A stretch of 35,259 nucleotides of DNA from a bacterium (GTDB taxonomy: Bacteria; UBA9089; CG2-30-40-21; SBAY01), in the NCBI GenBank assembly GCA_040757115.1, contig JBFLYA010000013.1:1-35259 (forward strand), written 5' to 3'. Below are positions 1 to 35,259 of this stretch, piece by piece. Every line of letters begins with the position of its first letter. The stretch's first letter is position 1. Both the position numbers and the translations under genes were made by a program. Under the pieces are notes generated by a model. It was not told the DNA's origin. It saw only the letters and a program-made list of their open reading frames with translations, and ran no database searches.

Positions 1-353
1 TTTGATGAGGGGAAGTTCCTTGGTATGGATAAACTTCCTGGAATTAAACTTAATGAAGTGGCTATGCATTTGGCCACAAAACTGGTAGCCTATGATGCTA
101 TGAGTGCCTTCAGGGCGAATGTGGGGGAGAATATCTTGGTCATAATCTGGCTACTATCTATGAGAAATTCTTCAATGTTCAGTCCTTAGTGAAGCTTCGA
201 GGAGATCGTATTCGGGTAACTATCTATGGTCATCCAAGAGAAGATGAAATTGCCCCCATGTACCATAAATTAGAAGAGAAACTTAAAAGTAAAGGAGTTA
301 ACCCCAAAGTCTCCTGGCTGAACAACCACTCCTTAGACTTTCAGTTCAAGTGA
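1..353 (+). pseudogene. Transposase-like C-terminal remnant, frameshifted and cut by the window edge
   Basis: Reading frame 1 is open from the left edge (FDEGKFLGMDKLPGIKLNEV...) to about base 126. It then continues sensibly only in frame 3, from GEYLGHNLATIYEKF to the TGA at 351-353. The switch falls in a run of five G at 123-127, where one extra G would restore a single frame (about 118 aa). The tail has the look of a DDE-type transposase C-terminus: an LVKLRGDRIRVTIYG stretch followed by a charged helix and a short end. I recognise it by style only and cannot name the IS family. It is the only gene-like sequence on the plus strand and it runs convergently with the HU gene. Homopolymer sequencing error, real decay and programmed slippage are all possible explanations. 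Confidence 0.5.
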
Positions 354-441
354 CCAGGGAAAAAAGTGGGAATAACTATCGGTTCGAAATAGGTGGTAGT
401 CTATTTTCAGGAGAACCTAACATTTTGTATGTCTTTAAATA

Positions 442-503
442 AAAAAGGGTTAAGGGGGTAAGAGAGAAAAAATTATTTTTTTCTCTTTCCCTTAACCCTT
501 TTT
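442..503. terminator. Strong bidirectional hairpin terminator between transposase remnant and HU
   Basis: The outer arms, AAAAAGGGTTAAGGG (442-456) and CCCTTAACCCTTTTT (489-503), pair perfectly. An inner stem AGAGAAAAAA/TTTTTTCTCT (463-472 with 477-486) continues the hairpin, with a tiny loop. A-runs on one side and T-runs on the other mean it can end transcription from both directions. It lies 18 bases past the HU stop codon, which fits a terminator for the long minus-strand gene series. Confidence 0.85.
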
Positions 504-520
504 CTTTTGTCATAGTGAGT

Positions 521-787
521 TTAAACAGCGCTCTTTAAAGCTTCACCAGCCTTGAAAACTGGTACTTTCTTTGCCGCAATCTTAAGTGGAGCACCAGTGC
601 GTGGATTTCTACCTTCTCTTGCAGAACGCTTTTTAACTGAGAAGCTCCCAAATCCAATCAACTGCACCTTATCTCCGTCTGCTAAAGCGTCTTTAATTCC
701 ATTTAAGACAGCCTCAACAGCCTCTGCGGCTTTTTTCTTGGTTAGACCTATTTCTGCTACCGCATTGACGAGATCTGCTTTCGTCAT
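521..787 (-). CDS. hup: HU-family DNA-binding protein
   Basis: This is an 88-aa histone-like protein of the HU/IHF family, the usual length for HU. It binds and bends DNA non-specifically as a dimer and compacts the nucleoid. The two N-terminal helices begin [20 protein letters not shown]. The family signature runs through GFGSFSV (45-51) into the beta-arm with RNPRTG (60-65), whose proline intercalates into DNA. The C-terminus [10 protein letters not shown] is typical. A near-perfect Shine-Dalgarno sequence, AGGAGGTGA, lies about 8 bases upstream of the ATG and fixes the start. It is the last gene of the minus-strand series, before the hairpin at 442-503, and is separated from gpsA by a repeat element. 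HU and IHF subunits cannot be fully separated by eye, but the Lys/Ala-rich sequence favours HU. Confidence 0.95.
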
Positions 788-835
788 TCCTTATTCACCT
801 CCTTTCAAACTTAAATATTGATTAAAAGATTAGAA

Positions 836-1024
836 GTAACTTATTCAGCCACAGATGAAACACTGAAAATTCGTAATCCGTGTCCGTTTTCCGTGTCCGT
901 AATTAGGCTGAAGGTTTTTCCTCCTTCTGCCCTCTGCTCTCTGCCTTCTGCCCTCTGCTCTCTGCCTTCTGCCCTCTGCTATTTATCCGTGCTAATCCGT
1001 GTTAATCAGTAGCTGAATAGTTAC
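836..1024. repeat. Interspersed element with GTAACT..TTCAGCC inverted ends (copy 1)
   Basis: The left end reads GTAACTTATTCAGCCAC; the right end, read inverted, is GTAACTATTCAGCTACTGAT. The interior shares long stretches with the element at 6601-7002: GAAACACTGAAAATTCGTAA, the GTGTCCGTTTTCCGTGTCCG block, AATTAGGCTGAAGG and TTATCCGTGCTAATCCGTG. It fills nearly the whole gap between gpsA and HU. No protein is encoded, and the only open frames are low-complexity. I see no clear target-site duplication. Confidence 0.8.
923..980. repeat. 21-bp minisatellite, about 2.8 copies, inside element copy 1
   Basis: The pyrimidine-rich unit (CCTTCTGCCCTCTGCTCTCT plus G) starts at 923, 944 and 965, the last copy being partial. 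The sister element at 6601-7002 has only one such unit at the same place, so the array has expanded or contracted between copies. Confidence 0.85.
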
Positions 1025-1037
1025 GATATTCACTTTT

Positions 1038-2036
1038 TCAATCCTCTGATTTTATCACTCTTAACATTAAATCCTCAACCGCCTGTCGTGGATTTTTCAT
1101 TTCAAAAAGCACCTTATAGACTTCATTGGTAATAGGAAGTTCACTCCCCACACTATTGGCTAATTCTTTAGCGGCTTTAGTTGTTGGCACTCCTTCAGCT
1201 ACCATCACCATTGACGATAAAGCCTCTTGAAGTGGGATTCCCTTACCTATCATTTCTCCCAGATGCCTATTTCTACTATGCCTACTTGTGCAGGTGCAAA
1301 CTAAATCTCCCAGACCACTTAACCCTAAAAATGTCGATTCTTTCGCCCCTAATATCTTTCCTATCCGAATAATTTCTACTAATCCTCTGGTAATAAGTGC
1401 AGATTTTGTATTATCTCCAAATCCCAGCCCATCACATATCCCGGCGGCGATGGCGATAATATTTTTTAATGCACCCCCTAATTCTACTCCGATTAAATCT
1501 GTATTAGTATATACCCTTAAACTGGATGTATTAAAGAGTTGTTGAATAAATTTTGCTATCTTTTCATCGGCGGCGGCGGCGACTATTGCCGTTGGGATTT
1601 TGCGACTTACTTCTTCTGCATGAGAAGGTCCTGAAATAACACCAATTTTTGCTGGAGATGGGAAAAATTCACTTATCACCTCTGAAATTCGTTTCATTGT
1701 TGAGATTTCTAAACCTTTTACTCCTGAAACTATCACGACATCAGACTCAATCATTGGTGGTAACTGTCTAACGACATCTCTTACTGCTTGTGACGGAACG
1801 GCTATAATTATTACCTCTGCCTCTTTTACTACCTCCTCTAAACAGCTTGTTATATAAATTTCTGCTGGAATAGAAATACCTGGTAAAAACCTTACATTCT
1901 CCCGCTTATTTCTTATTATCTCTACCTGCTCATTGGAAAACTCCCATATTTTAACGCAAAATCCCTTTTCATAAAGTTCGATAGCTAATGTTGTCCCCCA
2001 GGAACCACCGCCTAAAACTCCAATCTCTACATCCAT
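1038..2036 (-). CDS. gpsA: NAD(P)-dependent glycerol-3-phosphate dehydrogenase
   Basis: This cytosolic enzyme reduces dihydroxyacetone phosphate to sn-glycerol 3-phosphate, the backbone for phospholipids. The N-terminus has the dinucleotide-binding glycine motif VLGGGSWGT (7-15). Further family signatures are VSGVKGLE, SGPSHAEEV and ELGGALKNIIAIAAGICDGL, which contains the catalytic lysine. The length of 332 aa is normal for GpsA. The frame stays open to a TTG at 2096 and has another ATG at 2048. I chose the ATG at 2036 (MDVEIGVLGGG) because it matches the usual family N-terminus, although no strong Shine-Dalgarno sequence precedes it. It follows plsY on the same strand, so the two consecutive steps of phosphatidic acid synthesis are probably co-transcribed. 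Confidence 0.95.
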   Translation of the reverse strand: MDVEIGVLGGGSWGTTLAIELYEKGFCVKIWEFSNEQVEIIRNKRENVRFLPGISIPAEIYITSCLEEVVKEAEVIIIAVPSQAVRDVVRQLPPMIESDVVIVSGVKGLEISTMKRISEVISEFFPSPAKIGVISGPSHAEEVSRKIPTAIVAAAADEKIAKFIQQLFNTSSLRVYTNTDLIGVELGGALKNIIAIAAGICDGLGFGDNTKSALITRGLVEIIRIGKILGAKESTFLGLSGLGDLVCTCTSRHSRNRHLGEMIGKGIPLQEALSSMVMVAEGVPTTKAAKELANSVGSELPITNEVYKVLFEMKNPRQAVEDLMLRVIKSED

Positions 2037-2120
2037 TTTAACAATCATATCATATTCTTTAAAAAAATGCAAGTATTTTTTTAATAAAATTAACAAATTT
2101 TTGCGATAAACATTAGGAGT

Positions 2121-2714
2121 TTAAGATTTTTTAATATCAAATTTATGTTCCTGACCAGTTATAAGTCTTTTAATATTAGGGATATGCCTTATCACAATGA
2201 GCCAGGAAATTACCAGAGCAAAAATTATTATTTCTGGCTCCTCTTTAAAAAATAAAAGCAACACCGGGATAAGTATCGCGGCTATAATTGAACCTATGGA
2301 AATATATCGTGATATAGCCACAACTAATAGAAATACTAACAAGGCAATCAGTACAGGGATAGGTGTCAGCCCCAGAAATACTCCTAATCCTGTGGCGACT
2401 CCTTTTCCCCCTTTAAATTTAAGGAATATTGTCCAGATATGTCCAATAATCGCCCCTAAACCAGCCATAATCTGGTATATCGTAGCGAATGCTAATAAAT
2501 TAACAAGATAAATAGGTAGAAACCCTTTCAGAATATCAATGATTAAAACACTGATGCCTGCGGTTTTTCCCACTATTCTATAAACATTACTTGCACCAAC
2601 ATTTCCACTTCCAACAGTTCTTATATCTACCTTCCCAAAAATTCTGCCAATAATGTATGCGGTAGGGATTGCCCCGATTAAATAGCTGAAAATGATGACT
2701 AATATAATTTCCAC
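2121..2714 (-). CDS. plsY: Acyl-phosphate:glycerol-3-phosphate acyltransferase
   Basis: This is an integral membrane enzyme (197 aa, normal length) that transfers an acyl group from acyl-phosphate to glycerol 3-phosphate, giving lysophosphatidic acid. Several hydrophobic segments span the protein. The signature loops are visible: GSGNVGASNVYR (35-46) and GHIWTIFLKFKGGKGVATG (91-109), the glycine-rich phosphate-binding loop. A threonine (95) stands where many homologues have proline (GHxxP). The third conserved region near the C-terminus is RHIPNIKRLITGQEHK. The start is GTG, preceded by an AAAGGGA-type ribosome site. gpsA lies directly downstream and makes the substrate. Confidence 0.95.
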   Translation of the reverse strand: MEIILVIIFSYLIGAIPTAYIIGRIFGKVDIRTVGSGNVGASNVYRIVGKTAGISVLIIDILKGFLPIYLVNLLAFATIYQIMAGLGAIIGHIWTIFLKFKGGKGVATGLGVFLGLTPIPVLIALLVFLLVVAISRYISIGSIIAAILIPVLLLFFKEEPEIIIFALVISWLIVIRHIPNIKRLITGQEHKFDIKKS

Positions 2715-2721
2715 ATAAATT

Positions 2722-3008
2722 CCCTTTCCCCTGAAAATAGCGAATTAGTGAATTAGAGATTAGCGAATTAGTATAGTATCCACAGACTCGTATCCTCTGG
2801 TTTAGAACACATATTCCCCCTTAATAAAGGGGGTTAGGGGGTTGTCCTTCTCCCATTTTCATTGCCCTTTCCCCTGAAAATAGCGAATTAGTGAATTAGA
2901 GATTAGCGAATTAGTATAGTATCCACAGACTCGTATCCTCTGGTTTAGAACACATATTCCCCCTTAATAAAGGGGGTTAGGGGGTTGTCCTTCTCCCATT
3001 TTTCATTG
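2722..3008. repeat. Tandem duplication of a ~143-bp intergenic unit
   Basis: Two almost identical copies lie side by side: 2722-2864 and 2865-3008, the second with one extra T. The start of a third (GCCCTTTG) follows. Each unit carries an AT-rich GCGAATTAG-type segment and a hairpin CCCCCTTAATAAAGGGGG (2816-2833 and 2959-2976). Together they fill the 343-bp gap between the methyltransferase gene and plsY. No gene is visible. Near identity means the duplication is recent. On the minus strand the units contain TATACT, which could be a -10 element for plsY, but I see no matching -35. Confidence 0.9.
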
Positions 3009-3057
3009 CCCTTTGTGAGCCGCAGACTCATGACCGTTTCTCTGATAATGATAATCA

Positions 3058-3936
3058 CTAACCAATATTACCGATTGTCTCTTTCTTCCTTGCGGCTACG
3101 AGTAGCATCTCGCCTAAATTCAAGTTATTAATTGATTTCAATATCAATCTTCTACATAGTGCTCTTATTTGTCGTCCCCATCCTTGAGGAATTTTGTAAT
3201 CATAGTATCGTCTTAAATAGGTTTTTGTCTCTAAGTGTATTGGTTTCAAGTCACTTAATTCCAATAGCCGTTTAATCGTCGGTATTGAGAATAAAAATAG
3301 ATGTTCTGGGATAAAAAATATCTCTTGAAATTTCCTTTTCCAGATTTTATGATGAATACTTTTTGAATTAGGCGTAGTTAGAAGAATCATACCATCAGGC
3401 TTTAGTATTCTTTCCACTTCTTTTAAAAACAGGAGTGGGTTTTGAGTATGTTCTATTAATTCTATCATCACGATGACATCAAAATATGAGTCAGGAAATT
3501 TAATATCTTCAAGTTTTCCACTTGAGACTTTAACCTTTGTCTTTTCCTGAGCATAGGCGGATGCCCAGGGTGATAATTCTATGCCTTGAGCTTCCCAACC
3601 CGAGGCCTGAGCTAATTCCAGAAAATATCCTAACGCACACCCGACCTCAAGTAATTTCCCCTTCCCCGAACATAATAAATTGACTAATTCCATTATCGCT
3701 TTAAGTCTATAATTTATCACATCGTCTTTTCTGGCAATAAGGTCATGATAGCCTTGTGGATGTTGTGAATTAAAATACTCTTTTGGGTAAAATTCCTGAA
3801 TGGCATTTTCATCTGGCTGAGGGTCAAGATAAATAAACCCACAATTTAGACATTCTTTAAAATTACACCCATTCAGGGCTTTTACTACTTTATAATCTCC
3901 AGATTTACAGAGGAGACAATTTCTTTTTTCAAGCAT
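3058..3936 (-). CDS. Zinc-ribbon SAM-dependent methyltransferase coupled to maf
   Basis: This 292-aa class I methyltransferase opens with a probable zinc ribbon (C7xxC10 and C29xxC32, the latter in ECLNCGFIY). The SAM-binding motif I is LLEVGCALGYF, at about 95-105, followed by the acidic post-motif VIVMIELIEH and an RILKPDG strand-turn typical of Methyltransf_11/23/25 families. The target is unknown. The ATG at 3936 lies inside the end of the maf gene (8-base overlap, ATGCTTGA), which suggests translational coupling. An in-frame GTG at 3975 would lengthen the overlap and is less likely. Coupling to a flagellin glycosyltransferase suggests the substrate is a sugar or flagellin (inference). 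The protein resembles the methyltransferase at 34107-34958. Confidence 0.85.
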   Translation of the reverse strand: MLEKRNCLLCKSGDYKVVKALNGCNFKECLNCGFIYLDPQPDENAIQEFYPKEYFNSQHPQGYHDLIARKDDVINYRLKAIMELVNLLCSGKGKLLEVGCALGYFLELAQASGWEAQGIELSPWASAYAQEKTKVKVSSGKLEDIKFPDSYFDVIVMIELIEHTQNPLLFLKEVERILKPDGMILLTTPNSKSIHHKIWKRKFQEIFFIPEHLFLFSIPTIKRLLELSDLKPIHLETKTYLRRYYDYKIPQGWGRQIRALCRRLILKSINNLNLGEMLLVAARKKETIGNIG

Positions 3937-5704
3937 TGTTTTTTCTTTCAGATTGTATCTGGAATAACTTCTCACGAACTGAGGTTAATGAGATAACAGT
4001 TTCCTGACAATAAGTTGATATTTCCTCAAAGAAATTTTTACAGGCTGTGGCTTTTACTACAGGGTCTGTGCTTAAACTAAACCTTTCCATGCGAAATAAT
4101 AAGGATTCTAAATTCCAGCTACTAAGTCTCATAAACCCTCGATGATTTTCAATTATCCGATGATATAAAATTCCAAGTTCTTTGAACATCTTCATTGCTT
4201 TTTTATCAATGTGATTATCTGCTATTGTTTCAAGTAGTCTATTGGCTAACGCCGTGCCTTCTTTACCAATAAATTGAACCTTTTTCCAATCCTTTATTAT
4301 TCCTTCTATTTCTTTTAAAAGGTTATTCATATCCGGCAAAACATAAGAGTTATAAGCCTGTTGCAGGATTTGGTCAATATTGATTGATTTTTGACAATAT
4401 TTCTCAATGGTTTCTTTTAAGGTAAGGATTTTCGTTCCTGGTATTTTTGCTCCCCCTTCAGTGGCATCAATACAGAGTGTCTGGGGCATTTCACTTATCT
4501 GATGTTCAAACCACTTAATCCATGTCCACATACCTTGAACTGTCTTCACTTTACCGCCATAAACATCTTCCACCCACATAAACTCGACTGTTGGCCATAT
4601 TTTTTCTGCTTCTTCAAATCGTTCTTTTTTCACGCCAGAAGTATATACTTTATCATCCGGGAATCCTAAGTCCTGACCAATAAAAATAATTGGGTTAGCC
4701 GCACCTCTTCGCGCCAGGTCAAAAGCCGCGGTTGACACAGAGCCACCCAGTTTAATTGTTCCTTTAACCCCGATGAATGTTTCAATCCAATCCAATAACG
4801 GGTGTCCAAAACTACTTACAAATATCTTTGAAATAGCAGCTAAAAAGGTTTCAGGATAAACAGCAGGCCCGGCAATTAAATATATATCGGATATATCTAA
4901 ATCTTTTAAATAATAATTATAATTTTTTGCCGTAGCATCAATCGTAATTACCAGATCTGGTTTAATATTATGATTAAATAAGGTTCTTAATGCAGTATCT
5001 ACACATATAATTACCGCTTTATCTTTAGCCTCTTTTAAATGCATGACATTTTTATCAAGTGAAGGTCCTGCGGCAACTATAATTACCGGCATATTTTGAA
5101 ATCTCCCATATAATGTTCTTAATCCAGGACATTTTATAATGATTGGAAGATTGATTAAAATCTGATTTTGCCAGAGTGTTGAATTTTCTGCAAGTGTGGC
5201 TAAATTTTGACGCCCGACAACAGTTGCTTCTTCGAGTAAAGTTTTTACTTCTTCATAATAAAGAGGATTTTTAGCAACCGATGGTTTATGTTCAGCAACG
5301 GTTATATCAGGAATGGTATTTATTTTATAGTAATTATCTATTCGAGAACGCACTGCATACGGCGCAAATTCTCCAATGGCAAGTTTAACATTTGGTCTTT
5401 TTAAGATAGGAGTCAGGTCTATTATTTTAAGTAATGCCTTGAATGTCGCTATATCAGGGTCAACCACCAATACAAGTGTTTTTTCCTGAGTCCGTTCTAC
5501 CAGTTCGCGGATATGAGTCCCCATCCCAAACCCTAACACCGCCAGGGTATTAATATGACTCAAATTAATCTTCGGGTCAATAATCGGTGTAGCCGATAAA
5601 GAGCTAACATCAATATTTTGAGCAGGAATTACTTCTTCTAATCGTTTTGCTAACAGCGGTTGCCTTTTTCTCAATAATCCCATATTTAAGTCGAAGTAAT
5701 CCAT
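3929..5704 (-). CDS. maf: Motility accessory factor (Maf, DUF115/MptE-like), flagellin glycosyltransferase
   Basis: This 591-aa protein matches the Maf/DUF115 family: members transfer nonulosonic acids such as pseudaminic or legionaminic acid to flagellin Ser/Thr before export. Visible signatures are the N-terminal Rossmann-like segment LAVLGFGMGTHIREL, the core motif IIVAAGPSLDKN (about residue 208), VDTALRTL and DLVITIDAT, and the late IFIGQDLGF motif (about residue 340) followed by an ATEGGAKI stretch. The C-terminal part is helical. A GAGGAAGAG ribosome site at 5715-5723 precedes the ATG. The gene lies after fliO, separated only by a repeat element, and overlaps the following methyltransferase. 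The sugar donor cannot be told from the sequence, and no nonulosonate synthesis genes are in the window. Confidence 0.9.
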   Translation of the reverse strand: MDYFDLNMGLLRKRQPLLAKRLEEVIPAQNIDVSSLSATPIIDPKINLSHINTLAVLGFGMGTHIRELVERTQEKTLVLVVDPDIATFKALLKIIDLTPILKRPNVKLAIGEFAPYAVRSRIDNYYKINTIPDITVAEHKPSVAKNPLYYEEVKTLLEEATVVGRQNLATLAENSTLWQNQILINLPIIIKCPGLRTLYGRFQNMPVIIVAAGPSLDKNVMHLKEAKDKAVIICVDTALRTLFNHNIKPDLVITIDATAKNYNYYLKDLDISDIYLIAGPAVYPETFLAAISKIFVSSFGHPLLDWIETFIGVKGTIKLGGSVSTAAFDLARRGAANPIIFIGQDLGFPDDKVYTSGVKKERFEEAEKIWPTVEFMWVEDVYGGKVKTVQGMWTWIKWFEHQISEMPQTLCIDATEGGAKIPGTKILTLKETIEKYCQKSINIDQILQQAYNSYVLPDMNNLLKEIEGIIKDWKKVQFIGKEGTALANRLLETIADNHIDKKAMKMFKELGILYHRIIENHRGFMRLSSWNLESLLFRMERFSLSTDPVVKATACKNFFEEISTYCQETVISLTSVREKLFQIQSERKNNA

Positions 5705-5723
5705 CTTTTTTATTCTCTTCCTC

Positions 5724-5999
5724 GTAACTGTTCAGCCACTGATTAACACGGATTAGCACGGATAAAACGGAGAAGAAACGCCTATGAGTCTGCAACTCAC
5801 AAAGGATGATGAAAATAAAGGGGTTCGGGACTCGGGACTCGGGATTCTGGACTCGGGAATAAAAGAATTCCCTAATCCCAAAATCCGAGCCCCGAACCCC
5901 GATTTTCAGAGAAAAAAGAAAGATTCTGGACAAACATCTATCTTTTTAACTTTTTACTTTTCCAGTTTCATCCGTGTTCATCCGTGGCTGAAGAGTTAC
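5724..5999. repeat. Interspersed element with GTAACT..TTCAGCCAC inverted ends, filling the fliO-maf gap
   Basis: The left end is GTAACTGTTCAGCCACTGAT; the right end, inverted, is GTAACTCTTCAGCCACGGAT. The last base coincides with the final base of the fliO stop codon, and the first base abuts the maf Shine-Dalgarno sequence. The interior has short CGGGACTCGGGACTCGGGA-type repeats (about 5826-5860) and a partly complementary block (CCCGAACCCCG, about 5893) that could fold back. No protein is supported. The two ends share their termini with copies 836-1024 and 6601-7002, but the interior differs. Confidence 0.8.
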
Positions 6000-6586
6000 T
6001 ATAATTCTAAACTTTTCAGTTTTTCTCTTTGTTTATTCAAAAATTTAAGTTTTTCCTCGTAATCTGTTTGTTCTAACTGTGGTTTCATAAGCCTTTTTTT
6101 CAAATGTTGAATAAAGGATAGTTGTAGTTTATCTTCCGCTCTACTTACTTGTGTTTTAATAAGGTCTATGACTTCCTTATCCTCTATCTCCGTTAATAAA
6201 TTAATATTATGTTCACTGATGCCTAAAACTAATAATTTATTTCCGATTTCTACTATCTGAATATATTTATTAGGGGCTAAAAAGTGAGTGGCGATGGTTT
6301 GAATAAATTCTTGTTGTCGAGTAAGCCATCTTTGTCCTTTGAGGAAGAAACGAAGAACAAAATAAATAAGTGCCGCAATAATTACGAGTGAAACAACTGT
6401 CTTCCCCATCAGAACAAACAGATTGACATCGTATTTTTCTTTTTTGGGAGTTTCTTTAACCACATCTTTTGCAGAATCAATTATTTTCTCGCTTTCGTTG
6501 AATTCTGCTGGCTGTGACAATACCGTTGATTCAATAGTAGATAAAATTAAAATCAACCCAATGAATAAAAGTTTTTTCTTCACCAT
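5999..6586 (-). CDS. fliO: Flagellar biosynthesis protein FliO
   Basis: FliO helps assemble the FliP/Q/R gate of the flagellar type III export apparatus in the inner membrane. The 195-aa protein has an N-terminal signal-like hydrophobic segment (5-20), a charged linker, a transmembrane helix at about 55-81 and a cytoplasmic FliO core at 104-142. The core reads YIQIVEIGNKLLVLGISEH, followed by INLLTEI, the family's hallmark. The C-terminal helix is rich in Lys and Glu. An AAGGTGA ribosome site (6593-6599) lies about 6 bases before the ATG. fliP, which normally follows, is absent; maf comes next instead. fliY, the usual upstream partner, is about 26 kb away. A consensus promoter at 7024-7052 probably drives this gene. 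Confidence 0.88.
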   Translation of the reverse strand: MVKKKLLFIGLILILSTIESTVLSQPAEFNESEKIIDSAKDVVKETPKKEKYDVNLFVLMGKTVVSLVIIAALIYFVLRFFLKGQRWLTRQQEFIQTIATHFLAPNKYIQIVEIGNKLLVLGISEHNINLLTEIEDKEVIDLIKTQVSRAEDKLQLSFIQHLKKRLMKPQLEQTDYEEKLKFLNKQREKLKSLEL

Positions 6587-6646
6587 ATTAATTCACCTTG
6601 GTAACTATTCAGCCATAGATAGACACGGATGAAACACTGAAAATTC

Positions 6647-6885
6647 GTAACCGTTCAGGATATAGCCACAGAGTCACAGAGAACACAGAGGGAATATATA
6701 ACCACGAATGAACAAAATACAAAAAGATTTGTAGTGCGAGGCGTTAGCTTCGCTTCTGGCAAGCCAAAAGGCGAACTTAAAGGTTCGCACTACATTTATG
6801 GGATGTCAGAGGTTAATTCGTATCCATTTGTGGCTAATTTCCTTAATTCTCTGTGAACTCTGTGCCTCTGTGGCCGAACGCTTAC
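6647..6885. mobile_element. MITE-like non-autonomous element (copy A1), nested
   Basis: This is a 239-bp element with inverted ends GTAACCGTTCAGGATATAGC and, from the right, GTAAGCGTTCGGCCACAGAG. It is flanked by direct repeats AAAATTCG (6640-6647 and 6886-6893), a 7-8-bp target-site duplication. The interrupted host sequence occurs uninterrupted at about 860-880, so this insertion can be read directly. A second copy lies inverted at 32578-32819. It encodes no protein. Confidence 0.88.
6731..6793. repeat. Palindromic sub-element inside copy A1
   Basis: It begins GTAGTGCGAGG and ends TTCGCACTAC, so the ends are inverted copies, with a second inner palindrome around GCGAACTTAAAGGTTCGC. ATTT lies on both sides, a possible short target duplication. 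The equivalent at 32670-32732 has the cleaner inner palindromes GCGAGGCTAAAGCCTCGC and GCGAACCTTTAGGTTCGC. Confidence 0.7.
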
Positions 6886-7023
6886 AAAATTCGTGAATCG
6901 TGTCCGTTTTCCGTGTCCGTAATTAGGCTGAAGGTTTTTCCTCCTTCTGCCCTCTGCTATTTATCCGTGCTAATCCGTGTTAATCAGTGGCTGAATAGTT
7001 ACTCACTAATTTATATATCTACA

Positions 7024-7052
7024 ATTATATAATTAAAATAAATTTTTGTCAA
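7024..7052 (-). promoter_or_regulatory. Perfect-consensus sigma-70-type promoter upstream of fliO
   Basis: Read on the minus strand: TTGACA (7052-7047), a 17-base spacer, then TATAAT (7029-7024). Both hexamers and the spacing are exactly consensus. Transcription would start near 7017 and run through the nested repeat elements (about 430 nt of leader) before fliO, maf, the methyltransferase and perhaps plsY and gpsA. Confidence 0.85.
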
Positions 7053-7357
7053 TTTTTTTCTTTCTTTAGGAAGGCAGACAATTTGAAAGCAATTTTTCTA
7101 CCTGTGCAGTTAACTTTAGACTTGTGTCCGAAAAGGAGATATATTTAGGAGTTTTTGGTGAAAGGGTTAGGGTTAGCCCCTGATTTAATCAGGGGTTGGT
7201 TTGGTTTAGGGATTATGAAGTTAGTCTTTTTGCACAACCATCCTGACCTAACTCCTGAGCCTGTCAGGAGCAGGCTTACATTTTTAAGGTAAGGGAAAAA
7301 TAATAATCTTAAACCTAACTGCATAGGTCGCAATTTTTCAAGTTGCAATCTTCTAAA
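7053..7357. other. Gene-free gap downstream of the giant gene, with hairpins
   Basis: No gene is visible. A perfect hairpin CCCCTGATT-T-AATCAGGGG lies at 7177-7195, and a second, CTCCTGA-GCCTG-TCAGGAG, at 7252-7270. Neither has a T-run on the minus-strand side, so a role as intrinsic terminator for the giant gene is unproven. A half-palindrome ACCTGTGCAG (7100-7109) matches the one near the promoter at 34966-34993. Between 7165 and 7210 the DNA has repeated GGTTAGGGTTAG/GGTTTGGTTTAGG stretches. Confidence 0.6.
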
Positions 7358-10300
7358 TTATCGCATGACTGCCAATTTACCTGTTTTTGAACTTTTATCA
7401 TCTCTGATGAAATAAATATAGATTCCAGAGGCAACTCTCTCTCCCGCAGAATTATGACAATCCCATTCCACAATCCCATCTCCTCCTGAATCTTCCTCTT
7501 TCTCATAGACTAACTCACCCGCAATGTTGAATATCTTTAAACTGACTCTTGTATTTTGCGGCACGACAAAAAATACCTTCTTGCCTTTAGCCGGATTAGG
7601 ATAGCAGTAAGACTCAGCTACACTATCTAATGCCGACACTTCCTTAATTGGTCCACTACTAACTATCAGGCTATACTCACCTACATTGCCACTATAACTC
7701 TCTTTCTTGCGCATATCAATCAGATTATCTCTATCCTTTAAGTAGAGATAGTATTGGAGTGGCACAGTGGTAATATCCCAACTTATCTCTACTTTCCCTG
7801 GCTCACCTACCTGCTCTACCCTAAATTTCCATTCCTTGTTTGTTTCTACTTCACTGCGATAGTCAGAGCCATATTCACCTTCCGTCGGTGAAATGAAGTA
7901 ACACTTGAGATACGCAGGAGCGAATTCTCCTTCCTCTACTGGTAACATTGGGATTTCAGCAATATCATAGCCATCATCGTAGGTATCGCTTGCCTCAGGG
8001 CTAACGCCAGCAAAGTTAAATCTATCAGTCAGGCTACCCGCCTTAACGGATAGATGAATTGCCCAGCCATCTTTATGCTCAAGTGGGTTAAATTCATCCA
8101 CTTCACTCTCACTACGAACTTCATTATTCACAACCCACTCCTCTATCGGGCAGAAACTCTTCCCCTCTTGAGAGGGGTCAGGGGTGTGTTTCCCACCTAT
8201 CTCCTCTGCTGGAACGAGCATCTCGCAATCCACCGTCACCGGGATAAAATATCCTATCCAAGGACGAATTACCCCAGGATACGGCACCATCTTAAATCCC
8301 GTGCCATCATAATACCATAATGAACTCTTTATCCAGCCATTTACATAAGCCGTCACCGGGTCAACTACCTCTACTCCTTTGCGAAACTTTACCTGCTCAT
8401 TCAAAGCCACCGGGTAAAGATATGGGTGTCCAATATGATTCCACCTTTCAGGCAGACCGCCTTTTAATGGAATAACATAATAACCAGAAGGATTAGTCGA
8501 ACTCCCATAAACAATAATTTCATTATCTTTATCTGCGGTAATCCCATAGCCTATCTCCGGGGCAAAGTTTGGGACAGTTGAATCTGGCGGATTATGAATG
8601 ACCCAATTATTCCCATCAAAATAGACTAATCTGACATTTTGCTCAAAATTACCCCAATTCCACAACACACCTGCGGGGTCAGGATTCCCGGGATGAACAG
8701 GAACAGAGATGGATTTGTAAGTTGGATAGATAGCACCAATTTTACCGGAGCTAACTGTGCCATAAGTAATCGTCGTCCAGATAGTTGATAAAGTGTCATT
8801 CTTGCCATCAGTTGCCCAGATAGCGTAAAGTAACCCTCGCATAGTGACATTAGATGCCGCAATAGTACCTTTGTAAAGGTCATCTCCAATATTAACCATT
8901 TGAGTAAAAGAAATCGTTTTAGTCCCACCTATCTTCCAATAAAGAATTGCCTCATTAACCTTTACATTATCCGTTATAGTAGCTACAACCTCCATTGGCA
9001 ATCCAGCAGGTGCTGAAGGAATAAATTCATGCAAGATAATCGGTGGAATAGTATCTTCTGTTATCACAAAGTAAGAGATACAAACCTCATTGCTTTCTAT
9101 CCCTCTTACTAAAATAGTAGTCGTCCCTGCTGATTGTGTATCAACTGTAAAGGTTACGGAGAAACTACCAGCCTCCATTGAGATACAGGCAGCAATAGTC
9201 CCGGTTGTACCAAAATCTATCCGTATTTGCTCATTAGCTTTATATCCTATACCTTTTACTTCAACTTTACTTCCTACTGTACCACTTGTAGGAGATATCC
9301 AAATTATAGTTCCTTTAATACAAAAATAGACTTTAGTAGATAACCACTTACTTCTGGCAATAACTGTTTTACTCCCAGCAGATTGAGTATCCACAGTAAA
9401 AATAGTCTTAAAAGTACCATTAGCATAACTTGTAGTAAAAGTAATTGATGAAGTGAGTCCAAAATCTATTTCTATAAGTTCTGAAGCAAAATATCCAGTA
9501 CCTGATATAGTAACAATACTACCGATAGAGCTAGAGGTAGGATTTAAGATAATCTCAGGTAAAACAGTAAATATAGCTTTATCCACACAGCCTGCTTTAA
9601 TACTCTTAACAATAATCTTCTTTGGTCCAAATGGTTGTATATCAATACTAAAAGTAGTACAAAATGTACCTAAAGAACTTGCAGTGGTGATAGCAATACT
9701 TGAAGTGATACCAAAATCAATTACTATTGTATCTCTTGCCCCAAAACCATTACCTGCTATAGTTACAATACATCCTACTGTTCCAGAGGTAGGGGAAAGA
9801 TAAACAATATTGCCTGAGATAATAAACTCTGCTTTATCAATCTGGTCTTTATTTATAGCAGTAATAACAGTAGTAGTTCCTTGAGGCTGAGTATCCACAG
9901 TAAAGGTGACCTTAAAAGACCCATTAGATTCAGTATAAGTAGTAACAATACTTTTTGTCATCCCAAAATCAATTCGAAGTTCTGCATTTGAAGAATAACC
10001 ATCCCCTTGTAAAGTTACAACTATTCCAACACTACCAGAAGTAGGAAAGATAGAGTTGATTTTAGGTTTGATAAAGAAAATATCTGTCTTACTTACCATC
10101 GATGTAAGTCCAGTGACTATAATAGAAGTAGTGCCATAAGGTTGCAGATTGGTAGTAAACGAGACAGCAAAAATACCTGATTCATTACTTACAGCAGTAG
10201 CGATAGTCTGGATAGTACCAAAATCAATCCTTATAAACTCATTAGCACCATAGCCTATTCCTCTAATTGTAATCATAGTTCCAACTGTACCACTGACAGG

Positions 10301-13300
10301 ACTAGTCCAGAGCATACCATCTTTGATATAGAAACAAGTAGTGAGTATCAATCCAGACTCACTTCTAACTACAATTGTTTTCATACCATAGGCTTGAGTA
10401 TCCAGTCTAAAGAATGTAGTAAAACTACCATAAGTATCTGTCTTTGCATCAGAGATAGTTTTAGTAGTCCCAAAATCTATCCAGATTAATTCTGATGAAT
10501 AGTATCCATTGCCTTTTACAGTAACTATACTATCTATTTCACCAGAAGTAGGAGTAATTTTAATATTTGGTAAGATAAAGAAACTATTTATATCTTTATC
10601 TATATAATTAACTTCAATACTTCTAACTACTATTGTCTTATCTCCATAAGGTTGAAGATCAACCATAAACTGAGTACTAAATGTCCCAACATAACTTGCA
10701 GTAGTAAGTTCAATTGTCATCGAGGTACCAAAGTCAATACATATTATATCATTTGACCCAAAACCGTTACCTTCTATGTTTACAATACTTCCTACCGTAC
10801 CTAAAATAGGTGAAATATAAGTAATATTGCCTAAGATAATAAATGTAGTTTTATCAACTTCTTCTTTACCTACACCTAAAGTTACTATTGTAGTAGTCCC
10901 GTAGTTTTGAGTATCAATAGTAAATGTAGTTCGAAGTAAACCACTTGACATAACAGTAGTAGTTACAATAGTCAAAGTTTTCCCAAAGTCAATCCGTACC
11001 ATTTTACCTGAAGAATAACCTAGCCCTTTTATCTCTACAATTGTTCCAACTGAAGCAGAAGTAGGTGTAATTGCAATAATCTTTGGTTTAATAAAGAAAG
11101 AAATAGTAGCACTTGAGCCAGTCTTAAGCCCAATAGCACAAATAGATGTACTACCATAAGGTTGTGTATCAATTCTAAAGCTACTAATAAATCTACCCAT
11201 TATATCACTTTCTTCAGTAGCAATAGTTGAAGTTGCCCCAAAATCAATTTGTATAAGTTCACTCTTTCCAAATCCATTACCGAATATAGTAACTTCAGTG
11301 CCAATTGTACCCTTAGTAGGCGTAAGTAAGGTAATATTTGATTTAATAGTAAAGATACCTTTAGATTTTATATTTAACCAATCTTGGACAGCAACTATAG
11401 TAGTCTTACCGTAGGCTTGAGTATTAATAGTAAAGGTAGTAGTAAAAGTGCCATTAACAGAGGTAGAGGTAAGTTGGATACTCGGTATAGTACCAAATTC
11501 TATTCTTATACGCTGAAATGCTACATAGCCATTACCAGCCAATGTTACAATACTACCTATTGTACCTTCTTTAGGAGATATGAGAGTAATATTTGGTTGA
11601 GTTTGAAATCTACTTAATGCACTAATCTCTTCATTTTCATAGGCTATTATACTAATCTCAGCATAAGTCTTGGTATCAATTGTAAAGGTAGTACTAAAAC
11701 TTCCAGTTATATCAGTAGATGTAAGTTGAATAATAGCTGTAGTCCCAAACCTTATCTTTATACTCTGATATGTGCGGTAACCATTACCTGATAGGGTTAC
11801 TATTGTACCTATCGTACCCTTTTTAGGCGAGACTAATGTAATATTTGGCTGGATAAAGAAGTAAGATAAAACAGGATTTGATGAATTGGTACCAATAACT
11901 CTAATGGTAGTACTTCCATAAATCTGAGTATCTATGGTAAATGTAGCCTTAAAATATCCTACATTATTGGCTACTACATTAGTAATACTTTTAGTAGTAC
12001 CAAAATCAATTCTTATTAACTCACTACCAGCAAAACCATCACCTCTTATTGTAATAATACTTCCTATTGTGCCAGTGGTAGGTAAAATAGAAGATATTTT
12101 AGGTAAGACAAAGAAATAATTCATAAATACCTGGTTAGATATAGCTTGAATTGTAACAGTAGTGGTACCATAGCTTTGTGCAGTAGCGGTGAAATAGGTT
12201 AAAAAAGTACCTATCGAAGTTGAGCTACAAACAATAATTGTACTAATATTACCGAAATCTATCACTATTCTTTCTCTTGCTCCAAAGCCATTACCAGATA
12301 CAGTAATAGTCGTTCCTAATGTACCACTTGTAGGTGTTATTAAAGTAATATTTCCTGTGATAAAAATGCAACTAGAGGTACTTACATTAGATATTAAACC
12401 TTTAGCAACAATAGAAGTACTCCCATAAATTTGGGTATCAATAGTAAACATAGCAGTAAATGTACCTAAGATACTACTTGTAGTCAAGGTAATAGTAGAA
12501 CTTATCCCAAAATTAATTATAATTGGCTCAATTGTTTCATACCCTTCACCAGTTACAGTAATTTTAGCCCCTACTGAACCACTTACAGGCGATACTAAAG
12601 TAATCTTTGGTTCTAATGTTCCTATTGTGATGTAGAAATAAGCAATTGTTTTTACACCGCTACTATTCCCTCTTACGACAATAGTTTTTGTCCCTGCTGA
12701 TTGCGTATTTACAGTAAAATTAATACTAAAAGCCCCAACAGAATTGGAATAGGTAGTAGCAATACTTTTAGTCTGCCCAAAAGCTACTAATATCTCTTCA
12801 CTTACTCCATGACCATTGCCTCTAATTGTAACAATAGTACCTATCGAACCAAGAGTAGGTGTAAATTGGGTAATTTGTGGTAAAATAAAGAATTTCTCCA
12901 TAGCAGTCTTATTAGAACTTAATCCAATAGCTATAATAGATGTAGACCCGTAAGGTTGGATATCAACAGTTAAAATGAGTTCAAAATTACCTAAACTATT
13001 ACTTATAGTGGTAGCGATGCTAAGTGTAGTCCCAAAATCAACTCGTATGCCTTCTGATGCATTAAAATTTGCCCCCTCTATACTAACTATACTGCCTACA
13101 CTACCTCTAATAGGAGTAATCAAAGTTATCTTAGTATTTGCTATTTTTACTTTAACCTCTTCTACATTTTCATCTTCACCATCAGTAGCAATTAATTTAA
13201 GTGTGTATATACCATTTGGAATAGTAGTAGTATCCCATGGAGTTAAAGTACCGAGTTCAACAGGTGTATTTGATGTAATAATAGTATTCCAATCTGTGGA

Positions 13301-16300
13301 ACCTTTACTCTCTACATTTTCCTGTCTATATTTTAGGGAATAATAAGATAGTTTTGAAAGTATTACCTCTTTATTTACACTTACATTATCCTTTGCCAAA
13401 CCTATAATTTCAGCTTTACCTTTTAATTGTTGGTCTAAAATAGGAGAGATAATATTAGCCGCAGGAACATCTTTATCAGGATAGTCCATTATACAGATAT
13501 TTGAACTATCGTGTGTTCTTTCATAATTAAGCAATAATTTAGTTCCATCAGGAGATAGGCTAAAATATCCTATTGCATAAATTCCATCAGTATCAATATT
13601 AGTCAATTGAACTAACTCAGCTTCTTTTCCATTATTAACTACTTCCTCTATATTATTAATTATCCACGCGTCATACGGAAATCCAGCAGGAGGGATTCTT
13701 TCTTTCATTAACTCTTTAGATATATTATTTATTTTTGGAAAACGGGGTGGCCAGCCTGTAGTTGACAGAAATGCCAGTTTTTTACCATCTGGTGAGAAAC
13801 CAACAGGAATGTCAAATGCTGGATTATATGTAATTTGCAGTGTAGTAGGTGTAGCATTATTATAAATCACCTCCTGGATATTTGTAATTATGCATATTTC
13901 CCAATTACCAAAGTACCAGTCTAAATCTTCATTTTTTGCATAAGCTAACCATTTACCATCAGGCGACCAGCAGATACCGAGTTCCAATGCATCATCAGTA
14001 TTAGTTATCTGGTGTAATTCTGGATTAGCACCTTCATTAATTATCTCATCTATATTACTTGCTACCCAGACATCGTAATCAGAATAAAATGATAACATCT
14101 TATTATCCGGGGACCACCAACCTGGGTCATTCTCGAAACCACCTGCATCAATCTGAATTAACTCTGGTGAAGTTCCAGTTGCAATTACATCCTGGATATT
14201 AGTTACAAGCCAAATATCCCTCTCAGACTGAAATGCAAGATAACTTCCATCAGGAGAGAATCGAGGATTATAACAACTTTCTTTGCCTACATTTAGTTGT
14301 CTTTGATTATTTCCATCTGAGTCCATTATCCAAATACTTGAAGGCCATGTCCTAAAAGAATGAAATACTATTTGAGTCCCATCAGGTGAAAGACAACTGC
14401 TTAAGTCCATTGCTGAAGTAGTTAATTGATACATATTACTTAAAAAATTAATTTTAATAGTATCTATCTGATTTGAACTAAGCCCTATAGCAGTAATAGT
14501 AACAATTCCACTTACTGAATACCTTGCAGTAAAAACAGAAGAAAAAGTACCTGCTGGGTTACTTATAATAGTGGTAATGCTATGAATAGTTCCAAAATCA
14601 ATTCTTATCATCTCATTTTTACCAAAGCCATTACCTTCTATTGTAACAGGAGTGCCTACACATGGGTTATGAGGATAAACTTTAGTTAGCTGACCTATAA
14701 TACTAAATTTACCCTTAGCCACTAATCCAGAAGTTACCCCAGTAGCCATAATAGTTTTTGTGCCAAAATATTGGGTATCAATAGGAAAAGTAATAGAGAA
14801 AGTCCCTCCAGCACTACAAGTAACTATGTTAATAGTTTTAGTTGTACCAAAATCTATTCTAATTAATTCTGAGGCAACAAAATCCTTTCCTTCAACTGTT
14901 ATTACCGTACCTATCACACCACTATCTGGAGATATTAATGTTATTTTAGAATTTATTACTCTTATTACCACCTCTTCTACCCCTTCATCCTCTCCATCAG
15001 TAGTAGTAAGTTTAATAGTATAGAGTCCATTTTCTAAATCCGATACATCCCAGATAGCTAATGTACCATTATCTACCTGCGTATTGGATGTAACAATTGG
15101 TATCCAGTAATCTGAATTTGTACCCAGACTATACTCGCCAGTGTAAGATAATAATGTAGAAAGTACTGTATTATTAACACTTACATTATCTTTAGCCGTC
15201 CCTTTAATTATAGATTTACCTTTTAATACTTGATTTAGTATAGGTGAAATGATATTAGTTGCCGGGGCAGCTTTTTTATCATAAGGGTAATCCATCTCCC
15301 ATACATCCCAGTTACCAGCACGATAAGACCCAATAAGTATTTTTGTTCCATCTGGAGACCAACTACAGACACCTTCAGTAATCAAGGAAGGGATTAAATG
15401 CTCAAGTTCTAATTCTGCTCCTTTATAAATCACATCCTTTATATTAGTAATCACCCAGCAGTTCCATCTTCCAGGGTGATTATCTTTAGTTGAAGTAAAT
15501 GCATATTTTTCTCCATCTGGTGAAAACACACCATCACAATCATATTCTTTGAAATTTGTCAATTGTAATAACTCTGGCTGGGCATTTTTAAATAACACAT
15601 CCTGAATATTCTTTATCATCCATGCCTCTGGGTCCCCACTTCGAGTAGAATAAAATGATAATACTTTACCATCCGGTGACCAACCACCGGTTACATCCCA
15701 CTCAGGACCAACTAATATATCTTTTATAATAGGAGTAGTATCATGATTTATTACATCCTGGAGATTAATAACCGCCTTAATATCGGCAATAGGATATTCT
15801 ATATTCCAGCAACTAAATGTCATTACATTAGCATCAGGAGAAGAGACAGAAGCAAGTCCTTGTGTACCTACTACCCTAATTTCATCTGGAGGAGTGCCAT
15901 TAATTACCTCTTTAAAATTCTTTATTATATAGATACCCTCTTCAGGTCCTATTTGGTGAGTTTTCAAATACTTGCTATAAACCAACATCTCACCATCAGG
16001 TAAAAAGCCAAGAGGGGTACAATGATATTCCTCATCCTTGATTATCTCCTTTTTATTCTTACCATCTGCATCCATTATCCAGATAGTATATGAGTCATCT
16101 TCAGATTGCCTCGCATAAACTATCATTTTACCATCTGGTGAATAACCTGCTGGACTTTCATTACAGGTATCTGTGGTTAACTGCCTGAGATAAGGTGGAT
16201 TGATTACCTCCTCTACACATACTACTGGTTGATTAGTAATAGGTGTAAGAATTCCTCCTTCTCCCTCTGATTTTATAATAAAGGTATTGGTTCCTAAAGT

Positions 16301-19300
16301 AATAGTACCCTGTGGTGTACCTATATACATTATAGTAAATGTACCTTCAGCAAACATTTCCTCAATAGGTATTATAACGGTTGAACCTACAATACTACGG
16401 TATTTTAAAATCACTTCAGGTCCCGGAGTAACTGTTATCGCCCAATCAGGAGGTATAGTCCAGTTAGGTGGTATAGTTAAAGTAACCGTTCCATTACTTA
16501 AATCTGCCTCTGCTGTATAAGTGATATAAAATACCTCAGTAATATCTACTATTGTCCTATCTGGCTCTATCTTTGCGATCCCACTACCATCTGCCGGTTT
16601 CTCGATTATATTAAATATCCCAGTAGCATTATGCCCATATTTAACACTTGTAGCTGTAATATCAACTGGTCCTATAGCTTGTGTATCAACTATAAAAGTA
16701 GCTATAAATTTACCGTAAGCGTCTGATGTAGTAATTAAGATAGTTTTAGTAGTGCCAAAGTCTATCTGTATTGGTTCTGTTGGATAATACCCCTCCCCTG
16801 CTATCGTAACCTTAGTACCAACAAACCCTGATACTGGAGATACCAGCGTTATCCCTGGTCCAATTACAATAGGCCCATAGCTAATATTTGTAGGAGTGCC
16901 AATAGCCTCTATTCCGTATTCATCTTTTGCCTCAAAATAGTAGCTATAAACTCCACCAGATTGCAATTTAAAAACACACCAGTAGTTTTCACCTTCTATA
17001 TAATCCTTAGTTGGCTCAACACGCATTTCGGCTTCCCCGATAGTAGTAGTTCCTTTAAGAATGCATATCTTAGGATAATCAGAATAAGGGGGAGCATTAT
17101 CCTCATCTTTATATTTTACCTTGAAAGTAAAATATGTTTCGCGAGCAATGCCTTCATGTGGTTCTAATCCATCTTTTTCATAACCTGGGGTACCTCTCCA
17201 TTCTAATTCAGGTGCATGACTTATCTTTGGACCGGTTTGAAGCAAGATAAAAAAAGGACCTCTAGCTTCTTCACCCTTACTATCTTTAGCATAGAACTTA
17301 TATTGATAGATACCAACTTCATCTAAGACTATGGATATAGTAAATGTTGCACCTTTTAAATAATTCCCATTAACAAAGTTCATACTATAAGTCCCTTCTC
17401 CATAAGGTGCACCATCTTTATAGATAAGTAGTGCTGGATAACCTGAGGCAGGTGGGTCAATATTAATATCCCGGTATGCGGTACGAAAAGTAAATGTAGT
17501 CCCTGGAGTACCACGATTTGGTTCAAGGCCATCTATATAATCTTTTTCATCTGGCATAAATAACAAAGGTGCAAGGTTTGTCCCTTCTACTATCGGCCCA
17601 TCTTTAGAAACAGTTGGAGTCCCGGTACCAATAACCCCTTGTTCATTTTTAACCTCAAAGTAATAACTATATGCCTCACTGGCATAAGAAAATCGAACTT
17701 TGTTTGTAGAGTATACCACCCCTTCCGCATAATTATTACCATTTTCCTTGATTAATGTATATCCATCTGATATTAAAAATCCTCCTAGACAAACATAGAC
17801 CCTCGGATAACCCTCTGCTGGTGGGATATTATCAATATCAGTATATAATACTTTATAAGTAAAGTATCCTGTAGGTCCTACATCTGGCTCTACACCATCA
17901 GAAATATACCCTCCTTCACCTATCCAGGTTAATGTCGGAGAGCCTATTATTTTAGGTCCTGAGTGGCTTATAGTAGGACTACCTTTTGCCAGAATTTCAT
18001 CTATATTCTTTGAAACAAATTGATATGAATATAGCCCTGTCTCAAGATTAGCTATTTCAAAACTATACAGTTTACCATCCTTATAGTCAATATCTTGTGG
18101 ATTTACTTCTTCCATAATAAATGGGCTATTTTGTAATTCCCGGCCACCTCTAAAAATCCTTACCTCTGGATACCCTGTTAGTGGTGGTCTGTCAAGATAA
18201 TCAATATATTTTACTCGATAGGTATAAGTTCCAACTAATCGCTCTCCTTCTTCTGGGTGAAGTCCATCCTGTTCATAATTTTCCTCACCTGTCCAATCTA
18301 AAATCGGATATTCATAGGCTACAAATATAGTAAATTCAATAATCTGATTAGAACTAATACCTCTTACTCTAACGGTTTTTGAACCGATAGGTTGAGAATC
18401 AACAGTAAAGGGAATCTTGAAAACACCAGATAAATTTGTCACTCCAGTAGCAATAGTTTTAGTAGTACCAAAGTCTATTACTATCTCTTCTGAAACCTCA
18501 AACCCTACTCCTTCTATACTTACTATTGTTCCAATTGTACCAATTACAGGACTAATTAAGACAATACTCCCTTTAATACTAAAAGTGCCTCTTAGAGTTA
18601 CCTCAGAACTTAATCCTACGGCACAGATAGTCTTTATACCAAAACTCATGGTATCAATAGTAAATATTGAAGAAAAACTACCCGTAGCATCTGCGTATGA
18701 AGAGGTGATAGAAACAGTCGTTCCAAAGTCTATTCGGATTAATTCTGAGGCAAAGAAGTCCTCCCCATGGACAGTAACTACACTACCAACAGTACCAGAA
18801 TCAGGCAAAATAGTTATCGTTGGTGTACCAACCTTTAAAATGAGTGTTTGCGTAGATTTATTATACCCATTATCTATACCTGTAATTAATAACTCTTTTA
18901 TACCAGGATTTACCTCTGATACTATTGCTTGATAAGAATATATATCGTTACCTATATAACTCATTGCTTGACTACCAGCACCTCCAATTGGTGCAATATC
19001 AACCATAACCTCTACAATTCCATATTTATCTATTACCTTTGAGGATAAAGTTACCGTAGCTCCAACTGGGACAACTCCTGGTATAGCTTTTGGATTGGTT
19101 ATTTCAGGTGGAGTGTTATCAACTATTACTTTATCTCTTTGTTGAGGTGCATGATAATTCATTATATTCACAGCATCTATTTTATATGTATATTCATCAT
19201 CTTCTACGACTATATTACTATTATCTTTACCATCCCAGATTTCTGTATTAGTTCCTGAAGGTTTATTTACTTCTACTATTAAATCACGCACTAACTCATG

Positions 19301-20362
19301 ATTTGTATTATAAATCTTGATTGTTACCTTTGCCTCTTCTGGTAGATGATAGGTAATGGTAGTAGTGTCTTTTTGATTGTCATCATTAGGTGAGAAAATA
19401 TAAGGATAAGCACTGACATTTGTTATATAACTACTTATATCAAATATCTGTAAATTACTGTTATTTGAATCTACTACATATAATTTCTTTTGATGGATAG
19501 CCAATTTCTGTGCAGTATGGAATTGTCCTTTACCAGGTCCAAATCTACCAAATGTATGTAAAAATTGACCAGTATTAGAGAATTTTTGTATTCTAAAGTT
19601 ATACTTATCTGCTACCCAAATATTTCCATCCGAATCTACTGCTACATCTACCGGGTCTAAAAACTCACCTACCTGTCTTCCTTGTATACCGAATTTACGA
19701 ATAAAATTACCCTCTTTATCAAATATAGATACCCGTTCATTTCGCATATCGGCAACATAGATATTTCCTTCTTTATCTAATGTTAGACCATAAGGTTCAC
19801 TAAATTGAGTAGTGCCACTACCTTCACTGCCTAATATATTATCTCCATTAAATGAATTTACAGGATTAAAGGATGAATCAAACTTTAGTACTCGATCATT
19901 ACCAGAATCTAAGACATAAAGATTACTATCCTTATCCAATTCTATATCTCTTGGATAATAAAATTGTGGATTACCTGTAAAACACTTTACAAAAGAGATA
20001 CTATTTCCATCATCATACAGATGTTGTACACGCTCATTGCCAGTATCTACTACAAATATATTTCCTCTTTTATCAACTGCAATACCTTGTGGAGCCCTAA
20101 ACTGCCCCTCACCCGTTCCTTCTTGCCCAAAGGCATAAAGAAACTTACCGTTTTTATCATATTTCTTTATCTTATCATTACCGGTATCTGCAACATAAAT
20201 ACTGCCATCATAAGAAACCGCTACACCATAAGGGTATAAAAGTTCTGCCTCAGGTGGTCCTTTCCCCTTTATCCCTACACTACCGATAAAATTAGTACTG
20301 GCGAATACAGTAGTGGTCAAAAATATTAAACTAAATATTAAAAACAATCTCATTTTTACCAT
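7358..20362 (-). CDS. Giant secreted multidomain protein (4334 aa): NHL and PD40 propellers, 21 TIG-like repeats
   Basis: This is probably a cell-surface or appendage protein. The ATG at 20362 has a GAGGA ribosome site and starts a signal peptide (MVKMRLFLIFSLIFLTTTVFAS). Approximate layout: six NHL blades 31-307 (GNIYVADMRNERV type); FlgD-like Ig 314-404; Ig-like 411-510; TIG-like repeats 1-2 (505-680); four ~120-aa DGLxP..PPxxGYP repeats (684-1164); TIG 3; a PD40 propeller 1384-1694 with five SPDG-type blades; Ig-like; TIG 4-5; a second PD40 propeller 1977-2294; Ig-like; sixteen consecutive TIG-like repeats 2410-3764 of about 85 aa with core IRIDFGTT...GTFSTTFTIDTQPYG; an Ig-like domain; and a C-terminal domain (about 4247-4334) starting YCYPNPAKG and ending GKLAVMR, like FlgD-Ig or type IX secretion tails. 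Its function is unknown. Confidence 0.88.
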   Translation of the reverse strand: MVKMRLFLIFSLIFLTTTVFASTNFIGSVGIKGKGPPEAELLYPYGVAVSYDGSIYVADTGNDKIKKYDKNGKFLYAFGQEGTGEGQFRAPQGIAVDKRGNIFVVDTGNERVQHLYDDGNSISFVKCFTGNPQFYYPRDIELDKDSNLYVLDSGNDRVLKFDSSFNPVNSFNGDNILGSEGSGTTQFSEPYGLTLDKEGNIYVADMRNERVSIFDKEGNFIRKFGIQGRQVGEFLDPVDVAVDSDGNIWVADKYNFRIQKFSNTGQFLHTFGRFGPGKGQFHTAQKLAIHQKKLYVVDSNNSNLQIFDISSYITNVSAYPYIFSPNDDNQKDTTTITYHLPEEAKVTIKIYNTNHELVRDLIVEVNKPSGTNTEIWDGKDNSNIVVEDDEYTYKIDAVNIMNYHAPQQRDKVIVDNTPPEITNPKAIPGVVPVGATVTLSSKVIDKYGIVEVMVDIAPIGGAGSQAMSYIGNDIYSYQAIVSEVNPGIKELLITGIDNGYNKSTQTLILKVGTPTITILPDSGTVGSVVTVHGEDFFASELIRIDFGTTVSITSSYADATGSFSSIFTIDTMSFGIKTICAVGLSSEVTLRGTFSIKGSIVLISPVIGTIGTIVSIEGVGFEVSEEIVIDFGTTKTIATGVTNLSGVFKIPFTVDSQPIGSKTVRVRGISSNQIIEFTIFVAYEYPILDWTGEENYEQDGLHPEEGERLVGTYTYRVKYIDYLDRPPLTGYPEVRIFRGGRELQNSPFIMEEVNPQDIDYKDGKLYSFEIANLETGLYSYQFVSKNIDEILAKGSPTISHSGPKIIGSPTLTWIGEGGYISDGVEPDVGPTGYFTYKVLYTDIDNIPPAEGYPRVYVCLGGFLISDGYTLIKENGNNYAEGVVYSTNKVRFSYASEAYSYYFEVKNEQGVIGTGTPTVSKDGPIVEGTNLAPLLFMPDEKDYIDGLEPNRGTPGTTFTFRTAYRDINIDPPASGYPALLIYKDGAPYGEGTYSMNFVNGNYLKGATFTISIVLDEVGIYQYKFYAKDSKGEEARGPFFILLQTGPKISHAPELEWRGTPGYEKDGLEPHEGIARETYFTFKVKYKDEDNAPPYSDYPKICILKGTTTIGEAEMRVEPTKDYIEGENYWCVFKLQSGGVYSYYFEAKDEYGIEAIGTPTNISYGPIVIGPGITLVSPVSGFVGTKVTIAGEGYYPTEPIQIDFGTTKTILITTSDAYGKFIATFIVDTQAIGPVDITATSVKYGHNATGIFNIIEKPADGSGIAKIEPDRTIVDITEVFYITYTAEADLSNGTVTLTIPPNWTIPPDWAITVTPGPEVILKYRSIVGSTVIIPIEEMFAEGTFTIMYIGTPQGTITLGTNTFIIKSEGEGGILTPITNQPVVCVEEVINPPYLRQLTTDTCNESPAGYSPDGKMIVYARQSEDDSYTIWIMDADGKNKKEIIKDEEYHCTPLGFLPDGEMLVYSKYLKTHQIGPEEGIYIIKNFKEVINGTPPDEIRVVGTQGLASVSSPDANVMTFSCWNIEYPIADIKAVINLQDVINHDTTPIIKDILVGPEWDVTGGWSPDGKVLSFYSTRSGDPEAWMIKNIQDVLFKNAQPELLQLTNFKEYDCDGVFSPDGEKYAFTSTKDNHPGRWNCWVITNIKDVIYKGAELELEHLIPSLITEGVCSWSPDGTKILIGSYRAGNWDVWEMDYPYDKKAAPATNIISPILNQVLKGKSIIKGTAKDNVSVNNTVLSTLLSYTGEYSLGTNSDYWIPIVTSNTQVDNGTLAIWDVSDLENGLYTIKLTTTDGEDEGVEEVVIRVINSKITLISPDSGVIGTVITVEGKDFVASELIRIDFGTTKTINIVTCSAGGTFSITFPIDTQYFGTKTIMATGVTSGLVAKGKFSIIGQLTKVYPHNPCVGTPVTIEGNGFGKNEMIRIDFGTIHSITTIISNPAGTFSSVFTARYSVSGIVTITAIGLSSNQIDTIKINFLSNMYQLTTSAMDLSSCLSPDGTQIVFHSFRTWPSSIWIMDSDGNNQRQLNVGKESCYNPRFSPDGSYLAFQSERDIWLVTNIQDVIATGTSPELIQIDAGGFENDPGWWSPDNKMLSFYSDYDVWVASNIDEIINEGANPELHQITNTDDALELGICWSPDGKWLAYAKNEDLDWYFGNWEICIITNIQEVIYNNATPTTLQITYNPAFDIPVGFSPDGKKLAFLSTTGWPPRFPKINNISKELMKERIPPAGFPYDAWIINNIEEVVNNGKEAELVQLTNIDTDGIYAIGYFSLSPDGTKLLLNYERTHDSSNICIMDYPDKDVPAANIISPILDQQLKGKAEIIGLAKDNVSVNKEVILSKLSYYSLKYRQENVESKGSTDWNTIITSNTPVELGTLTPWDTTTIPNGIYTLKLIATDGEDENVEEVKVKIANTKITLITPIRGSVGSIVSIEGANFNASEGIRVDFGTTLSIATTISNSLGNFELILTVDIQPYGSTSIIAIGLSSNKTAMEKFFILPQITQFTPTLGSIGTIVTIRGNGHGVSEEILVAFGQTKSIATTYSNSVGAFSINFTVNTQSAGTKTIVVRGNSSGVKTIAYFYITIGTLEPKITLVSPVSGSVGAKITVTGEGYETIEPIIINFGISSTITLTTSSILGTFTAMFTIDTQIYGSTSIVAKGLISNVSTSSCIFITGNITLITPTSGTLGTTITVSGNGFGARERIVIDFGNISTIIVCSSTSIGTFLTYFTATAQSYGTTTVTIQAISNQVFMNYFFVLPKISSILPTTGTIGSIITIRGDGFAGSELIRIDFGTTKSITNVVANNVGYFKATFTIDTQIYGSTTIRVIGTNSSNPVLSYFFIQPNITLVSPKKGTIGTIVTLSGNGYRTYQSIKIRFGTTAIIQLTSTDITGSFSTTFTIDTKTYAEISIIAYENEEISALSRFQTQPNITLISPKEGTIGSIVTLAGNGYVAFQRIRIEFGTIPSIQLTSTSVNGTFTTTFTINTQAYGKTTIVAVQDWLNIKSKGIFTIKSNITLLTPTKGTIGTEVTIFGNGFGKSELIQIDFGATSTIATEESDIMGRFISSFRIDTQPYGSTSICAIGLKTGSSATISFFIKPKIIAITPTSASVGTIVEIKGLGYSSGKMVRIDFGKTLTIVTTTVMSSGLLRTTFTIDTQNYGTTTIVTLGVGKEEVDKTTFIILGNITYISPILGTVGSIVNIEGNGFGSNDIICIDFGTSMTIELTTASYVGTFSTQFMVDLQPYGDKTIVVRSIEVNYIDKDINSFFILPNIKITPTSGEIDSIVTVKGNGYYSSELIWIDFGTTKTISDAKTDTYGSFTTFFRLDTQAYGMKTIVVRSESGLILTTCFYIKDGMLWTSPVSGTVGTMITIRGIGYGANEFIRIDFGTIQTIATAVSNESGIFAVSFTTNLQPYGTTSIIVTGLTSMVSKTDIFFIKPKINSIFPTSGSVGIVVTLQGDGYSSNAELRIDFGMTKSIVTTYTESNGSFKVTFTVDTQPQGTTTVITAINKDQIDKAEFIISGNIVYLSPTSGTVGCIVTIAGNGFGARDTIVIDFGITSSIAITTASSLGTFCTTFSIDIQPFGPKKIIVKSIKAGCVDKAIFTVLPEIILNPTSSSIGSIVTISGTGYFASELIEIDFGLTSSITFTTSYANGTFKTIFTVDTQSAGSKTVIARSKWLSTKVYFCIKGTIIWISPTSGTVGSKVEVKGIGYKANEQIRIDFGTTGTIAACISMEAGSFSVTFTVDTQSAGTTTILVRGIESNEVCISYFVITEDTIPPIILHEFIPSAPAGLPMEVVATITDNVKVNEAILYWKIGGTKTISFTQMVNIGDDLYKGTIAASNVTMRGLLYAIWATDGKNDTLSTIWTTITYGTVSSGKIGAIYPTYKSISVPVHPGNPDPAGVLWNWGNFEQNVRLVYFDGNNWVIHNPPDSTVPNFAPEIGYGITADKDNEIIVYGSSTNPSGYYVIPLKGGLPERWNHIGHPYLYPVALNEQVKFRKGVEVVDPVTAYVNGWIKSSLWYYDGTGFKMVPYPGVIRPWIGYFIPVTVDCEMLVPAEEIGGKHTPDPSQEGKSFCPIEEWVVNNEVRSESEVDEFNPLEHKDGWAIHLSVKAGSLTDRFNFAGVSPEASDTYDDGYDIAEIPMLPVEEGEFAPAYLKCYFISPTEGEYGSDYRSEVETNKEWKFRVEQVGEPGKVEISWDITTVPLQYYLYLKDRDNLIDMRKKESYSGNVGEYSLIVSSGPIKEVSALDSVAESYCYPNPAKGKKVFFVVPQNTRVSLKIFNIAGELVYEKEEDSGGDGIVEWDCHNSAGERVASGIYIYFIRDDKSSKTGKLAVMR
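8162..8177. repeat. Perfect 16-bp palindrome inserted in the coding sequence
   Basis: CCCCTCTTGAGAGGGG lies inside the giant gene and, with flanking CAGGGGTGTG, encodes KHTPDPSQEGKSF. This proline- and charge-rich stretch looks foreign to the surrounding beta-rich domain. The DNA resembles the C/G hairpins found between genes at 2816-2833. Confidence 0.65.
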
Positions 20363-20383
20363 CTTTCGTTCCTCTTTATTTAG

Positions 20384-20455
20384 AGGACGCAGATTTTCGC
20401 AGATTATTAGGATTATTATTAGATATATCTTGTAAATCTTGTTCATCTGCGTCCT
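20384..20455. repeat. 72-bp element with 11-bp inverted ends in the leader of the giant gene
   Basis: The ends are AGGACGCAGAT (20384-20394) and ATCTGCGTCCT (20445-20455), and the interior is AT-rich with GATTATTAGGATTATTATTA. It lies 22 to 93 bases upstream of the start codon, so it would be in the 5' leader and could form a hairpin there. Confidence 0.75.
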
Positions 20456-20520
20456 ATTTTCAGATTATTTAGTTGGAGTGGTATAATTTTTTATTTCTAC
20501 TTAATTTCCATCATATTTTT

Positions 20521-20588
20521 TAGTAATCAGATTAAGCGGATTGATCGGATTATTTTTTATCCATTTTATCCGTTAAATCCGTTTACTA
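20521..20588. repeat. Short palindromic element (TAGTAA..TTACTA family), directly after a stop codon
   Basis: The left end, TAGTAATCAGATTAAGCGGA, is matched inverted by TAGTAAACGGATTTAACGGA from the right. On the minus strand it begins one base after the TAA stop of the 1614-aa gene. A fold-back of about 30 bases per arm with a T-rich centre is possible, so it may serve as a 3' hairpin. Confidence 0.75.
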
Positions 20589-20589
20589 A

Positions 20590-23500
20590 TTATTTAATAA
20601 TCGCCAATTTACCGATACATTTATCTCCTTTAGTATTAGTGATACAATACAGATACACACCACTTGCTACCTTTCTACCAGCATCATTCCTCCCATCCCA
20701 TTCATAGGTATAATCAATACCTTCCTTCTTAAATACCAACTCACCTGATATAGTAAATATTCTTAGAGTTACATCTTGAGTAAGATTTTTAAATATAATT
20801 ACATCTGTTTTACTTTTACTCGGTATAAATGGATTAGGATAGACACAGACCTTGTTTAAATCCTGCATCATTGGTACATCTAATGGCTGAAAATCTGTGT
20901 ATTTGTAAGAGCCAGAGGTAGTATATACAAACTTTGAGTAATCAACTTCCATCCAATCACTGTCATCCTTTATTAATATGAATAGAGGGAATAAGTTATA
21001 TGGTCCATTAATACCTTTACTATATATATCTTTTCCATCAATTTTAAGTGCTATCGTTTGGGTGCCGGTAGATAAAAACTTATGCATAATATCTATATAT
21101 TTAATCACATTAAAAGGAGGTTCTTTGAAATCTTCACATAAAAGTCCTTTTATCATAAACTCTCCTGGTTTCCTAACCTTTACATTTATATTTATCACTA
21201 AATAGTTATGAAGTCCATCACCATCTGTATCTAATCCGTAATCATTAGTTGGGGTGCCACTAAAGGTTACTTCTGGTATTTGAAATTGAGTATAGGAGTA
21301 TGTGCCTGTAATATAGGGATAAGGAAGTGTATCAATCTCCACTAAACCCATAGGAATAGGTACTTTTTCTTCCTCTGCTTCTTCCTCAACTTCTTCTTCA
21401 ACCTCTTCTTTCTCAATAGTCTCAATACATAATCTTACATTATCCACCTTATATGGTCCATCATAACCTGTATTATAAATTTTTCTACCATTAAACTTAA
21501 ATTTGATAGTATATGTACCAGGTTGTAATGATATATTGGTATAACCACTGGTTATAGGACTATTCCCTGAATTATCCCATAACTCTCCACTTATTCTAAA
21601 CTCCCCTGCATTTACAACATTTATCTCATGATTTACTACTAAATAATTATAAAACTCATCATCATCTGTATCCAATGCGTAGTCAGTAAAACTACCGGTA
21701 AAACTTGCATCAGGCAGTTGAAATTGTGTATGAGAATATGTACCAGTAGTATAAGCATCTTGAATGTCATCAAGACAGGTATTACCTTGATATAAATCCA
21801 GATTACGCAATTTATACGGTCCCTCATAGCCTTTATTATAAATCTCTCTTCCATCAAACTTAAGTTCTACTGTATGGGTTCCAGATAATAATGAGATATT
21901 GGTATGTACATAGGTTATGGAATTATTCCCCAAGTTGTCATATAAATTTCCTCTTATCCTGAAATCTCCTGCTTCTATAACATTTACTTCTACATTTATT
22001 ACTAAATAATTGTATCTTTCATCATCATCCGTATCTAAACAATAATCAGTAAAACTACCTGTAAAACTTGCCTCTGGTGGTTGGAATTGGGTATAGGAGT
22101 ATGTACCAGTAGTAAATGCATCTTGAATGTCATCAAGACAGGTATTACCTTGATATAAATCCAGATTACGCAATTTATACGGTCCCTCGTAACCTTTATT
22201 ATAAATTTCTCTACCATCAAACTTAAGTTCTACTGTATGTGTTCCAGATAATAATGAGATATTGGTATGTACATAGGTTATGGAATTATTCCCTGAGTTG
22301 TCATATAACTTTCCTCTTATCCTGAAATCTCCTGCTTCTATAACATTTACTTCTACATTTACTACCAGGTAATTATACCACTCATCATTATCTGTATCCA
22401 GGCCATAATCAGTAAAACTACCAGTAAAACTTGCATCAGGCAGTTGAAATTGTCTATGAGAATATATGCCAGTAGTATAAGCATCTTGAATATCATCAAG
22501 ACAGGTATTACCTTGATATAAATCCAGATTACGCAATTTATACGGTCCCTCGTAACCTTTATTATAAATCTCTCTACCATCAAACTTAAGTTCTACTGTA
22601 TGGGTTCCAGATAATAATGAGATATTGGTATGTACATAGGTTATGGAATGATTCCCTGAGTTGTCATATAAATTTCCTCTTATCCTGAAATCTCCTGCTT
22701 CTATAGCATTTACCTCTGCATTTATTACCAAATAATTATAATATTCATCATCATCTGTATCCAGAGCATAATCAGTAAAACTACCAGTAAAACTTGCCTG
22801 TGGTGGTTGAAATTGGGTATAGGAATATGTGCCAGTATAACCAGATATATATTCAAGGTGGAAATTACTTTGCCATAAATCCAGACGCAATCCATACGGT
22901 CCATCGTAACCTCTATTATAAATCTCTCTCCCATCAAACTTAAGTTCTACTGTATGTGTTCCAGATAATAATGAGATATTGGTATATACATAGGTTATGG
23001 AATGATTCCCTGAGTTGTCATATAAATTTCCTCTTATCCTGAAATCTCCTGCTTCTATAACATTTACTTCTACCTTTACTACCAGGTAATTATACCACTC
23101 ATCATTATCTGTATCCAGGCCATAATCAGTAAAACTACCAGTAAAACTTGCCTCTGGGATTTGAAATTGAGTATAAGAATATGTACCTGTGGTGTAAGCA
23201 TTAGAGATATAGTCAAGTTGAGCACCTGTATTTTCATCTCTTAGGTAGAGATTCTGTAATTTATATGGTCCATCATAGCTTTTATCATAAATCCGTCTGC
23301 CATCAAATTTAAGCTCTATTGTATGTGTTCCTGGTGATAATGATATATTGGTAAACCCATAGGTTATGGAATTACTCCCTGAATTATCATATAACCATTT
23401 TTCTATTCTAAATTCCCCTGCTTTTATAACATTTACTTCCGCATTTATTACTAAATAATTATATCGCTCATCATCATCTGTATCCAGAGCATAATCAGTA

Positions 23501-25434
23501 AAACTACCGGTAAACTTTGCATTCGGGGATTGAAATTGAGTATAAGAGTATGTGCCAGTAGTATAAGCATTAGAGATATAGTCAAGTTGAATATAATCTT
23601 GCCATAACTTTATATAACGCAATTTATACGGTCCATTATAACCTTTACTGTAAATTTCTCTCCCGTCAAATTTAAGTTCTATTGTATGTGTACCTGTTGC
23701 TAATAGTATATTATGAGTATAGCCACAGCTTATATAATTCCCTAAATTATCGTATAAATTTCCATCTATTCTAAATTCCCCTGTTTCTAAAACATTTATT
23801 TCTACATTTATTACTAAATAATTATATCTTTCATCATCATCCGTATCTAAACAATAATCAGTAAAACTACCAGTAAAACTTGCCTCTGGGATTTGAAATT
23901 GAGTATAAGAATATGTACCTGTGGTGTAAGCATTAGAGATATAGTCAAGTTGAGTACCTGTATTTTCATCTCTTATGTAGAGATTTTGTAATTTATATGG
24001 TCCATCATAGCTTTTATCATAAATCTCTCTGCCATCAAATTTAAGCTCTATTGTATGTGTTCCTGGTGATAATGATATATTGGTAAACCCATAGGTTATG
24101 GAATGATTTCCTGAGTTGTCATATAAATTTCCTCTTATCCTGAAATCTCCTGCTTCTATAACATTTACTTCTACATTTACTACCAGGTAATTATACCACT
24201 CATCATTATCTGTATCCAGGCCATAATCAGTAAAACTACCTGTAAAACTTACCTTTGGTGGTTGAAATTGGGTATAGGAGTATGTACCAGTAGTAAATGC
24301 ATCTTGAATGTCATCAAGACAGGTATTACCTTGATATAAATCCAGATTACACAATTTATACGGTCCATCATAGCCTTTATTATAAATCTCTCTACCATCA
24401 AACTTAAGTTCTACTGTATGTGTTCCAGATAATAATGAGATATTGGTATGTACATAGGTTATGGAATGATTCCCTGAGTTGTCATATAAATTTCCTCTTA
24501 TCCTGAAATCTCCTGCTTCTATAACATTTACCTCTGCATTTATTACCAAATAATTATAATATTCATCATCATCTGTATCCAGAGCATAATCAGTAAAACT
24601 ACCAGTAAAACTTGCATCAGGCAGTTGAAATTGTGTATGAGAATATATGCCAGTAGTATAAGCATCTTGAATATCATCAAGATAGGTATTACCTTGATAT
24701 AAATCCAGATTACGCAATTTATACGGTCCATCATAGCCTTTATTATAAATCTCTCTACCATCAAACTTAAGTTCTACTGTATGTGTTCCAGATAATAATG
24801 AGATATTGGTATATACCTGGGTTATGGAATTATTCCCCAAGTTGTCATATAAATTTCCTCTTATCCTGAAATCTCCTGCTTCTATAACATTTACTTCTAC
24901 ATTTACTACCAGGTAATTATACCACTCATCATTATCTGTATCCAGGCCATAATCAGTAAAACTACCAGTAAAACTTGCCTGTGGTGGTTGAAATTGGGTA
25001 TAAGAATATGTACCAGTGGTATAAGCGTGTAGAATGTGATCAAGATGAATATTACCTTGTTCTAATACTATATAATACAATTTATACGGTCCATCATACC
25101 CCTTATTATAAATTTCTCTACCATCAAATTTGACCTCTACACTGTATGTTCCAGGTGATAAAGATATATCAGTATAGGCATGGCTTATATAATCACTTTC
25201 TAAATTATCACATAACCCCCCTTTTATTCTAAATTCTCCAGTTTCTGAAACATTTATTTCTACATTTATTACCAAATAATTATAATATTCATCATCATCA
25301 TCATCTGTATCCAATCCATAATCAGATAGTTTACCAGTAAAATGTGCAGTTATAGTTCCTGCCTCACTATATCCTGAAAGACTTAACCAGATACTTATTA
25401 TTAATATACCTAAAATAATAATTTTCTTTTTCAT
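20590..25434 (-). CDS. Secreted protein of twelve ~121-aa repeats with FlgD-like C-terminal domain (1614 aa)
   Basis: A signal peptide (KKKIIILGILIISIWLSL..., cleaved near SEA) leads into twelve repeats of about 121 aa, each starting FTGSFTDYGLDTDNDEWYNY or a close variant. Each continues through a VEVNVIEAGDFRIRGNLYDN segment to ELKFDGREIYNKGYDGPYKL and a TYSYTQFQ linker. The D-x-D-x-D/E motif at each unit start looks able to bind calcium. At DNA level the units are about 363 bp and many are nearly identical. Unit 10 carries a glutamate-rich insert (coded about 21364-21417). The C-terminal ~85 aa (CVYPNPFIPSKSKTDVIIF, GVYLYCITN, GKLAIIK) resembles FlgD-Ig or type IX secretion sorting domains and matches the tail of the 4334-aa protein. 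The ribosome site is weak (AAGAAGAG). Probably a surface or extracellular protein; ligand unknown. Confidence 0.88.
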   Translation of the reverse strand: MKKKIIILGILIISIWLSLSGYSEAGTITAHFTGKLSDYGLDTDDDDDEYYNYLVINVEINVSETGEFRIKGGLCDNLESDYISHAYTDISLSPGTYSVEVKFDGREIYNKGYDGPYKLYYIVLEQGNIHLDHILHAYTTGTYSYTQFQPPQASFTGSFTDYGLDTDNDEWYNYLVVNVEVNVIEAGDFRIRGNLYDNLGNNSITQVYTNISLLSGTHTVELKFDGREIYNKGYDGPYKLRNLDLYQGNTYLDDIQDAYTTGIYSHTQFQLPDASFTGSFTDYALDTDDDEYYNYLVINAEVNVIEAGDFRIRGNLYDNSGNHSITYVHTNISLLSGTHTVELKFDGREIYNKGYDGPYKLCNLDLYQGNTCLDDIQDAFTTGTYSYTQFQPPKVSFTGSFTDYGLDTDNDEWYNYLVVNVEVNVIEAGDFRIRGNLYDNSGNHSITYGFTNISLSPGTHTIELKFDGREIYDKSYDGPYKLQNLYIRDENTGTQLDYISNAYTTGTYSYTQFQIPEASFTGSFTDYCLDTDDDERYNYLVINVEINVLETGEFRIDGNLYDNLGNYISCGYTHNILLATGTHTIELKFDGREIYSKGYNGPYKLRYIKLWQDYIQLDYISNAYTTGTYSYTQFQSPNAKFTGSFTDYALDTDDDERYNYLVINAEVNVIKAGEFRIEKWLYDNSGSNSITYGFTNISLSPGTHTIELKFDGRRIYDKSYDGPYKLQNLYLRDENTGAQLDYISNAYTTGTYSYTQFQIPEASFTGSFTDYGLDTDNDEWYNYLVVKVEVNVIEAGDFRIRGNLYDNSGNHSITYVYTNISLLSGTHTVELKFDGREIYNRGYDGPYGLRLDLWQSNFHLEYISGYTGTYSYTQFQPPQASFTGSFTDYALDTDDDEYYNYLVINAEVNAIEAGDFRIRGNLYDNSGNHSITYVHTNISLLSGTHTVELKFDGREIYNKGYEGPYKLRNLDLYQGNTCLDDIQDAYTTGIYSHRQFQLPDASFTGSFTDYGLDTDNDEWYNYLVVNVEVNVIEAGDFRIRGKLYDNSGNNSITYVHTNISLLSGTHTVELKFDGREIYNKGYEGPYKLRNLDLYQGNTCLDDIQDAFTTGTYSYTQFQPPEASFTGSFTDYCLDTDDDERYNYLVINVEVNVIEAGDFRIRGNLYDNLGNNSITYVHTNISLLSGTHTVELKFDGREIYNKGYEGPYKLRNLDLYQGNTCLDDIQDAYTTGTYSHTQFQLPDASFTGSFTDYALDTDDDEFYNYLVVNHEINVVNAGEFRISGELWDNSGNSPITSGYTNISLQPGTYTIKFKFNGRKIYNTGYDGPYKVDNVRLCIETIEKEEVEEEVEEEAEEEKVPIPMGLVEIDTLPYPYITGTYSYTQFQIPEVTFSGTPTNDYGLDTDGDGLHNYLVININVKVRKPGEFMIKGLLCEDFKEPPFNVIKYIDIMHKFLSTGTQTIALKIDGKDIYSKGINGPYNLFPLFILIKDDSDWMEVDYSKFVYTTSGSYKYTDFQPLDVPMMQDLNKVCVYPNPFIPSKSKTDVIIFKNLTQDVTLRIFTISGELVFKKEGIDYTYEWDGRNDAGRKVASGVYLYCITNTKGDKCIGKLAIIK

Positions 25435-25478
25435 AGCTCTTCTTTGTAATCGAATTAAACGAATTAAACTAAATTTTT

Positions 25479-25527
25479 TAGTAATCGGATTAAGCGGATT
25501 TATCGAATTATTTTTATCCGTTTACTA
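25479..25527. repeat. Short palindromic element (TAGTAA..TTACTA family), directly after a stop codon
   Basis: It runs from TAGTAATCGGATTAAGCGGA to ATCCGTTTACTA. On the minus strand it starts one base after the TAA of the TolB-like gene, the same arrangement as at 20521-20588. It fills half of the 94-bp gap to the next gene. Confidence 0.75.
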
Positions 25528-25528
25528 A

Positions 25529-26587
25529 TTATTCTTCCCTTTTAATCTTTTTTACCTTTGGAACTTCTGATTCTTCTTTCGTTAGTGAAGATTTCGTAGA
25601 TTCAACTTGTCGCTTCTCTTTATCTATATCTTCTATTCTGACGATGAAAATATCAGAACCTTCGCCTATCATACCTATAAAGAGTAATTTTTTACTATCA
25701 GTAGACCATGATAGTTCCCGCCATATTTTTGGTACATTCTCAATTTTTCTCAATCCACTTCCATCACTATTTATAAGCCACACCTCTCCACTTCCACCAA
25801 AGATAGCCATTTTTTTATCCGGAGACCATATTAAACCACAACCTGTATTTTCCATAATTAATTTATTTGTTCCATCAGGATTTTTTATCCAAAGGTCTAT
25901 CTTGGGTAATTTTTTCTCTCCAGTAATAACTGGGATTTCCCCTTCTTTTAAAGGAATACCATCTGCTGTAAAATAGAATTTCTGACTTACTGGGAAAGCT
26001 AGTGCTCTCCGAACTTGTTCCATTTCTCTAATCTTACTATGTTTCTCAAAGATAATGGTATGTCCTTCTCCGGGTGCCCAAATTGGTTCGTATTCATCAT
26101 ATGGGTCACCACCTAATACTTCCATCTTTTTTGTATTGACATCTATTACTACACATCTTCCAGGGTCAAACCTATGCCATGAAGTTTGAGCACATAAGAT
26201 TTTAGTATCATCAGGAGACCATTTTGGAAGTCTATAACTCATTATATCGTTAGGCTTAGGAGTAAGACATATTTCTTCTGTCCCATCAACATTCATTATC
26301 CAAAGAGTATCCCTATCTTTCCCTGTTTCTAAAATCCCATTTCTATCTGTATCTTCTCTCAATATATAAGCAATCTTCCTTCCATCATGTGACCAAGTTG
26401 GCTCCATCTTCATAGTTTTAGGGACAGTAGGAGTTATTTGTATAGCTTTTATAGACAACTCACTACTTTCTACTTTCTTAGATCCTTCTCCCATAAACTT
26501 GCTTTTGGCTATACCTACTCCAACAAGAAATAGTACCCCAAGAATAATCAATAATAGATTAATAAAAAATTTATTATTTTTGATCAT
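25529..26587 (-). CDS. Membrane-anchored TolB-like (PD40) beta-propeller protein
   Basis: This 352-aa protein has one N-terminal hydrophobic segment (FFINLLLIILGVLFLVGVG) acting as signal or anchor, followed by PD40/WD40-like blades. Motifs include PTWSHDGRKIAYI, PKWSPDDTKILCA, IWAPGEGHTIIF, LIWSPDKKMAIFG and LSWSTDSKKLLFI, with typical LWIMNVDGTEE and LINSDGSGLRKI turns. The first blade has an inserted DTDRNGILETGKDRD loop, like a calcium-binding loop. The C-terminus is a charged Lys/Glu tail. I took the ATG at 26587, with GAGAGGTGA eight bases upstream, over the in-frame GTG at 26596, which overlaps that ribosome site. It is not the canonical TolB of the Tol-Pal system: no Pal or TolA is nearby and it is anchored. 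It lies 25 bases after the transglycosylase giant, so they are probably co-transcribed. Confidence 0.85.
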   Translation of the reverse strand: MIKNNKFFINLLLIILGVLFLVGVGIAKSKFMGEGSKKVESSELSIKAIQITPTVPKTMKMEPTWSHDGRKIAYILREDTDRNGILETGKDRDTLWIMNVDGTEEICLTPKPNDIMSYRLPKWSPDDTKILCAQTSWHRFDPGRCVVIDVNTKKMEVLGGDPYDEYEPIWAPGEGHTIIFEKHSKIREMEQVRRALAFPVSQKFYFTADGIPLKEGEIPVITGEKKLPKIDLWIKNPDGTNKLIMENTGCGLIWSPDKKMAIFGGSGEVWLINSDGSGLRKIENVPKIWRELSWSTDSKKLLFIGMIGEGSDIFIVRIEDIDKEKRQVESTKSSLTKEESEVPKVKKIKREE

Positions 26588-26612
26588 TTTGATCACCTCT
26601 CAAAATTTTGTT

Positions 26613-29600
26613 TTAATGATCTTCTAACCATTGAGCTTCACTATAGTTGTATGGTGCATTAGGATATGTCCATGACTTCAGAAGTATATTTAACCTCTGT
26701 TTTATTTGAATTGCATACCTTATCGATTCTTCTGACATTAAATCATCTCTTACAATATACATCCAAGCATAACTCCTTAGTATTTGACCTACTCCTAATT
26801 CTCCTCCGTTATATCCAGCTAATGCCTTAGCTAACAAATCAATATTGTCATCTCCACTGACTTGACAGTAATTAAAAGCAGTATTTAAGCAGGGCACATT
26901 CATATACTGAGCCCCTGCTAATAAATTTCCATCGGGTGCATATAAGTTAGTATTTGCTGGTATATTGCCTAAATTATTATATGCCAAACTATTAAATGGT
27001 TGGATTTGTAAGAATCCTAATGCACCTCTAAAAGATATAGTAATTCTTCTATTCTGCCAGTGAGTGCCACTTGATTCCTGCTCTATCATGCCTCGCAAAA
27101 GTTCCTCTTCATCTGTACTATCAGGTGGAATATCTGTAATAATTCCTTCTGGTAGATTAGTAATATCAGCAGATGCATCCTCTCGCCATTGTGGAAACCG
27201 AGCATCATTTTGTGTAATTGTATTTTCTGCAAAGACATCTAACGCATTTTGAAAGTTATTACGATGATTAAGTAAATTTGTAATCGTATCTGCATTAACC
27301 TGGCTACCAGGTGGATTTAACTGATTTTCTGATAACCAGGTACCTTGATTTGCTCTCTTAAATCTAATCACCTCTTCTCTTGTATGAGGACCATACATAC
27401 CATCTATTTGATTTCCAATAAAATCATAGCATATAAACCTGAGTAAATTCTGCATCCTTTCTACATCATACCCATTTATATTCTCCTGTAAAACTCTACT
27501 TCCACTTCTTCTAACACCTGGATTAGAATACCCATCTGTCGGGTTAGTATCTACTACCGTACTTGTTGCTGGTTCTATACCAGGATACTCTGCTCGAATT
27601 ATTATATCACCTAATTGCCGAGTAGTCCTTATATGTAAGTGTCCTGTTGCTATTCCATTTTGAGTTAGCCCACTGGTTGTTCGTCTTCCTCTAAAATCTC
27701 CATAAGTTTGTCCTTGAACTACTCTAAATGTAACCAAATGATTATTGTCATCTGTATCTATTGGTTCCCCTGCATCTACTATACCATCATTATCAGTATC
27801 TATAATAATCTCTGCCCTTACCTCTGCTTCATGCTCTTCATCTGCTAATAGATATGAGTTTTCATCTGCCTGACCATAATGCCATGGAGTTTGTACCTGA
27901 TTATCTATATCAATTGGTCTTATGATTAATTTTATCAATCTATCCTGTGGTGGTGTAGTGTGACTTACATTTATTGCTAAATTTAGCCTGTCTTCTAAAG
28001 TCTCTGGCTGTTTTACAGGCTCACCCGGTATTACTGTCATCTTTAGATCATAACATCCTTCAGTTGCATACTCATCACTATCCTGTCTATGCCCATCCCA
28101 CCTAAAAAATGGGTTAAAATCTGGAGTTGTCGGCTCTGGCTTGGAGATAATTTCTTTAAAGACTAATTTTTGAGTCTGGGAATTATATATCTCTATTATA
28201 ACACCTCCACAACTATCCTGTAAATAATAAATTATATCTGAATAAGTTGTGGGAACTACATTATAAGGGCTTATATTATTCGGTTCAACCTTTAAAATCT
28301 TGATAAATGGCATCTTTGTGTTAGCCTGTATTTTATATATTGGCTCCACTGGATTTTCATTACCATTTGCATCCTTAGCAGTAATGATGTAATAATAAGT
28401 AGTTCCTGACTCTAATCCAGTATCATTGTAATAATTATGATTTCTATCAGTATTCCAGAATATATTTGTGTAAGGACCATTTGGAGTTTGACTTTTATAA
28501 AGATTGTATCTATCAAAATCAGCCTCAGTACTTCTACTCCAAATCAAATCTATCTCCGTCTCCTTCTCAGTAATATCAGTAACAGTCGGTCTTGCAGGAG
28601 GGGTGGTATCTGGTGGTGGTTCTTCGGTATATGGTGTAGCATAAGATTCATTTGAGGCATCAGTTTCTATGCCAAACTCACTTTCTGCCTTGACATAGTA
28701 ATAGTAAGTAGTATCTGCTATTACATCCGTATCATCATAATAGGTATCTTTGACCAATGATGCAATTTTAGTATAATTTCCTCCTGCTGGCTTGCGATAT
28801 ACATTGTATCCTGCTACTGTATCTATACTCCCTATCCAGCCTAAATAAACTATATTCTCTCCTCCAATAGCAGATAATCCCCACGGTGGCTCTGGTTTAG
28901 TTAAATCCTTTGGTATCTCAGAGTTTATTTGAGATAATTCACTCTCATTACCTGAGGTATCTACTGCGGTTATACCATAATAATATCTTTGTCCTGAAGT
29001 TAATTGATATGCAGTAAATGAGGTATTAGTAATATTATATGCTAACCCATCATATTTATAATAATAACTCTCCTTAGTTGGCGTACCTCTATCTCCTTCA
29101 TAAATATTGTAGTAACTCACATCATTATCAGGTGGTGCGGTCCATGATAGATCAAGTTCACTGCCATTACCTGGATCATTAATCTGTAAATTAGTCGGAG
29201 GAGCAGGAGGGGTGATATCTCCTGGTGATAAAGGAGCAGCAGAAACTACTGAAGAGGCTTCTGATTCATTCCAATAATTATCTATGGCAGTGACTATAAA
29301 ATAATATGGTTTTAATTCAGTTAAGTTACTAAATGTATAATCAGTTATATTCTTATCAACAAAAATACAATAATCAAAATTATAAGGAGTAATATATTCA
29401 TCATCCTTTATATGCACACAATAGTAATTTAAATCTAATTCAGAATTGGGATTCCATGATACTGTAATTTGTAGTACATCTGGTGCAGCCTGTAGTCCGG
29501 TAGGCTTTGATGGAGGTGTAGCATCTAATACTACTACCTGTATAGTATCTGTACCTGGATTACCCGCACCATCCTCTACATATAACTTAGTGGTATATGT

Positions 29601-31538
29601 CCTGGGGTCCCAAAAAGTCCAGTAAACTATCTCTCCTTCTTTATCATAATATCCATCATTTTCAAAGTCCCATTTATATGTTACTATTTCACAATCATCA
29701 TAAGATGCACTACCATCAAACCGGACTGTTTCTTCTTCATATACCCATTTATCATAACCGGCATCTGCTATTGGCGGTTGTCTATCAACTATTATTACTT
29801 GTGGTAAAGTACAGGTCCCCATATTCCCGGCGGCATCTTGAGCCCTGTACCAACAATATTTTTCACCATCTGTATCATAATAGTGTGCAACAGAAGTTGT
29901 TCCAGGAGGAATTTCAAGCCAGGTACCGCCATTACCCCAATAGTCTGCTGTCCAATTTATCCATGTTTTAATCACTCCAACATTATCATCATTCCTTAAA
30001 GTGGCATAAATAGTCCCATCATTATCATACTTAGTATCAGTATCTTTGTCATCCCCTAACTTCATTATCCATGCTTCTGGTAAAGTAGTATCTCTTACTG
30101 TAACTGTTATAATATCGGTATCAGTATTTTCAACATTATCTGTCACCCGCAGTTTTACTTTATATACCCCTGGGTCATCATAAGTATGATAAATAAATGA
30201 AAGCCAACTCCAGTCATCATATTTACCATCATTTTCCCAGTCCCATTCATATTTAGATATGCCAATATTATCTATTGAACCACTGGCACTAAATTCTGTT
30301 GAGGTATCTTCATCTATTTCTTTATCGCCACCTGCATCTGCTGTAGGTGGAGTTTTATCTATGGTGATATAATCATAAGTTTTGTTTTCATTCCCCGCTT
30401 TATCTTGAACTTTGTACCAGCAATATCTTTGACCCTCTCCAATATAAACATACCACTCAGATTTATGTGAAGGTGATATTTCTATCCAGGTACCACCATT
30501 ACCAAATTCATCTGTTGTCCAATTTATCCATGCGTTACTAACCCCAGCTCCATAATCCCAGTTATCTAATGTAGCATATACCCAGCCATCATTATCATAC
30601 AAATTATTCCCACCTTCTTCATCACCTAATACTACACTACAACCTGGCTTAGTATTATCAACTTTAACAGTAATATTCTTTTCTGCATTATTACCAGCCT
30701 TATCTACGGTGATATAAGATATATCATAACTACCATCTGCATAGTTAGTGGTATTCCATGAGTAGCTGGTGGCATATGTATCCACCACACCATTAATAAT
30801 AATGCGATAATCTTCAATTCCAGAGGTAGAATCTTGAGCAGAAAAACTAACTGTAACCTGTCCTGTAAGAATAGCACCATCTTTGGGATTATAATCGGTT
30901 ATCTCAGGAGCAACCGTATCAATCCCACACCAATAACCCGGCTCTGCGTATCCTGACCAATTACCTGCATAATCTTTTGCCTTAAATCTAAAGGCATATT
31001 TATTCCCATGACTACCAGAATACCAAAAATCATAAATAGTATTTTTACAATCTTTATAGTCAATAAGATCATTAATTGCTACTTCTACATCTCCTTCTGC
31101 AACTCCTGATGTCTTATCAGAATACTCAAGGTCAATATAAAGATCGATACTCTTTACCCAGCCTTTAGGGTAATTAATAGAAACTTCAGGTGGAGTAGTA
31201 TCAAGAGTGATAGTATCATCATCAGTCATACTATCTATTGGCTCATCCCACCAAAACCATGCATATACTATTTTATTTCCTTCTCCAGATGACAATGTCC
31301 AGGATTTAGATGTTTCAAAAGGTTCCCACTCACTCCAATCTGAATCCTCATTAGCAAAACACATCCAATCTGCCTTTGGAGTTGTTGATAAGGTAAGAGT
31401 AACATCACGAGAGTTTGTATAGGGAGCATTATTATTTATTACAATTGATCCTGAAACAGCTTTTACCTCAGCAATATTCAGTAAATTCAAGATAATAGAA
31501 ATGGTAGATATGATAAAAGATAACTTCTTAATACCCAT
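26613..31538 (-). CDS. Giant PKD/Fn3 surface protein with peptidoglycan-binding and lytic transglycosylase domains (1641 aa)
   Basis: This is a probable envelope protein that binds and cuts peptidoglycan. After a signal peptide (MGIKKLSFIISTISIILNLL...) come Ig-like segments (30-390), PKD 1 (about 398-476), a YDNDGxxYATL unit seen twice, PKD 2 (about 588-671), four Fn3 domains (about 676-1073), a FlgD-like Ig (about 1080-1170), and a region with DTDNDGIVDAGEPIDTDD, a calcium-type loop. A PG_binding_1 domain (about 1350-1400: MQNLLRF, GMYGPHTREEVIRFK) and an SLT lytic transglycosylase domain (about 1476-1616) end the protein. In the latter, MIEQESSG carries the expected catalytic Glu, followed by GALGFLQIQP and ALAGYNGG. 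AAGGGG precedes the ATG. It follows the TPR gene by 25 bases. Confidence 0.9.
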   Translation of the reverse strand: MGIKKLSFIISTISIILNLLNIAEVKAVSGSIVINNNAPYTNSRDVTLTLSTTPKADWMCFANEDSDWSEWEPFETSKSWTLSSGEGNKIVYAWFWWDEPIDSMTDDDTITLDTTPPEVSINYPKGWVKSIDLYIDLEYSDKTSGVAEGDVEVAINDLIDYKDCKNTIYDFWYSGSHGNKYAFRFKAKDYAGNWSGYAEPGYWCGIDTVAPEITDYNPKDGAILTGQVTVSFSAQDSTSGIEDYRIIINGVVDTYATSYSWNTTNYADGSYDISYITVDKAGNNAEKNITVKVDNTKPGCSVVLGDEEGGNNLYDNDGWVYATLDNWDYGAGVSNAWINWTTDEFGNGGTWIEISPSHKSEWYVYIGEGQRYCWYKVQDKAGNENKTYDYITIDKTPPTADAGGDKEIDEDTSTEFSASGSIDNIGISKYEWDWENDGKYDDWSWLSFIYHTYDDPGVYKVKLRVTDNVENTDTDIITVTVRDTTLPEAWIMKLGDDKDTDTKYDNDGTIYATLRNDDNVGVIKTWINWTADYWGNGGTWLEIPPGTTSVAHYYDTDGEKYCWYRAQDAAGNMGTCTLPQVIIVDRQPPIADAGYDKWVYEEETVRFDGSASYDDCEIVTYKWDFENDGYYDKEGEIVYWTFWDPRTYTTKLYVEDGAGNPGTDTIQVVVLDATPPSKPTGLQAAPDVLQITVSWNPNSELDLNYYCVHIKDDEYITPYNFDYCIFVDKNITDYTFSNLTELKPYYFIVTAIDNYWNESEASSVVSAAPLSPGDITPPAPPTNLQINDPGNGSELDLSWTAPPDNDVSYYNIYEGDRGTPTKESYYYKYDGLAYNITNTSFTAYQLTSGQRYYYGITAVDTSGNESELSQINSEIPKDLTKPEPPWGLSAIGGENIVYLGWIGSIDTVAGYNVYRKPAGGNYTKIASLVKDTYYDDTDVIADTTYYYYVKAESEFGIETDASNESYATPYTEEPPPDTTPPARPTVTDITEKETEIDLIWSRSTEADFDRYNLYKSQTPNGPYTNIFWNTDRNHNYYNDTGLESGTTYYYIITAKDANGNENPVEPIYKIQANTKMPFIKILKVEPNNISPYNVVPTTYSDIIYYLQDSCGGVIIEIYNSQTQKLVFKEIISKPEPTTPDFNPFFRWDGHRQDSDEYATEGCYDLKMTVIPGEPVKQPETLEDRLNLAINVSHTTPPQDRLIKLIIRPIDIDNQVQTPWHYGQADENSYLLADEEHEAEVRAEIIIDTDNDGIVDAGEPIDTDDNNHLVTFRVVQGQTYGDFRGRRTTSGLTQNGIATGHLHIRTTRQLGDIIIRAEYPGIEPATSTVVDTNPTDGYSNPGVRRSGSRVLQENINGYDVERMQNLLRFICYDFIGNQIDGMYGPHTREEVIRFKRANQGTWLSENQLNPPGSQVNADTITNLLNHRNNFQNALDVFAENTITQNDARFPQWREDASADITNLPEGIITDIPPDSTDEEELLRGMIEQESSGTHWQNRRITISFRGALGFLQIQPFNSLAYNNLGNIPANTNLYAPDGNLLAGAQYMNVPCLNTAFNYCQVSGDDNIDLLAKALAGYNGGELGVGQILRSYAWMYIVRDDLMSEESIRYAIQIKQRLNILLKSWTYPNAPYNYSEAQWLEDH

Positions 31539-31563
31539 TTTACCCCTTCTTTTCGCTTACTGA

Positions 31564-32406
31564 TTATTTTAATACCCCTAATTCCTTTTTAACCTTAGTC
31601 ATCTCCTTAGCCGCTTTATCTAATACAGGTGAACTTCGAGAATCCATTAATTCTTCAAGCACTTTCAGTGCCTCCTGCAATTTCCCTTCTTCTTTTAACT
31701 CAAGTGCCTTATCAAACAATTTTTGTTGGTGTTGAAGTATTTTTTCATGCCACTCTTTGTATATTTGTTTCCTTTTCTCATCAGATATTTTGAAATGAGG
31801 AAGGGGTTTAGGCTCTGGTTTAGGTGTAAGTATTCTTTTTATCTTTTTAATAGCCATTTCTGCCTCTTTTGCTAATTTACTATCTGCTTGGGCAGTATCT
31901 ACTACCTCCTGAAAACACGCTAATGCCTCTTTAAAGTTTCTTTCACGATAATATTTAATCCCTGAATTAAATTGATAATTTGGGTAATATTCTTTAGGTA
32001 TTTCAATCTTAGGAGTCGGTTTAGGTTGAGATAATAAAGCATTTTTTCTTTTTTCTTCATTAATCTTATCAATCATATATTTAGCTTGATTAGATGCTTT
32101 AGTATCTGGATATTTTTTGATAATTGATTCAAAAATTTGTATAGCCTCATCGTATTTTTTTTGATTAGCAAATTTTATGCCGTTGACCAGTTCTATTTCT
32201 GGCAATGGATTTATTTTGGATTTTGAATCTGGGATTTGTTTAAGATGGTCTTTTAGTTCTTCAGTTCCTGTTTTTTTTAGTTTTCCTTTATCCATCATCA
32301 CTTCCTTTTCATCTATACTTAACAATTTATCTTTTTCTGCCCAGGTTATATTAAAGCAAGTAATCAAAGTTAGTATTAAAACTAAAACAATAATTTTTTT
32401 AGTCAT
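31564..32406 (-). CDS. Exported TPR protein
   Basis: This 280-aa protein has an N-terminal signal peptide (KKIIVLVLILTLITCFNITWA). The cysteine at 17 lacks a clean lipobox, so a lipoprotein is possible but not shown. At least three TPR-like helix pairs are visible: GIKFANQKKYDEAIQIFESI, SGIKYYRERNFKEALACFQE and KALELKEEGKLQEALKVLEE. They are joined by proline/lysine linkers (QPKPTPKIEIPKE, TPKPEPKPLPHFK). Such periplasmic TPR proteins (YbgF/BamD style) act as scaffolds for envelope assembly. This one probably serves the giant proteins encoded right after it (inference). A strong GGAGGTG ribosome site lies eight bases before the ATG. It is the first gene of the surface-protein block. Confidence 0.85.
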   Translation of the reverse strand: MTKKIIVLVLILTLITCFNITWAEKDKLLSIDEKEVMMDKGKLKKTGTEELKDHLKQIPDSKSKINPLPEIELVNGIKFANQKKYDEAIQIFESIIKKYPDTKASNQAKYMIDKINEEKRKNALLSQPKPTPKIEIPKEYYPNYQFNSGIKYYRERNFKEALACFQEVVDTAQADSKLAKEAEMAIKKIKRILTPKPEPKPLPHFKISDEKRKQIYKEWHEKILQHQQKLFDKALELKEEGKLQEALKVLEELMDSRSSPVLDKAAKEMTKVKKELGVLK

Positions 32407-32448
32407 TTTTTTTCACCTCCATGATTTAGTTTTAGTACACGGATTTAT

Positions 32449-32899
32449 CGGTGGTGTCTTAATCTAGCATAAAGGTTGAAATAGTGTAAGAAAAGGAGAT
32501 ATGGGGATTATGGAGATTAGGAGATAAATTCATTCTAAAATTTTGCAAAGGACTATGAATAATCTCCATCTCTCCCTGTAACCATTCAGCCACAGAGGCA
32601 CAGAGTTCACAGAGAATTAGAGAAATTAGCCACAAATGGACACGAATTAACCTGTGACATTCGATAAATGTAATGCGAACCTTTAGGTTCGCTTTCCTGC
32701 TTGCCAGAAGCGAGGCTAAAGCCTCGCACTACAAATCTTTTTATTATTCGTGTTCATTCGTGGTTATATATTCGCTCTGTGTTCTCTGTGACTCTGTGGC
32801 TATATCCCTGAACGGTTACCTCTCCCTTTTCTCCTTATCCCCTTTTGGACACCAAATTTGCATAGATTTCACTATTAGAGTTATTTTCAGACACCACCG
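32449..32899. repeat. Possible outer element with 11-bp inverted ends in the fliY-TPR gap
   Basis: CGGTGGTGTCT (32449-32459) and AGACACCACCG (32889-32899) are perfect inverted copies around 430 bp that contain the MITE-like element A2. The interior near each end shares AGTGTAAGAAA/GGAGAT-type purine runs, which recur at 35168-35200. Being an element is inference from the ends alone. Confidence 0.45.
32578..32819. mobile_element. MITE-like non-autonomous element (copy A2), inverted to A1
   Basis: This 242-bp element has ends GTAACCATTCAGCCACAGAG and, inverted from the right, GTAACCGTTCAGGGATATAG. It is flanked by perfect 8-bp direct repeats CTCTCCCT (32570-32577 and 32820-32827). Its reverse complement matches copy A1 (6647-6885) along its whole length. 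The inner palindromic sub-element lies at 32670-32732. It encodes no protein, so a transposase must act in trans. Confidence 0.9.
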
Positions 32900-33045
32900 A
32901 AAATTCGTAATCTGTGTCCGTAATTAGGCTGAAGGTTGATGGTTGAAGATTCAGGTATAGTGCCTCGTGTCTCCTCTCCTTCTCCCTTTCTCCGTTTCCC
33001 CGTTTCTCCCTTTCTCATCTGTCCTCTGATGACTGCTTGCTTATT
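32900..33045. other. Repeat remnant and polypyrimidine tract after fliY
   Basis: It opens with AATTCGTAATCTGTGTCCGT and AATTAGGCTGAAGG, blocks shared with elements 836-1024 and 6601-7002, but lacks their GTAAC ends. A polypyrimidine tract (32970-33018, CTCCTTCTCCCTTTCTCCG and similar) follows up to the fliY stop. No gene and no clear terminator hairpin are visible. Confidence 0.6.
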
Positions 33046-34065
33046 TCACCTTAACGATTCAAGTCTTTCTTCCGGAGCAATAATATCTGCAATGCGAACA
33101 CCAAAGTTATCATCAATAACGACAACTCCGCCTTTCGCAATTAATTTACCGTTGACAAAAATATCGACTGGTTCATTAGCCATTTTATCTAACTCAACAA
33201 TTGAGCCTGAACCTAAATCTAATATTTTTTTAATCGTCATTTTCTTTCGGCCAATTTCAACACTAACATTCATTGGGACATCCATTAACAGTTTTAAGTT
33301 TGCTGGTAATTGCTCTGTTTCAGTCGGTTTCAATCTGGTAAATTGAACTGGATGAACTCCCGGGGCAAATGCTGGTTTTTCTACTTCTTTAGGTTTTGCC
33401 GTCTCTCCCATAACCGTTTTAACTATTGGTTTAGCGATATTTAATGGTAGCAACTGAACTAATTTACCTTCACTTAAATCACCTAATGTCAGATTGTAAT
33501 CTACCTCAACCACTTTACTTTCGCGGAATACAGGAAGGTCTTTGGGAACACCCTTCTGGAAATCAACGATCTTTATTTTAGGTGGGGAGGCGGTTACAGT
33601 TTTACCGATGGTCGATGACAAAGACACCGCAGAAGATTCTATCATTTGTCCTAATGCCTCACCCAGGGCACCTAAATACAAATCGTTTATTTCTTCAGGT
33701 GGTGAGGTTCCATCGCCACCCATCATTAAATCGGCAATCATTGCCCCGTGTTCTTTCAGAAAAACGATATAAGTTGGTCCTTTAATTCCACCAGAATATT
33801 CTACCTCAACCACAATTGCTGTGCCGGGGACCTCTTTTGTAATACTATCCGGAGTAATCTCATTGATTTCCGGAGCGGCAATAGTTACCTGTTTATTTAA
33901 AATAGTTGAAAGTGCAGTTGCCGCGGCGTTCATTGAAGAACCAGAAATATCTTTTAAAACACTACCTTCTTCTTTAGTCAATCCTGTTGTTCCTTCTTCT
34001 TCCTCTGCCTCTTCGCCTAAAAGAGCCTCTAATTCAGCTTGTGTAAGTTCATTTCCTCCAACCAT
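33046..34065 (-). CDS. fliY: Flagellar motor switch protein FliY (CheC-like plus FliN/SpoA)
   Basis: This C-ring component of the flagellar switch is 339 aa long. The N-terminal peptide ELTQAELEALLGE (6-18) matches the CheY-P-binding motif of FliM/FliY and is followed by an acidic linker. A CheC/CheX-like domain spans about 35-220. The C-terminal FliN/SpoA domain (about 262-335) reads LLMDVPMNVSVEIGRKKMTI, then LDLGSGSIVELDK, VNGKLIAKGGVVVIDDNFGV and RIADII. The CheC-type catalytic pattern (D/S-x3-E-x2-N) is broken in both copies: D39..S43..N46 and E136..G139. CheY-P phosphatase activity is therefore doubtful. AGGAGG lies ten bases before the ATG. The gene is 41 bases after the methyltransferase gene and probably shares its promoter. 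fliM is not in the window. Confidence 0.93.
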   Translation of the reverse strand: MVGGNELTQAELEALLGEEAEEEEGTTGLTKEEGSVLKDISGSSMNAAATALSTILNKQVTIAAPEINEITPDSITKEVPGTAIVVEVEYSGGIKGPTYIVFLKEHGAMIADLMMGGDGTSPPEEINDLYLGALGEALGQMIESSAVSLSSTIGKTVTASPPKIKIVDFQKGVPKDLPVFRESKVVEVDYNLTLGDLSEGKLVQLLPLNIAKPIVKTVMGETAKPKEVEKPAFAPGVHPVQFTRLKPTETEQLPANLKLLMDVPMNVSVEIGRKKMTIKKILDLGSGSIVELDKMANEPVDIFVNGKLIAKGGVVVIDDNFGVRIADIIAPEERLESLR

Positions 34066-34106
34066 TGGATTTTCGCCTCCTTTTCACCGGTTACCAATTA
34101 CCAATT

Positions 34107-34958
34107 TTAGTAGACCTTTTTTGCCACTAAAAGTATAAGTCCCCCCTGGTTTGTTTTATGCCAGATAAATCTCTTAATCTTCCGATAAAAAGCCCTTATT
34201 TGTGGAAGTAATTTCTCTGACACCTCATAATCCAACCATCTTCTTGGGATACTTAAAGAGGTAACCGCTATAAGATTAAAACCATTTATATTGAATAATC
34301 TTTTTAATGTCTGATATGGAAAATTAAAAATATGTCCTTCTGCAAATAAAAAGTTAGTTAACCCTTTTTTTCCTCTTGCCTCTGCCCCAGAAACATTAGG
34401 CACAGTGGCTAAAACCAGCCCTTCTTTTTTTAAAATTCGATTTACCTCTTTTAATATCCCATTTGGGCTGACGACATGCTCTAAGACATCCAACATTGTC
34501 ACGAGGTTAAAACTTTGTGTTTCAAAGCCTATCTCCTCCACCGAACCTGTAAATACTTCTAATCCTAATTCTTCTCTGGCATATTCAGCCGCATCATTGG
34601 AAAATTCTACACCTTTTGCCTCATAACCCTGTTTTTTGAGCAATTCAATGAAAAAGCCTAACGCACATCCTACATCCAGACAAACAAATTTCTCTTGAAA
34701 ACAAATTTTTCCCAGAGTTTTATCCCAGAATCTTAAAATTGGTTCAAATCTGTATTTAATTATATGATGTTTTCTTTGAGCGTATTCTTTAAATCCATAC
34801 TCTTGATAATAGCCAGATGAATAATATTTCTTTAATTCTTCTTTTGTGGCAATAGGGTGGCGAAACATCAAACCACATTCTTCGCATTGAAAAATAGTCG
34901 TGTTCCCTATTTCGCAAAGTTTTTTAACAACACTCTCCCCACATAAATCACAATTCAT
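34107..34958 (-). CDS. Zinc-ribbon SAM-dependent methyltransferase upstream of fliY
   Basis: This 283-aa class I methyltransferase has an N-terminal zinc ribbon (C3xxC6, C25xxC28 in QCEECGLMF). SAM motif I is CLDVGCALGFF (93-103), and LVTMLDVLEHV and EVNRILKKEG are further family signatures. It is a paralogue of the 3058-3936 gene: both have ribbon, VGCALGxF and an FNFPY/FSIPT-type stretch before KRL. The target is unknown; the flagellar neighbourhood suggests a role in surface or flagellin glycan modification (inference). The ATG at 34958 lies only 7 bases after a TATAAT box, with no Shine-Dalgarno sequence, so the transcript is probably leaderless. Confidence 0.85.
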   Translation of the reverse strand: MNCDLCGESVVKKLCEIGNTTIFQCEECGLMFRHPIATKEELKKYYSSGYYQEYGFKEYAQRKHHIIKYRFEPILRFWDKTLGKICFQEKFVCLDVGCALGFFIELLKKQGYEAKGVEFSNDAAEYAREELGLEVFTGSVEEIGFETQSFNLVTMLDVLEHVVSPNGILKEVNRILKKEGLVLATVPNVSGAEARGKKGLTNFLFAEGHIFNFPYQTLKRLFNINGFNLIAVTSLSIPRRWLDYEVSEKLLPQIRAFYRKIKRFIWHKTNQGGLILLVAKKVY

Positions 34959-34965
34959 CTTATAT

Positions 34966-34993
34966 ATTATAACAGATTATTGGTTAATGTCAA
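34966..34993 (-). promoter_or_regulatory. Consensus sigma-70-type promoter with almost no leader
   Basis: Read on the minus strand: TTGACA (34993-34988), a 16-base spacer, then TATAAT (34971-34966), 7 bases before the ATG of the methyltransferase gene. It probably drives the methyltransferase-fliY unit. Confidence 0.85.
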
Positions 34994-34998
34994 GAAAA

Positions 34999-35022
34999 AT
35001 TTCGACCTGTGCAGGTAGAAAA
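34999..35022. promoter_or_regulatory. Palindrome just upstream of the -35 box
   Basis: The centre ACCTGTGCAGGT (35005-35016) extends to TTTCGACCTG..CAGGTAGAAA, nearly symmetrical over about 22 bases. It ends about 6-11 bases from the -35 hexamer, a usual place for a regulator site. A half-site copy lies at 7100-7109, upstream of the fliO promoter. Confidence 0.45.
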
Positions 35023-35061
35023 TTAAGGAAGCAGATTTTTAATAGTAAGCGGGTGGATTTA

Positions 35062-35132
35062 GTAAGCGGATTTAACGGATTTAGCGGAAAAAGAAATAAA
35101 AAAAATCCGCTCAATCCGTTTAATCCGCTTAC
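35062..35132. repeat. 71-bp palindromic element, GTAAGCGGATT ends
   Basis: It begins GTAAGCGGATTTAACGGATT and, read inverted from the right, GTAAGCGGATTAAACGGATT. The arms run over about 26 bases, with an A-rich centre. It belongs to the same family as 20521-20588 and 25479-25527. A fragment of another copy (AGTAAGCGGGTGGATTTAG) precedes it at 35044. Confidence 0.8.
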
Positions 35133-35139
35133 AAAAATT

Positions 35140-35259
35140 GTAACCGTTCAGGCTATATATCAAAAGTGTAAGAAAGGGGATAAGGAGATAAGAGTGATAT
35201 GGAGATAAGATAATAGAAATAGATTGAAATTTATAGAAATAGGTAGAAATTGATTGTGG
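35140..35259. repeat. Left end of a GTAACCGTTCAGG element, cut by the window edge
   Basis: GTAACCGTTCAGGCTATATA matches the ends of copies A1 and A2, but the interior differs: purine-rich GGAGATAAG repeats, then AGAAATAGATTGAAATT-type repeats. The other end is outside the window. Confidence 0.6.

What the first reader, a model, noticed from the sequence alone, without database searches (positions are those of the whole stretch)
6640..6893. MITE-like element caught inserted in another repeat, with target duplication
Copy A1 (6647-6885) is flanked by AAAATTCG on both sides, and the interrupted sequence exists whole in the element at 836-1024 (CACTGAAAATTCGTAATCC). Copy A2 (32578-32819) is flanked by perfect CTCTCCCT. 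Two independent insertions with 7-8-bp duplications show a mobilised non-autonomous family. A palindromic 63-bp piece inside it with ATTT on both sides suggests a third nesting level.
Basis: seen in the sequence. Interest (0 to 1): 0.65.

Follow-up and report, generated by a model that had tools for sequence, protein, structure and literature searches.

The report
IS66-type mini-transposons nested in other mini-transposons
Short gene-less jumping DNA pieces, carrying the ends and leaving the 8-base scars of a known bacterial jumping gene type (IS66), have copied themselves through this bacterial genome and into each other; the basic kind is known, but this IS66-based, nested version seems undescribed.

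Summary
Window 6647-6885 (A1) is a 239-bp GTAACC...CTTAC element inserted in a second repeat (6601-7002), duplicating AAAATTC; copy A2 (32578-32819) has a perfect CTCTCCCT duplication. The genome holds 18 BLAST-defined full-length copies: 9 have perfect 8-bp duplications, 2 have 7/8, and A1 a 7-bp version (chance about 0.7% per copy). The requested full-length partner was found: a decayed 1.56-kb IS66-family (ISBst12-like, single-ORF) element in the same genome with the same GTAACCGTTCAGG ends. Intact relatives in a distant complete genome have GTAACYATTCAGG ends and perfect 8-bp duplications.

Best reading: several IS66-mobilised MITE families, nesting into one another. A+C composites moved on as units with their own outer 8-bp duplications, and another MITE (E) hit exactly the same site in another B copy as A1.

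The 63-bp GTAG...CTAC palindrome never occurs outside A (30/30 loci); in another family of the phylum a different GTAG palindrome likewise sits only inside IS66-ended MITEs (14/14, each with a >=7/8 duplication). It is a structural core, not a visible separate insertion. The parent class and nesting appear new; the kind is known.

The parts
6647..6885 (+). MITE copy A1 (family A), 239 bp, nearly palindromic overall
   Evidence: sequence; 18 full-length genomic copies; consensus of 20 copies, mean pairwise identity 93%, folds into one long hairpin
6647..6658 (+). left terminal inverted repeat GTAACCGTTCAG; the next ~8 bases (GATATAGC) resemble the IS66 left end GTAACCGTTCAGGTATAGCT
6874..6885 (-). 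right terminal inverted repeat (reverse complement GTAAGCGTTCGG)
6639..6646 (.). target duplication, left copy GAAAATTC (AAAATTC matched on the right)
   Evidence: full 8-bp form at the same site in L047
6886..6892 (.). target duplication, right copy AAAATTC (one base short)
6731..6793 (.). 63-bp GTAG...CTAC palindromic core, resembling a head-to-head dimer of GTAG-tagged REPs
   Evidence: found only inside A copies
6601..7002 (.). host repeat B3 (family B, GTAACTATTCAG...CTGAATAGTTAC), split by A1; own flanks TCACCTTG/TCACTAAT no longer a clear duplication
836..1024 (.). uninterrupted B copy (B1) giving the empty site for A1
5724..5999 (.). third B-type element (B2), GTAACTGTTCAG...CTGAAGAGTTAC
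32578..32819 (-). MITE copy A2 (family A), 242 bp
32570..32577 (.). A2 target duplication, left copy CTCTCCCT
32820..32827 (.). A2 target duplication, right copy CTCTCCCT

Best explanation
A is a non-autonomous MITE moved by an IS66-family transposase of the single-ORF ISBst12-like group. The transposase would bind the ~12-bp ends (GTAACYRTTCAG), cut out or copy the 240-bp element and insert it at a staggered 8-bp cut, which repair turns into the direct repeats. Shown: ends, 8-bp duplications, copy number, an empty site, and an IS66 element with the same ends in the same genome. Inferred: that this transposase acts in trans on A, and the cut-and-join steps. A belongs to a set of IS66-ended MITE families (A, B, D, E and a REP-core type) that insert into each other; composites can move on as single units. 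A1 in B3 is one such event.
For:: of 18 full-length A copies 9 have 8/8 and 2 have 7/8 flank matches, plus A1 with 7 bp; chance 0.0066 per pair, shuffled pairings never above 4 against 17 of 27.: ~200 copies of the end in the genome, reversed-pattern control 0. L061 893-2455 is an IS66-family element (PF03050, DUF6444, broken by two stops) with ends GTAACCGTTCAGG; intact 483-494 aa IS66 elements in complete genome G065 with ends GTAACYATTCAGG and perfect 8-bp duplications at four sites. L203 joins ~33 bp of the IS66 left end (91%) to B-type inner sequence with an 8-bp duplication; A's left end nearly continues the IS66 left end. (PMC12898284): ISDge4, an ISBst12-group IS66, has end GTAACTGCTCAGCA, an 8-bp duplication and one ORF. 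A+C composites with separate outer 8-bp duplications (L024, L025, L029).
Against: The only full-length IS66 with matching ends in the own genome is broken and lacks a target duplication; the sister genome G001, with as many MITEs, shows only weak or partial IS66 hits, and G008 none over threshold apart from a tiny fragment. The active transposase is therefore not seen (lost, or missing from fragmented assemblies). Beyond the ends the sequence shared with the IS is short (about 13-20 bp, 33 bp in L203). 6 of 18 full-length A copies lack a recognisable duplication. Transposition was not observed.
Confidence: 0.86

Rival explanations
1. A is a MITE of another DDE transposase family that also makes 8-bp duplications; the match to IS66 ends is coincidental.
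For: The active autonomous partner is not seen intact in this genome; several IS families make 8-bp duplications (own knowledge).
Against: The 13-bp end is identical to that of an IS66 in the same genome, IS66 elements in other genomes carry variants of the same end with 8-bp duplications, and L203 carries more IS66 end sequence.
Confidence: 0.08
2. The copies spread as passive repeats by recombination or gene conversion, like REP or ERIC-type sequences, and not by transposition.
For: B copies mostly lack target duplications (4 of about 40); inner parts contain simple words such as CACAGAG that recur in other phyla.
Against: Clean empty site, perfect 8-bp duplications at many unrelated sites, and composites with new duplications.
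Confidence: 0.03
3. The GTAG palindrome is a real REP dimer that a RAYT (Y1 transposase) once inserted into an ancestor of A, so A is a two-enzyme chimera. (This can be true together with the best explanation.)
For: GTAG tag and head-to-head dimer form match GTAG REPs (PMC3733652); Y1 transposase genes exist in the genome; ATTT on both sides; a different GTAG palindrome sits in the MITEs of G008.
Against: No free copy of the palindrome in its genome (30/30 loci in A; no hit in 59 relatives outside the genus); no A copy without it that could be an empty site; no REP pattern hit within the fetched flanks of the Y1 genes.
Confidence: 0.3

Closest known systems
IS66 family, ISBst12 group (e.g. ISDge4, PMC12898284)
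   Same: GTAAC...TCAG-type ends, 8-bp duplication, single transposase ORF with PF03050 (L061, L086)
   Different: A and B carry no transposase and share only the terminal ~13-33 bp with the IS
IS-derived bacterial MITEs such as MITECca01 (IS982, PMC9769881), MITEPye1 (IS1182, PMC11578231), MITEPsy1 (PMC3189936)
   Same: About 100-250 bp, no genes, parental-IS ends, target duplications, many copies, hairpin-forming, insertion into other mobile elements
   Different: Parent is IS66; several families share one end type and nest in each other; nested composites re-transposed; GTAG palindrome core; patchy presence across families of a phylum
GTAG-tagged REP dimers / REPINs (PMC3733652)
   Same: Palindromes starting GTAG, paired head-to-head with a conserved spacer
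   Different: Here found only as the core of an IS66-ended MITE, never free; no flanking RAYT seen

Membership tests
MITE (non-autonomous IS derivative) | Short (<~600 bp), no transposase gene | tested here: met
   239-242 bp; no ORF of 90 aa or more overlaps 6647-6885
MITE (non-autonomous IS derivative) | Terminal inverted repeats | tested here: met
   GTAACCGTTCAG at both ends
MITE (non-autonomous IS derivative) | Constant-length target duplications at independent sites | tested here: met
   11 of 18 full-length copies >=7/8 at 8 bp; chance 0.66%
MITE (non-autonomous IS derivative) | Parent IS with the same ends | tested here: met
   L061 893-2455, one decayed copy; no intact copy seen in this genome
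MITE (non-autonomous IS derivative) | Observed transposition in trans | not testable with these tools
   needs an experiment
IS66 family / ISBst12 group (the proposed parent, L061 and G065 relatives) | PF03050 transposase in a single ORF | tested here: met
   the L061 copy is broken by two stops, L086 intact
IS66 family / ISBst12 group (the proposed parent, L061 and G065 relatives) | GTAA ends and 8-bp duplication | tested here: met
   L082, L083, L084, L086: 8/8; L061 has the ends but no duplication
GTAG REP / REPIN (for the 63-bp core) | GTAG-tagged palindromes in an inverted pair | tested here: met
   GTAGTGCGA...TCGC pairs at 6731-6793
GTAG REP / REPIN (for the 63-bp core) | Dispersed on its own in the genome | tested here: not met
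   30/30 fetched loci lie in A copies
GTAG REP / REPIN (for the 63-bp core) | Linked to a RAYT gene | tested here: inconclusive
   Y1_Tnp genes exist but no REP pattern hit in their fetched flanks; RAYT subtype not tested

The most novel reading that the evidence does not exclude
IS66-ended MITEs with a GTAG-palindrome core are a recurrent hybrid architecture: different lineages of this phylum paired the same IS66 ends and inner CAC-RGA words with different REP-dimer cores. The core would be functional (for example an RNA or DNA hairpin favouring transposition or protecting transcripts), and the family would move horizontally between bacterial families.
Probability: 0.2. Interest if true: 0.65.

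Novelty: new variant of a known kind. Interest (0 to 1): 0.42.

Why it matters
A 2024 review of prokaryotic MITEs in the held library does not mention IS66, and the searches found no paper describing IS66-derived MITEs, so this adds a parent family. It gives a clean natural record of nested bacterial MITEs, including composites that moved as one unit, and a way to order bursts by nesting. It also gives testable material for IS66/ISBst12 transposition, a mechanism that PMC12898284 calls insufficiently characterised. The patchy spread (about 200 ends in two species of one genus and in one genome of another family, none in the two examined genomes of the sister genus) suggests transfer between families or repeated loss.

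Tried and rejected
The palindrome as a separately mobile third level was tested by seeking free copies in own, sister and related genomes: none found. A was sought outside the genus: only inner words matched, though only the six best candidates per genome were scored, so absence is soft; the core-pattern search agrees. A strict pattern over all genome contigs found one locus that is not an A copy. Literature searches for the inner words found nothing. Searches for IS66 plus MITE terms found no IS66-derived MITE. Rfam and tRNA scans of the window were empty. The organism could not be named: the only named record, bacterium isolate Yes70-08 (JASEGY010000045.1), carries the same sequence as the G013 locus L093, not the window's genome.

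Full report
Observation. A1 is at 6647-6885 as stated, with AAAATTC on both sides. The second copy A2 is at 32578-32819 on the minus strand with perfect CTCTCCCT flanks. The intact B copy at 836-1024 shows the empty site; joining the A1 flanks and aligning them to it leaves exactly one extra AAAATTC. Two of 28 such B sites seen are filled.

Genome-wide test. The window lies in a 4.3-Mb draft genome of 462 contigs. BLAST gives 18 full-length A copies with both flanks plus about a dozen interrupted ones. With ends set by BLAST, not by the flanks, 9 have 8/8 matching flanking bases, 2 have 7/8 and A1 has the 7-bp version. In a wider sample in which the partner end was partly chosen by duplication (a mild bias), 17 of 27 A elements reach 7/8; shuffled pairings average 0.3 and never exceed 4 in 10,000. 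The end pattern occurs about 200 times, against zero for its reversed control. Copies are on average 93% alike and the consensus folds as one long hairpin.

Parent. PF03050 finds an IS66-family element at L061 893-2455 with ends GTAACCGTTCAGG on both sides and a single transposase frame broken by two stops. A complete genome from another phylum (G065) has six related copies; four have perfect 8-bp duplications with ends GTAACYATTCAGG, and the intact ORF has PF03050, zf-IS66 and DUF6444. The published ISBst12-group ISDge4 shows the same signature (PMC12898284). L203 joins about 33 bp of the IS66 left end to a B-type interior and has an 8-bp duplication. That the IS66 transposase moves A is inference, strong but untested; no intact copy is seen in the own or sister genome, possibly because of assembly breaks or loss.

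Nesting. Four A copies carry a ~170-bp element C (CRACCTGTGCGGTTA ends) at one A position with an inner 8-bp AAAAGATT duplication; three of these composites have their own, different outer 8-bp duplications. The composite therefore transposed as a unit. In L025 the inner C is inverted. L020 has another IS66-ended element (D) in A with an AAAGATTT duplication; L026 and L030 have an IS630-like element and its miniature (by appearance; not family-tested); L033 has B in E; L120 has B in an A remnant.

Palindrome. The GTAG...CTAC core has REP-dimer features (PMC3733652) but occurs only within A copies (30/30) of this genus. In G008, from another family of the phylum, a different GTAG palindrome (GTAGGGACA..., over 220 pattern hits) sits within IS66-ended elements; 14 distinct ones were checked and all have >=7/8 duplications; one further hit lies at a contig end beside a single MITE end. 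A decayed relative of that element exists in the own genome (L212, 80% over its length). So the palindrome is a core part, and the B family and the G008 family are related.

Distribution. End counts: own genome 203, sister species 184, G008 181; the two examined genomes of the sister genus in the same family 0, and others in order and phylum 0-9. This is patchy, and fits horizontal transfer or repeated loss.

Verdict. A known kind of element (MITE) with a parent family (IS66/ISBst12) for which no MITE description was found in the held literature, and unusually rich nesting.

Noticed in passing
L088-L105 (e.g. L098, L099, L101), and A arms in the window: Inner words such as CCACAGAGNCACAGAGNNCACAGAG and CACGAATGAACACGAAT recur in intergenic DNA of genomes from several phyla, often as inverted pairs and often without IS66 ends. 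No paper was found; their origin is unexplained.
   Followed up: partly
L105 (G007), L076 (G005): In another genus of the order both a MITE (L105) and an IS66 element (L076) carry GTAACTACTCA ends, suggesting that MITE ends track the local IS66 ends.
   Followed up: partly
L024, L025, L028, L029: Family C (CRACCTGTGCGGTTA ends, 8-bp duplication) is a further MITE of unknown parent; a similar ACCTGTGCAGTTAA motif lies near window 7099.
   Followed up: no
window 2722-3007: A 138-bp stretch is tandemly repeated with 100% identity at 143-bp spacing, between the 197-aa and 305-aa ORFs.
   Followed up: no
window 32899-32936: A fragment of B (GAAAATTCGTAATCTGTGTCCGTAATTAGGCTGAAGG) lies just beyond A2.
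   Followed up: no
window 7358-20446, 20590-25434 and 26613-31538: Three giant ORFs (4362, 1614 and 1641 aa), the first two highly repetitive (repeat periods of about 250 bp and 363 bp), probably exported proteins (by appearance; not searched).
   Followed up: no
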